Part shown: piece by piece, positions 1-64,000 of the stretch
Layout of the letters: every line of letters starts with the position of its first letter
Numbering within the stretch: the first letter of the stretch is position 1
Assembly: GCA_963971305.1 (NCBI GenBank)
Contig: OZ020314.1
Span: 992,001 to 1,056,000, forward strand
From: Arcuatula senhousia
Taxonomy: Eukaryota; Mollusca; Bivalvia; Mytilida; Mytilidae
Reading direction: 5' to 3'
Length of the DNA: 64,000 nt
Translations under genes and position numbers: made by a program
The notes under the pieces: generated by a model
The model's database searches: none
What the model was told of the DNA's origin: nothing
Seen by the model: the letters and a program-made list of their open reading frames with translations, nothing else

Positions 1-318
1 GATTCATCACTCTTTGTATTAAAAAGATACTATGCTTCTCTTCCATGTAAGAAAGATACCAGTTACAAAAAGAGAGTCAGTTGGTTCGTAAAAATTCCAG
101 GCTATTCTCAAGATTGTATGAACAAAGCATAATTAGAATAGAATTTTTTTTTACTAGTTATTATCACACACCAAGATAAAATAAACCTGAAATAAAATAC
201 AATTTATTTACAATCCTACCAGACATTAATACAATTGATATTTTTAATATTATTAACTATCATAATTTCTAAATTAAATAAAAAATATTTATTCTTTGAC
301 TTTTTGTCTATAGAAATC

Positions 319-390
319 TTTCTTGTCGTTAAAAAAATCTTTCTTGTCGGTTCTTGACGCTTCTTGTCGGTTCTTGACGCTTCTTGTCGC
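319..390. repeat. Short 20-bp tandem repeat
   Basis: Unit ttcttgtcggttcttgacgc at 341-360 and 361-380, a half unit to 390, and two diverged copies before 341. Confidence 0.8.
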
Positions 391-1908
391 TAAATAGTGA
401 GACCCTATATTTAAGGTAATAAGATAAAATGAACATGTATTGATAATGATGAGAAATATGGGGGAATCAAAGAAAAACAGTAAATTTTTAGGACCATATG
501 AAATGGGGAGGACAATAATAAACCTATGTGGTGCACTTCTTGGCGGTCAACAAAGGGATCCGTAGTGCGGCGTGTCCCCTTTAATAAATGTAAAGTTGAC
601 CAGCAAAAAGCTTTATATTTGCATTCAGAAGTCATAGAAAAGGAATTTGATTACGATATATTTATGAAGTTTTATGTGGTAAAAAATCTGTATGATAAAC
701 GAATTAGTTTTTTTTTGTCGCTTTATAAGTGGCGAGAATATATTGTGAATAAGTTCCGTTCGCGTTTTTTGTTTGTTTTTGTTTTTGGCTGTCACACTGT
801 TTGCATACGTTATAACCCTACTAAATTAACGAGCGCTAAACTTGTCGGTAAAAGTACACCACAAAGAGCGCAGAAAAGACTGTTTGTTCACAGAGCGACT
901 AGGATGTTTGAACGGGACAGCCATGTTATAATGAATGCTGGGGTCGTCAGGCTATAATGCAGAAAACATGTCACTTTCCATGCAGTTAAAGAATGGTCTC
1001 GATAAGAGTATGACTCGTACGATCCTCGTGCATGAGTCGTCCCATCCTTCGTTTTTCCACTGGCAGTCAAGACTCTCATTCACGATTCATTGCGTCCCCA
1101 TTCATTGACAATAAGGGATCATAAATTTTATAAAGGGTCATCTGCCAGCTTCAGCCTAATGAATATTTTTGAAGAGGTAAAAAAACTAAATGATAAGCAA
1201 GTAACAGCTTTTCTCTAACTGCTATGGTTTTTATTTTACAGGCCAAAAACATAAAAAAATTGCTATTTTTCACCTTTTAAGGTCCATTACTCATAAAAGG
1301 GATCATCTGACAACTTAGACCCAATGAAGACTTTGAAGACTTTGTAGAGCTCAATGCGTTGAAAGTTTAAGCAAGCAACAGCTTTTGTCTTATGATATAT
1401 AGGTCAAAATATGAACAAACTTAATGCTCAATGAGCTGAAGGTTTGAGCGAGGAAAGGTACCGAACTTGGAAAATCATGAGACAAGACGACAAAACAAGG
1501 ACGACATACCAAAAAAAATTGAAGATCGCAATGGTCCAGACTTGGTTCAACCAGGTTTTTATGGCGTGCCAAACTTTCCCCTTCTATTGCGATCTTTCGG
1601 TCCGGTAGTTACAGAAAACATAACAGGTTTGTGAAGACATATTATGGATGCTGAGGTGATCATCTCAATACAACAACCAGCCAAACACGAATCAAAGCAA
1701 GAACTAACCATTTTGTCTAACATTATTTTGATTTTTTCACCAGTGGCTGATAACGATAGAAGGATTTTTTAGGGATCGTATGAAACGTATTTTCTGATAA
1801 CCTAATAAAGTGTTCCCGTGCGTTTGTCAGTTTTATGTGAATGTTTTGGCATGAAATTTGTTTTCAGGTTTAAGTTACTTCCATATAAAACAGTATGGTA
1901 TCATTGTG
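391..1908. other. Gene-free stretch
   Basis: No supported gene. An open frame of 143 codons at 526-957 has no recognisable domain and low-complexity Phe/Val runs. About 990-1105 resembles 10270-10400 (ccactggcagtcaagactct) and is part of an interspersed repeat. 1520-1605 has the inverse of 45028-45105 (aaccaggtttttatggcgtg with gatcgcaatgg), likely a terminal piece of a Penelope-like lineage. Confidence 0.5.
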
Positions 1909-1982
1909 AAAGAGGCAGCGGGCATCCGAATGACAAAATTACGAAAGGGCAAAGACAAAACCCGTAAACACCAACGAGAATA
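1909..1982 (-). mobile_element. Penelope-like 3' end fragment
   Basis: A 74-bp match to the element's 3' terminal region (gggcaaagacaaaacc and caccaacgagaa correspond to 42756-42787). It directly abuts the first unit of the 381-bp retrozyme array. Confidence 0.55.
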
Positions 1983-1983
1983 T

Positions 1984-3194
1984 GTTACTCCTTAAAATAT
2001 GCATATAAAGCATGACCAAATTAACTTTTTCTTATACCCATTTCGTATTGTATTTTGAAACCACTTGGTCGACAACAGCTGCTGGTGGACCAGATGTCGT
2101 CGAGGGTAATTACAAAGCTGGTCGTCAGACTTGTCTGACACAAATTTTCCAATAAAATCTGATATTTGTGTCATTGAAATTTTCAATAATTAAATTCAAA
2201 ATTGTTTAAACACCAGTTTTCTATCCTTGTACTGCACATAGTCGATATCCAACATACTAGATTAGGCTTCCTTGTTTAAACATTTTTGGGTTTGAGTTCT
2301 TTTTTGTTCAACACTTGTGGTTTTTTACCTTCCAATGTTTTGTTTCAAATGCTGCTGATGAGAGGTTACTCCTTGAAATATGCATATACAGCACAACGAA
2401 ATTTCTTGTTTTTATACCTGTTTTGTTATTGTATTTTGAAACCACTGGGTCAATAACCGCTGCTGGTGGACCAGAGGTCCTTGAGGGTAATTACAAGGCT
2501 GGTCGTCAGACTTGTCTGACACGAATCTACCAATAAAATCTGATATTTTTGTCATTGAAATTTTTAATAATTAAATTCAAAATTGTTTAAAACACCAGGT
2601 TTCCTTCCTTGTACTGCACATAGTCGATATCCTCGGTGCTGGATTTGGCTTCCTTGTTCAAACATTTTTGGGTTCGAGTACTTTTTGTTCAATACTTTTG
2701 GTTTTTGACCTTCCAATGTTTTGATTCAAATGCTGCTGATAAGAGGTGACTCCTTGAAATATGCATATACAGCATAACGAAATTTACTGTTTTTATACCT
2801 GTTTTGGTATTGAATTTTGAAACCACTGGGTCAATAACCGCTGCTGGTGGACCAGAGGTCCTCGAGGGTAATTACAAGGCTGGTCGTCAGATTTGTCTGA
2901 CACGAATTTACCAATAAAATCTGATATTTTTGTCATTGTTTCCGATGTTAAATTCAAAATTGTTTAAAACACCAGGTTTCCTTCCTTGTACTGCACATGA
3001 CAGATATGCTTGGTGCTGGATTTGTCTTCCCTGTACGATTTTTTTTTGTATGAGTACTTTTCGTCCAATATTTTTGGTTTTTGACCTTCCAATGTTTTGA
3101 TTCAAATGCTGCTGACGACAGGTTACTCATTGAATTATGCATATACAGCATAACCAAATTTACTGTTTTTATACCTGTTTTGGTATTGTATTCT
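1984..3194 (+). repeat. Tandem 381-bp retrozyme-like array (about 3.2 units)
   Basis: Four successive copies share a block starting ttactcctt and running into a palindrome atatgcatat, at 1985, 2366, 2747 and 3123 (periods 381, 381, 376). Between blocks each unit carries a conserved GC-richer segment with gctgctggtggacc and a later ggctggtcgtcag. The block boundaries hold a hammerhead ribozyme (see 2350-2393). Tandem repeats of 170-400 bp with type I hammerheads are known in animals as retrozymes, which give small circular RNAs. The first unit lacks the 5' half of the hammerhead and abuts a Penelope-like 3' fragment ending at about 1982; the last stops at about 3194. No ORF. Confidence 0.75.
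2350..2393 (+). ncRNA. Hammerhead ribozyme (type I, minimal), intact core
   Basis: All core elements are in order. Stem I is TGCTG (2350-2354) with CAGCA (2389-2393). CTGATGA is at 2355-2361. Stem II is GAGG/CCTT closed by a 5-nt loop. GAA is at 2375-2377. Stem III is ATAT/ATAT closed by GC. Position 17 is A2388, so predicted cleavage is between 2388 and 2389. The next unit has CTGATAA (G8 changed, predicted dead), the last has CTGACGA with a damaged stem II and A15.1, and the first lacks the core. One of four copies is therefore predicted active. Folding was done by eye only. Confidence 0.75.
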
Positions 3195-5741
3195 TAAGGG
3201 GGTCATATCCCATCCCTCAAATGACACAATAGTTAAAAAAATGTTTAATTCATTTTTTTCATGTTGCTATTTGCAAATTCTCCAAATTCAAAAAAATAGA
3301 TATTGGAGCTGTTTCTAAATGGATTTTCATACTATAATATGTTTCTTTAAGTTAGGAAATATTTGAATGTGTTGGTAGTTTAACATTATTTGAACATATG
3401 TGGTTTCAAAATAACAATAATTTAAATACACGTAAAATTTATAATGACGTCAAAATTATCAAATATGGACAACTTAATTATGACATCCATCTATTTTTTT
3501 TGTGGTTAAAATTATTTCATTAAAAAACCAACGAACTGTCAATCATGTAAAGAAACGTTCATACTTTTTAGCTGAGGGTTGGAGCAAGTTTATCAACACC
3601 TGACATGCGACCCATGACCCGCCCGGCCCCCGCTCGGAAGTTTTGCATTCACAATTATCCATTTCTCAACAATCAATTATTTTAAAAATTTTGATCTCGA
3701 TAGGTAAATTCAAGAGGGCATTGGCATGAGAAAGTCTACAATATATGTGAACGTATTGCAGTAGTTATGGCAATGATCCAGTTTAGGGTGGGGGGTAGGA
3801 TCGATCCGGGGGAACCTGGCATGGGGGAAAGTGGCAATATAACACGGTCACCGGTACATGTACGAGTATATTAACATTAAGTAGCCGTCTCTGTAAGAAT
3901 CATGCAAAACGAAAAAATAGTGGCATATGCATATTTTGGAAAACTGGTTCTTTTTATCGGAATTTGATCTTTATGATGAGAAATGAATGAAAATTAAATT
4001 TTAGCCCAATCGGTTCATTAGTTCTCGTTTAATACACAATACGAATTTGGTAACATTGTGTATAAAAAAAATAAGTACGGGAAAAGGTCCCGCCAATTTT
4101 TTTTTCTTAACAAACCAACCAAAAATATCACTTTAAGTATCCGACTGATATTTTTGTTGAAATTCAATTAGAATGGCCTACTTTTTCAGTAAATATCAAC
4201 AATTTTTACAGGCTCTTCCGAACTTTTGAGTAAAGAGGCCAAGAAAATTGGTTGGGTTGTGTATGAAAAATTAAGTTCGGGAATTTTTCCCGCCAAAAAT
4301 TTTAATGTCAATTTGCAGATAGTCTAATGGACCAATTTCACTTAAGTTAATATTTTTCGCTTAAGTGGTCCAAGATGAATAACTATATATAGCCAAAAAA
4401 TTGTTAAAACCTAAGATTATACGTAAATCACCTTTTGCATGATTTTTACTGAGACAGGCTCTTTAAAAATTGTTGGTCCCGAAGAAGAAGAATATGTTTA
4501 ACTTTAATTCAGGATGTTGGCAGGTGAGTTTTTAAAATGAAAAGAATCGGAATCATTGGGGTTTTACCATCAAAATGAAGCAAAATTTTTTTTACGATTG
4601 CTCAAAGTTGTCTTTTTTAAAATGTTTCCATTACATCATAAATATCTCTTTTACAATTAAAAAAAATCTTATCACCTTTTCACATAACTATGCTAAAGGA
4701 CCGACCATTTAACTTGAGGGGGCCTTGGTATTTTCCTAGAAAAATATTCTGAAAATTGTTTTTGATGAAAACAAATATTTTGGCAGCAGAGGGTAAGAAA
4801 AAAAATATTATGAAGAAGGATTTCTGACATATAAAATAATAGTTATAATAAAATAAAATCCTGGACCCAAACGCCTGTGGGTCCGTCCCTAAAATTAAAG
4901 CTTTGAGAAAGAACAGAGAAAACCTTTTCCGCAAGATTTTCAACTCTTATTATCAATATGGTGACCTATCAGCATTTTAAGCTACTTTGTCTTTTTAATA
5001 ATTTCCTTTTTAGGCATCAATTTCAAAACCTCATAACTTAAAGGCACCATTAAACATCCTTAAAGTTAAGGATTAAATTATAATTTTCACATAAAAAATA
5101 ATCAAACTATTTTTTGCCTCCTCAGTCCTCTGATTGTACTTCTACTTCAACAGGACGAAGAACCTAAAGGATATATCTCCTGGCTTATTTGTTTGCCAGA
5201 TGGGCACGAGCACGGGATTTCTGTTCTTTAATTTAGGTTACAACTTTAATTAATTTTTGTCTCCCTTTCATTTTTGTTGCTGTTGGAAATGAATGACATA
5301 ATTTAAACTAAAGGTATTAACACTTCAACAGTGAGATAAAGGTAATTTTTTATCAAAAGAAATTTGAATCCGTCTTAAGGAACATATTTCTTACACTGAC
5401 AATGTCACTTTTTTCTGTTTATTGCTGTAATCAATCAAAAACAATCTACTTTCGTTTTCGATTTAAAATTTCCTGGTATACTTAAAATGGGGTCCGATCG
5501 ATAGTCTGACAGTCCGTTAGTCCGACAATTTAGTCCCACTGTTCGATAACCCAACAGTTGGATAGTCCGACTGTCCAATTATTTTCACGTTGTCATATAT
5601 TTGTCTATTGTTTTTGATATTTGAGATAAAATTAAAAAGCCATGAAAGCTATCATCGTTCAGTAACGTTCAGTAACTGTGTTGTTGTCTTTGTTGAAAAC
5701 ATCAGAAAGTGTCGAGGAAACCAGACTCAAAGGGGCGGGTG
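3195..5741. other. AT-rich gene-free stretch
   Basis: No exon-like open frames or recognised repeats. At 5488-5575 there is a run of short gtccga/agtccg phrases resembling degenerate simple repeats. Two similar phrases, gggaaaaggtcccgccaa (4079) and gggaatttttcccgccaaa (4280), suggest an old local duplication. Confidence 0.4.
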
Positions 5742-6036
5742 ATAAGCTGACAAAGTTCCCTGTTTTGTCTTCCTGTACCGGATTTGACACGTACGCTGAA
5801 TGGACTATTGGCAACGCAACGGATGTGCTATAGCAAGCAGGAACTGCTTACTCTTCTGGAACACCTGAGTTCAATTTTGTTTCGACTGGAGTTAGCGTTG
5901 TTGATTGATATTCAGTTATTTTGTGTTTCCATGTTTTACATGTATGTTTTTGTCCCCTTCTTGTTGGTGTTTACTGGTTTTGTCTCTGCCCTTTCGGACT
6001 TTTGACATTCAGATGCCCCATTGGTACCTCTGCTAT
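5742..6036 (+). mobile_element. Penelope-like 3' end fragment
   Basis: Contains the recurrent 3' UTR: ccggatttgacacg, atagcaagcaggaactgctt, a degenerate tract, then gccctttcggacttttgac and ccccattggtacctctgc. Only the region after the RT is present, so it is strongly 5'-truncated. Short ORFs here are shadows. Confidence 0.7.
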
Positions 6037-6487
6037 TTCCCATATTGTTCAGAAATGGTAAAAACAGTGGTATCAGCCTATAGTTGCAAGTAATCAAGTA
6101 CATAACCCAGTTTGGGTCTAAAGTTTTAAATTTCAAGTGGAAAGAGGTGCACCCAGTTTGTGCTATTGTTTTATTGTATACATGTATATGCATGCAATTA
6201 TGTTTCATGTATAGTCCCATTGGCTCTGCCAACCAATTTTAAAATGCAGACTGGCTACAATTACTCACCACAAGTAACAATAATAATTTTTTATTGTTAC
6301 TAGCACGACCTAAACAAGAACGGTTTCTGGAAATTATATGGCACCTTTTTCAGTCCGGAATCTCACGAGTAACAGTAAAAAATAAAATTAAGATTACTCA
6401 CCTTATTAGTACTTGCAAACTAAAAGAAATGAAAATTTCGCAAAAATAATAGCATACTTAATTGTTGTACTTTTTATGGACGAACAT

Positions 6488-7160
6488 TTTTAAAGACATA
6501 GAACCTATCAATTTCGTATTTTTTTCACATTGAATAAAAAGAACAATTATCAAAAGTAAACATTCTAAAACTTTTCTTTACCGACATAAAAACTAATTTT
6601 TTTGCAGCTTTCTATAAAATTATCTTATTTTAATATTAAGTATTGTCCATCATAAATATTTACTTTTGGTAAACCGTTATTCACGTGACCTTTACTGGAT
6701 ACTGGTAAACTGCGAAACGAAATGAAACCAAAACAAGACGAAAACAAAACAAAATCCGTTAATTAAGAAAACGACTGATATCGGGTAAAATCGATTCAAT
6801 TTTCTCTTTTTTCCGGTTTCGCTCGATTTCGTTTCCTATCTGTACAGATTTCGGTTGCTTAATTTACTATTTTCGTTTCCTACTTTATCATGTTTATCGA
6901 TTTTGTTTTCGCTCCGTTCCGTTTTGGTTAATATTTGTTTCTCAATTTACCGCACACAAGTGTTTACATTTTATAATTAGTTTGTCCTCTTTTTTGACAC
7001 TGCGTATTTTTATGCAGTTTTCTCTCAAAAAGAGCATTTTCTGGTAGTTTTTATAAAAACTAATAGTGTCTTTAAAGGTTTTACACTGTATTCTTCAAAT
7101 ACTGTGAATTTCATTATTTTTTAAAAATTGCGTAAATGATAGGTTCTATGTCTTTAAAGA
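6488..7160. mobile_element. Foldback-type element
   Basis: The segment ttaaagacatagaacctatc near 6490 is the inverse of gataggttctatgtctttaa near 7138; arms are about 24 bp. Inside are two blocks rich in cgaaac/gtttcg motifs (6710-6760 and 6810-6950) in opposite sense. No coding potential was seen. Target duplication unclear. Confidence 0.5.
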
Positions 7161-7867
7161 TATATTTAACCAATTATATACAACCTGTAAGCTTTTGTTA
7201 AAAGGCCACATTTTATGAGTTAATGCATTTTTTCCTTGTGCATTTCAACATGTTCAATTGGTGTCGTAGTTATACATGTTTTAAAGTCTGTCCATCACAC
7301 AAAATATATGCAACCTATAACTCAAAAAGAATAACAACGTAACAGCCTTTAAACAGCGTGAATAAATGCATGTAGATATGGATTAATTCTCTTTTTTTTT
7401 ACGATATATAAAGGTTACAAAAAAATTTTGGTGGCAGTTTTCCGCTGAAATGTGAAGATGATGATGCCTTTGGGTTTTTTTTACGACCATGTTGAGTTGT
7501 TCAACATTGCTAAAGGATGAAGTAATTGTTAGAAACCTGTTGGCTGGCCTTGTTCTAGATTTAGAGACCAGTATTAAAGGCACCAACAACACTGGATGAA
7601 AACATTTAAATCAATAGGATAAAAAAATATTTTGCAAAAGTGTGGCGAGGTTGTCCACATTTACTCGGCAGTTGTTTCTGAAGAATGCTTGAAATGGCAC
7701 CATTTAAAAACCTGAGACTTACAACACCACCCAAAACAGTGATGAAAGCGTCATAAAACATTAGAAATTGAATAAAAATTAAAATGTTAATGTAAAATAA
7801 TGTGAAAGTGTTTATTATTCGTTTTGCTAACTTAATTAAATGTGTACACAATATTCATAATATTCGT

Positions 7868-8545
7868 CGCAGGCGAGACATAAGTATTACTTTCTGCCGG
7901 AGGCAGCGGCTGCGTTAACTTTTTTGTATAAAGACTTTTATGAAAAATGAATTGCTTGAAACTCATGAAACTGTGAAAAGTATTAATAGCTATAGGCATC
8001 TTTGTAAGACTTTTGTGAAAAATAAATTGCTTAAAGAGTAATTTAATAGCTAGGCATCTGATATTTGGTATACAAACAGTTTTGGTTATGATCTACGCAA
8101 CTGCCACCATGCCATGTGACCCTGACCCCATTTTCATGCTCCAGTAACTCTGTGAACTTAGGTCTTTTTCAGGCCAAAAACTTCTTTGTTAGACTTTTGT
8201 GAAAAATGAATTTCTTGAAAATTATAATAGCTTAGTATATACATCTGATATTTAGGATATTGATGAATTAAATTAGGGTTTGTGTGTCTGTCAACATGCC
8301 ATCTTGCCTTGACCTCATTTTTACACTTAATGACTGTTAACATGGTTAATAATGTTTTTTTTTTAAGTTCAGTCTTTTATGTTTAGTCTGTTTCTCAATG
8401 ACTATGATATCTAGAATCATTTTAGTTAATCCACAGGAAAATGTAAATGAATTAATGAATGAATAGTTGAATAACTAGGTATTCTGATGGTGCCGGCAGG
8501 TGAGACATACTTTAGTGTTAACTCTTGTTTCCTTTGATCTTTCAA
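7868..8545. repeat. Interspersed repeat cluster (gccggcaggtgagaca family)
   Basis: Contains repeated phrases such as acttttgtgaaaaatgaatt, gaattgcttgaaa and agctaggcatctgatatt, and ends with ctgatggtgccggcaggtga. The same ending occurs at 29850-29890, 62880-62920 and 51056-51090, and related bodies at 26400-26660 and 50935-51100. No ORF with protein similarity. Confidence 0.6.
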
Positions 8546-8970
8546 TTTTTCCTCACGCAAGCAGCTCATAAAAACTTGACGGCCCTGTTACAGTGATCAA
8601 ATATGTCAGTTTTGTGTGATGATATAGCACTTACGCTCATGGTCTATATTTTATTTTAAAGAACTTGCAGATATATACATGATATATTGGCGCTGATTGT
8701 CACTGGGTTTAATTAATATGATAACTGAAAGTAACCCTCAGTGCATTTCGTTGTTATCATAATCAAACATATTCCACTAAACTAGAAAAGCTTTGACCAG
8801 TAGCTCACATACTTGACAAAAAAGTATGACAAATCCTCCCCCCCCATGTCCCCCCCCCCAAAAAAAAAATCAATTGAAGATGGACATACATGATTGTATC
8901 TATTATATCTCAAAACTTGTTTGGAAATGTGATGATAGACCATTGCGGAAATTTTGAGGAGTGGTGGATA

Positions 8971-10097
8971 AGAGTTAACGGTCCGGACACACGGACTGAC
9001 ATCCCTATTACTACATGTATAACAGTCAGAGATCTCACTTAAACAAGTAAACAGAATTTTACTTCTTTAAGTAAACAAAAATTTACTTGTTTGAGTAAAG
9101 TATTTTTCTCTTAGCAAAAATTTACCTATAAAAGTAAATTTGAAAAAACTTTTAGCTCATTTTACTTGTTACACAATATTTTTACAATCAAACAGATAAT
9201 TTTCTTGAAATGTTTACATCATCTGCTCTATGGTCCATTAAAAATTTCTGATGTGCATGGCTGTCTTCATGGTGGCACGGCCTTTGAAAATTGCCCCCTT
9301 GGGACAATAAATGTTGATTATTTCTCAATTAACTGAAGATAACAGATAATCCCAGTCTGGTAAAGGTTGCTGATACTATTAGCCATATAAATAATCATGA
9401 ATGAAAGTAAAATTCATGGCTAGATAAAGACAATTATGAAAAGAATGATTTTCTATCATTTTACTTGTACAAGTAAATCAGAGAAAGTCAAAAAAAGGGA
9501 GACAATTTTAACTCTTAAAAGTTTACCTATGGAAGTTAAAATCCGTTTACTTGTTTAAGTGGGATCTCTGACTGTATAATATAAGAGTTAACAGACACAC
9601 GGACTGATATCCCTATTACTACATGTATAATATAAGAGTTAACAGACACACGGACTGACATCCCTATTACTACATGTATAATATAAGAGTTAACAGACAC
9701 ACGGACTGACATCCCTATTACTACATGTATAATATAAGAGTTAACAGACACACGGACTGACATCCCTATTACTACATGTATAATATAAGAGTTAACAGAC
9801 ACACAGACTGACATCCCTATTACTACATGTATAATATAAGAGTTAACAGACACACGGACTGACATCCCTATTACTACATGTATAATATAAGAGTTAACAG
9901 ACACACGGACTGACATCCCTATTACTACATGTATAATATAAGAGTTAACAGACACACGGACTGACATCCCTATTACTACATGTATAATATAAGAGTTAAC
10001 AGACACACGGACTGACATCCCTATTACTACATGTATAATATAAGAGTTAACAGACACACGGACTGACATCCCTATTACTACATGTATAATATAAGTG
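8971..10097. repeat. 51-bp tandem satellite (about 11 units) interrupted by a MITE
   Basis: One slightly longer unit at 8971-9022, then about ten consecutive near-identical 51-bp units from about 9580 to 10097, each with agagttaacagacacacgg and tccctattactacatg. 51 is a multiple of 3, which creates a spurious 177-residue minus-strand ORF with a 17-residue period. The satellite was split by the element at 9023-9574. Confidence 0.9.
9023..9574. mobile_element. MITE with about 30-bp inverted termini and TATAA target duplication
   Basis: Left end cagtcagagatctcac and right end gggatctctgactg are inverted copies extending about 30 bp into aaacaagtaaac. The direct repeat TATAA flanks the element (9018-9022 and 9575-9579). 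Removing the element and one TATAA restores a normal 51-bp satellite unit. The interior is full of short ttactt/aagtaa motifs and has no ORF. A second member starts at 52501. Confidence 0.85.
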
Positions 10098-10194
10098 TAA
10101 AATGTTTTACTATCACCATTTTTTAAAGCTGAAGGAGGGTATAAGAATTAGATTCGGTTTCGAAAAATATATCTGGTATACTTGCTGTCATTTT

Positions 10195-12155
10195 TAGCTC
10201 TCCTGGACCGAAGGTCCATGTGAGCTATTACCATCACTTGGCATCCGTCCTCGTCGTCTGTAACCTTGCTGCAGGTCTCAGTAAAAGTAGGACCCGTAGG
10301 ATCCCCATGCAGGAGGCTAAATTTCCTGACCCTACCCATCACTCCTTTTTCCAGTGGCAGTAAAACTCTCCTACCCGATTGGCCTTGTGTCCCCATTTCC
10401 TCCACTTCATCATTTCATGTTCATTGTATCACCACTTTCATGTTCATCTCCCAGATATAGCTGAAATCGTGCTGCTTGGGAGTAAAGCAATAACTAACTT
10501 ACTTACTAACTGTCATTGTTTGTGGTCCTTTAACAATTGGTGTGTCCTGCACCAAACTTGTGTTTCGATTTTTATTTGTCAAAAAACATGGCCACCGTTA
10601 CTAAAAATAGACCAGGGGGTCAGACTACTGTTTTTGGCCTGTAAATCCAAAAGTATGAGAGATATAGTCAAACCTGCCTTAGCAGCCACCTCTATTAAGC
10701 AATCACCTGTCTTATACAGCCACATTTGTTTGTCCCTTCCTTTAATTAATCAACTAACCTTAACCTGGATTAAGCAGTCACCTGTCTTAAGTGGCCACTT
10801 TTTTCACGTCCCAAGGGTGACCTCTTAAAACAGGTTTGACTGTAGATGAAATCTGATGCCACCCCACTGCTTCAGCATCAAAAGTTCTACAAAAGTCTCC
10901 ATTAGGTCGAAGTTGTCAGATGATCCCTTATGACGTAAAACATGGCCCCTGTAGCTAAAAATAGAACATAGGGGTACATGGCAGTTTTTTGCAAATAACT
11001 CAAAAACGGTGACAGATTTTAAAATTTTGACTGGAAACAAAAGTGATCAGCACCTCAAGATCTACCAGCTCTGAAATTTTGAAGAAAATCCAACAACCCA
11101 TGTAGGAGTTATTGTTCTTTTTGTGGATTTTTTCCAAATTTTGCACCTGTTTAGCTCAATATCTTGAAAACTATACACAATATTTGAGAAATTTAAATTG
11201 CATATTATTTAGCACATAAAGATCTACAAAATATGTAATAGTCAACGTTGTAGGACCTTTCCTTTGAGGAGTTATTGCCCTTACATGTAGAACGTCAAAA
11301 CTGAGCATTTTAACATCATTTCCTCGTTACATTGAAAACTCCTCTGACACTCTAAGTCCATTTGGAACCAAACTTGGTTAGTTGTTTATTAGCATTGTGT
11401 GTATAGAACTGATGTGGGGATTTTTGATTGGTCGTAAAACATGGCCGCTGTGGCTACAAATAGAACATAGGGGAAAATGGCAGTTTTTTGCAATTAACTC
11501 AAAAACGGTGACAGATTTTAAAATTTTGAACTAAAGTGATTAGCACCTCAAGATCTACCAGCTCTGAAATTTTGAAGAAAATCCAACAACCCATGTAGGA
11601 GTTATTGTCCTTTTAGAGGATTTTTTTTTGCAAATTTTGCACCTGTTTAGCTCAATATCTTGAAAACTATACAGGATATTTGAGAAATTTAAATTGCATT
11701 TTGTTAAGTGCATCAAGATATACAAAATATGTAATAGTGTCAACATTGTAGGACCTTTCATTTTAGGAGTTATTGCCCTTAGAACGTCAAAATTGAGCAT
11801 TTTATAAGCATTTCCTCATTACATTGGCTAAATAATAGATCATTCGGGTAAACTGCTTTGTTTTGCTAATAACTCAAAAAGGGTGACAGATTTTTAAAAT
11901 TTGATTGAAGACAAAAGTTATCACCAGGTCTGAAATTTTGAAGATGAGAGGTTATTCCTCTTAATATGTTGAAGGAAAGAAAATTATTAAAAGAATATTA
12001 CTCTGTGCAATCATAACTACATTAAGTTAAATCATATTGTAAAACTTATGACCTTTTCAATGTCAAATAGATTTTGCCTTATAACCTTTACTTCAGGCAC
12101 ATATCATGCATATGTCAGGTTAGCGATTCAGGCTCCTGGGAGCCTCTTGTTTAAT
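10195..12155. repeat. Long interspersed repeat with hairpin-like ends (agctc...gagcct family)
   Basis: Begins agctctcctggaccgaaggt and ends ggctcctgggagcctcttg. Internal blocks recur within it (actcaaaaacggtgacagat at about 10998 and 11499; atttagctcaatatcttgaaa twice), so it is itself partly tandem. Relatives are at 18703-19300, 37547-38495 and 51394 onward, and pieces at 14270-14870 and 39063-39250. No transposase ORF was seen. Confidence 0.65.
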
Positions 12156-12259
12156 TTCTGGTTCGATTTTAATTTTTTTTACCATTATTGTTTTAAAGAC
12201 AGAGTAGAATACAAAATTGAAAATTCATATTTTTACCCCTGGGTTGAAAGTCCATCAGA

Positions 12260-13245
12260 GAAGCATGTGTCAAAAACCTTTGTCAGTCCACCATGGGCTG
12301 CATGTGTCCAGAGCAATAGAGCTATCCATGTTGGGCCTAAAACGTACAGGGGTCGTATCATGCTGCGCTTGGCGAAGCTTTTTATTATGATTATAGCAAG
12401 AAAATGCTTAACGTTAGAAGTTTAAGAAAAACATAATTTAAACTTTCAAAAATGATGCCTGTTTTGGCAGGAAATTAAGTTTGTCACTAAAATAAGCAGC
12501 TAATAATGAACTATTTATGTTATTGAATAACATTACCTTGAAGAGAAACATTTGCTCTTTCTTCTGATGTTCAAAACGTATTTTTAGCAGTATTATTAAA
12601 GTTTTGAAATAAACATGCATTGAAGACATTGAAAGTCCACCAGAGAATGCATATGTGTCAAAAAAGCTTTGGGAGTCTAGCATGGGCTGCATGTGTCAAA
12701 AGCATTTGACAATCAATATTGGGCCTCCATTATGTTCAGGGTTCAACATGTTGCGGTTGTATAATGCTGTGCTAAACGTATAAAATTAAGATTTAATTTT
12801 GTGACACATTTACTGTTAGGGACCAAAAGGGACTAAAAATGAAAGGTAGCATATATCCTTAATTAGGGGCCAAAAGGGTGAATATTTTTGTTGATCTGTA
12901 ATTTATTTTTGATCTGCTTTTGAAAAAAAATGAATTCCTTGTGACAGAGTGAAATGTGGGTGGTAGGTCCACCATGGGCTGCATGTGTCAAAATAACTTT
13001 GTCAGTCCACCATAAGCTGCATGTGTCAAAATAACTTTGACAGTCCACCAAAGGCTGCATGTGTCAAAAAAACTTTGTCAGTCCACCATGGGCTGCATGT
13101 GTCAAAAAGTCTTTGTCAGTCTATCAAAGGCTGTGCATGTCAAAAAAATTTTGTCAGTCCACCAAAGGCTGCATGTGTCCAGAGCAATTGACTATCAATA
13201 TTGGGCCTAAAATGTACGTCATGGTTAAACATGTTGCAGTCATAC
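12260..13245. repeat. 38-bp tandem repeat and satellites around a caccatgggctgcatg motif
   Basis: About six tandem copies of a 38-bp unit at 12967-13190 (tccaccatgggctgcatgtg). Single copies embedded in similar context are near 12285 and 12670, each followed by an atattgggcctaaaa-like block. This suggests three related larger units of which one amplified its 38-bp core. Short ORFs here (CVKKSLS-like peptides) are repeat artefacts. Confidence 0.7.
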
Positions 13246-13345
13246 GGGGCATTCGAGTGTCAAAAGTCTGCATGGGCAACGACAAAACCGGTAAACATAA
13301 ACAAGAAGAGCACGAGGAAACACAAAACACAAAATCAACCGAATA
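13240..13345 (-). mobile_element. Penelope-like 3' fragment (degenerate)
   Basis: Carries gagtgtcaaaagtctgc, aacgacaaaaccggtaaac and the following A-rich tract of the recurrent 3' end, in minus orientation. It stands next to a plus-strand RT fragment, so two pieces were rearranged. Confidence 0.55.
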
Positions 13346-13367
13346 GAAATCAAACTCTAAGTTCAAC

Positions 13368-13735
13368 TACAGAGCTGTCCGTCCATTTAACTAAAATCTT
13401 GTCTGCTGTCAAAGAAGGTCAACACGCATACTGCGACCCTATTTATAATCGTAGTGGAACCAACCATATATGGATTTTGAAGAACTCAAAAGATTTGTTA
13501 GATTATTTTAAATCTAGATCATTTTCTGAGGTTCACTCTTTGAAAACGTTCAATTTTTCAACTTTATACACTACCTTGCCACACGAAAAACTAAAACGTC
13601 GCTTGAAAAAACTTCTCGAAAAAGCCTTTTCAAACTCTAGGAATTTTGTTGCTTTGGGTTATAAATCTACATTATTTTCCAAAACATCTCTCAAAGATAA
13701 AATGTCAGGAAGAGTAAGTGGTTCCTGCCTGCTCT
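13368..13735 (+). pseudogene. Penelope-like RT internal fragment just upstream of gene 1
   Basis: Open frame reading LSVHLTKILSAVK, IWILKNSKDLLDYF, FNFSTLYTTLPHEKL and ending near SKTSLKDKM. It corresponds to the middle of the RT at 43668-44450 (FDFSTLYTSIPHEQL). The first catalytic Asp of F-D-F-S reads Asn, so it is inactive. It lies about 155 bp before the gene 1 start codon and may have supplied or displaced promoter sequence. Confidence 0.65.
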
Positions 13736-13890
13736 TAATATTAGATTATAATTTATTAAATAGTGAATAGTCATAGGTATTACTTTCATTTAATATGTTG
13801 AATGAATTTTACCAAGAAGCAAAACACATTTATTATTTGAATGCATTTTAATTAAATAAAATCTTCATTGTCAGGAATATTCCTGTTATA

Positions 13891-13987
13891 ATGGCAACAG
13901 ATCATAAAAGGAAATCATCAGCAGAAAATGAGGATAGTCCTCCATCAAAACAGCCCAGAGTCCTCAGTGTTGGTACAAATACCTCAG
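13891..13987 (+). CDS. Gene 1 exon 1: basic N-terminus, possible nuclear localisation signal
   Basis: The ATG at 13891 opens 32 codons plus one base before a cag|gtcagt donor. The exon ends in phase 1, exactly what the Ig exon at 17864 needs. The peptide begins MATDHKRKSS and ends SVGTNTS. Basic clusters KRK and KQPR, separated by a Ser/Glu/Pro linker, resemble a bipartite nuclear localisation signal (inferred). It is not a signal peptide. The ending resembles SVGTDTS at the end of the exon at 51621-52383, which supports both as equivalent first exons of two paralogues. A splice acceptor at 13873-13874 suggests the ATG follows a short 5'UTR piece. No promoter could be identified. Alternative: part of an unrelated short ORF. 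Confidence 0.55.
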
Positions 13988-16900
13988 GTCAGTAATACTA
14001 TTTTATTTTATATTCTATGGAGTTTAGATCAAAATGTTAAACTGGCATATGATTTTTATGCCCCATATGTACAAAAGGGTTATGTTCGACCGTCGATCCC
14101 AAATGTTGAGAGATGAGGCATCATTATGTCCATGATGTCTTCCGGACATATTTTTGTTTCAACTTAAATTTACAAGTATTTAGTGTTAAGTATTGGTAAG
14201 AAATTTTATGGAACAGCCAGGGAATTCAGGATTTAAACCAATAAAACTGTTACAAAACTGTTATTTGGATTTTTGATTGGTTAAAAAACATGGCTGCCAT
14301 GGTTGAAAAGAGAACATAGGGGTACAATCTGTTTTTATGCCCTGCCAACTTTGTCTGTTCGTCCATTCTTCCGTCCGTCACACTTTATTTTCTGCACTTT
14401 TTTCGACATCCTTGCATACATGTATATTTAAAAGATTCTTAGTATGTGAGTCAACCATGATGAGTTACAGGTCATGTTTGAGTTTCGTTTGAGTCAAAAT
14501 GTCATTTATTTTATCTGCAAGCGGGGCATGAGTGTCATCTTCAGATCTTGACACATTTCCTTATTTGCAAAAAACTCAAAATCCGTCACAGATAAAAAAA
14601 AATTCTGGCATAAAAAAAAGTGAAGAGCACCTCAAGATCTCTCTTCCATGCAATTTTGAAGAAGATCCAACTACCCATGTAGGAGTTATTGCCCTTTTTC
14701 CTCATTTTTTCCAAATTTTACACTTTTTCAGCTTACTATTTGAGAAATTTAAATTGCATATTGTTAAGCACATAGAGATCTACAACATGTACAAAAATGT
14801 TACAGAATTAATGATGAAGGACCGTCCCTTTTAGTCAAAATTGACCATTTTAACCACCTTTCCTAATTGTATTGCAAACTGTAAAAGGTAGATAAAAAGT
14901 TTTAATTACAATATTGCCTAGCTAGTTTGATGGGAGACATATTGTTTTTGTCCTGTCCGTCCATCTGTTTGTCACAAAGTTTGTTAACACAACTCCTCTG
15001 AAACTACTGAACTGATTTCAACAAAACTTGGTATGTAGGAAGGAAACCATAAGGTGTCATGCATTTGATCAGGAAATTTTTATCCTCCAATTTTTGTGGG
15101 AGTAATGGCCCTTTGAACTTAGAAATTTGGTGAAAATTCTCATCTATCATCTTGTCAGTACAATCTGCTGGAACTACTGAACTGATTACAAGGAAACTTG
15201 ATATGTAAGAAAGACACCATATGTAGTTGTGCATATTACCAAGAAATTTTGATTGTCACTTTTTCGTGGGAGTTATGACCCTTTGAACTTAGTAATTTGC
15301 TTTAAGACTTCATTGATCATCTTGTCAGTGCAACTCGGGTGGCATCTAAAACAACTGAACTGATTTCAAAGAAACTTGATATGTAGGAAATACAAATGAC
15401 AACAAAGTTCCAGACAATAAATTTTGCTACGCCTGACGCGTGTTTCGTCTATTCAAGACTCATCAGAGGCGCTCTACCAAAAATATTGAAAATGCCAAAC
15501 ACTATAGGATTATGTAGAGCATAGAACATTAAACCAAAAATATCAAACTGGGAAACCAAATTATTACTAAGATGATCAACCTATGTCTGGGGTAGGAAGA
15601 GCCTTAGGGTTTAGACAATTTCATAATTTAAACGGGTAATTTAAAGCTTTGATGTGTTCTCCAACACAAAAGTGTTGGTGCCGGAGCGGGCTAACCTCGG
15701 GGAATTAAAACTCCACCAGCAGTGCTAACCTTCACGTGTGTTCGAAATACAAATGACAACAAAGTTCCAGACAATAAATTTTGCTACGCCTGACGCGCGT
15801 TTCGTCTATTCAAGACTCATCAGAGGCGCTCTACCAAAAATATTGAAAATGCCAAACACTATAGGATTATGAAGAGCATAGAACATTAAACCAAAAATAT
15901 CAAACTGGGAAACCAAATTATTACTAAGATGATCAACCTATGTCTGGGTTAGGAAGAGCCTTAGGGTTTAGACAACTTTGAAATTTAAAGGGTAATTTAA
16001 AGCTTTGATGTGTTCTCCAACACAAAAGTGTTGGTGCCGGAGCGGGCTAACCTCGGGGAATTAAAACTCCACCAGCAGTGCTAACCTTCACGTGTGTTCG
16101 AAATACAAATGACAACAAAGTTCCAGACAATAAAGTTAAAGACACCATATGTAGTTGTGCATATTACCAGGAATTTTTTATCCTCAAATTTTTGTAGGAG
16201 TTATGGCCCTTTGAACTTAGAAATTTGCTGAAAATCCTCTTTAATAATCTAGTCAGGGCAACTCCTCTGAAACTTTTTTTCCTCCAATTTTTGTGGGAGT
16301 TTGGCCTTTTGAACTAAGAAATTTGCTGAAAATCCTCATTTAACATCTTGTCAGTACAACTCGTCTGAAACTACTGAACCAATTTCAACTAAATTTGGTA
16401 TGCAGGAAGGACACCACATGTAATTGTCACTGTGCATGAAGCAAAGGTGTACCAAAGGGGTAATCAGTATCATAAAACCGTGAAGACAAAGACAAAACCG
16501 GCAGACAAAAAATCATCACAACAAAACAAACCATATAACAACATAAAACACACACACATAACAACAAAACTGCATTCAGCAACGCGAACACAAGTCGAAA
16601 CGAGAGTGAACTCAGGTGCTCCGGAAGAGTAAGCAGTTCCTGCTTGCTATAGCACACCCGTCACGTTGCCAAAGATCGATTAAGTGTTGGTCAAATCCGG
16701 AAAGGATGACATCACAAAACTCTATGTCAAACCAACATCTGTGCTCATCTGAGAGATAGAAATCCCGTATTTGCATACAAGCACATGATGTCGTCCGTAA
16801 AATTTCTTGAGTGATGACAACAACCTTGGAGCAACGTACCCCTGTGTTAACAATTTGCTTGTCAGCCGTGTAGCTCTATCAAGGAAGTCGTTGTACTCCC

Positions 16901-19900
16901 CACATGCTCTGGAATAACGAATCAATTGTGATACGTAAACTCCATATGCTGGAGCGGACGGAATGTTGCTACACAGAAAGGGAAAGTTAACTATTGGAAA
17001 GTTGAAGTCATCACGTTTGTCATAGAGCTTTGTACAAAGCCTTCCTTGTGTGTCAATTTCGAGAAATAGATCCAAATATGAAGCAGACCTCCTAGAAACC
17101 TCCTAGACACCATATTACCAGGAAATTTTGGTCCCCACATTTTTGTGGAGTTATTTAACCTTTGGAACTTAGAAAAAATTTGGGGAAGGGTGGAGACATT
17201 GTTATCAGTCAGGGGACTGACACATTCAAGTCAGAAATCATTTGACTTAATAAAGTAAAAAAAGTTTAGAGTTGTAGCAGTCATTTTGTAGAAATGACAC
17301 ATTTAAGTCAAAAAAGTTCAGCTAGACCTGTTAAAGTCAAAAAGTTTTGATCCAACATGTTCAAAGGAGTCCTTTAATTTTAATATGATCAGTATTCTCA
17401 ATAATTTTCTGCTCTCACCTTTTAAAAATAATATTTTGTTTCCTTGGACATTGTTGGTATTTATGACACTTGTTCATTTAAAAGTAAGTAATATTTTTCA
17501 TATTAAATTATGGTGTCCGATTTTTTAGAGAGTAGTGATTATTTTTCTATTCAATGTGAATGAAAAATACTATTCATTCCAGGTGAAAATGTTTTGGCGC
17601 TTGACCTCATTGGCAGGGTGTGTGACTTTTCATGCATGTAAATTATATGACTTCAAGAAGTCAGAAAATGTTTTATACATATTTATCATGTTTATATTAC
17701 TGACTTGTATAAGTCGGATGAAAAAGGAAGACAACTCTTTTTTGCACTATAAATGACTTCTATAGGTCAGAAAAGAATTGACTTGCTAATGACTGGTTAT
17801 TGCAGGCAAAAACAAATGTTTATTATTTAATTCATCTAATCACATGTTTTTCCACATTTTTAGAACCAATACAAGTAACAATATTAACTGAAGACACCAA
17901 AGTCTTACAGGGAAGCTCACTAATCCTGACCTGTACTTTTAATGGAGATTCTTCACCTTCAGCTGTTCTATGGACCAGATCTAATAGGGGGCCTGAGGAG
18001 GACGTTCAGCTGACTCCAGACAAATATAGTGGTGGTACTGTAGATAATCCCTCTCTGACTGTCCATCATGTTAAAGCTGAAGACTCTGGAGTGTATGTCT
18101 GTAAATTAACATTTGATGGTGACCAAGTCTCCAGCAACCCACTGACAATAAATGTTGGTAGGTTTAAAACTTTGTATTAAGTTCATTGAAACATGGTATT
18201 CTTACTTATTGGCTGTTGTTTAAAACTTTTTGTAAGACTTTTGTGGAAATTACATGTAGCAAAGAGGTACCGATGGGTTATTTGAGTGTCCGAAAGGACA
18301 ATGATAAAACCAGTAAAGATAAACGAAAACCACAAACCATTTAAAAACACAAACATTGACAAATCAACAATGTGAACTCAAGTCGTAACAAGAGTTTACT
18401 CAGGTGCTCCAGAAGAGTAAGCAGTTCTTGCTTGCTCTAGTACACCTGTCAAACTGCCAATGGTCACTTAGATGTGTCAAATCTGGTAAATGAAGACAAG
18501 ATAAAATGTATGACAAAACAGCATCTGCACTCATCTGAGAAATAGAAATCCAATATTTGTTTATGAGCACATGAAGTCTCCCAAAAAATTTCTTTGATGA
18601 ACCTAACCTTGTGTTAGCAATTTTTGATGTGATGCTCTGCCAAGGAAACTGATGTCTCTCGCAAGTCCGTAACCCAGATAATCCTGTCCTTTTTGTTAGC
18701 TCACCTGACCTGAAGGGTCATGTGATCTATTGCCATCACTTGGCGTCTGTCGTCTGTCCGCAGTTGGTCGTACTTTAGTTTTTTTCAAACAACTTCTTCT
18801 CTGAAACTGCTTGGCCAAATGCAGCGAAACTTGTTATGGTTGTTCTTTAGGGTATTGTACAAAAAGTTTGCGTTGGGATTTTTGATATGTCATGTGTATG
18901 TCAAAAAATATGGCCACTGTTACTAAAAATAGAACAGGGGGTCAAATATAGTTTTTTGCAAATAACTCAAAAACAGTCACAGATATCAAAATTCTGGCAT
19001 GTAAAAGTGATCAGCACCTCAAGATCTACCTGCCCAGAAGTTTTCAAAAAGATCCAACAACCGATGTAGGAGTTATTGCCCTTTTTCTGGATTTTTTCAA
19101 AATTTTGCAGTTATTTAGCCCTATATCTTGAAAACTTTAAAAGCTATTTCAAAAATTCAAATTGCATATAATTAAGCACATCAAGATCTACATTTCATGT
19201 AATTAGGTCAAAGCTGTAGGACCATTCCTTTTAGGAGTTATTTCCCTAAAAAATTCAAAATTTACCATTTTTCATTACTTCTCCCTGAATTTCAAAGATT
19301 AACTTGTCTTAACTAACCCTAACTTGTCTTCACATGGTCTATATACTCAGTGCTGGATTTGGCTTCCTTGTTCGAACGTTCCAATGTTTTGGTTAAAATG
19401 CTAATGATGAGAGGTTACTCCTTGAAATATCGATACATAGCATATCCAAATTAACCGTTTATACCCGCGTTTTGTTATTTGTAATTTTATATCAGGACTT
19501 AATACCTTTCCAAATTAAAGAGTCCAAATTGGTATGGAGTGTTCTCAGTTTGTACAACTTCATTGGTCATCTAATATTAATTATTCAATCTTACCACATG
19601 TTTTCACATTTTCAGAACCAATAAACGTAACAATATCATCTGAGGAGACCACAGTCTTACAGGGAAGTTCACTGATCCTGACCTGTACTTTTAATGGAGA
19701 GTCTACACCTTCAGCTGTTCTATGGACCAGATATCGAGAATCTGGGGAGGACATTCAGCTGACTACAGACAAATATAGTGGTGGTATTGTAGATAATCCC
19801 TCTCTGACTGTCCATCATGTAAAAGCTGAAGACTCTGGAGTGTATGTCTGTAAATTAACATTTGAGGGTGACCAAGTCTCCAGCAACCCACTGACAATCA

Positions 19901-22900
19901 ATGTTGGTAGGTTTACTTTGTATTAAGTTCATTGAACCATACAGTATTTTTACAAAAGGCTGCAGTTTAAACTTTTTGTTAGGCTTTTGTGGAAATTACA
20001 TGAAGCAAAGAGGCACTGATGGGTTGTTTGAGTGTCAAAGGTCTGAAACTTGCAGTGTTGTCCATCCATCCCAAATAAATGTAGCAAGATGGGTTTTATT
20101 GTCCCCTGCCGCAACGCGTCGGAAGGACTTAGTAATACCCTTGCAGAAATGCAACAGGATATCTTGTGATAACTTGAGATTTTCATGAGATATCTTGATA
20201 AAACATCTCAAGATAATCACAGGATATCTTGATCTGTTTGGTCAGGATATTTCAGGATGTTATTGGAACAGGATTTTTCAGGATAAATATCCTGACAGGA
20301 AATGGACCAGGATTTTTATCTCAGGATCAGGATTAATAATGCCAGGATAATCCTGATATTTATCCTGAAAAATCCTGTTCCAATAACATCCTGAAATATC
20401 CTGACCAAACAGATATCTCATGATTATCTTGAAGCCAGGATAATCATGAGATAATTATCCTGAAGCCAGGATAATCATGAGATATCTGAGATTTCCTGAC
20501 ATCAAGATTTGCATATTTCTTTATTTGCTGTCAATTTTTATAGGATTATATTGGCTTAATGACATAATTCCAAAGTTTTAAATTTCATCATTTTTAATCA
20601 TCTCGTTTGTGTCTCTTCTTTAGGTAGATGTTTCATTTTGACAAGTTTTCAGTCTGTCCTTCATCATGTGTGAAGTTGAGTTAAAAGTTGCATCAAATCT
20701 TTCCATCAGAAGGACTGAAAATAAAAAATAAGCATGATTAAGAAACATATAAAAGATGGTAGTATTTTTGAATTGAATGTTTTATCATTTTTGAGAATCA
20801 GGAATAAATTTTGCTTCTTAATTACCACATTCTGCCCCCAAGAATGATCCCTGCAATGATTAGTGGTTGTTATTTTACAACTCTTGTTGGTGATCAAAGA
20901 GCTTTAATACATTTCACATTTGTTAAAATTTTTGCCATCTTCAAAAAAATGTACAAATTACACATGAAACCTTTACGAGTAGTTATACAAATAAAATGCA
21001 AATACATATTTCTGTATAGGATAAGCCCGTATTCTTTATTATGACTTACATTCAATCTTTCTTTTTTCAGGGTCTAAACCAAGTTTTGTACTTTTCTTGT
21101 TGTTTGCCATTATGACACTTCTTGTTGACGTCAATGTTTTCTTAACAGGAATGAAAGCACATCACTTGCCCCTTTTCCGGTTGCAATTCCCAGCTCTCAA
21201 CTTATTCTGTAACATGCACACATGTAGCATACATTAACCTAAAACATATAAAATTCTATTAAGTAATCTGATTCAAAAACCTAATTAAAATCTATTGTAA
21301 GATCCACAGCAGTGACCCTCCATTGTAAGAGAGTTTAATTATCTGTTGAAAATGTGAATGTAACCTAATGGCTACTTTCATGATAAATCAATTCAGTGAA
21401 ATTAAGGATTAAGTGTCAAGTTGCTTTACATATTGCATGTACATAAGGGAGTCATAAACATGTGGTTTCAATTTTGACCTGAATAAATAGGTCACATTTT
21501 TGTGTACAGGTTTACAAAGAAAATGAAATTGTTTGAGTCCTAATAATGTAATAATCTGACAGTGATAAAGCTTACAAAAATAATGAGTCAATGAAAAACA
21601 ACAAACATTATTTTATAATAAGTAAAATCAATCTTAACATACTTTAGAAAGAACTTACCAATTAGTTGAGCAGCTCAGGATGAAGAGTCTATTATTTCAT
21701 TCCATTTCATGTAATTTATAGGTTTATGTGTAAAATGGTTTCACAAATAATTTCTATGTGATTACACAAATGTGCACTTACACATGTATGGTTTTATCTT
21801 CCTTATAATCCATCAGAAACCCACATTTTCTAACATTTTCAAGTAACATCAAAACAATTTACAAAGCTCTTTGTCAGGAACAACCTTGACATACAATGTA
21901 ACAGATTTGAATTGGGCCAATGGTGGCACCTGATAAGATTTTCAAATACTGTAAGGTCACTTGAGGGATACACAGAATAAACATTTACAATAATATTTCA
22001 CTTTTAACTACAAAATTAATTTACCATGTTTCATCAAACATATTTTTTCCTTATTTAAAAAACTTATATTTCATAATATAATAAAACAAAATTTTTTTAA
22101 TACATGTATTTTTTACAATGAAGATTTCCTATCCCCATTTCTCCCTCTTCTTATCATGTTACACTTAAACAAAGAACAATTCTTGATATATCTTGGAACC
22201 AGGAATTTAGAAAATCACTGTATGTAGATAATGTAAGAAAAGATTCCTGAACTATCTTGACTTCAGGACTTTAGAAAATCACTGTATGTAGATATTGTAA
22301 GAAAAGATTCCTGAAATATCTTGACTTCAGGACTTTATATTGACTTAAATCCTGAAGTCATTCAGCTCTAAGTAAAATTCCTGGCTTATCCTGATAGCAT
22401 CCTGATCCTGATCTCAAGATATCTCTGGATACAATTTTCCAAAAAATGGCCACCAAGATAAAACAGGAGGTCTCATGATAATCATGAGATATCTTGATAC
22501 ATCCTGACACACCAGGATCCATTTCTGCAAGGGTCAGGTCTCCGTCCGTCCGTCTGTCACATTTTTTGTGGGTGCAACTCCTCGGACACTACTGAACAGA
22601 TGTTGCTGAAACTTTACACACTGATAGGGTACTATTAGTAAGTGATCATCCCATATTTGAAATTTTCAAAATGGCCGCCGTTTTCATGGAAACAGGGAAG
22701 AAAGGTAAAAATATAGGACATTCAATATCTCGGTTACCTAAGTGCACAGGGTTCTGAAATTTTGTAGGCTGATAGACATGATAGAGTAAAATGAACTCTA
22801 TAATAATACGAAAAAAAATTTTGAAGCGATATTTACGGTTTTTGAGTTATTTAATATGAATTTGTGATTTTTCAGTCTGAAAAATGGGACATTGTCAAAC

Positions 22901-25900
22901 ATTTTTGTGGGTGCAACTCCTTGGATACTACTGAATGGATGTTGCTGCAACTTTACACACTGATAGGGCACTATAAGTAGATGATCATCCCATATTTGAA
23001 AATTTCAAAATGGCCACCGTTTCCATGGAAACAGAGAAGAAAGGTCAAAATATAGGACATCCAATATCTCGGTTACCTAGGTGCACAGGGTAATTGACAT
23101 ACCACACAACTATCATGCGACAACTGGGGACACTTGACTACGCATAGCAATCTTGTGTCTTGGGGGCATATTCATTTAAGTAAAAAAAAACTATTTAGAT
23201 TTCCACTTGTTGATGCTGGCTGTGTTGTGTATACCTATGTCATTATTTTCTTTAAGTCATGTATGATTAAGATTAATATTGTTCAAACCAATCAGCCATC
23301 ATTTGGTGTCCAGCATCTGACGACCCTCGGTTCATAAACTTTTTCAAATATAAAATCATCTGACACCAAAGAAGTAACAAAAATGGTACAGTTGAATATT
23401 AGCATATATGTGGTACAAAACTGTCCTTTAGATTTTTATTTGATTTGTCAAAATATGGCTAAAAATTTAAGATCCGTCAAATTGCAGATATTTTAAAACG
23501 TTTTATGTATAAATTCCAATCTTTTATTTAAAGTGGTAGTACATGTATGAGTTTTATTTTGTCGAAGTCATATTTGATTATATGAAGTTCTTATAGGTCT
23601 TTACACTTTTATTTTAGATACAACAAGTGCTGTTTTATCTGAGGAAACAAACTATTTACGGATATACCTTTTGTGTTTGAACATTGGCACAGATTCTGTC
23701 CGCCATTATTTTGATAGCCATGTGCCACCATCTTCATTACATGGCCATCTAAGCACACATGAACACAACTTAAGATATACACAACCAATGAAATGTAACA
23801 AGGACCAGCTTAACTTACTCTTCCCAGGTAAATACATTAAATCAAATGTTAGTGGAATTTTAGATCAATTGAAGCCTCCTTATATCTAACATTTTTATAT
23901 TCCCCGCAAAGAAAATTTGGGGGTGGTATATAGGAATTACTCTGTCTGTCTATTTGTCCGTCCATCCATCCATCCGTCTCTAGATTAATTTCCTTCACAG
24001 ATTTCTCAGCAACTACATGACCCAGAGGTCTGATATTTTGCATATAGCTTTATCCTATAGTGCCGTGTGGTGTATAACAATTTTATGCTCCTAGGTCAAG
24101 CACATCTTGTTTACCACATACTTAGGTTTTTACACATATGGAATAGAAACGATTACAGATATAGAAAAGCTTTTTCGTGCTCAAAAATACATGTTAAGAG
24201 CCTTTACAAAAGTATCCAATAGATCGAAGGGATTCCGCCTTTTAGTTTTGGGCTCATAAAATGTAAAACTGTTAACTTGCAGATTACGAAAAAAAAAAAT
24301 GCTGGCTAAAATGTTCAACTTCAGAAGCTTCACAAACCTCTCCCTTCATTTTACTTGAGTCTAATAGACTTTCTACGTACATGACAAATTGTCAACTAGC
24401 AAATCTTTTAAAGTTTCTGCTCTGCCAAATGAAGATTTACAATTTGAACACACAAAGAAAATAGAAATATCTGATATCATTATGTTTTGTAGCTAAACCA
24501 ATGTTGCCTGTGTCATCGACATTTGATTTCTCACTTCTCTATAAGTTGATCAGAAATACATTGATAGTGCCACTACCAGCTCGGGGTTGGGGATTCCCTC
24601 CACAGGCCAGTGATATATCAGATGAAGATGATGTGGAGCGTATCAGAAAGTATAGGAATCTCCTAGCTCATATTGAGCATTGCAAAATAGAGCAGAGTGT
24701 CTTCAGTACCATGTGGACTGAGCTCAGCCAGGTAAGTAACTAGTACAAATCAAAGTGCTAAAGTGTTTAAAGGCAAGCGAAATATATAAGTACTTTAGAA
24801 GATTTATTCTCTATTGAAGTTTATTGTTCAAATATTTGCAAAATAATTGGTGAGCGAAGAAGGGATGGTTAAATGCAGATGCTCTCAACGTTAATGAAGA
24901 CAATACAAAAATGGAATCGATTGAAACATCCCTTCGATTAAGATGGACTTGTCCCATTGATGTGTATTGTGTATTAATTTTTATGAATGAACCCAACTGA
25001 ATGATCAATCCTTGCATTGACCAATCAAATAAGAGAAATATTTGTACTAACCAATGAAGTAATAGATGAATACATAATGTATATTCTATCTCCTCTAACT
25101 TAATAGTTCGTCAAGTAAAATGCAAAGGAATAAATAAAACTTGTGCCGGTCATATAAAATGCAAATAAAACTAGAGATTTATAAAAGTGTGTTTCATGTT
25201 AACAAATATTGAAAAGTAATATAGAAAATAAAGCTTTTTGCCAGACTGGATGCAGGAAAATCACTCCGTCTAGACTGAAAAAAAAACATGAAAATCATCA
25301 CTACTCTATAGACTTGATAAGGCTTCCCTGCGCTTGCCAAAAAATTGAAGCATTCAAGGTGTCACCGCGTAGTCCGTGCACCACCCTAGGCGGAAGCTAG
25401 GTTTAGCAGTGAAAAGACCCACAGGACAAAGTGGGCATGGGGTGGCATTCTAATATCAGACAAAACAACAAGTTTTAACAATTTATATAAACACAATTCA
25501 ATATTAAAAACAATAACAAAAATAATTCAAAGTTGAAGATTTCACAAAGTCCAAAGTTTAGAATTTCACAATTAAATTTGATTCAAAGTCTAAATGAAAT
25601 ATTTAAAAGTCCAAAGAATAAAAGTTAGCACAGTTTCGAAAATCCAATGAATTTGAGTTGAATGCTGCTGCGGTGGCGGGTTGGTCCAGTCTTGTTCATG
25701 TCCTGAAGTGGCGACTTGTTCAGTTTGATGCTCACTCTTTGTCAGCAGCCAGAACGTCTGACTGTTCAGCTGTTTTAACCTATGAAAAAGTGATGAGAAT
25801 TTGAAATGAATTTATAAAACTGACATTTATGATGCAATGAAGACCTTACACATAATAAAAATATGGGTTACCATGCAAAAATGTTTGCCTCATTTTGATG

Positions 25901-28900
25901 GAAAAACCCGAGGATTCCAATAAAAATGTCAAAAATCTCAAAAGCTGACCCTCCAGCATCCTTAACTAAATAAAAATAAAATCTAAATTTGATTTTATAA
26001 AAATCAGAAAAATAAAGAATTAAATTACATAATAATATTTTAACAAAAACTGTCCCTATTACAAAGGTATAAAAACCCTGTGTGTTAAGCCTAAAACATT
26101 TAGCTCATAGTCAGACAGAATAAAAGAGATGTAAAAAAAATTGACGTGATAATCCTTAACAGTGCTGTGAATTTTGAAATTTTGATGTATTATAACTTAT
26201 CACCATAGGGATTTTCCTAATGCATTTTGGTTATTTGTCCCTAACCATTTTACCAAAGGGGCAAAATGGATAGAGCTGTTGTAGAAAAAGTGTACAAATC
26301 ATGTCAAAGGGCAATAAAATGTCATAAATTTGGGCAAAAAAAACCCAAGACATCACTGGTTGAGTGATGATAACAACCAAGGTAGGTCTGTCTATCTAGG
26401 TCATAAGGGCAACTAATCTTAAAGCGCTTAATGGAGTTTGATGAAACTTGATGTGATCTTTTTTGTAAGAGTTTAGTGGAATATGAGTTACTTGAAAATT
26501 ATAATAGCTCTGCATCAGATATTTAAGAAATGATGAATTAAATTAGGGTTATTGCATCCGTCACTTGATATCTGACCTTGACCTCATTTTACACTCGATG
26601 ACTGACAAAATTGATTTGTGTTCAGTCTTTTATGGTTAGTCTGTTTCTCAATGACTATGATAGAAGCAAAGAGGAACCAAGGTGTCAAAAGTCAACAAGA
26701 ACAGCACCAGAAATTAACTGAACAGAAATCAACAAGTGAACTCAAGTCATAACTAGAGTGAACTCAGGTGCGCCGTAGGAGTAAGCAGTTCCTGTCTGCT
26801 ATAGCATATCGTCGCTTTGCATATTCTCAATTCAGTGTGTCAAATCCAGTAAAGGCAGACCGAACAAAACTCCATGACAAACCAAGATCTGCACTTATCT
26901 GCGAGATAGAAATCAATCAAGAATCACTTTGGTTGGTCCATAGGAAAATGCCCTCAGTCAATTACCAAATGACCTTGACATTTCTTTACCTTTGAATCTC
27001 AAAAGCATATCTTTAAAATCCTCAAATAATTCATGCATTTAGATTTGCAATATCTTCAACAGGCAATACAGAGATTGAGCAAAGGATCCTTAACTACTGA
27101 AGTAAACAATTTAGAACACAAAAGACTGGACCAAGATATCAGAAGTCAAATGGTGGAAGATATCCTACAATTTAGGAAAGAGGTAAAAGATTTACAGCAA
27201 GAGGTTGAAGACATAATAAAAAGTCAGAAAGACCAACAAGCAAGAATAGAAAGTCTGGAGGCTCGGCCAGTTCCACAACACATACCAAAACACATCAGAG
27301 GTAAGAATTATTGGTCCATAGGAGTGATGACGATTTGTTGTAATGGGAAATTTACATGTTCTAATGTTTGCGAGTCAGATGTTTCATCATCCTGGAAAAC
27401 AGTCAGTGATTTTGTTACCTTTTTTAAAAGCAGCCTCCTCCTTTTGAGTTGGGACATTTTATAGCAATTTTGGGAAAAAATATCGACAAAAAAACAGACA
27501 AAATCCTTGGTTGTTTAACAATTAAAAGACATATTAAGATGTTTCGTAAATTTATTTTGACACAATTGTTACTGATAGTGAAGAGTTCTACAGATTCATT
27601 TTTCTGTCTTTTAACCCTTTAAACATATCCACTAATCTTGTAAGATCAGTATTTGTCAGGTCTTCATTTCGATGGCAAACATTTCACAGTATTTACACAA
27701 AAAACCTGCTTTACTATTTGAATAGTACAACCAGTGGTACAATGTTTCATATTTGGCAGGATAAAATTTGCGTTGATCAATAAATATTTCACTGGTACTA
27801 GGAGAGTCAGACTGACTGTCATTCAGTTTCCTTATTTTGGGGGAATCAGGATGTGTTTCAATATTTGATTCACGGTCACCGGATTTGTCAATGTCGGCAA
27901 GACTTGAGCAAGTAGAAACTACGTTTCCAATAATAACGTCAAGTATCGCCGTAACTACCCGCTTGGATTCAATTTTACTTTGCTGAGAAGCAGCTCCACT
28001 GACAGCAAATAATTCCTTTATTTTAAACGATCCCGCTGCATCACGCTTTGTCAGTTTTTTTGTGTAATATTTACTATTATGGGACATTATGTTTCCCGTT
28101 TTTTATTGGGTTTATTTAAGATCGGGGAGCGAATCGAACTTTCTGATAGAAATTCCGAGTAAAAAATCGTATTCACACCGAAGCCGGTGTCCTAAGATCC
28201 GGGTCTTCACATGTCTTAATCAACAATGCGCTTCAGGAAATGGAGAAAAACATTGAAAAAACGATGTTTGAAATGAATTAAAAGACAAGTAAATAAATCA
28301 ATCGTAGCGTGATCACGTATGAGAAAAACTTTTACCTCCAAAAGGCTCGAACGCGTTGGGAATTTTAAAAATTTTGGGAAATAAATACACAAATTTGGGA
28401 AAACATATCTAGGGGAAACAGCCGATATTCGGAGGCAATTTGAGCCTAACAAAATCACTGACAGTTTTTTTCTGGTATGATTATTGAATTTTAAATCAAC
28501 GTCACTTTGCAAAAACCATTAAAGCCCTGCAGTTTAACATTATTGTATAAACTAGTTGCTTTACTTGAGTTGATGTTTCTAATTGCAAGAAGCAAAGGTG
28601 TACCAAAGGTGTACCAAAGGTGCAATCAAATATTGTTGTTAACTCTTATCCTGAAAAACAAACTTGGTACACATAAAATCATCAGAAAAAAACAAACAAC
28701 ACACAACTACAAAACTATAATCATCAACACAAACCAAAGACACGATTTGGTTATAATATTTTGTGTACCCCGCTTCAAAGAAGAGGAGGATATACTGTTT
28801 TACCTGTGTCCGTCTGTAGTTCTGTGATTCCATAGTTTTACCTGTGTCTGTCTGTAGTTCTGTGATTCCATAGTTTTACCTGTGTCTGTCTGTAGTTCTG

Positions 28901-31900
28901 TGATTCCATAGTTTTACCTGTGTCTGTCTGTAGTTATGTGATTCCATAGTTTTACCTGTGTCTGTCTGTAGTTCTGTGATTCCATAGTTCTGCCTGTGTC
29001 TGTCTGTAGTTATGTGATTCCATAGTTTTACCTGTGTCTGTCTGTAGTTCTGTGATTCCATAGTTTTACCTGTGTCTGTCTGTAGTTCTGTGATTCCATA
29101 GTTTTACCTGTGTCTGTCTGTAGTTCTGTGATTCCATAGTTTTACCTGTGTCTGTCTGTAGTTATGTGATTCCATAGTTTTACCTGTGTCTGTCTGTAGT
29201 TCTGTGATTCCATAGTTTTACCTGTGTCAGTCTATAGTTCTGTGATTCCATAGTTTTACCTGTGTCTGTCTGTAGTTCTGTGATTCCATAGTTCTGCCTG
29301 TGTCTGTCTGTAGTTCTGTGATTCCATAGTTTTACCTGTGTCTGTCTGTAGTTCTTTGATTCCATAGTTTTACCTGTGTCCGTCTGTAGTTCTGTGATTC
29401 CATAGTTCTGCCTGCTTTCTTTTCCCCCTTTTTGTTTACTCATTACTAATCTAATTTTTGTCACAAGCTTGATATTGACATAATACATAGTGGGATATAT
29501 TTCTAGATCAATCAGATATCTACTTCAAGCTAAATGAAAACCTAATTTTTTTCTGCCATAGTTTAATTCCGTCCCACTTTTTGTATGATTATAACTCTGC
29601 AACTATTATTTCTACTTTGCTTATATTTAGTTACAAGCTTGGCATGTACACCATGTATAGTGAGATATGATTTAGGATCCATTATACATCTACTGTTTGT
29701 TTACCAAAAATGAAAAAAAAATCTGTCACACTTTTCATTCACTTAGTGTATTATTCAGCAACTAATACGCCTAGGTTGCTGATAGTTGGACAACTGAAAA
29801 TCCATGTAAATTCATAATATAGTGGAAGTAAAAAAGAATGATTCTTTCTGATGGTGCTGGCAGGTGCGACATACCTTAGTGTAACTCTTGTTTAGATCTT
29901 GTTTAGATCTATCAGACATCTACTTCCTGTTAACCATTAACGAAATTTTTCTGTCGAACTATTGTTTAAATTCCATCACTCTTTTCATACATGAACAGCA
30001 AAATATTTGCAGATGAATTATGATATGGTTGTTGTTTACATTGTCCGTTAACTTAAGTGTTCCTATAATAAGTATATTTCTACTCAGATGATAACTCATG
30101 GCATAGTTGTGGGGCAGCAAGCATTTATATATTTTGCATTTTTTTTGCAGATGGCCAGATTACTCAGCTAGATGCATGGGCAGCAGAAGATTTGGTGTTC
30201 TACAGTGGAACAGCAGCTGTAAAAGAAGTTACAGATAAAGTCAACCAACATCAGATTGTGACAATAATAGGAGGTCCTGGAGCTGGGAAGACAAGCATTG
30301 CAAGACATATAGCACTGGAATACCAGAAACAGAAATTTGAAGTTTTACCTATTTGTCAACTAGAGGACATTATACAGTTTGGTGACAAATCTGTGTCTCA
30401 GGTTTTTGTACTTGATGATGTGTTAGGCGTTTTTTCTTTTGATGTATCATTATATAACAAATTCAATAACATTAAAACCAGTATTTTGTCAGCAATAGGT
30501 AAACAATCAAGACTTATTTGTACCTGCAGAACTTTAGTGTATAATCAGGCTAACAAGGTTGGCAGTTTTGTACTAGAAAATGTTATTGATGTTGAGAGTA
30601 AGTCAAATCAGTTAACTGTATTAGACAAGATAAATATATTCAAAAACCACTGTACAAACAAAAATGTTAAGGAACAATTTGATAATCTATCATTTGAAAA
30701 TTGTAATTTTATGTTTCCCTTGTTATGTAGAATTTTTGTAGCATCAGATAAACATTTTAAGAATCCCAAAGCTTTTTTTGATCACCCAGTGGATTGTGTT
30801 AAAGATGAACTCGACAAAATGGCGGAAATGAAAAGAACACAGTATGCAGTTTTGGTCCTGTGTATGATGAACTCCAAGAAGATATCATGCATGAACAAAC
30901 CTTTGACATCCATCAACAAGGATTTAATAAATGACATCTTTGACTCATGCAGTGATTGTGCAAACCCAACCAACAGTCAGATAAACCAAGCACTACAACA
31001 TTTATCTGGAACATACCTCACTATATCTGGTGACCACTACACATTTATCCACGACTCCATATATGAAATTGTTGCCTTCCATTTTGGAAAACAGCATGTA
31101 GAACTCATGATAGAATACATGCCTAGTACATTTGTTCGGAACAAACTTGTTATATCAGGAACAAAATCAGTTGATCAGCTCAGTATTGAAGTCACAGAAA
31201 ACATGTATCCATTATTAGCTGACCGACTGTTAAAAGATATAAAAGATGGAAAGCTGTATGATGTATTTACCAACCCTGCTCTTTCTCATGGACACTTTGT
31301 TGATGTCTTCATGGACATTCTAAAGAATCAGTTGTCATATCAACAATTCAAAGAAATGTTCCTTACAGTAATGAAAGGTGATACAGACCACATAACACAA
31401 CAGAGTGAAAAGATGGCAGTAAACAAGGAAGAGGGTACTCGTAATTATGATGAACAAGAACGTCAGAATCTGTTGTTAGGGCAATATTACTATACTAAAT
31501 ATTCAATACGTATTATCAGCTTCATTATATACTATGGCCACAGTCATCTTTTACAGAGTATCATTGGTTATGCCCTCAGTGAACTTGATATAATGACATC
31601 TGTAATTGGATCTGACCTATCAGAACAATCACGGTTACTTAACTTAGCAGTCTACAGTGGTAATGTAGATGTTTTACATGTTTTATTGAAGTATACAGAA
31701 AGTAATGCTGTAAATGTATCGGCATTTGGTGATGGTATGAATCCTTACATTAATTATCATAGGAAACATACACCACTTACAGCAGCATGCAATGTGGGTA
31801 ACATGTCTGCTGTTAAGATTCTTTTAGAAATGAATGGAATAGTTAACCCTGAAAATAAACCTTACTACATACCTTTGGTAGAAGCAGCAAAGAAAGGACA

Positions 31901-33425
31901 CCTTGATATTGTAATACACCTGGTTAACCATGGTGGGGATGTGAACCTCTGTACTGAGGATAATGAATCACCTCTGTACACTGCAGCCAGGGGAGGACAC
32001 CTTGATATTGTGTCTTTCTTGGTTGAACATGGTGGGGATGTGAACCTCTGTACTAAGTATAATGAATCACCTCTGTATGCTGCAGCCAGGGGAGGACACC
32101 TTGATGTTGTGTCTTTCTTGGTTAACCATGGTGGGGATGTGAACCTCTGTACTAAGTATAATGAATCACCTCTGTATACTGCAGCAGGGGAAGGACACCT
32201 TGATATTGTTTCCTTCTTGGTTAACCATGGTGGGGATGTGAACCTCTGTACTGAGGATAATAGATCACCTCTGTACACTGCAGCCAGGGGAGGACACCTT
32301 GATATTGTTTCTGTCTTGGTTGAACATGGTGGGGATGTGAACCTCTGTTCTAAGTATTTTGGATCACCTCTGTTTATTGCAGCAAGGAGAGGACACCTTG
32401 ATATTGTGTCTTTCTTGGTTAACCATGGTGGGGATGTGAACCTCTGTACTGAGGATAATGAATCACCTCTGTACATTGCAGCAATGGAAGGACACCTTGA
32501 TATTGTAATACACCTGGTTAACCATGGTGGGGATGTGAACCTCTGTACTATACGTAATGAATCACCTCTGTACACTGCAGCAGGGGAAGGACACGTTGAT
32601 ATTGTGTCTTTCTTGGTTAACCATGGTGGGGATGTGAACCTCTGTGATGAGGATAATAGATCACCTCTGTACACTGCAGCAGGGGAAGGACACCTTGATA
32701 TTGCTTCTTTCTTGGTTAACCATGGTGGGGATGTGAACCTCTGTACTAAGTATGATGAATCACCTCTGTATACTGCAGCCAGGGGAGGACACCTTGATAT
32801 TGTTTCTTGCTTGGTTGAACATGGTGGGGATGTGAACCTCTGTACTAAGTATGATAATGAATCACCTCTGTACACTGCAGCCATGGGAGGACACCTTGAT
32901 ATTGTGTCTTTCATGGTTGAACATGGTGGGGATGTGAACCTCTGTACTAAGTATAATGAATCACCTCTGTTTATTGCAGCATGGCTAGGACACCTTGATA
33001 TTGTGTCTTTCATGGTTAACCATGGTGGGGATGTGAACCTCTGTACTAAGTATAATAATGAATCACCTCTGTACACTGCAGCCAGGGGAGGACACCTTCA
33101 TATTGTTTCCTTCTTGGTTAACCATGGTGGGGATGTGAACCTCTGTGATAAGGATAATAGATCACCTCTGTACACTGCAGCAGGGAAAGGACACCTTCAT
33201 ATTGTTTCCTTCTTGGTTAACCATGGTGGGGATGTGAACCTCTGTGATAAGGATAATAGATCACCTCTGTACACTGCCTCATTGTATGGACGTTATGACA
33301 TAGTTAAATTCTTGCTTAAGAATGGAGCAAAAGTAAATCACGGGAAATCTCCAATTGATGTAGCAAGACGAGCAAGACATGAAGACATTGTAGAACTTCT
33401 ACAAAAGTACCAATATGTCAATTGA
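13891..33425 (+). CDS. Gene 1: Ig-Ig-HEPN-coiled coil-STAND NTPase-ankyrin protein (7 coding exons)
   Basis: Assembled gene model. Coding exons are 13891-13987, 17864-18157, 19616-19906, 23618-23827, 24493-24731, 27063-27300 and 30151-33425. All introns are GT/AG and the junction phases agree (1,1,1,1,0,1). Total 4,644 nt, 1,547 residues plus stop. Domain order: short basic N-terminus, two Ig domains, DZIP3-like HEPN, coiled coil, P-loop STAND NTPase, ankyrin solenoid. No signal peptide is visible in exon 1, so a cytosolic or nuclear protein is inferred despite the Ig domains. STAND ATPases are signalling switches; HEPN domains with an R-x4-H motif are commonly RNases; ankyrin repeats bind partners. 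The inferred role is an NLR-like sensor/effector in innate immunity. The chain from HEPN to ankyrin is strongly supported because the same exons recur in a paralogue at 58-63.6 kb. Exon 1 and exact Ig usage are less certain; no transcript evidence was available. Confidence 0.75.
13988..15386. repeat. Gene 1 intron 1, first part: interspersed repeats
   Basis: Holds a degenerate copy of the agctcacctg family (about 14270-14870). From 14930 comes a second family with actactgaactgatttcaa, aacttggtatgtaggaagga and gagttatggccctttgaact phrases repeated at about 155-190-bp intervals. That family continues after the retrozyme (16137-16435) and after the Penelope-like copy (17113-17170), showing it was the original host of both insertions. 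Related copies are at 55905-56160. Confidence 0.6.
15430..15471 (-). ncRNA. Hammerhead ribozyme, copy 1 of the 357-bp retrozyme
   Basis: On the minus strand: stem I CGCCT/AGGCG, core CTGATGA, stem II GTCT/AGAC with a 5-nt loop, GAA, stem III AC/GT with a 4-nt loop, and a canonical GTC cleavage triplet. Predicted cleavage lies opposite 15434/15435. All catalytic positions (C3, G5, G8, G12, A13, A14) are conserved. The very short stem III is typical of metazoan retrozymes and Penelope-like elements, where activity is helped by dimerisation. Confidence 0.85.
15787..15828 (-). ncRNA. Hammerhead ribozyme, copy 2 of the 357-bp retrozyme
   Basis: Same design as the copy 357 bp away. The only visible difference is in stem III, here a self-complementary ACGCGCGT giving one more base pair and a 2-nt loop, so this copy is predicted more stable. 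Core CTGATGA, stem II GTCT/AGAC, GAA and a GTC cleavage triplet are intact; stem I is CGCCT/AGGCG. Predicted cleavage lies opposite 15791/15792. Confidence 0.87.
16436..17112 (-). mobile_element. 5'-truncated Penelope-like copy in gene 1 intron 1
   Basis: Minus-strand RT C-terminus open from 17075 to 16722 (LFLEIDTQG, YDKRDDFNF, APAYGVYVSQLIRYSRACG, ending STDVGLT), followed by the 3' UTR to 16436. It sits inside an interspersed repeat: left flank ends gtgcat and right flank resumes atattaccagg, giving at most a 2-bp duplication. Antisense to gene 1. Confidence 0.8.
17200..17795. repeat. aagtca-rich segment, possible MITE
   Basis: Bounded by cagtcaggggactgac on the left and aatgactgg on the right, with many internal gacttaa/aagtcag motifs. 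The pattern resembles the 9023 MITE (termini cagtca, internal aagtaa), but termini and target duplication are not convincing. Confidence 0.3.
17864..18157 (+). CDS. Gene 1 exon 2: Ig-like domain 1
   Basis: A 294-bp phase 1-1 exon, 98 codons, flanked by tttttag and a gtaggt donor. It encodes one Ig-like (V/I-set-like) domain. The B-strand cysteine lies in LILTCTF, the core Trp in AVLWTR, and the F-strand motif is DSGVYVC, the classic D-x-G-x-Y-x-C. The exon is framed by EPIQVTI and PLTINVG. Symmetric phase-1 single-exon Ig domains are typical of metazoan Ig genes and allow skipping or duplication without frame change. Exon plus about 130 bp of downstream intron is duplicated at 19616, about 1,752 bp away. 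Without a signal peptide or transmembrane segment, disulphide formation and cell-surface display are doubtful. Confidence 0.85.
18250..18690 (-). mobile_element. Penelope-like 3' region fragment between the Ig exons
   Basis: Degenerate copy of the 3' end: gcaaagaggtaccgatgggt, then gctccagaagagtaagcagt, then remnants of the RT C-terminus region around 18520-18600. The first about 45 bp also occur after Ig exon 3 (about 19999-20043), evidence that the insertion predates the Ig exon duplication. Confidence 0.6.
18703..19300. repeat. Copy of the agctcacctg family between the Ig exons
   Basis: Begins agctcacctgacctgaaggg and shares atggccactgttactaaaaa, aactcaaaaacagtcacaga and aggagttattgcc with the 10195 element. 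Truncated at the right, where the retrozyme relic begins. Confidence 0.6.
19300..19490 (+). repeat. Relic of the 381-bp retrozyme
   Basis: Matches the unit of the 1984-3194 array: a gctggatttggcttcc block, then ccaatgttttg, then gatgagaggttactcc near 19409. The hammerhead is degraded: core C3 is changed (AATGATGA) and the stem III palindrome is broken. It is a single dead copy in the intron upstream of Ig exon 3. Confidence 0.65.
19616..19906 (+). CDS. Gene 1 exon 3: Ig-like domain 2
   Basis: A 291-bp phase 1-1 exon (97 codons) between ttttcag and gtaggt. It is a near copy of the first Ig exon, with the same Cys in LILTCTF, AVLWTR and DSGVYVC motifs, and is one codon shorter in the loop after the Trp. 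The downstream intron is also shared with exon 2, including a Penelope-like 3' fragment near 20000. The two Ig exons therefore arose by tandem duplication after that retroelement fragment had landed. The Ig exon of the paralogue at 56796-57662 has the same 291-bp length once its insertion is removed, and its upstream intron matches 19510-19615, so exon 3 is its closest counterpart. Confidence 0.85.
20137..22534. mobile_element. 2.4-kb element with inverted termini and strong hairpins
   Basis: Termini acccttgcagaaat (20137-20150) and its inverse atttctgcaagggt (22521-22534). Subterminal zones at 20150-20510 and 22180-22520 are packed with caggat/atcctg and gatatctt motifs, including a perfect 59-bp inverted repeat. 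It belongs to a roughly 3-kb block in gene 1 that is absent from the matching intron of gene 2 (about 57750), consistent with insertion. No transposase was recognised. Confidence 0.6.
20233..20413. repeat. Perfect 59-bp inverted repeat (hairpin)
   Basis: Arms 20233-20291 and 20355-20413 are exact reverse complements by inspection, with a 63-nt loop. Arms begin tctgtttggtcaggatattt. As RNA within the gene 1 intron it would form a long duplex. Confidence 0.85.
22560..23100. repeat. Two tandem units of about 340 bp
   Basis: Phrases gtgggtgcaactcct (22568 and 22907), ctttacacactgataggg, aaaatggccgccg/ccaccg and atatctcggttaccta occur twice in order. Belongs to a common interspersed family that starts with gtccgtccgtctgtcac. 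Confidence 0.7.
23618..23827 (+). CDS. Gene 1 exon 4: DZIP3-like HEPN domain, N-terminal part
   Basis: A 210-bp phase 1-1 exon, acceptor attttag, donor gtaaat. It encodes 70 residues beginning TTSAVLSEETNYLRI and ending NLLFPG. The pattern N-Y-L-R-I, then C-L-N-I-G-T-D-S-V-R, is the start of the DZIP3/hRUL138-type HEPN fold, where a conserved helix leads into an alternative helix and a P-G turn before the catalytic half in the next exon. The same exon recurs at 58196-58405 with very few substitutions. Function follows from the family: HEPN domains are helical bundles often acting as ribonucleases in defence and stress. Confidence 0.8.
23885..24120. repeat. Interspersed repeat in the HEPN intron
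   Basis: Starts ttatattccccgcaaa and continues with a ctgtctgtc/ccatccatcc tract, then ttctcagcaactacatgacc. A counterpart is at 58468-58700 in gene 2, so the insertion predates the duplication. Confidence 0.6.
24493..24731 (+). CDS. Gene 1 exon 5: DZIP3-like HEPN domain with RNLLAH motif
   Basis: A 239-bp exon with entry phase 1 and exit phase 0, donor gtaagt. Key segments: TFDFSLLYKLIRN, then ARGWGFPPQ, an acidic stretch SDEDDVERI, then the catalytic-type motif RNLLAH at 24654-24671 (R-x4-H) and a final MWTELSQ helix. FDxxLLxxLxRN...GW...P...D...DxxRIRxYRN..xH is the recognised signature of the DZIP3-like HEPN family. In active HEPN RNases the Arg and His of R-x4-6-H form a composite site on dimerisation. 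Both are kept here, so RNA cleavage is plausible but not shown. The paralogous exon is 59063-59301 with the same motif. Confidence 0.85.
24732..26663. other. Gene 1 intron 5, shared with gene 2
   Basis: No exon. Up to about 25740 it aligns closely with 59302-60320. A conserved GC-richer piece, caaggtgtcaccgcgtagtc and ctaggcggaagctaggttta, lies at 25357-25403 (59917-59963 in gene 2). From about 25780 the two genes differ, then match again at 26006-26260. About 26400-26660 is a copy of the gccggcagg family body. Confidence 0.5.
26664..26925 (-). mobile_element. Penelope-like fragment in the intron before the coiled-coil exon
   Basis: Recurrent 3' end elements: ggaaccaaggtgtcaaaagt, aggagtaagcagttcctg, gtgtcaaatccagtaaagg. 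A partial counterpart is in gene 2 at about 60900-61020, so the insertion preceded the gene duplication and was partly deleted in gene 2. Confidence 0.6.
27063..27300 (+). CDS. Gene 1 exon 6: coiled-coil linker
   Basis: A 238-bp exon, phase 0 in and 1 out; acceptor caacag at 27057-27062, donor gtaaga at 27301. About 79 residues, rich in Glu, Lys, Gln, Leu and Ile with heptad spacing, for example ILQFRKEVKDLQQEVEDI followed by QKDQQARIESLEAR. The end PVPQHIPKHIRG looks like a flexible hinge before the NTPase. The expected role is oligomerisation between HEPN and STAND modules. An alternative acceptor at 27041-27042 was rejected because it breaks the phase from exon 5. Nearly identical to 61158-61395. 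Confidence 0.75.
27403..28461 (-). mobile_element. 1,059-bp DNA transposon, inserted in gene 1 only
   Basis: Inverted termini tcagtgattttgtta and taacaaaatcactga, with CAG on both sides (27400-27402 and 28462-28464). Gene 2 has the uninterrupted site (ctggaaaacagttttgttct near 61490). The element carries a minus-strand zinc-finger ORF. Termini would suit hAT or CACTA-like groups, but a 3-bp duplication is not the 8 bp expected of hAT, so the class is left open. Confidence 0.75.
27656..28087 (-). CDS. Truncated TTF/ZMYM-type zinc-finger transposase-like protein
   Basis: 143 residues on the minus strand inside the 27403-28461 transposon. The N-terminus is basic and Ser-rich; the C-terminal half reads FYPAKYETLYHWLYYS and GFLCKYCEMF, the TTF-type (ZMYM1/hAT-associated) zinc-finger pattern of aromatic residues with a Cys-x2-Cys. 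Such domains precede hAT-type catalytic regions, which are missing here. The ORF ends at 27656 after the finger, so the element is non-autonomous. A domesticated DNA-binding protein is possible but unsupported. Confidence 0.5.
   Translation of the reverse strand: MSHNSKYYTKKLTKRDAAGSFKIKELFAVSGAASQQSKIESKRVVTAILDVIIGNVVSTCSSLADIDKSGDRESNIETHPDSPKIRKLNDSQSDSPSTSEIFIDQRKFYPAKYETLYHWLYYSNSKAGFLCKYCEMFAIEMKT
28585..28750 (-). mobile_element. Penelope-like 3' end fragment with duplicated tip
   Basis: Starts gcaaaggtgtaccaaaggtg with the caaaggtgtac unit repeated in tandem, then an A-rich tract like that at 16497-16570. A counterpart at about 61875-61913 and 62330-62420 in gene 2 has only one copy of the unit and is split by about 400 bp. 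Confidence 0.55.
28797..29414. repeat. 38-bp tandem satellite, about 16 units
   Basis: Unit gttttacctgtgtctgtctg plus tagttctgtgattccata. Very homogeneous, with occasional ttctgcc for ttttacc and ttatg for ttctg variants. Gene 2 has a single unit end at the equivalent place (62432-62450), so the array expanded in gene 1 alone. Minus-strand ORFs are artefacts of the period. Confidence 0.9.
29415..30150. other. Gene 1 intron 6, 3' part
   Basis: Closely matches 62451-63177 of gene 2. Contains a gctggcaggtgcgacat family end near 29860. Ends in the polypyrimidine tract and acceptor ttgcag at 30145-30150. No ORF of note. Confidence 0.5.
30151..33425 (+). CDS. Gene 1 exon 7: STAND P-loop NTPase (nSTAND3-like) plus ankyrin repeats
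   Basis: A single 3,275-bp last exon with entry phase 1. The NTPase has Walker A GGPGAGKTS at 30270-30296, Walker B VFVLDDV at 30402 onward with paired acidic residues, and a sensor-like LICTCRT at 30513-30533. This fits the novel STAND NTPase 3 group. A helical region follows (about residues 160-480 of the exon product). Ankyrin repeats start near 31630 with divergent units. From about 31896 come 14 units of 33-34 residues sharing HGGDVNLC and SPLYTAA, then a capping unit and IVELLQKYQ. Stop TGA at 33423-33425. Ligand-triggered ATP-dependent oligomerisation is the known behaviour of STAND proteins; the ankyrin array is the probable sensor. The strong DNA identity among repeats implies recent unequal exchange or gene conversion. 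Confidence 0.9.
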
Positions 33426-33730
33426 ATATTCATAGCATTTAGACTGAATATACAATTTATATCTTGACGTTTAGTTGTTTATTGCAAAAATGACAGGATA
33501 AAAACTGTGTAAGGTATTGGAACATGAATTTGTTTCTGATCGTTACAAACCTTTAATACTTTCATGTTACAAACCTTTAATACTTTCATGTTTCACTTAC
33601 ATGATGTAAAGAAACTACACACCAAATCAAACACAGATTTATTGTCACATGTTTCTCATTCAGCATAAACTGAAATTATTGGTCACATTTATTTAAATTG
33701 TTTATATTTTATGATTATATAAATGGTGTT

Positions 33731-33736
33731 AATAAA
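33731..33736 (+). promoter_or_regulatory. Candidate polyadenylation signal of gene 1
   Basis: An AATAAA hexamer about 306 bp after the stop codon, in an AT-rich stretch, before the satellite array begins at about 34420. It is a plausible end of the gene 1 transcript. Other AT-rich hexamers nearby could serve instead, and no GU-rich element was judged decisive. Confidence 0.4.
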
Positions 33737-34419
33737 TGACAGACACTTATACACTTTTCTTTTCTTTTTTCAAATACATATTTTGTACTTTAAGGAAAAA
33801 GTTATTGTTATTCATATGGTGAACATATATCAAACACTAAGTTCTGCCCTAAAATTTTTATTATTCTTACAATATCAAGAATGTATGCATAAAGTTATAT
33901 GATGTACACATATCACACTTACCTGTACCTATCTATTGTTACCTATTGTGACCTGTGATAGTCTTTGTACTGTATTTATTGTAACAAAATACTCATGGAA
34001 AAAGGAAACTGCATGCTTATGGGAAATTAATTTTATCCACATTTCTATTAATCAGGAAATCTTTAAAAATACAACAATCGAGTTAATTTTTTTATTGAAT
34101 GTCAAGTGGATTATGCAGATCATTTTTGGGTTGAAATCTGAAATTTTTCGATTTTCAGTTTCTGATATTTTTTTCTACCCCAAAAATGAAAGAGCACCCA
34201 AAATGTATTGTAACAAAATTTAAGCTGTTTCATTTCAACCACTTAAAGGAAAAACGTTTTTGATGAGAACCAGATGAGAAAACTAAATTGATGTTGATTT
34301 TATAGTATGATTTTGTGATTTCAAGATTGACACTACCTAATTTCAAGATATTCTGTAAAAGACTTTACCATTGCAATGTTCATGTACACATGTTTTTTGA
34401 TAAGTTTTATTAAAAAGGA

Positions 34420-37385
34420 CTTTATTGTAACAATACATATGTACATAATTACCAAGGTTTTGAGGTAAGGCCTTTATTGTAACAATGCATATGTACATAA
34501 TAACCAAGGTTTTGAAGTAAGGACTTTATTGTAACAATATATATGTACATAATAACTAAGGTTTTGAAGTAAGGACTTTATTGTAACAATACATATGTAC
34601 ATAATAACCAAGGTTTTAAAGTAAGGACTTTATTGTAACAGTACATATGTACATTATAACCAATGTTTTGAAGTAAGGACTTTATTGTAACAATACATAT
34701 GTACATAATAACCAAGGTTTTGAAGTAACGAGTTTTTTGTAACAACAATTATGTACATAATAATAAAGGTTTTAAAGTAACAACTTTATTGTTGAATATA
34801 AATGTGCATAATAACCAAGGTTTTGAAGTAAGAACTTTATTGTAACAACACATATATACATTATAACTTAAGTTTTAAAGTAAGGACTTTATTGAAACAA
34901 TACATATGTACATAACAACCAAGGTTTTAAAGTAACAAATTTATTGTAACAATACATATGTACAAAATCACCAATGCTTTGGAGTAAGGATGTTATTGTA
35001 ACAATACATATGTACATAATCACCAAGGTTTTGAAGTAAGGACTTTATTGTTTCAATAATATTTACATAATCAATAAGGTTTTGAAGTGAGAACTTTATT
35101 ATAGTATACATATGTACATACTAATCAAGGTTTTTAAATAAGGAATATATTGTAACAATACATATGTACATAATAACCAAGGTTTTGAAGTAAGGAGTTT
35201 TTTGTAACAATACATATGTACATTATAACCAGTGTTTGGAAGTAAGGAGTTTTTTTGTAACAATACATATGTACATAATAACCAAGGTTTTGAAGTAAGG
35301 AGTTTTTTGTAACAATACATATGTATATTATAACCAATGTTTGGAAGTAAGGACTTTATTGTAACAATACATATGTACATAATAACCAAGGTTTTGAAGT
35401 AAGGAGTTTTTTGTAACAATACATATGTACATTATAACCAATGTTTTGAAGTAAGGAGTTTTTTGTAACAATACATATGTACATAATAACAAAGGTTTGG
35501 AAGTAAGGAGTTTTTTGTAACAGTACATATGTACATTATAACCAATGTTTGGAAGTAAGGACTTTATTGTAACAATACATATGTACATAATAGCCAAGGT
35601 TTTGAAGTAACGAGTTTTTTGTAACAATACATATTTTATTACAACCAATGTTTGGAAGTAAGGAGTTTTTGTAACAATACATATGTACATTATAACCAAG
35701 ATTTTGAAGTAAGGACTTAATTGTAACAATAAATTTGTACATAATCACCAAGGTTTTGAAGTAAGGACTATATTGTAACAATTCATATGTACATTTATAA
35801 TAAGGTTTTGAAGTAAGGACTTTATTGTAACAATATATATGTACGTAATAACCAAGGTTTTGAAGTCAGGACTTTATTGTAACGATACATATGTACATAA
35901 TAACCAAGGTTTTGAAGTAAGGACTTTATTGTAACAATACATGTGTACATAATAATCAAGGTTTTGAAGTAAGGACTTTATTGTAACAATACATGTGTAC
36001 ATAATCACCAAGGTTTTAAAGTAAGGACTTTATTGTAACAGTACATATGTACATTATAACCAATGTTTTGAAGTAAGGACTTTATTGTAACAATACATTT
36101 GTACATAATAACCAAGGTTTTGAAGTAAGGAGTTTTTTTGTAACAATACATATGTACATTTTAACCAATGTTTGGAAGTAAGGAGTTTTTTGTGTAACAA
36201 TACATATGTACAAAATAACCAAGGTTTTGAAGTTAGGAGTTTTTTGTAACGATACATATGTACATTACAACCAATGTTTGGAAGTAAGGAGTTTTTGTAA
36301 CAATACATATGTACATAATAACCAAGGTTTGGAAGTAAGGACTTTATTGTAACAATACATATGTACATAATAACCAAGGTTTTGAAGTAAGGAGTTTTTT
36401 GTAACAATACATATGTACATTATAACCAATTTTTGGAAGTAAGGACTTTATTGTAACAATACATACATGTATGTACATAATAACCAAGGTTTTGAAGTAA
36501 TGAGTTTTTTGTAACAATACATATGTACATTATAACCAATGTTTGGAAGTAAGGAGTTTTTTGTAACAATACATATGTACATAATAACAAAGGTTTTGAA
36601 GTAAGGAGTTTTTTGTTACAGTACATATGTACATTATAACCAATGTTTGGAAGTAAGGACTTTATTTTAACAATACATATGTACATAATAACCAAGGTTT
36701 TGAAGTAAGGAGTTTTTTGTAACAATACATATGTACATTATAACCAAGATTTTGAAGTAAGGACTTTATTGTAACAATACATTTGCACATAATCACCAAG
36801 GTTTTGAAGTAGGGACTATATTGTAACAATTCATATGTACATTTATAACAAGGTTTTGAAGTAAGGACTTTATTGTAACAATATATATGTACGTAATAAC
36901 CAAGGTTTTGAAGTCAGGACTTTATTGTAACGATACATATGTACATAATAATCAAGGTTTTGAAGTAAGGACTTTATTGTAACAATACATATGTACACAA
37001 TACTCAAGGTTTTGAAGTAAGGACTTTATTGTAACAATACATGTGTACATAATAATCAAGGTTTTGAAGTAAGGACTTTATTGTAACAGTACATATGTAC
37101 ATTATAACCAATGTTTTGAAGTAAGGACTTTATTGTAACAATACATATGTACATAATAACCAAGGTTTTGAAGGAACGAGTTTTTTGTAACAATACATAT
37201 TTTATTATAACCAATGTTTGGAAGTAAGGAGTTTTTTGTGTAACAATACATATGTACAAAATAACCAAGGTTTGGAAGTAAGGAGTTTTTTGTAACGATA
37301 CATATGTACATAATAATCAAGGTTTTGAAGTTAGGAGTTTTTTGTAACGATTCGTTTGTGCATAATAACCAAGGTTTTGAAGAAT
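34420..37385. repeat. 52-bp satellite, about 57 units, just after gene 1
   Basis: Consensus phrases: aaggttttgaagtaaggact, ttattgtaacaatac, atatgtacataataacc. Two alternating classes are visible (ggactttattg against ggagttttttg; acataataaccaagg against acattataaccaatg). A distinctive run of variants (ggactatattg, attcatatgtacattt, atatatgtacgt, gtcagg, gtaacgat) occurs at about 35765 and again at about 36813, showing a higher-order repeat of about 1,048 bp. The ORFs here are artefacts. Confidence 0.9.
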
Positions 37386-37546
37386 CAGCTGTTATAAGGA
37401 ATTCCATTGATGGAGAATTCTAATGTATAAAGACATGTTTTTGGAAATATATTTTTGATTTGTAATATTCCAACATGCCAATTATGATTGTTTGAATAGA
37501 TAGAAATATTCTTAAACAAATTGTGTTTCATCATCTTTATTATTTG

Positions 37547-38495
37547 CTCACCTGGCCAGGTGAGCTTATGCCATCACTATGCGTCAGTTGTTATCGTCCC
37601 TCGTCCGTTAAGAATTTCAAAAATCTTCTTCTTCGAAACTTGTGTACCAATTTAACTGAAACTTCATAGGAATGATTTATGACATGTTGGCAACAAACGA
37701 TCCTCATTTTAAAATGATTTAATAAAAAAAACATTTTCACTGTTTCTAATAATAGAACATAGGGTAAAATCACTTAAAATGGCTAATAACTCAGCAACTA
37801 TAACATATAGAAAAAATCCGAAGGATCTTGGACACTTCCAAATCAAAAGCTCTACAAAAGTCTCCATTTGGTCGAAGTTGTCAGATGACCCTTGATAGTG
37901 GTTATGGCCCTTTAAAGGTAAAAAAGTTGCGTTTTTTAATGTTTTTGTCCGAAATAATAAAAAAAAATATGCAGATACAGAAAAGCTGTTTCTTGCTTAA
38001 ATGTTCTACAAAGTCTCCGAAAGGTTGAAGTTGTCAGATGACCCCTTATATGGGTACAGCAGCCATATTCACAAAGGTTCGTAGACGTATAGTCAGGCCT
38101 AACGAACATGGACAACAAGGGGAGGTACGACTAAAGTTTTGTTTAGTACGAACTTTTGTGAATAAGTGTCCAGCCCCTCAAAAGCGAAACATAGTGTTTT
38201 GGCCTCTAGAATGAAAACTATTGCAGATAGTGAAAAGCTGTTGCTTGCTTAAATGTGCAGCTTATTTAGCTCTACAAAAGTCTCCATAGGGTTGAAGTTG
38301 TCAGATGACCCCTCTAGGGGTTACCGCCCCTGAAAGCCAAAAAATAGTGTGTTTGGCCTCTAGAATGAAAACTATTGCAGAGAGAGAAAAGCTGTTTTTG
38401 CTTAAACATTCAGCCCATTTACTATACAAAAATCTTCACAGGGGTGACATCAACACCACCTGAACAATTCAAGCTCCTTGGAGCCACTTGTTATT
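37547..38495. repeat. Copy of the agctcacctg family with a nested mini-MITE
   Basis: Starts with a palindrome, gctcacctggccaggtgagc, and ends caagctccttggagccactt, itself a hairpin. In between, the block agctctacaaaagtctcc followed by gttgtcagatgaccc recurs three times (near 37850, 38010 and 38280). A 95-bp mini-MITE sits at 38068-38162. Confidence 0.65.
38068..38162. mobile_element. 95-bp mini-MITE flanked by TA
   Basis: Terminal inverted repeats ttcacaaaggttcgta and tacgaacttttgtgaa, with TA on both sides (38066-38067 and 38163-38164). TA duplication suggests mobilisation by a Tc1/mariner-like transposase (inferred). Confidence 0.65.
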
Positions 38496-38748
38496 TATAT
38501 ATTCAAAGTACATTTTTAGTCTGAAAATGTAGTTATTCTTTTCGAAGTTTGATGTTGAATTGATGTTATTTAGTTTTTATTTAAAACCTGTTTTTTTTTA
38601 CAAATATTTTAGTAATTTATTATTGTTATTCTCATAGCGGAAAATGAATATATCAAGTGTCCATTGCTTAATGCTAAAATGTATTGTTTATTATTTATTT
38701 GTTCAAATTGATATATCAAAGATGTAAACCGTAATTCTATTAAATGTT

Positions 38749-38927
38749 TGATATTTTTCAGTGACAACAACTCCAGCTACTTTGTCACACACATTAAATA
38801 TGTGCGCTGACTTTGTTTATAATTTCTATTTGTACTTTGATATTTTTCAGTGACAACAATTCCAGCTACTTTGTCACACACATTAAATATTTGCGCTGAC
38901 TTTGTTTATAATTTCTATTTGTACTTA
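38749..38927. repeat. 89-bp tandem duplication
   Basis: Two copies, 38749-38837 and 38838-38926, starting tgatatttttcagtgacaac and differing at a few sites. Each contains a splice-acceptor-like tttttcag followed by an open Thr-rich reading (TTPATLSHT), but no donor. Confidence 0.75.
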
Positions 38928-39397
38928 ATTATATTTCACTTAATAAACATATATTTTGTTTACTTTTGCCTTGTAAATTTTTTAGCCATCACTTTGCTGT
39001 TTTATTCATGTTTTTGCCCTACTAAGAGAAGAGCTGTTGCTGTTGCTAACTCAAACCATCGGCTCATTTAGCTCTACAAAAATCTTCATAGGGTTGTAGT
39101 TGTCAGATGACCTCTTCCAGGGGTTATGGTCCTTTTCAGTGAAAAAGGCGTTTTTTTATGTTTTGGCCCAGAGAATGAAAACCATTGCAGATACAGAATG
39201 TTGCCTGCTTAAACCATCAGCTCAGATTACCCCTTATAGGAGTCGTGGCTCTTTAAATGTAAAAATTAGTATTATTTCATATTGTTTGCTCATAAAATGA
39301 AATGTGTTGCTGTTAAAGAACTAACAGATTCTTTTATGTTTTTTTATGTTTGCCTTAATATATGGACACTATTGCAAATGGAGGATAGCAGTTGCCT

Positions 39398-40125
39398 TCT
39401 GAAAGAAGCAGAGGTACTAAACGAACATCCACATGTCATAGTCCGAAAAGGCAGAGACAAATTCAGTCAACACAAGCAAGGACAGGACGAAAATAAATCA
39501 CGGATACTCAAAGACTACTGAATATCAATTAAGCACGCTAACTCTAGTCATAATGAGAGGTGCTCCGACAAGTTAGCGTTTCCTGCCTGCTACATTCACC
39601 TTAAAGATTAAAATCCCATATTTGTCTATGAGTTAATGATGTATACCGTAAAATGACGACGGCAACCGAGGAACAACATAACCTTGTGATACCAATATTC
39701 TGTGTCAAACGCTAGGGACTAGTTGTTAGTCCAACAAGCTCTGGAATAACGAATAAATTGTGATACGTTAACTCCATAAGCCAGTGCGGACGGAATGTTG
39801 CTACATACAATTGGAAAATTGAATCATCACGTTTGTCATAGAGCTTTGTTTATTATAAAATATTCCTTAAGATTCTATTTCGAGATAAAGACTTTCTAGA
39901 ATATATTGTGTGTTTCATCACAAGTTCTTGTGGTTGTATGCGATGCAGAAAGTCACCAAATCGAGAATTGCTCAGTGAAAGGATATCATCAATATAACGA
40001 GAAGTGAGGTTAAAAGAGAAAGCCAGTCTACGATCTTTTTTGTCTAGAACAGATTGTAAGATTTCTGTTTCATATGAATGAGGAAACACATCAACAAGCA
40101 AAGATGAACAATTTGTGCTCATTTG
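39398..40125 (-). pseudogene. Degenerate Penelope-like copy with RT fragment
   Basis: The 3' end motif begins near 39405 (agaagcagaggtactaaacg). RT remnants run to 40122 on the minus strand. The open part, 39853-40122, keeps LLVDVFPHSYETE, DKKDRRLAFSFNL and RYIDDILSLSN. Several frameshifts lie on the C-terminal side (for example near 39850). Confidence 0.65.
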
Positions 40126-40428
40126 AATCCCTATTGTTTGCTGAAAAACACATCCACAAAACTAAACAAATATGTTGTCGATAAGAAAATTGAGCATGTC
40201 GATTTTTTGGTCTTTTGTATATTTGTTCAAAAATTTAAAAATCACAAGGAAAGACCGCCAGCAGTCTTCAACATGGCCAGAGGTCGCTGTTCGCAGTATT
40301 GCATTGGTCCAAGACTAAGAATACAATACAAAATATTCAAACAAATCCCTAAATTATCAACGAAAGACCCATTCTGGATATAGAATAATAAAAAAAGCTA
40401 GGGACAAACAAAAGCTTTGAAAAGGATT

Positions 40429-41524
40429 CCCAGATAACAAAATTATGTTGGGCCCACGTTGGTTTATGGTTGGCAGGCTTGTTGGCACATCGTTGGCTTA
40501 AGATATTGGCTCAACATCATTTGCTCATCGGGCCCACGTCAATCCCAACCGTTGGCTCGACGTTGGCCCGACGTAGTACAAATGTGGATGCCAACGGCGA
40601 ACCAACGTTATTAATATGAGGAGTTTATTAGATCTTTTTTAGATTTTTATTTACTCTAAAATTCATACACTTAAGTTTATTTTACCGATCAGCAATCAAG
40701 AAGTTTCTTGATGAAACTTGTTTTTGATATTGCTGATCTTTTCAAAAATAAGGCAATAACATAAGAAGTCCACTATAAAGGAATCTAATTTTTGTGAAGT
40801 AAAGATTTAATAGGTTAAAATATCCCTTAATATTGCATAAAATTGATTTGAATCATCAGTATTGTTAAAACTTGATAATCAATTAATAGAGTATGCATTT
40901 TCTGTTCCATAATATGTAAGAAACTTGAGTCTTTGTTTGTATAAATTGTAAAAATAATTTCATATTATAATGATTTTAAGGGGAAATAACCAAGTTTTTG
41001 ACGTTGGCCTTAATACAACTTAAAACTTCTTACACCGAATCTCTTGACCTTGACAGATTAAGAAATGGGAGAAATCTATTCATTTTCAGGATATAAAGTT
41101 TAAAGTATAAATCATGCAAAATCGAAATGAATTCACATGAAATTTTACTCAAAAGTACACATTATTTTTACACAATATTGACATGACCACAACATTGGAT
41201 CGTAATTCAAAATGTATTTGAAGAATGATAATTGTATATGCTTGATCCGTGTAATCCATAAAATATTTACTGGATTGATTTAATAACCAAATCATCTATT
41301 CTCGGCTACCCAACGTTTTGCCAACCGTTGGCTGTACTTTGGTGGGCCAACATTGGGTCAATGTCGTACTGCCAACCGTTTGTTTTGACACATTGGTCCA
41401 ACGTTTGTCCAATGTATACAGGCCAATGCCAACCATATGCCAACCTTGCCAACTAAATGCCAACCATATGCCAACCTTGCCAACTAAATGCCAACGTTGG
41501 CCCAACAATGTCTTGCTATCTGGG
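40429..41524. mobile_element. 1.1-kb MITE with cccagata termini and ccaac/gttgg clusters
   Basis: Left end cccagataacaaaatta then gttgggcccacgttgg; right end gttggcccaacaatgtc then ttgctatctggg. The subterminal 150-200 bp on each side are packed with ttggc/gccaa motifs; the interior (40620-41290) is plain AT-rich sequence. No ORF. Target duplication is short and uncertain (tt or ttcc). Confidence 0.7.
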
Positions 41525-41644
41525 TTCCTGGCTTCGGACAGGTACATATAAAATGTGGAGTGGTTATACTAGATTTTTGGGCCCAACTTTTCACCAATTG
41601 TTTATCACAAAGATAACACACTAAAGATCAAATCACCAAGAGAG

Positions 41645-41985
41645 TGTTGGTCAGATGTTATCGACTTGCAGATGTTGGTTTGTCATAGGGTGTTGATTGA
41701 TCTTCCTTTACCGGATTTGACACGCTGAATGGACTATTGGCAACGCGACGGGTGTGCTATAGCAAGCAGGAACTGCTTACTCTTCCGGAGCACCTGAGTT
41801 CACTCTTGTTTGACTGGAGTTCGCGTTGTTGAATGATATTCAGTTATTTTGTGTTTCCATGTTTTACATGTTGCCTGTTTTTGTCCCGTTCCTGTTGGTG
41901 TTTACTGGTTTTGTCTCTGCCCTTTCGGACTTTTGATATTCGGATACCCCATTGGTACCTCTGCTTCTTTGTCAAGAGACCATAT
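41645..41985 (+). mobile_element. Penelope-like 3' end copy
   Basis: Plus-strand 3' terminal region from about gatgttggtttgtcatag (RT stop region) through atagcaagcaggaactgctt to attggtacctctgcttct. Very similar to the 3' end of the 42695-44452 copy. Confidence 0.7.
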
Positions 41986-42059
41986 GAGACGTATTTTCCC
42001 ATTACCTTGGTTTATAAGCCGGACGTCGGGTAAAAAAAACCCTAGATATCCAATAAGTT

Positions 42060-42420
42060 GTGAAAAATAAACTCCTTTTGCTGTGGTGGTAGATATTTGT
42101 ACCTGCGTTTTCTATTCTTTTTGAAAAAAAATGTGTTTAATTAGTTGTGCCAATCGTGATTTCAGTTGTTCATGTAGAATAGAAATGTAAAGTGTGGATT
42201 CATCGAAAGTTTTGATGCTGTTACAAGATGAAATTAATTAAGAGCTGAAAATCTCCATCAGTTTTTTCGAATTCTTAAGGATCCACATTTGATTGACACC
42301 ATTTCTAAAATAACAACAATCGCAATATTTCTGGAACCCGGATTTAATTGCCATAAGTATTGAAGTCAACAGAACTGAAAGAAGTTTAGTGGTACATAAA
42401 CCTTCTTTAAAAAGCATTTT
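42060..42420 (-). pseudogene. Penelope-like RT middle fragment (minus)
   Basis: Minus-strand sequence matching 43700-44050 of the best copy, with several frameshifts and substitutions; the short open piece 42238-42423 includes MWILKNSKKLMEIF. It abuts a plus-strand RT fragment at about 42421, giving a tail-to-tail join. Confidence 0.6.
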
Positions 42421-42690
42421 CAAACTCTAGGAATTTTGTTGTTTTAGGTTATAATTCTATATTCTTTACCAAAACATCTTTCAAAGATAAAAAATTGTTA
42501 CACACTGGAACAAGTTTGCAGTATGCTTGATTTCCTCATTGACAATATATTTGTCACCTTCGGAGGAGAGATATTTCAACAACAAATCGGCATTCCAATG
42601 GGCACAAACTGTGCTCCTTTTTGATTTGTTTTTATACTCTTACGAGACTGAATTTCTTCAGGGACTCGTAAAGAACAAGAAGATGAAAGA
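42421..42690 (+). pseudogene. Penelope-like RT fragment (plus) with the catalytic loop region
   Basis: Plus-strand remnants that read, across frameshifts, as a segment homologous to the LIDNIF and IGIPMGTNCAP region of the RT (nucleotides 42525-42620), then SYETEFLQ. It is sandwiched between minus-strand fragments, indicating serial insertions into one hot spot (41.6-45 kb). Confidence 0.6.
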
Positions 42691-42694
42691 GGCA

Positions 42695-44452
42695 AGGTCA
42701 TTTAAAGGAGCAGAGGTACCAATGGGGTATCCGGATTTCAAAAGTCCGAAAGGGCAGAGACAAAACCAGCAAACACCAACAAGAACGGGACAAAAACAGA
42801 CAACATGTAAAACATGGAAACACAAAACAACTGAATATCAATCAACAACGCGAACTCTAGTCGAAACCAGAGTGAACTCAGGTGCTCCGGAAGAGTAAGC
42901 AGTTCCTGCTTGCTATAGCACACCCGTCGCGTTGCCAATAGTCCATTCAGCGTGTCAAATCCGGTAAAGGAAGACAAAACAACACCCTATGACAAACCAA
43001 CATCTGCACTCATCTGAGAGATCGAAATCCCATATTTGTCTATAAGTGCATGATGTCTTCCGTAAAATTTCTTGAGTGAAGACAGCAACCGAGGAGCAAC
43101 ATAAGCCTGTGTGAGCAACTTTTGCGTCAGACGTGTCGCTCTGCTAAGGAAATCGATGTAAGTCCCGCACGCTCTGGAGTAACGAATCAATTGAGATACG
43201 TAAACTCCATAAGCTGGAGCGGACGGAATGTTGCTACACAAGAAGGGGAAGTTGACGATTGGAAAGTTGAAGTCATCACGTTTGTCATAGAGCCTTGTTG
43301 AAAGTCTTCCTTGAGAGTCATTTTCGAGATGTAGATCTAAATATGAAGCAGACTTCCTAAAATCCGTTGTGTCCTTTATCTCAAGCTCCTGTGGATATAT
43401 GAAATGGAGAAAGTCACCAAATCGAGAATTGTTTAGTGAAAGGACATCATCAATATAACGGAACGTGAGGTTGAAAGAGAGAGCTAGTCTACGGTCTTTT
43501 TTGTCTAGAAGAGATTGCAAGAAGTCTGCTTCATATGAATGAAGAAACAAATCAGCAAGCAAAGGTGCACAATTAGTGCCCATTGGAATCCCTATTGTTT
43601 GCTGAAAAACACGTCCACCAAACTGAACAAATATGTTGTCAATAAGAAAGTTGAGCATGTCGATTATTTAGTCTTCTGTAAATTTGTTCTTTTTCTTAGA
43701 CTCATTGATGACAAAGTAAGTCTTGGTATAATCGACTACAAGAAATTTGTACCTGCGTTTTCCATTCTTTTTGAAAAAGCTGCGTTTAATCAGCTGTGCC
43801 AATCGCGATTTCAGTTGTTCATGTGGAATAGAAGTGTAAAGTGTGGAGAAATCGAATGTTTTGATGCTGTTACAAGATGAAACTGATTTACAGTTAAGAA
43901 TCTCCATCAGTTCTTTCGAATTCTTCAGGATCCACATTTGATTGACACCATTTCTAGAATAACAACAATCGTAATATTTCTGGAGGCCGGATTTTACTGC
44001 CGTAAGTATAGAAGTCAACAAAACTGAAAGAGGTTTAGTTGTACATTTGGATGACCCTGCAATGAAGCGCTGTTTGTATGGATTTTTATGTAATTTGGGA
44101 ATCCAATACAGGGATGGAATGTCATCATTACTGCCACCAACAGAAAGGCCGAAGGAGGAAATGACAGATTTGTGATTGTCAATGATTTCCTCCTTAGACA
44201 GTGTTGTAGCCTTGTATGTGGTGCTGTTGCTGGTACAACCAACCCCCAATTCAGCTGTCAAACAGTCAATATAGTGTTTCTTGCACACAAAAATGATGTT
44301 ATTTGGTGCTTTGTCTGCAGGTACGACAACATATTTGTCATGTAAGGTGGACAATGTTTTGGCAACATCAGCATTGCTGAAAATGGATGTTGCCTTAGTG
44401 CTCATTGAGCCTTTCAAAGAATTGATTCTTTTCAAAACCAATGACCTCACAG
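42695..44452 (-). mobile_element. Penelope-like retroelement, best-preserved copy
   Basis: A minus-strand element whose 3' end is the plus-strand left side (gcagaggtaccaatgggg near 42711). That 3' end recurs in more than ten truncated copies across the window, as expected of 5'-truncated target-primed insertions. The coding part is described under 42987-44450. The 5' end stops at about 44452, head-to-head against a second, divergent copy on the plus strand. No GIY-YIG endonuclease was recognised after the RT. Confidence 0.75.
42987..44450 (-). pseudogene. Penelope-like reverse transcriptase, one in-frame nonsense codon
   Basis: Two reading frames, 43668-44450 and 42987-43658, are in the same frame and separated only by a TAA after KKKNKFTED, before IIDMLNFLIDN. 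They make an RT of about 480 residues. Motifs: YWIPKLHKNP and RFIAGSS, then FDFSTLYTSIPHE (first catalytic Asp), IGIPMGTNCAPLLADLF and FRYIDDVLS (YIDD catalytic pair). The thumb-like C-terminus has PAYGVYVSQLIRYSRACG and ends SADVGLS. GIPMGTN plus YIDD is characteristic of Penelope-like elements. The 5' end is truncated and no endonuclease domain was seen. It is inactive as it stands because of the stop. Confidence 0.75.
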
Positions 44453-44453
44453 C

Positions 44454-44944
44454 TTTTACCCAATCTTACATTCAGATATATTGTTGATGTCCTTTCTGTC
44501 AATAACACTTCATTTGGTAAATGGATTCCTTCAATATATCCTCCAGAATTGGAGATTAAAGAGACCACAGAATCAAATTGCTTCACGTCTTTCTTTGATT
44601 TGCACCTCGAATTTAACCCAGGTGGTCATCTCAGTACAAACATGTACGATAAACGAGACGATTACAATTTTCAAATTATTTATTTTACCAATCTACAGAG
44701 CAATATACCTACTTCCCCTGCATACGGTGTTTATATTTCACAACTTATTCGATATGCCAGACCTTGCACGCATTTCACAGATTTTTTTATCAGACACCGA
44801 TTTCTTCGTGACCGACTTTTGGAGCAGGGCTATAAAAAACTACGTCACATACGATCCCTAAAAAAAATCTTTCTTCGTTATCAGGCACTAGTAGAAAAGT
44901 TCAAAATTGAGTTGAAAGATATGGTAGTTAATTGTTCTAATTAG
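44454..44944 (+). pseudogene. Second, divergent Penelope-like RT C-terminal fragment
   Basis: A plus-strand open frame from LLPNLTFRY to MVVNCSN. It aligns to the C-terminal third of the minus-strand RT (FFDLHLEFN, YDKRDDYNF, SPAYGVYISQLIRYARPC) but is clearly a different lineage. The catalytic YIDD reads YIVD, so one Asp is lost. It begins exactly where the minus-strand element ends. Downstream sequence at about 45028-45105 resembles, in inverse orientation, 1520-1605, suggesting a shared 3' terminal region of this lineage. Confidence 0.65.
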
Positions 44945-45145
44945 TGTTTGACTGGTCTGCTGTACTGAGATGATCACCTCAATATCCCTATTGTGTCTCA
45001 CAACTATGTTGTGTTCTATGGTCATTACCGGATCCTTAAATCGCAATGGAAGAGGGAGGTTTGGCGCCATAAAACCTGGTTTAATCCACCATTGCGATCC
45101 ACCAATTCTCCGGTATGACTGATTCGTTTTTGTCATTCTCTCTGG

Positions 45146-47281
45146 ACTATGAGATTGATCATTCAAGTTCGGTAGTTTTGTTATTACATTTATTCAAATA
45201 TAACATTTATTGTAGAATTTTTATATACGACATTATGTTACATATTCTTGTAAAGAGCTACATGTTTTTATTAATGATATGTACATCTTTATTTAAAATG
45301 CCCCCAAAAATATTTAAGTATTTTGTAAATCGGTAATTAAACAATACGTTATGAATGTTCTTCAATCAACATGCGTAGCAGTGGAATTTTGTTGACATGA
45401 AGTAGACGAATATTTATGTTGTAACTAAACTATTTTTTTCTATATTTCAACACTTTGACATATACTTTTAATAATTCATTACAGCAGTGAAAATTCGCCT
45501 GATTTTTACTTGGAGCTAAAACGTTTGTTTTGCTGTAGAATGTATATTATTCATTTGATTTTGAAAAATTTTGAATTTTTGTATTTTATTAAATTCCTCA
45601 TTAAAATCCTCTGTTAACTAACCCTGTTAATGGCCTTGGTATATGTTGCATAGTTTCAATAGACGAACCACGCCCAAAATATCAATTGTTTTATTTTTGA
45701 TCTGATTTTCTAAATCTTATTATCATTGGAGTCCTTGTGGAAATCCATGCCTACATTGTTCAATCAGATTTGCAGTATTTCTTTCCGTTTTCTAGTAATT
45801 AGGGGTCGAAGGGACAAGAAATGCCATTTCATAGTTTGTTGACGCAAACGATTTGACCCAAGTTTAGTTGTAGAGAACCAGTCAATTGTTATGAAGTTTT
45901 AATATGATGATTATATCTGCAAAAGGAGGCTTCTTAAAGGGAAAGTTCACAAAAAAATGAAAATTTGTCATATGATTTGTAATGCATTATCTAATTATGC
46001 TATATCATTTAAAATTTTATATTCAATTTAATAAGCTGACAAAACTGGAATTTTATTTTTTATCTTTTGGTTTCTGTCATTTTAAATTACACAAAACATC
46101 TGAATACCACAAAGTCTCCTTTTGACAGTGACCCACCATTTACCTAATTATTGAATTGCCAATATATAATATTTTTGTGTGCATCTATGTTAAGGCATTT
46201 TAAATAAGTGATATAAAATCCTTATTAAAATTAACAAAATTGAGTAATAATTAGTAATAATGATTTTTTGGTATAAAAATCAATTTGAATAAGTCATTTT
46301 TAATTTATCTAAGTCATGTTGTGATAACCTTGCATATAAATAACATTATTGTTTTAAATGCTAGAATGAAAATAAAATCATCTAGTACATAAAACTTTGT
46401 TTCTGAATGTTTGTATATTAGGTTTTGACACCTGTAGGTATTGATAATTGGAATTTCCTGTTTATTTCACCCCAAGTCAGCTGTGACTAATTACATTTAT
46501 GTTTACCTAACCATTACACAGGTACCTGCTGAGAGACAATGACAATAAATTCACATTAATTAACACTTTTAGCAAACCCAGTGGGGGATTAGAAAAAGGA
46601 TGACCTGTAATTTACATGATTATATCACAATTATTTTCAATTAAATTTATGGCTTACATTTAAATACACAACTTCTATCTTAATAGTAAAAAAAATGATA
46701 TTTTTTTGTATTATATAATTTTAATTTTAATTAATGGATTATAAAGTTCAATTTAAAAGAAAAAAAGATAATAGATTAATAAAATGTTTTTTTAAACAGA
46801 TTTTTATATAGAAAGTAATTGGAAATATTAAATGATCTTGTTGACTTTTGATTATTTTGTTGGTTATTGGATGTACCACATGATCACTTAAACGTTTGAA
46901 CTAATATGATTTTTTGCTACTCAGTAGAAATTCTGATTAACTGAAGTAGTCCCCTAATGTAGAGTAGGGGTCTATTTCAAATAAATAATCCCCATTATCT
47001 TTGTTATAAGTTAATAAAAATTACACACTGTTATAAAACATTGTTCTGAACAATTTAAGACCATATGTCAAAAATCGTGATCTTACCCTTTAATTCGTTA
47101 GGGGTTTATGGACATTAATTACTATAAAAGGAAAGAAGTTAGGGGTCAAAGGGCAAAAAATGTCAAGTCCTCGATATAAGCTCCAGTCTGGCAGGTTTTG
47201 GACTGTAAAATCTGTTCAATCCTGGGATTATGTAAATAAAGGTAATAACAAAAGTACCGAACTTGAATGATCAATCTCATA
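45146..47281. repeat. Inverted pair of about 40-bp segments enclosing 2.1 kb
   Basis: The sequence tgagattgatcattcaagtt with cggtagttttgttatta near 45150-45185 is inverted at 47235-47281 (taccgaacttgaatgatcaa). The enclosed AT-rich DNA has no gene. Two short direct repeats, ttaggggtcgaaggg (45798) and ttaggggtcaaaggg (47139), flank a 1.45-kb part absent from the copy at the window's end. Confidence 0.55.
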
Positions 47282-47420
47282 GTTAACGATAACGTAACCT
47301 TTATGAAATATTTGAAATTACCTTTGAAGTTCGTCAATTCAACAATCATTGATTATCGCCTTTACCTTTGGGTATTTTGGGTTCTTTATTCGAGTGTAAC
47401 TTTTAATGTGTATTTACATT

Positions 47421-47506
47421 TGTAAAAGCATGGACCTAAGCAAATTTTTAATGAAGCGCGGTAGCGCTTCTTGTTGCAAATGTGCGCAAAGGTCCACGCT
47501 TTTACA
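47421..47506. repeat. 86-bp hairpin element
   Basis: Outer arms tgtaaaagcatggacct and aggtccacgcttttaca, 17 bp each with one mismatch. The inner hairpin is gaagcgc/gcgcttc around ggta. It could be a minimal MITE. Confidence 0.55.
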
Positions 47507-48457
47507 CACCAATAAAACTGATAAAATATTGAACTCAATGCATATAATTACATTCCGATAAAATTTATTAAATGTTTGCACAGAAAATTGCACGAAATGC
47601 AAGGTTTATCTTTTATAAAATTACTCCGCGCAAATCGTTGTTAAGGTAGGACGTGCTAGTGTGTTTATCGAAAAAATAAAACTGCATTATTAAACAATCG
47701 AAATTGTCGTTATAAATTAGAATGTAATTATAGTCTGTTGCATATAACGACATTCTTGAATGGTAAAGTGAAAGTACTTGGAACGTTGTAAGTGATATGG
47801 TATACTTTTATTTGCTATATTATCGGTCAATGAAAGTTCGCGAAAAATAGTACACACATATATGGAATTACTATTTTAATATTATGTAAATTTAAGTTTT
47901 ATAATTGAAAACGGTGAAAATTAGTGTACTCAAAATAGAGAACTGGAGTTACTTCGTGAAAGTAGGTGACCGTCAAAATTCGTTCACAATATTTAAAAAT
48001 AAATCGTTAATCGTAACGTCACGATATCCCTTCGTTTTGGTAAATTACGAGATAACCATTATCAAAACCAAAATAAGTGTAAGTAAAAGTTTATATAAAG
48101 AATAACGTCCAAATAATCCATGCAAATAAATCAAATATTGAAATGAAGATCAAATTCTTTCGTACTATGTTAAATGTTACAAAACGGACTGATTCACATA
48201 TCCCTTTAAATAGTGTTCAATAGCTTTTTTGTGTAAGAACCATTGGAAATCATTAACCGTAGATAGGATTTAAACTTAAATATAATATAGAATGTTTTAT
48301 AAACTCGGACAAAACGCGATCGGCCATATTTGAATTTAATTGTGACATGTTTTGAAGGATTGTAATTGAAGCAGCCAGGAAAAAAAAGGTATAGTATAAG
48401 TCAACAATCGTATTTTGAAAAACTATATTTTATAAACACTGTTGTGTGGAAGCTGGT
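47507..48457. other. Gene-free AT-rich stretch
   Basis: No domain-bearing ORF, repeat or RNA gene was recognised between the hairpin element and the SINE target site. Confidence 0.5.
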
Positions 48458-48469
48458 CATTGATGCATG

Positions 48470-48897
48470 GGGGGACTGGGTGGCCGAGTGGTCTAAGGCG
48501 CTGGTTTAAATACCACGCTATTGCAATTGATCACTAGTCGATCACCTCTCAGCTGGTGTTCGAGTTCCGTTTGTATTTAACAAAGAAGGGACTTCCCAAA
48601 CTGTAATAGAAGAAGAAGAAAAAGAATGTTTTAACCAAAAGCATGGCCCCACAAGGGGCATGATACAGAGCAATTAACACAATGTAATAACAATTAATAT
48701 AAAAGTTTCAAAGGAAGTATATAAAATTATCACCTATATAATGTCACTGTATGTGATTAGGTTTGTCAGTTAACTGCCCAATGTCGGTGGTATCCTCCGG
48801 GTACTGCGGTTCCTCCACCATTAAAACTGACCGCCCTACATGGTCCAGGTACGTCGATAAAGGGCGTTAAACACCAACACCAACACACACACACACA
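48470..48897 (+). mobile_element. tRNA-derived SINE with 12-bp target-site duplications
   Basis: Flanked by identical cattgatgcatg (48458-48469 and 48898-48909). The head at 48471-48575 has a box A-like tggccgagtgg and a box B-like gttcgagttcc, resembling a tRNA-Leu/Ser type. The body holds gtggtatcctccgggtactg and a ctgaccgccctacatggtcc block recalling the conserved central domain of metazoan SINEs. The 3' end is a caccaa/ac simple repeat. Full length by the duplication criterion. Confidence 0.85.
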
Positions 48898-49007
48898 CAT
48901 TGATGCATGTCGTAGTATTTGATACGGTTTACTGATTATGCTCTATTCCCGGTAAATGTAGACCTTGAAAAAAGTGCACACGATAATTCAATTATTGTAT
49001 GTAAGTT

Positions 49008-49445
49008 AAAGAAGCAGAAGTACCAATGGGGCCTCCGAATGTCAAAAGTCCGAAAGGGCAGATATAAAACCAGTAAACACCAACAAGAACGGGACAAAAA
49101 CAGACAACATGTAAAATAAGGAAACACAAAAAATGACTTAATATCCATCAACAAAGCGAACTCGAATCGAAACGAGCGTGAGCACAGGTGCTCCGGAAGA
49201 GTAAGCAGTTCCTGTTTGCTATAGCACATCCGTCTCAATGCGGTGTGTCAAATCCGGTAAAGGGAGAAAAACAAAACCATATGACAAACCATAATCTGCA
49301 CTCATCTGAGAGATCAAAATCCTATATTTGTCTAAAAGTGCATGGTATCTGCCGTAAAATTTCTGAAGTGAAGACAGCAACCGAGAGCAACATAACCCTG
49401 AGTGAGCAATTTTTGGGTCAGTCGTGACGCTCGATGTAAGTTCCG
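49008..49445 (-). mobile_element. Penelope-like 3' copy with degenerate RT end
   Basis: Carries gcagaagtaccaatggggc, gtccgaaagggcagata, aggtgctccggaagagtaag and minus-strand RT remnants to about 49440 (RLTQKLLTQGYVA). It begins about 110 bp downstream of the SINE at 48470-48897. Confidence 0.65.
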
Positions 49446-51475
49446 ATAAGTTTGATCAGTGAAAAGCGTGATTATTAATATTGATATACGCATATAAACA
49501 ACTGGATTGAATTCGTAAAAGTTTGTCACGAAAACAATAATACATTCAAATTAGTGTAGGTAAACATTTATATGAATGACATCCCAATAATCTCTGCAAA
49601 AAATATTAAATCATCGTGACAAAACCCACTAATTTATATAGCAAGTGACATAGGGCATAGAATGTCTCCCTTTTAAGGTGTAACACAGTCCTTTGTACGT
49701 ATTATGGTTGTTAGATGTGGCTCTCTGGTTTCAACATCCAAATATAACCCACACATTCTGGAAAAGCATGTCGGTTGTGATAAATAAATTTTAAAAGCTA
49801 GAGCTTAATGAAAGGGAGAATTGACCAGGAAATAATATAGTTACAACGTTTTATGGAGCCGTAGGAATAATGTTCTGTTGAACGTACCAACAAATATCAA
49901 TAAATATACTAGAACATTGCACTAAAACAAACAGAAACGCGTTTTGTCTTGATGGTTTTATGATACTGATTACCCCTTTGGTACACCTTTGCGTCTTTCG
50001 TGATACTGATTACCCCTTTGGTACACCTTTGCGTCTTTCATGATACGAGGAGATATACATTAAGAACTTAATGCTACCCTATAATCTTATTTATTGTTAA
50101 AATGTACTGACAATTATTGATGTTGTTTTTCTTAAGAACACATTTTGAAAAGAAGATCGAATCCGTTATTACGAAGTTTTAAATTTCAAATTGTACTGAT
50201 TCATAAAAATCCATTTCAATAAATTGCCAATAGCTTTTTGTGTAAAAACAATTTAAAATCATTATCCGTAGACAAAATTTAAACATTACTAAAATATGAA
50301 ATGTTGTAACGTCATTAACAAATTAAATTTAAAGTTTCAATGGTTTAATGTTAACAAATATAACAAATAGAAAGTCAGATCAAATACGATCGGTCATACT
50401 TAATTTAAATGTTATGGTAAGATATATTGAACGACTATTATGAAAGCAGAGGAGAGAAATATGTACAATATAAATTAAGAATTATATGTTCCACAATTAT
50501 ATTTATATACACAGCGTGTATACAACGACATAATATATAAACTTAAACGGCGAAGTCACGGCCACCAGAGGGTAAAACGAGCGAAATGATGTTAATTTAC
50601 CTGCAGCATGGAGATAAATGCGCAAGAGGTCTGTTATTTAAGTCAGTTCTATGACTGTTCAGATTAAAAATTGCTCTTAAAAGTCATTTATGTACAAAAA
50701 ATAATTTGTTTTTGGCCAAAGCACAAACTGCCTGTCAAAATTAATATTTTTAGCGGATGTGATGGTGCAAAAAAGTAAAAACTTTGTCAACGGAGTTATA
50801 GATAAATTGAGAAGACGAAAGTAGAGGTAGAAGAAAAAACATATTTAAAAACAGAATTTCTGAGTTTTTTAAAGATAAGAACTCAGAAAAGTGAAAATAT
50901 CAGTATCATAATTGTTAATTTTGCACCCCAGAATTAATCTGGATACATTTTGAGATATTTGTTGACAATGAATTGCTTGAAAAGTATATTAGCTAGGCAT
51001 GTGATATTGGGTATACAAAAACTTTTTGTGTTTATATCAAAAAGTAGTTGATTTCAGTGATGGTTCCGGCAGGCAAAACATACTTTTAGTGGCCACACTC
51101 GTTTTAATTATTTATATAATATGTTTAGAAGTTATTAAGTTATGTTAAACATTTAAGTTGTATGATTGAATCGCTGATCCATTCATCAAATTTGTCCGTC
51201 TATACATACACACTAATAGCGTTACAAGCGATTTTTTGTCTATCTTTTTAAACGTTGTGAGTTAAATTTCTTCATATAATACATGAAAGTTCGGCTTATT
51301 TAAATACTTATCTTGAACTTTATCAGGAAGTTTATGATTATAAGTGTATACACGTAATATACATGTGAATATGCCATCAATGGTGTAATTTTTAGCTCAC
51401 CTGACAATGATAAAAATAGAACAAGAGAGGGACCAGACAATAGTTTTGGCTAAAACTTTATGACTGAAATTATTT
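49446..51475. other. Gene-free region upstream of gene 2
   Basis: Mostly AT-rich. Contains the 40-bp duplication at 49961-50040 and a gccggcagg family copy at about 50935-51100 (gaattgcttgaaaagtata, atggttccggcaggc). A truncated agctcacctg start is at about 51394. No promoter motif could be assigned with confidence. Confidence 0.5.
49961..50040. repeat. 40-bp direct duplication of a Penelope-like 3' tip
   Basis: Two exact-looking 40-bp units starting tgatactgattacccctt at 49961 and 50001. Each matches the extreme 3' end of the elements at 16436 and 57615. Only the tip is present, duplicated in tandem. Confidence 0.75.
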
Positions 51476-51620
51476 TTTTTTATTTTTAGGATAACACATG
51501 TAACAGCAGGAATAGGAAAACAGAATCAACAAAAGCAGCTGGATTGTTATAAGTCCATAGTGTTGACACCAAAAAATATCCAGGGTCTCTGTTTTCAACA
51601 GGATTGTTATCTGTGCTGGC

Positions 51621-52383
51621 ATGGGCAAGTCTCAATCCAAGACAGCTAGGGATAGCAAGAAAAAGTCTCAATATGTAGTCACTACTGTTTCCACCAGCAG
51701 TTGTCCACCTGTTTTCAGCATACAAAGTGGTGCCACCAGCACACCTCAGTTTTCAGTCAACACTAGTGTTGCCACCAGCAGTTCTCCATCTGTAGGCACT
51801 ATACAAAGTGTTGCCATCAGAACACCTCCAACTTCAGCCACCACTAGTGTTGCCACCAGCAAATCTCCATCTGTAGACATTATACAAAGTGTTGCCATCA
51901 GCACACCTCCATCTTCAGCCACCACTAGTGTTGCCACCAGCAGTTCTCCATCTGTAGACATTATACAAAGTGTTGCCATCAGCACACCTCCATCTTCAGC
52001 CACCACTAGTGTTGCCACCAGCAGTTCTCCATCTGTAGACACTATACAAAGTGTTGCCTCCAGCACTCTTCCAACTTCAGCCACTAGTGTTACCACCAGC
52101 AGTCACCCATCTACAGTCACTAGTGTTTCCACCATCAGTTCCCCATCTGTAGTCGCTAGTGTTGCCACAAGCAGTTCCCCATCTGTAGTCACTAGTGTTG
52201 CCATGAGCACCCCCCCACCTGCAGTCTCTAATTTTGCCATCAGTAGCTCTCAAACCACTAGTGTTGCCGCCAGCAGTCCTCCATCTACAGTCACTGGTGT
52301 TGCCACCAGCACTCCCCAACCTGCAGTCCCTAATGTTGCCACCAGTAGTTCTCAAACCACTAGTGTAGGAACTGACACATCAG
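51621..52383 (+). CDS. Gene 2 exon 1: MGKSQSK start with Ser/Thr/Pro-rich repeats
   Basis: The ATG at 51621 opens 254 codons plus one base before a cag|gtacta donor, ending in phase 1 like gene 1 exon 1 and with a similar terminal peptide (SVGTDTS). The start MGKSQSK fits the N-myristoylation consensus (Gly2, Ser6, Lys7) and resembles Src-family starts; membrane anchoring is inferred. After a basic stretch (KTARDSKKKSQ) comes a low-complexity region. About four units of roughly 27 residues (81 bp) carry TSVATSSSPSV and IQSVAISTPPSSA, then more degenerate Ser/Thr/Val/Pro repeats. An acceptor at about 51489 gives a likely 5'UTR segment. Antisense ORFs over the repeats are shadows. Alternative: a mucin-like linker unrelated to gene 2. 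Confidence 0.55.
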
Positions 52384-52500
52384 GTACTATAACAGATGTC
52401 TGTAAGTCACAGTCTTTAATTTAAGTTAAATTGTAAAATAATTACAAGTCAAGCAAGAAAGACAGTAACCATGTACAACAAAAAAGCACAACATACATAC

Positions 52501-52720
52501 AGTCAGAGATGCCACTTAGACAAGTGACCAAAATTTAACTTTTTAAAGTTATTAAAAATTTACTTGTTAGAGTAAAGAATTTTTTTCTGAACACAAATTT
52601 GCTTATTTATATACGGGTAAACTTGAAAATCTTGGAGCTCATTTTAATTGTTACACAGTATTGTTACAATCAAACAGACAATTGGTGTGCAAGGCCTTTG
52701 AAAATTGCACCATTATCATC
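52501..52720. mobile_element. Second, truncated copy of the cagtcagagat MITE
   Basis: Starts cagtcagagatgccactta and follows the 9023 element for about 220 bp (ttacttgttagagtaaag, gttacacagtattgttac, caatcaaacagacaatt), then loses similarity; no right terminus was found. It lies in intron 1 of gene 2. Confidence 0.7.
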
Positions 52721-54640
52721 ATGATCATATAACACCTTTTTTTTCGATAAAGAAATATAGCAACACAATCTCAGGACAAAACTAAAACCAAATTTTTATA
52801 CCAAAGTTGCAAAGGGTATAATGTTTTTGACTGGTCCGTCTGTCCGTCCGTCGGACTGTCCGTCCGTTCGTACATCCATAATACTTTGATAAAGGTTCAT
52901 ATTTAACTTTGATACTTGTTGGCCCTTGACTGAGCATCTCTAAATTGACAATTAACAAGGCAATAAAAGACTTGGATAGAGGTGGTTTATTAATTGTTAA
53001 TCATCAGTCTTGGTCACCATGGTCACAGTACATTGAAATACATGTAGAGTAACAGGTAAAACACACCTGTGGTTTGATTACCAAAAGTTTACATTTATCC
53101 AGGAAAAAGATAATTTAGCATAATAAATGAGAGAATAACATATCTTTGGAAAATTTACATGTACAAGTTTTTTTGTGGTGAAATACATGAAAATATGTTT
53201 TAAATGAAATAATTTATGTTAAAACCCAAGTTTAAACATTTTTAAAATCAAAATAGATATATTCTTAAAGGAAAGGAAAATATCAGTTTAAAAATACATT
53301 TATCACAATGAAAAGTTTTAGATTTTGATACCTAATTATTATTTTGACAATTTTTTTTTGAAAATCATTTTCTTTATTTTGTATTTTGTTTTTTAATTTA
53401 TACATTCAACATTTTAAAATCATAAAAATCTTAGCAATTATAAGTCTGGAACATTTCTGAGAAGTCAAAATAAAGAAAATTTATTCAAAGAAAATTAAAT
53501 TCATTTTATTCATTGATGTTGAAACTGAAATAGACTTTTTTTTAAGTACACTTACATGTAATAGTGAGGCTTTGAGAAGATTGATGTATGAATTGCTTTG
53601 TAATAGAAAAATCTGCCAGACATATTTTCTTTCATAATATTCCTTTCACATGTAGCTGTATACATGTACATGTAGTATTTGAAACCTTTACCAAAATGAA
53701 CAACATATTCATGTTTCATCTAATAAATTTATAAAACTTTTTTTTTGTAATAAATAAATTCAAAAGATTTGATTTTAACTTGCTTTACTTTATGAACTAA
53801 CATTTTCTTTTCATTTCTTTTTTTTTCATTGTTTTATTTTAATAAACTGTTTTTTTATCTTTCACTACACGTACTTTTAATTTATCCTCATGAACGAAAG
53901 AACTATATAAGTAAAATTTGTGATATTATTTAATTTTAAAGTATTTCAATCATTTTCATAATTTTATTTTAGTTATGAAATATAAACATGTTAATGCAAT
54001 GAATAAATTTCAAATTAAGATCCTACTTTATTTCTTAAATGCTTTACCTTTTCTGTCTTGCAAATGATAACATAGACCAAAGAAAATTTAGTAATACATG
54101 AAACAATTTTGTTTCATTATAAAAGTTTCAAATACAAATTATATACAGAAGAGAAAAAAAATGTAACAAAACAAAGTAAAAACATCAGGATCTTATAAAA
54201 ATATTTTTCATGCATTTTTCTTATTTGGTGCACACATAAAAATCAAGGTTTTATTTTACACTACAGTACAAGTAACATGTTATAGAGTTCTATATCTATT
54301 ATAAACTTGATTTTGTTGATTTTTAAAAAAAAAGATTATTAAATATTTCAAACTTTAAAATTTTAAAATTCAAATATCTAATACTCAGTAAATGCATAGA
54401 TCTGTATATTAATATACAGATCTATGGTAACTGTTATCACTCTATACAAAAGCTACAGGTAAAAATACACCTAGTTTTCAATGTGGACCTAAAGATCAAT
54501 TTCCTGCCAATTAACAGGTAAAATTAATAACCCAACCAGCGGACCATGATTTTATGGCCGCTATAAAACATCAGCAGTGACCATCAGCCCATGATTTATT
54601 ACCCCAAATAAAACTTCATTGGAGATGCTCAGCGTGGGTA
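52721..54640. other. Gene 2 intron 1, AT-rich part
   Basis: 52,793-52,880 begins an interspersed repeat (ttataccaaagttgcaaagg, then gtccgtctgtccgtccg). From about 53,100 to 54,450 the sequence is strongly AT-rich with homopolymer runs and no open frame worth reporting. A 13-bp atagatctgtata/tatacagatctat palindrome lies at about 54399-54425. Confidence 0.5.
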
Positions 54641-54649
54641 GTTGTATGC

Positions 54650-55640
54650 TGAAAGTTGTACTGTAAATGTGATTTGGGTAGCAATACACCATCAGCTAGA
54701 AAGTATGTCACTGTGATCTATATTTTACGCATAAATGACTATGGTTAAGTTTTTTGTTAAGGTCCATAATCGGATACTAGATGTTAAAGGTCAATGACAT
54801 TTCACCACTAGATTCAATTTTTCGTAGCACTACACCATCCATTAGAAAATAGGTCACTGTGACCTATATTTACATCAGTTACTTCAATACTAGATGTTGG
54901 AGGTCAATGATATTTCATCACTAGATGTGTTTTGGGTAACACTACACCATCCACTAGAAAGTGGGTCAATGTGACTTATTTTTTCTGAACGACTATGATT
55001 TAGTTTTTGGTTAAGGTCCATACAGATGGGTGCACACATAACCTGTACGGTAAGTTAACTTGAGAAGCAGACATCAAGTTAACTTCAAGTTCACTTGCGA
55101 CTGGTCATGTGACTGCTTTGAGCAGACGCACGACTGGTTCCAAGTTAACTTGAAAAGCAGTCATAATTCCACGTCTACTTTTAAAAGCAGTCACATAATT
55201 ATGACAGGTCTGGTCAAGTTAACTTCGTGAAATGTCTGCTTTAAAATCTGAATGTAAAAGGACAAATTTTATGTTATTTTGCCTAAACTGTAATTGGAAC
55301 TCATTTTGTATGTTAAAAACCGTTTGTTTTAAATTTAATCGAACACTAAATAATTTAACATGTCTGGTAAGAGCAGACTTTTTGCCATGACTGGTCTGGT
55401 AAAAGCAGTCGTGTCTTTGTGACTGGTTATGACCAGTCATAAAAAAGCTGTCACAAGTCTGCTTTGACCAGTCATGAGTTAACGCAAGTTAACTTGAATG
55501 TCTGCTATAACAGACGTGAGCAGACGTGGAAAGCAGTCACAAAGTTAACTTTGTGTTAACTTCTGTACAGGTTATGTGTGCACCTATCTGTAACTCGGAG
55601 ATGTTTGAGAAATCCCAGGTAATAAATATTGGGTGTCAAT
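54650..55640. repeat. Tandem repeat (about 150-160 bp units) split by a MITE
   Basis: Phrases gtcactgtgatctat, tagatgttaaaggtcaatg and cactacaccatcca recur about three times between 54670 and 55020 and continue after the MITE at 55593 (actcggagatg, gtgtcaatgata). Confidence 0.6.
55023..55590. mobile_element. 568-bp MITE, TA-flanked, with agttaactt clusters
   Basis: Termini cagatgggtgcacacataac and gttatgtgtgcacctatctg are inverted copies; TA on both sides (55021-55022 and 55591-55592). The interior has many agttaactt palindromes plus gactggtcat and gcagac motifs in both senses. The target is a tandem repeat whose neighbouring units show the empty site. Confidence 0.85.
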
Positions 55641-55904
55641 GATACTTTTAAAAACAGGAGAGCCATCTTTGGCTCATAAACACATTTTCTAGTTTGCAAA
55701 TAACCAAATAAGGTGTTGGCACAATCTTCATGCAACTTATGTCATGAAATTATCTGATTGAGGTCCATGTTGTAACGTTATGTGCATGCTGATTTCCATT
55801 GCTCATCTATATCAGAAGTAGACCCCCCTCCCCAATTAAAAGTCCAAAATGGTATGGAGTTTTCTTATTTTGTACAGCTTTATTGGTCAACAAATATTAT
55901 GTCG

Positions 55905-56160
55905 CCCTTACTTTGGTGGGGAGACATATTGTTTACGTCCTGTCCATCCATTTGTCTGTCTGTCCGTTACAAAGTTTGTCAGCACAACTCCTCGGCAAAC
56001 TACTGAACCGATTTCAACAAAACTTAGTGTGTAGGAAGGACATTATATGGAGTTGTGCATATTACCAGGAATTTTTGATCCACAAATTTGTGTGGAGTTT
56101 ATTGACCTTTTGAACTTTTGGGGAAAATGGGGGTGGGGGGTTAACTTTAATTAATTAACC
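55905..56160. repeat. Interspersed repeat copy in gene 2 intron
   Basis: Starts cgcccttactttggtgggga and has acaactcctcggcaaactac, gatttcaacaaaactta and gtgcatattaccaggaattt, the same family as 14930-16435. Followed by a G-rich tract at 56105-56145. Confidence 0.6.
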
Positions 56161-56795
56161 CTTTCCTTTATATAGACGCCTTTGGACGCCTCTCTGTCAT
56201 TTTTGTGACCCCCCCCTTTTTCGGGGCCCCTAGAGACTCTGAACCCCTTGTATGAGCATGTTTGAGGCTACTTTAGCAAATAGAGTTGCTAACTAAAAAC
56301 TTGTCACTTTTTTCGCGTGGTTGGCATGGTTGGGGAATAAAAGATGTTCCAGGGGGGGGTTTCCAAAAAGGGGAATTTTCCGCTTTTTAATCAGGGGTTG
56401 AAGGGGCAGCAAAACTTCCAGGACCGCGGTAATTGCTCCCAAAATTACTTCAAATGTCATATTTTTGAAAATTCAAAGTCAGAAAACCACTTGACATATT
56501 GATAATTTTTTTAAAAAAATTTAAAGGGCAGAAATTGGTTGTCAGATGGTAAAAAAATGCCATTTTTGGACCTTTTATGGCCAACATTGGTTACCATAGC
56601 AACCATGAAAATGGCAGTTTAGACCTGTATCAATAGAATTTGGCCCAGTGAATGGTCCAACCAAGTTATGAAACATTTGGATGAATAATAAAACTTTTAC
56701 AGCATTTTCAATTTTTTCCCTTATTGCATAGTACATTTTTGGCTAATTTTGACCATTTTGTTAATTCGTCTAATTACATCTTTTCACATTTTCAG

Positions 56796-57662
56796 AACCG
56801 ATAAAAGTAACAATATCATCTGAGGAGGCCACAGTCTTACAGGGAAGTTCACTGATCCTGACCTGTACTTTTAATGGAGAGTCTAAACCTTCAGCTGTTC
56901 TATGGACCAGATATAGAGGATCTGGGGAGGACATTCAGCTGACTCCAGACAAATATAGTGGTGGTACTGTAGATACACCATCTCTGACTGTCCATCATGT
57001 TAAATCTGAAGACTCTGGAGTGTATGTCTGTAAATTAACGTGATGACTTCAACTTTCCAATAGTTAACTTTCCCTTTCTGTGTAGCAACATTCCGTCCGC
57101 TCCAGCATATGGAGTTTACGTATCACAATTGATTCGTTATTCCAGAGCATGTGGGGAGTACAACGACTTCCTTGATAGAGCTACACGGCTGACAAGCAAA
57201 TTGTTAACACAGGGGTACGTTGCTCCAAGGTTGTTGTCATCACTCAAGAAATTTTACGGACGACATCATGTGCTTGTATGCAAATACGGGATTTCTATCT
57301 CTCAGATGAGCACAGATGTTGGTTTGACATAGAGTTTTGTAATGTCATCCTTTCCGGATTTGACCAACACTTAATCGATCTTTGGCAACGTGACGGGTGT
57401 GCTATAGCAAGCAGGAACTGCTTACTCTTCCGGAGCACCTGAGTTCACTCTCGTTTCGACTTGAGTTCGCGTTGCTGAATGCGGTTTTGTTGTTATGTGT
57501 GTGTGTTTTATGTTGTTATATGGTTTGTTTTGTTGTGATGATTTTTTGTCTGCCGGTTTTGTCTTTGTCTTCACGGTTTTATGATACTGATTACCCCTTT
57601 GGTACACCTTTGCTTATTTGAAGGTGACCAAGTCTCCAGCAACCCACTGACAATCAATGTTG
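56796..57662 (+). pseudogene. Gene 2 Ig exon interrupted by a Penelope-like fragment
   Basis: Ig sequence runs 56796-57039 and resumes 57616-57662. Together these make 291 bp, exactly the length of Ig exon 3 in gene 1, so no Ig bases were lost or gained. Motifs LILTCTF, AVLWTR and DSGVYVC are all before the break. Reading into the insertion gives Lys-Leu-Thr then TGA. Acceptor ttttcag and donor gtaggt survive at the outer edges, so the exon could be skipped (phase 1-1) or spliced as a truncating exon. Confidence 0.85.
57040..57615 (+). mobile_element. 5'-truncated Penelope-like insertion inside the gene 2 Ig exon
   Basis: 576 bp carrying the RT C-terminus (FPFLCSNIPSAPAYGVYV through ISQMSTDVGLT), the stop and the 3' UTR ending at ggtacacctttgctt. 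Nearly identical to the minus-strand copy at 16436-17112, implying recent activity of this subfamily. Flanks join to an uninterrupted Ig exon without loss or obvious target-site duplication; a few bases (aac) are ambiguous at the left edge. Confidence 0.85.
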
Positions 57663-58195
57663 GTAGGTCTAAAACTTTGTATTAAGGTCATTGAAACTTG
57701 CAGTGTTGTCCATCCATCCCAAATAATTGTAGCAAGATGGGGTTTTAATGTCTTTTGGGCACATTCATTTTAGTATTTAGATTTCCACTTGTTTATGCAG
57801 GCTGTGTTGCGTATACCTATTCCTCATGTCATCATTTTCTATAAGCATTAAGATTGATTTTGTTCATACCAATCAGCCATCATTTGGTGTCCAGCATCTG
57901 ACGACCCACGGTTCATAAACTTTTTCAAATGTAAAATAATCTGACACCAAAGAAGTAACAAAAAAATAGTATAGTTGAATATTAGCATATGTGGTATAAA
58001 ACTGTTGTTTAGATTTTTTGAATTGTCAAAATATGGCTAAAATTTTAACATCCGATAAATTGCAGATGTTTTAAAACGTTATATGTATAAATTCCCCTCT
58101 TTTATTTAAAGTGGTAGTACATGTATGAGTTTTATTTTGTCGAAGTCATATTTGATTATATGAAGTTCTTATAGGTATTTACACTTTCATTGTAG

Positions 58196-58405
58196 ATACA
58201 ACAAGCGCCGTTTTATCTGAAGAAACAAATTATTTAAGGATATATCTTTTGTGTTTGAACATTGGCACAGATTCTGTCCGCCATTATTTTGATAGCCATG
58301 TGCCACCAGGTTCATTACATGGCCATCTAAGCACACATGAACACAACTTAAGATATACACAACCAATGAAATGTAACAAGGACCAGCTTAACTTACTCTT
58401 CCCAG
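58196..58405 (+). CDS. Gene 2 HEPN exon a (paralogue of 23618-23827)
   Basis: 210 bp, phase 1-1, same acceptor and donor context as in gene 1. The protein differs at only a few positions (for example VPPGSLH for VPPSSLH). Reading frame is open. It forms the N-terminal half of a DZIP3-like HEPN domain. The surrounding introns are alignable to gene 1, so this is part of a segmental duplication rather than a retrocopy. Confidence 0.8.
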
Positions 58406-59062
58406 GTAAATACATTAAATCAAATGTTAGTGGAATTTTAGATCAAATGAAGCCTCCTTATATCTAACATTTTTATATTCCCCGCAAACAAAATTTGGGG
58501 TGGTATATAGGAATTACTCTGTCTGTCTTTTTGTCCATCCATCCATCTGTCCGTCCCTAGATTAATTTCCTTCACAGATTTCTCAGCAACTACATGACCC
58601 AGAGGTCTGATATTTTGCATATCCTATAGCACCGTGTGGTGCATACCAATTTTATGCTCTTAGGTCTAGCACTCTTTGTTTACCACATACTTAGGTTTTT
58701 ACACGTATACAATGGAAAAGATTACACATATAGAAAACCTTTTTCGTGCTTAAAAATACATGTTAAGAGGCTTTACAAAAGTGTCCAGTAGGTCGAAGGG
58801 ATTCCCCCTTTTAGTTTTGGGCTCATAAAATGTAAAACTGTTAACTTGCAGATTACGAAAAAAAAATGCTGACTAAAATGTTCAACTTCAGAAGCTTCAC
58901 AAACCTCTCCCTTCATTTTACTGGAGTCTAATAGACTTTCTACCTACATGACAAAATTGTCAACTAGCAAATCTTTTAAAGTTTCTGCTTTACCAAATGA
59001 AGATTTACAATTTGAACACACACAGAGAAAATAGAAAGATCCAATATCATTATGTTTTGTAG

Positions 59063-59301
59063 CTATACCAATGTTGCCTGTGTCATCAACATTTGATTTC
59101 TCGCTCCTCTATAAGTTGACCAGAAATACATTAAATGTCCCCCAACCAGCTCGAGGTTGGGGATTCCCTCCACAGGCCAGTGATATATCAGATGAAGATG
59201 ATGTGGAGCGAATTAGAAAGTATAGGAATCTCCTAGCTCATATTGAGCATTGCAAAATAGAGCAGGGTGTCTTCAGTAACATGTGGACTGAGCTCAGCCA
59301 G
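59063..59301 (+). CDS. Gene 2 HEPN exon b with RNLLAH motif
   Basis: 239 bp, phase 1 in and 0 out, donor gtaagt. It keeps ARGWGFPPQ, the acidic SDEDDVERI stretch and RNLLAH at 59224-59241, so the putative RNase residues are unaltered. Changes from gene 1 cluster in the segment before GW (KLTRNTLNVPQP against KLIRNTLIVPLP). The frame is open although downstream and upstream exons are damaged. Confidence 0.8.
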
Positions 59302-61157
59302 GTAAGTAACTAGTACAAATCAAAGTGCTTAAGCGTTTAAAGGCAAGCAATATATATAAGTACTATAGTAGATTTATTCTCTGTTAAAGTTTATTGTTCA
59401 AATATTTGCAAAATAATTGGTGAGCAAAGAAGGAATGGTCAAATGCAGATGCTCTCAACGTAAATGAACACAATACAAACATGTAATCGATTGAAACATC
59501 CCTTCGATTAAAATGGACTTGTCCTATTGATGTGTATTGTGTGTTAAATTTTATGAATGAACCCAACAGAATCCTTGCATTGACCAATCAAATAAGAGAA
59601 ATATTTATACTTACCAATGAAGTAATAGATGAATACATAATGTATATTCTATCTCCTCTAACTAAATAATTCATCAAGTAAAATGCAAAGGAATAAATAA
59701 AACTTGTGCTGGTCATATAAAATGCCAATAAAACTAGAGATTTATAAAAGTGTGTTTCATGTTAACAAATATTGAAAAGTAATATAGAAAATGAAGCTTT
59801 TTGGCAGACTGGATACAGGAAAATCACTCCGTCTAGACTGAAAAAAACGTGAAAACCATCACTACTCTATAGACTACATAAGGCTTCCCTGTGCTTCCCA
59901 AAAAATTGAAGCATTCAAGGTGTCACCGCGTAGTCCCTGCACCACCCTAGGGGGAAGCTAGGTTTAGCAGTGCAAAGACCCACGGGACAATATGGGTATG
60001 GGGTGGCATTCTAATATCAATCAAAACAACAAGTTTTAACAATTTATATAAACACAATTCAATATTAAAAACAATAACAAAAATAATTCAAAGTTGAAGA
60101 TTTCACAAAGTCCAAAGTTTAGAATTTCACAATTAAATTTGATTCAAAGTCCAAATGAAATATTTAAAAGTCCAAAGAATAAAAGTTAGCACAGTTTCGA
60201 AAGTCCAATACATTTGAGTTGAATGCTGCTGCGTTGGCGGGTTGGTCTAGTCTTGTTCATGTCCTGAAGTGGCGACTTGTTCAGTTTGATGCTCACTCTT
60301 TGTCAGCAGCTAGAACGTTTGACTGTCACCGCTGCCCCATATAGCACGTGTGGAATCCTCACGGTGTCATGTGTACGAACTTACTGCTGTTTCTTTGATT
60401 GGGTCATGAATTTATATGATGGACTGAAAAGAACTCATTTTGAATTACTTACCCTAATTTAGAAAGTTTCATAAAAGTTTGAAATTAATACTCAGCTCAA
60501 TGTCAAATTACAAGAAAAATCGATGAACAAAAATCTATTCTTTAAAACCCTAATTAGATAGAAGTATCAATTAATAAGTAATTTTACTCAAGCTTATTTT
60601 GACACTTAAAATTAATATAATTAGTTTAACTAAGTAAAAATTAAAACTAAATTTGATAAAGAATAAATTACATAATAATATTTTAACAAAAACTTTCCCT
60701 ATTACAAAGGTATAAAAACCCTATGTGTTAAGCCTAAAACATTTAGCTCCTAGTCGGATACAATAAAAGAGATGTAAAAAAAAATAGACGTGATAATCCT
60801 TAAAAGTGCTGTGAATTGTGAAGTTTTGATGTAATATAACTTATCACCAAAGGGATTTTCCTTATGCATTTTGGTTATTTGTCCCTAACCATTTTACATA
60901 CAGTCGCTCTGCATATTCTCAATTAAGTGTGTCAAATCCAGTAAAGGAAGACTGAACAAAAACTCCATGACAAACCAAGATCTGCACTTATCTGCGATAT
61001 AGAAATCAATCAAGAATCACTTTGGTTGGTCCAATGGAAAATGTCACTCAGTCAATTACCAAATGACCTTGACATTTCTTTACTTTTGAATCTCAAAAGC
61101 ATATCTTTTAAGATCCTCAAATAAGTCATGCATTTTGATTTGCAATATCTTCAACAG

Positions 61158-61395
61158 GCAATTCAGAGATTGAGCAAAGGATCCTTAACTACTGAAGTAA
61201 ACAGTTTAGAACACAAAAGACTTGACCAAGATATCAGAAGTCAAATGGTGGAAGATATCCTACAATTTAGGAAAGATGTAAAAGATTTACAACAAGAGGT
61301 TGAAGACATAATAAAAAGTCAGAAAGACCAACAAGCAAGAATAGAAAGTCTGGAGGCTCGGCCAGTTCCACAACATATACCAAAACATATCAGAG
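61158..61395 (+). CDS. Gene 2 coiled-coil exon
   Basis: 238 bp, phase 0 in and 1 out, acceptor caacag, donor gtaaga. Nearly identical to 27063-27300; visible changes include Asn to Ser and Glu to Asp. Heptad-like Leu/Ile/Val spacing is kept and the frame is open. Confidence 0.75.
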
Positions 61396-61566
61396 GTAAG
61401 AATTATTGGTCCATAGGAGTGATGACGATTTGTTGTAATGGGAAATTTACATGTTCTAATGTTTGCAAGTCAAATGTTTCATCTTCCTGGAAAACAGTTT
61501 TGTTCTGGTATGAATAATGATATTTTTAAATCAACGTCATTTTGCAAAAAACGTAAAAGCCCTGTA

Positions 61567-61817
61567 CACAGGCAATTTTGTTAACGTTAAATTAGTGCTA
61601 ATCGAGCTTAGATTGTTAATTTGATGTTAAAGTTTAACATTTGACGTCGCATTACTCAACATGTTGATTAACGTTAACATGTTTAACACTAAATTAACGT
61701 TAATGTTTAACACTGAATTAACGTTAAAAAATATAACGTTAGACTAACAATAATTCAACGTTAGATTAGTGTTAATCGAGCTTGACATTAATTTAACGTT
61801 AAGACAAATTGCCTGTG
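61567..61817. mobile_element. 251-bp MITE, TA-flanked, in gene 2 only
   Basis: Termini cacaggcaattttgtt and acaaattgcctgtg; TA duplication at 61565-61566 and 61818-61819. The interior is almost wholly built of gttaac/ttaacgttaa palindromes. Gene 1 shows the empty site at about 28529 (gccctgcagtttaac). Confidence 0.85.
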
Positions 61818-63177
61818 TAGTTTAACACTTTTGTATAAACTAGTTGCTTTATTTGGGTTGATGTTTCTGATTGCAAGAAGTAAAGGTGTACCAAAGGTGC
61901 AATCAAATATTGTTGTTAATCCTTTTTCTATGAATCAGGCAGATACCATTAATAGGGTGGCACATCGATGATAAATACACAAAAAAATGTCAACAGAATT
62001 AGGTAAAGCAACCCCAGTAAACTTTGTTTTGACCACTAAATTTTTCAGTCTATCTTGGGTTTAGGAGATGTTAACAGTCAAAATTTAGTTACATGTTGTA
62101 TAGTGAAAAGTACGGGAAAATTTTTTGCCATATTGTTTTCCTCTATAACCAGTCTAAAAATATCTAGGCACCAAAATACATATAAAGATGTAGAAACTGC
62201 ATTGGGTTTGTTTTTATGGTAAAATGAATGCATCTCTACCGCAAAATCTGAAATATGCAATTATCAATGTGCCACCCCCTGCTTGATGATGATCCTTATA
62301 TGGAATAGAACTTAACTCTAACCCTGATAAACAAAATTGGTAGACAAAAATCATCAGAGAAAAACAAACAATAAACAACTACCAAACCACAATCAGCAAC
62401 ACAAACTCAAGACAGTTGTAATATTTTGTATGTGATTCCATAGTTTTGCCTGCTTTCTTTCCCCCTTTTTGTTTACTCATAACTCATCTAATTTTTGTCA
62501 CAAGCTCGATATTGACATGATGCATAGTGGGATATCTCTCTAGATCAATCAGATATTTACCTGCAGTTAAATAAAAACTTAATTTTTTCCGCCAAAGTTT
62601 AATTCCGTCCCACTTTTTGTATGATTATAACTCTGCAACTATTACTCCTAGTTTGCTTATATTTGGTAACAAGCTTGGTATGTATACCATGTATAGTGAG
62701 ATATGATTTAGGATCCATTACACATATACTGCTTGTTTACCAAAAATGAAAAAAAATCTGTCACACTTTTCATTCACTTAGTGTATTATTCAGCAACTAC
62801 TACGCCTAGGTTGCTGATATTTGGACAACTGAAAACCCATGTAAATTCATAATATAGTGGAAGTAAAAAAATAATTCTTTCTGATGGTGCCAGCAGGCAA
62901 GATATACTTTAGTGTTAACTCTTGTTTAGATCTATCAGACATCTACTTCCTGTTAACCATTAACGAAATTTTTCTGTCGAACTATTGTTTAAATTCCATC
63001 ACACTTTTCATACATGATCAGCAAAATATTTGCAGATGAATTATGATATGGTGTTGTTGTTTACATTGTCCGTTAACTTAAGTATTCCTATAATAAGTAT
63101 ATTTCTACTCAGATGATAACTCATGGCATAGTTGTGGGGCAGAAAGCATTTATATCTTTTGCATTATTTTTTTTCAG

Positions 63178-63587
63178 ATGGCCAGATCACTCAGCTAGAT
63201 GCATGGGCAGCAGAAGATGTGGTGTTCTACAGTAGAACAGCAGCTGTAAAAGAAGTTACAGACAAACTCAACCATCAGATTGTGACAATAATAGGAGGTC
63301 CTGGAGCTGGGAAGACAAGCATTGCAAGACATATAGCACTGGAATACCAGAAACATAAATTTGAAGTGGTACCTATTTGTCAACTAGAGGACATTATTCA
63401 GTTTGGTGACAAATCTGTGTCTCAGGTTTTTGTACTTGACGATGTTTTAGGCGTTTTTTCTTTTGATGTTTCATTATATAACAAATTCAATAACATTAAA
63501 ACCAGTATTTTGTCAGCAATAGGTAAACAATCAAGACTTATTTGTACCTGCAGAACATTAGTGTATAATCAGGCTAACATCTGTTAA
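63178..63587 (+). pseudogene. Gene 2 truncated STAND NTPase exon
   Basis: Begins after a ttttcag acceptor and matches gene 1 from 30151 up to the codons for QAN. Walker A GGPGAGKTS, Walker B VFVLDDV and the LICTCRT segment are all present. Homology ends abruptly at 63579, followed by Ile-Cys-stop and sequence homologous to 45610 onward. About 135 residues remain of a gene 1 exon product of about 1,090; the helical domain and all ankyrin repeats are gone. One small internal change removes a residue (NQHQIV to NHQIV). Confidence 0.85.
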
Positions 63588-63938
63588 CTAACCCTCTCAA
63601 TGGCCTTGGTATATGTTGCATAGTTTCAATAGACGAACCACGCCCAAAATATCAATTATTGTATTTTTGATCTGATTTTCTAAATCTTATTTTCATTGGA
63701 ATCCTTGTGGAAATCTATGCCTACATTTATCAATCAGATTTGCAGATTATGTAAATAAAGGTAATAACAAAACTACCGAACTTGAATGATCAATCTCATA
63801 GTGAACGGTAACGTAACCTAAATGAAATATTTGAAATTACCTTTGAAGTTCGTCAATTCAATCATTGATTATCGCCTTTAGCTTTGGAAATTTTCGGTTC
63901 GTTATACGAGTGTAACTTTTAATGTGTATTGACATTTG
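63580..63938. repeat. Second copy of the 45.6-47.4 kb sequence
   Basis: Matches 45610-45775 (actaaccct...aatggccttgg, cgaaccacgcccaaaatatc), then jumps to 47227-47423 (attatgtaaataaaggtaat, gaccaatctcat-like block, gaagttcgtcaattcaat). The 1,451 bp at 45776-47226 are missing here. Joins directly to the broken NTPase exon. After 63938 similarity ends and the last 60 bp are AT-rich. Confidence 0.8.
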
Positions 63939-64000
63939 GGGACTTGAAAAAAAAAGTTTGTAGTATCATAATATTCGTTTTATCCACAATAATAACGAAA

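Follow-up and report, generated by a model that had tools for sequence, protein, structure and literature searches.

The locus and its surroundings

The window, the 64-kb stretch of DNA analysed here, carries two related gene regions on its plus strand, at 17782-33422 and 56777-63587, with Ig domains, a coiled-coil-like frame and an nSTAND3 NTPase; the first also holds ankyrin repeats and the second continues past the window edge. Positions 30072-31500 form the first part of an nSTAND3-ankyrin frame whose best named relative is from Mytilus californianus (36% identity), with a further relative in Saccostrea (34%) among six matches overall; the host is therefore probably a bivalve. A tandemly repeated element with two hammerhead motifs lies on the minus strand at the positions given in Table 1. 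The plus-strand Ig domains fall in open frames starting at 17782 and 19519, the nearer of which begins about 1.6 kb downstream of the element. A previous reading of the locus, made from the sequence only, had rightly placed the element antisense to these frames, but had also assigned it to an intron of the immune-receptor gene. Given the distance to the nearest Ig frame, and given that neither a crude scan nor alignment to the paralogous gene revealed a convincing exon before 15387, the intron is one of two possible positions: the element may lie either in a first intron or upstream of the gene.

Fragments of reverse-transcriptase elements, putatively Penelope-like, are found nearby. In the second receptor gene, one Ig exon is split by such a piece (57040-57615) with a blunt join, the empty sites being 18110/18111 and 19859/19860, and a copy of 99.5% identity occupies 16439-17017, about 300 bp from the retrozyme. 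Among five neighbouring fragments scanned against Pfam, one gave a weak RVT_1 match below the cut-off (E 0.0039), and a profile of 15 sequences found no reverse transcriptase when compared with the PDB. Fragments of the same elements are present in several of the retrozyme loci described below, among the matches listed.

Self-BLAST of the minus-strand element aligns 15387-15778 with 15744-16134 at 98.2% identity and a unit offset of 357 bp, and the two units differ at 8 of 392 columns, five of which are clustered in 15619-15633. The insertion has a GC content of 39%, is overlapped by no open frame of at least 110 amino acids (stop to stop), and splits a 170-bp host repeat whose unoccupied form adjoins it. 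Non-LTR retrozymes of 350-390 bp have already been described in Mytilus galloprovincialis (PMC7229834). Type I hammerheads, tandem units of 357 bp (the criterion being about 150-450 bp), a GC content below 50% and the lack of a coding region (frames of at least 110 amino acids) identify the element, as judged by its anatomy, as a two-unit animal (non-LTR) retrozyme insertion and as a member of this already described metazoan kind. The dimer proposed in the sequence-only reading is thereby supported by the two hammerheads, by the repeat anatomy and by the published family description (PMC7229834).

Table 1. Positions of the retrozyme, its predicted parts and the adjoining empty site in the window
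Feature	Position	Strand	Basis
Whole retrozyme insertion, 2.1 units of 357 bp	15387-16134	minus	Self-BLAST, host tandem repeat, unoccupied host copy
Type I hammerhead, RNA-upstream copy; predicted cut 15792/15791	15786-15829	minus	RF00163, 36.5 bits, E 1.6e-5
Type I hammerhead, RNA-downstream copy, one stem III mismatch; predicted cut 15435/15434	15429-15472	minus	RF00163, 32.8 bits, E 2.7e-4
357-nt monomer bounded by both predicted cuts	15435-15791	minus	Hammerhead coordinates
48-nt tail beyond the last predicted cut; its end is the 3' terminus common to the family	15387-15434	minus	56/68 readable insertions and flanks
35-bp tail copy at the RNA-sense 5' end, identical to 15387-15421	16100-16134	minus	Self-BLAST
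Adjoining element-free host repeat copy, used as empty site	15170-15240	plus	Host-repeat comparison

Hammerhead scores and predicted folding

The window was scanned against all 4227 Rfam families, and RF00163 (gathering score 34) matched both copies, with the RNA-upstream hammerhead exceeding the gathering score and the RNA-downstream hammerhead falling just under it due to an A.C mismatch in stem III. Their E-values place both hammerheads beyond chance, and a search of 15380-16140 to E 10 returned these two and nothing else. The loose pattern CTGANGA..GAAA alone, by comparison, occurs in the window at chance level (5 observed, 4.54 expected). The Rfam search and self-BLAST bear out the coordinates, strand and 357-bp spacing given in the sequence-only reading; the cut sites (15791/15792 and 15434/15435) and the 357-nt monomer between them likewise agree with the hammerhead coordinates, and the core motifs CTGATGA, GAAA and GTC are present in both copies. 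The description of the stems as matching was too strong, given the stem III mismatch of the downstream copy. Stem I appears by eye to have a distal part, UUUUG/CAAAA, past an internal loop.

Under a plain energy model the hammerhead fold (-9.7 kcal/mol) is not the minimum for either copy, the best folds reaching -14.3 and -14.6 kcal/mol, and the predicted 357-nt circle (-75.3 kcal/mol) is no stabler than its shuffles (-73.5 +- 4.9; z -0.37; 36 of 100 as low). Self-cleavage activity is consequently a prediction.

A Pol III promoter was considered, the unit having a tRNA-like look on its plus strand; it was rejected, as no A/B box pair passed threshold on either strand, and ARAGORN found no tRNA in the 64-kb window. 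We regard it as an even question whether the window copy is at present silent, a relic that lacks a promoter of its own and undergoes neither minus-strand transcription nor cleavage. The missing box pair is consistent with this, as are a review of the retrozyme family that also reports no promoters (PMC7761336), the below-cut-off score of the mismatched copy and the opposed orientation of the element and the plus-strand Ig frames; against it, both cores are intact and the other hammerhead exceeds the cut-off. Silence would concern the present state of this copy and leaves the mode of its insertion untouched.

The family in the same genome

At least 64 hammerheads at E<=1e-3, at least 62 of them over the cut-off, are present in the same 1.04-Gb genome (1.036 Gb, 1803 contigs), on contig 12 of which the window lies. 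The count derives from 74 scored out of 145,145 first-look candidates and is a lower bound, since the two window hammerheads are missing from the list. Sixty stretches around hammerhead matches (L006-L065) and the window piece were compared with a trimer of the window monomer, giving 82 insertions. Four sharing flanks with L032 were dropped as duplicates, the arrays L017 and L019 (fetched twice) were left out and four pairs that a later insertion had separated were merged; this left 72 insertions, 68 of them with the 3' end inside the stretch, in a sample that was picked by hammerhead score and hence is not random. Where both ends could be read (50 insertions), lengths range from 34 to 2010 bp, and 22 of these insertions fall short of one unit. 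In a tree of 79 leaves, 12 of the 16 multi-unit insertions (up to six units each) have their units together in one clade. Five stretches (L016-L019 and L057) are filled by long arrays of 358-359-bp units that are on average 97-99% alike within an array.

A shared 3' end

The RNA-sense 3' end lies 48 nt past the hammerhead cut in 56 of the 68 readable insertions, the window copy included, where this end (+48) was called if tail positions 21-48 matched at 70% or more and the next 20 nt at less than 55%. Those next 20 nt match at a mean of 0.25 in the 55 insertions whose 5' end is also readable, and BLAST alignments stop at 46-50 in 46 of the 68. The 5' ends of the same 55 insertions, by comparison, show a uniform spread across the unit (KS p 0.91); of 73 such ends, none falls at 46-50. 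Insertions other than the selected hammerhead match of their locus behave likewise, 12 of 16 ending at +48. Twelve insertions fail the criterion (L006, L021, L022, L023, L038, L041, L042, L044, L048 on the minus strand, L049, L052 and L060), six of them being less than 85% identical.

The terminal letters were compared with copies that span the same site within longer insertions, one per locus. T at +45 and at +46 is each kept in 54 of 56 terminal copies. At +47, T is found in 45 of 56 terminal copies as against 35 of 35 inside arrays (Fisher p 0.0057), at +48, C is found in 34 of 56 as against 33 of 35 (Fisher p 0.00044), and at +51, beyond the end, A is found in 17 of 56 as against 35 of 35. 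Given the drop at +47 and +48, the final one or two positions resemble target DNA or a primer that is loosely paired. Two other features of this region were considered and set aside. First, RNAalifold found no helix at the start site in 73 distinct sequences including the window copy, and so no conserved stem-loop. Second, in 35 insertions the tail (7-48) shows no clear excess of conservation, at 0.941 compared with 0.94 for the hammerhead and 0.88-0.94 elsewhere.

A fixed RNA-sense 3' end combined with ragged 5' ends is the kind of pattern that target-primed reverse transcription leaves, as in LINE and R2 elements. It is conceivable that the family instead spreads at the DNA level, through amplification as a satellite, through unequal exchange or through excised DNA circles that reinsert, the ribozyme being a passenger, and arrays of many units as well as copies within local duplications (L039, L052 and L060) would fit such spread. 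This is very improbable for two reasons: first, 56 of 68 insertions, whose flanks are unrelated, combine a fixed end with a ragged one; second, the fixed end is retained even by insertions that fall short of one unit (22 out of 50 measured).

No fixed insertion end of retrozymes was found in the open literature surveyed, as far as its texts were covered. As far as literature searches show, the signature is new evidence on retrozyme movement.

Unoccupied sites

Host sequence could be matched on both sides of nine insertions, and the unoccupied sequence is informative in four. The element ends in TTTC at the window, L039 and L031 sites, where the empty sites read GTGTC-TTTC, ACTTACA-TTTC and CTCAC-GTTC respectively, whereas that of L014, where the comparison is with a diverged repeat, reads CACC; TTTC or GTTC thus stands at the element end in three of the four. 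The matches for L034 and L051 are unconvincing, L039 has an additional match with a 3-nt gap, and for the tail-only pieces in L039, L052 and L060 the host match contains the tail. The L031 retrozyme is located within a reverse-transcriptase frame. Joining is blunt in L031 and L039 and leaves at most 3 bp in the window copy.

A general target duplication was considered and rejected, as matches of at least 5 nt occur in 26% of 50 insertions and in 21% of permuted pairs; matches of at least 8 nt occur in 4% of the 50 (two matches of 8 nt) and in 0.6% of permuted pairs. The tail-only pieces (34-37 nt) were also considered as the tail of an autonomous partner, an idea that was dropped because the upstream 200 nt look unrelated among the matches listed. 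Given that a second copy with the same flanks lies nearby, again among the matches listed, these pieces are placed in local duplications.

A model for insertion

The fixed 3' end, the ragged 5' ends, the multimers and the absence of a regular target duplication together favour target priming. Furthermore, given that the end lies past the cut and that copies cross the cut site, the template is suggested to be a circle or an uncut multimer, not a self-cleaved linear monomer. The account we favour, with slightly better than even confidence, is target-primed reverse transcription of an RNA, probably circular, with copying begun at a single fixed internal position that lies 47-48 nt past the predicted cut. 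The retrozyme would be transcribed from the minus strand, the transcript would cleave itself into 357-nt monomers and a ligase of the host, for instance RtcB, would close the monomer. A nicked target strand ending in ...GAAA-3'OH would then pair with UUUC at +45 to +48 and be extended by an enzyme acting in trans, likeliest a Penelope-like or LINE-type reverse transcriptase. The enzyme may copy part of a lap or several laps and stop at random, and the new DNA would be joined without a regular target duplication.

The same priming at a fixed site could also act on uncut linear multimers transcribed from tandem arrays, a scenario in which neither circles nor cleavage are needed. Long arrays exist (L016-L019 and L057), there are differences, some of them clustered, between the two window units, and the Penelope-like element PAc, which carries a hammerhead, uses unprocessed RNA in vitro, where its ribozyme mutants still insert (PMC11167929). 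We nevertheless hold this scenario to be unlikely, given that mussel retrozyme RNA is described as mostly circular (PMC7229834) and that the units of an insertion group together in 12 of 16 cases. The published circles and these unit clades together make the circle distinctly the likelier of the two templates; the clades could, however, also be obtained from local homogenisation, and the 8 differences in 392 columns between the window units, five of them clustered, count against a fresh single circle unless they arose later.

Several observations count against the favoured mechanism as a whole, namely that the hammerhead is not the minimum-energy fold, that the circle does not go beyond its shuffles, that L014 reads CACC and that 12 of 68 insertions do not show the +48 end under the criterion applied. 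PAc, too, counts against it: this element inserts in vitro from unprocessed RNA with a start site that lacks homology to the cut DNA (PMC11167929), unlike the retrozymes, where three of four targets match the element end.

An account published in 2020 holds that the return of animal retrozymes to DNA needs a properly primed circle, either target-primed or small-RNA-primed (PMC7229834). An end that copies share, always equally far from the cut, favours target priming and names the priming site. Extended to animal retrozymes in general, the proposal would be that they spread by rolling-circle, target-primed reverse transcription, in which a ...GAAA end primes at a fixed UUUC, +48, on a ribozyme-made circle that is copied for a fraction of a lap to many laps; we give this wider form an evenly balanced chance. 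If true, cleavage and ligation make of the transcript a template whose priming tail remains joined to the rest. The fixed-end signature is checkable by computer in other genomes with retrozymes, such as those of coral, axolotl and the Mediterranean mussel, and an autonomous element starting on a similar tail would provide a handle on the enzyme.

Relation to described elements

The window element resembles the M. galloprovincialis retrozymes in its type I hammerheads, tandem repeats, GC content below 50%, lack of coding capacity and many copies, a likeness judged from anatomy and description; a fixed insertion end does not appear in the text covered (PMC7229834). Circles, closure by RtcB in vitro and strong expression have been published for the mussel retrozyme (PMC7229834), and the release of a 357-nt RNA closed by RtcB, as envisaged in the sequence-only reading, would fit that case. 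Metazoan non-LTR retrozymes are further characterised by the lack of a primer binding site or polypurine tract and by a circular RNA predicted to be highly self-paired, for which the text covered sets no threshold (PMC7229834); the window circle does not go beyond what its composition gives. Target duplications there are optional and exceed 4 bp when present, as against at most 3 bp here (PMC7229834), and Nematostella repeats have 15-bp target duplications (PMC4918200).

Penelope-like enzymes have been proposed in print for retrozymes (PMC7229834, PMC7761336), and tandem copies with a hammerhead are shared with Penelope-like elements (PAc of Anolis, PMC11167929; Penelope of Adineta vaga, PMC3846280). 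In these elements reverse transcription starts in the RNA downstream of the hammerhead, the cut lying 26 bp and the start 111-118 bp into the ORF (PMC11167929), an optional tail measures 30-40 bp (31 bp for Pen2a_Av), and a target duplication is missing from some insertions (PMC11167929, PMC3846280). The window retrozyme, in turn, ends 48 nt past the cut, has a terminal repeat of 35 bp and, unlike Penelope-like elements with their reverse transcriptase and, in canonical members, GIY-YIG endonuclease, contains no open frame of at least 110 amino acids. Furthermore, PAc starts at an AC-rich stem-loop without homology to the cut DNA (PMC11167929), whereas the retrozyme has no conserved stem-loop and three of four targets match.

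Plant LTR retrozymes share with the window element a non-coding unit bounded by two hammerheads and a proposed circular RNA intermediate (PMC4918200). Their hammerheads are of type III and lie in LTRs, and they have a PBS, a PPT and 4-bp target duplications (PMC4918200), whereas the window element has type I hammerheads in a simple tandem repeat without LTR structure.

Other repeats and motifs

A 381-bp tandem array of 3.2 copies at 1984-3192, near the retrozyme unit in size and with CTGATGA-like words, gave no Rfam ribozyme match, and a weak match to PK-HAV at 2136-2191 (37.8 bits against a gathering score of 50, E 0.28) is likely due to chance. Five IMG/VR contigs (L001-L005) carry hammerhead-like motifs of the type I pattern, found with a loose hammerhead pattern, their notable similarity to the element being the hammerhead alone; two exact element patterns had no match in viral contigs or prokaryote genome contigs. 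Within the family, two pairs of retrozymes lie head to head, at L054:950-2811 (about 72 bp apart) and L027:1235-2846 (about 243 bp apart), and Penelope elements of A. vaga likewise show inverted pseudo-LTRs (PMC3846280).
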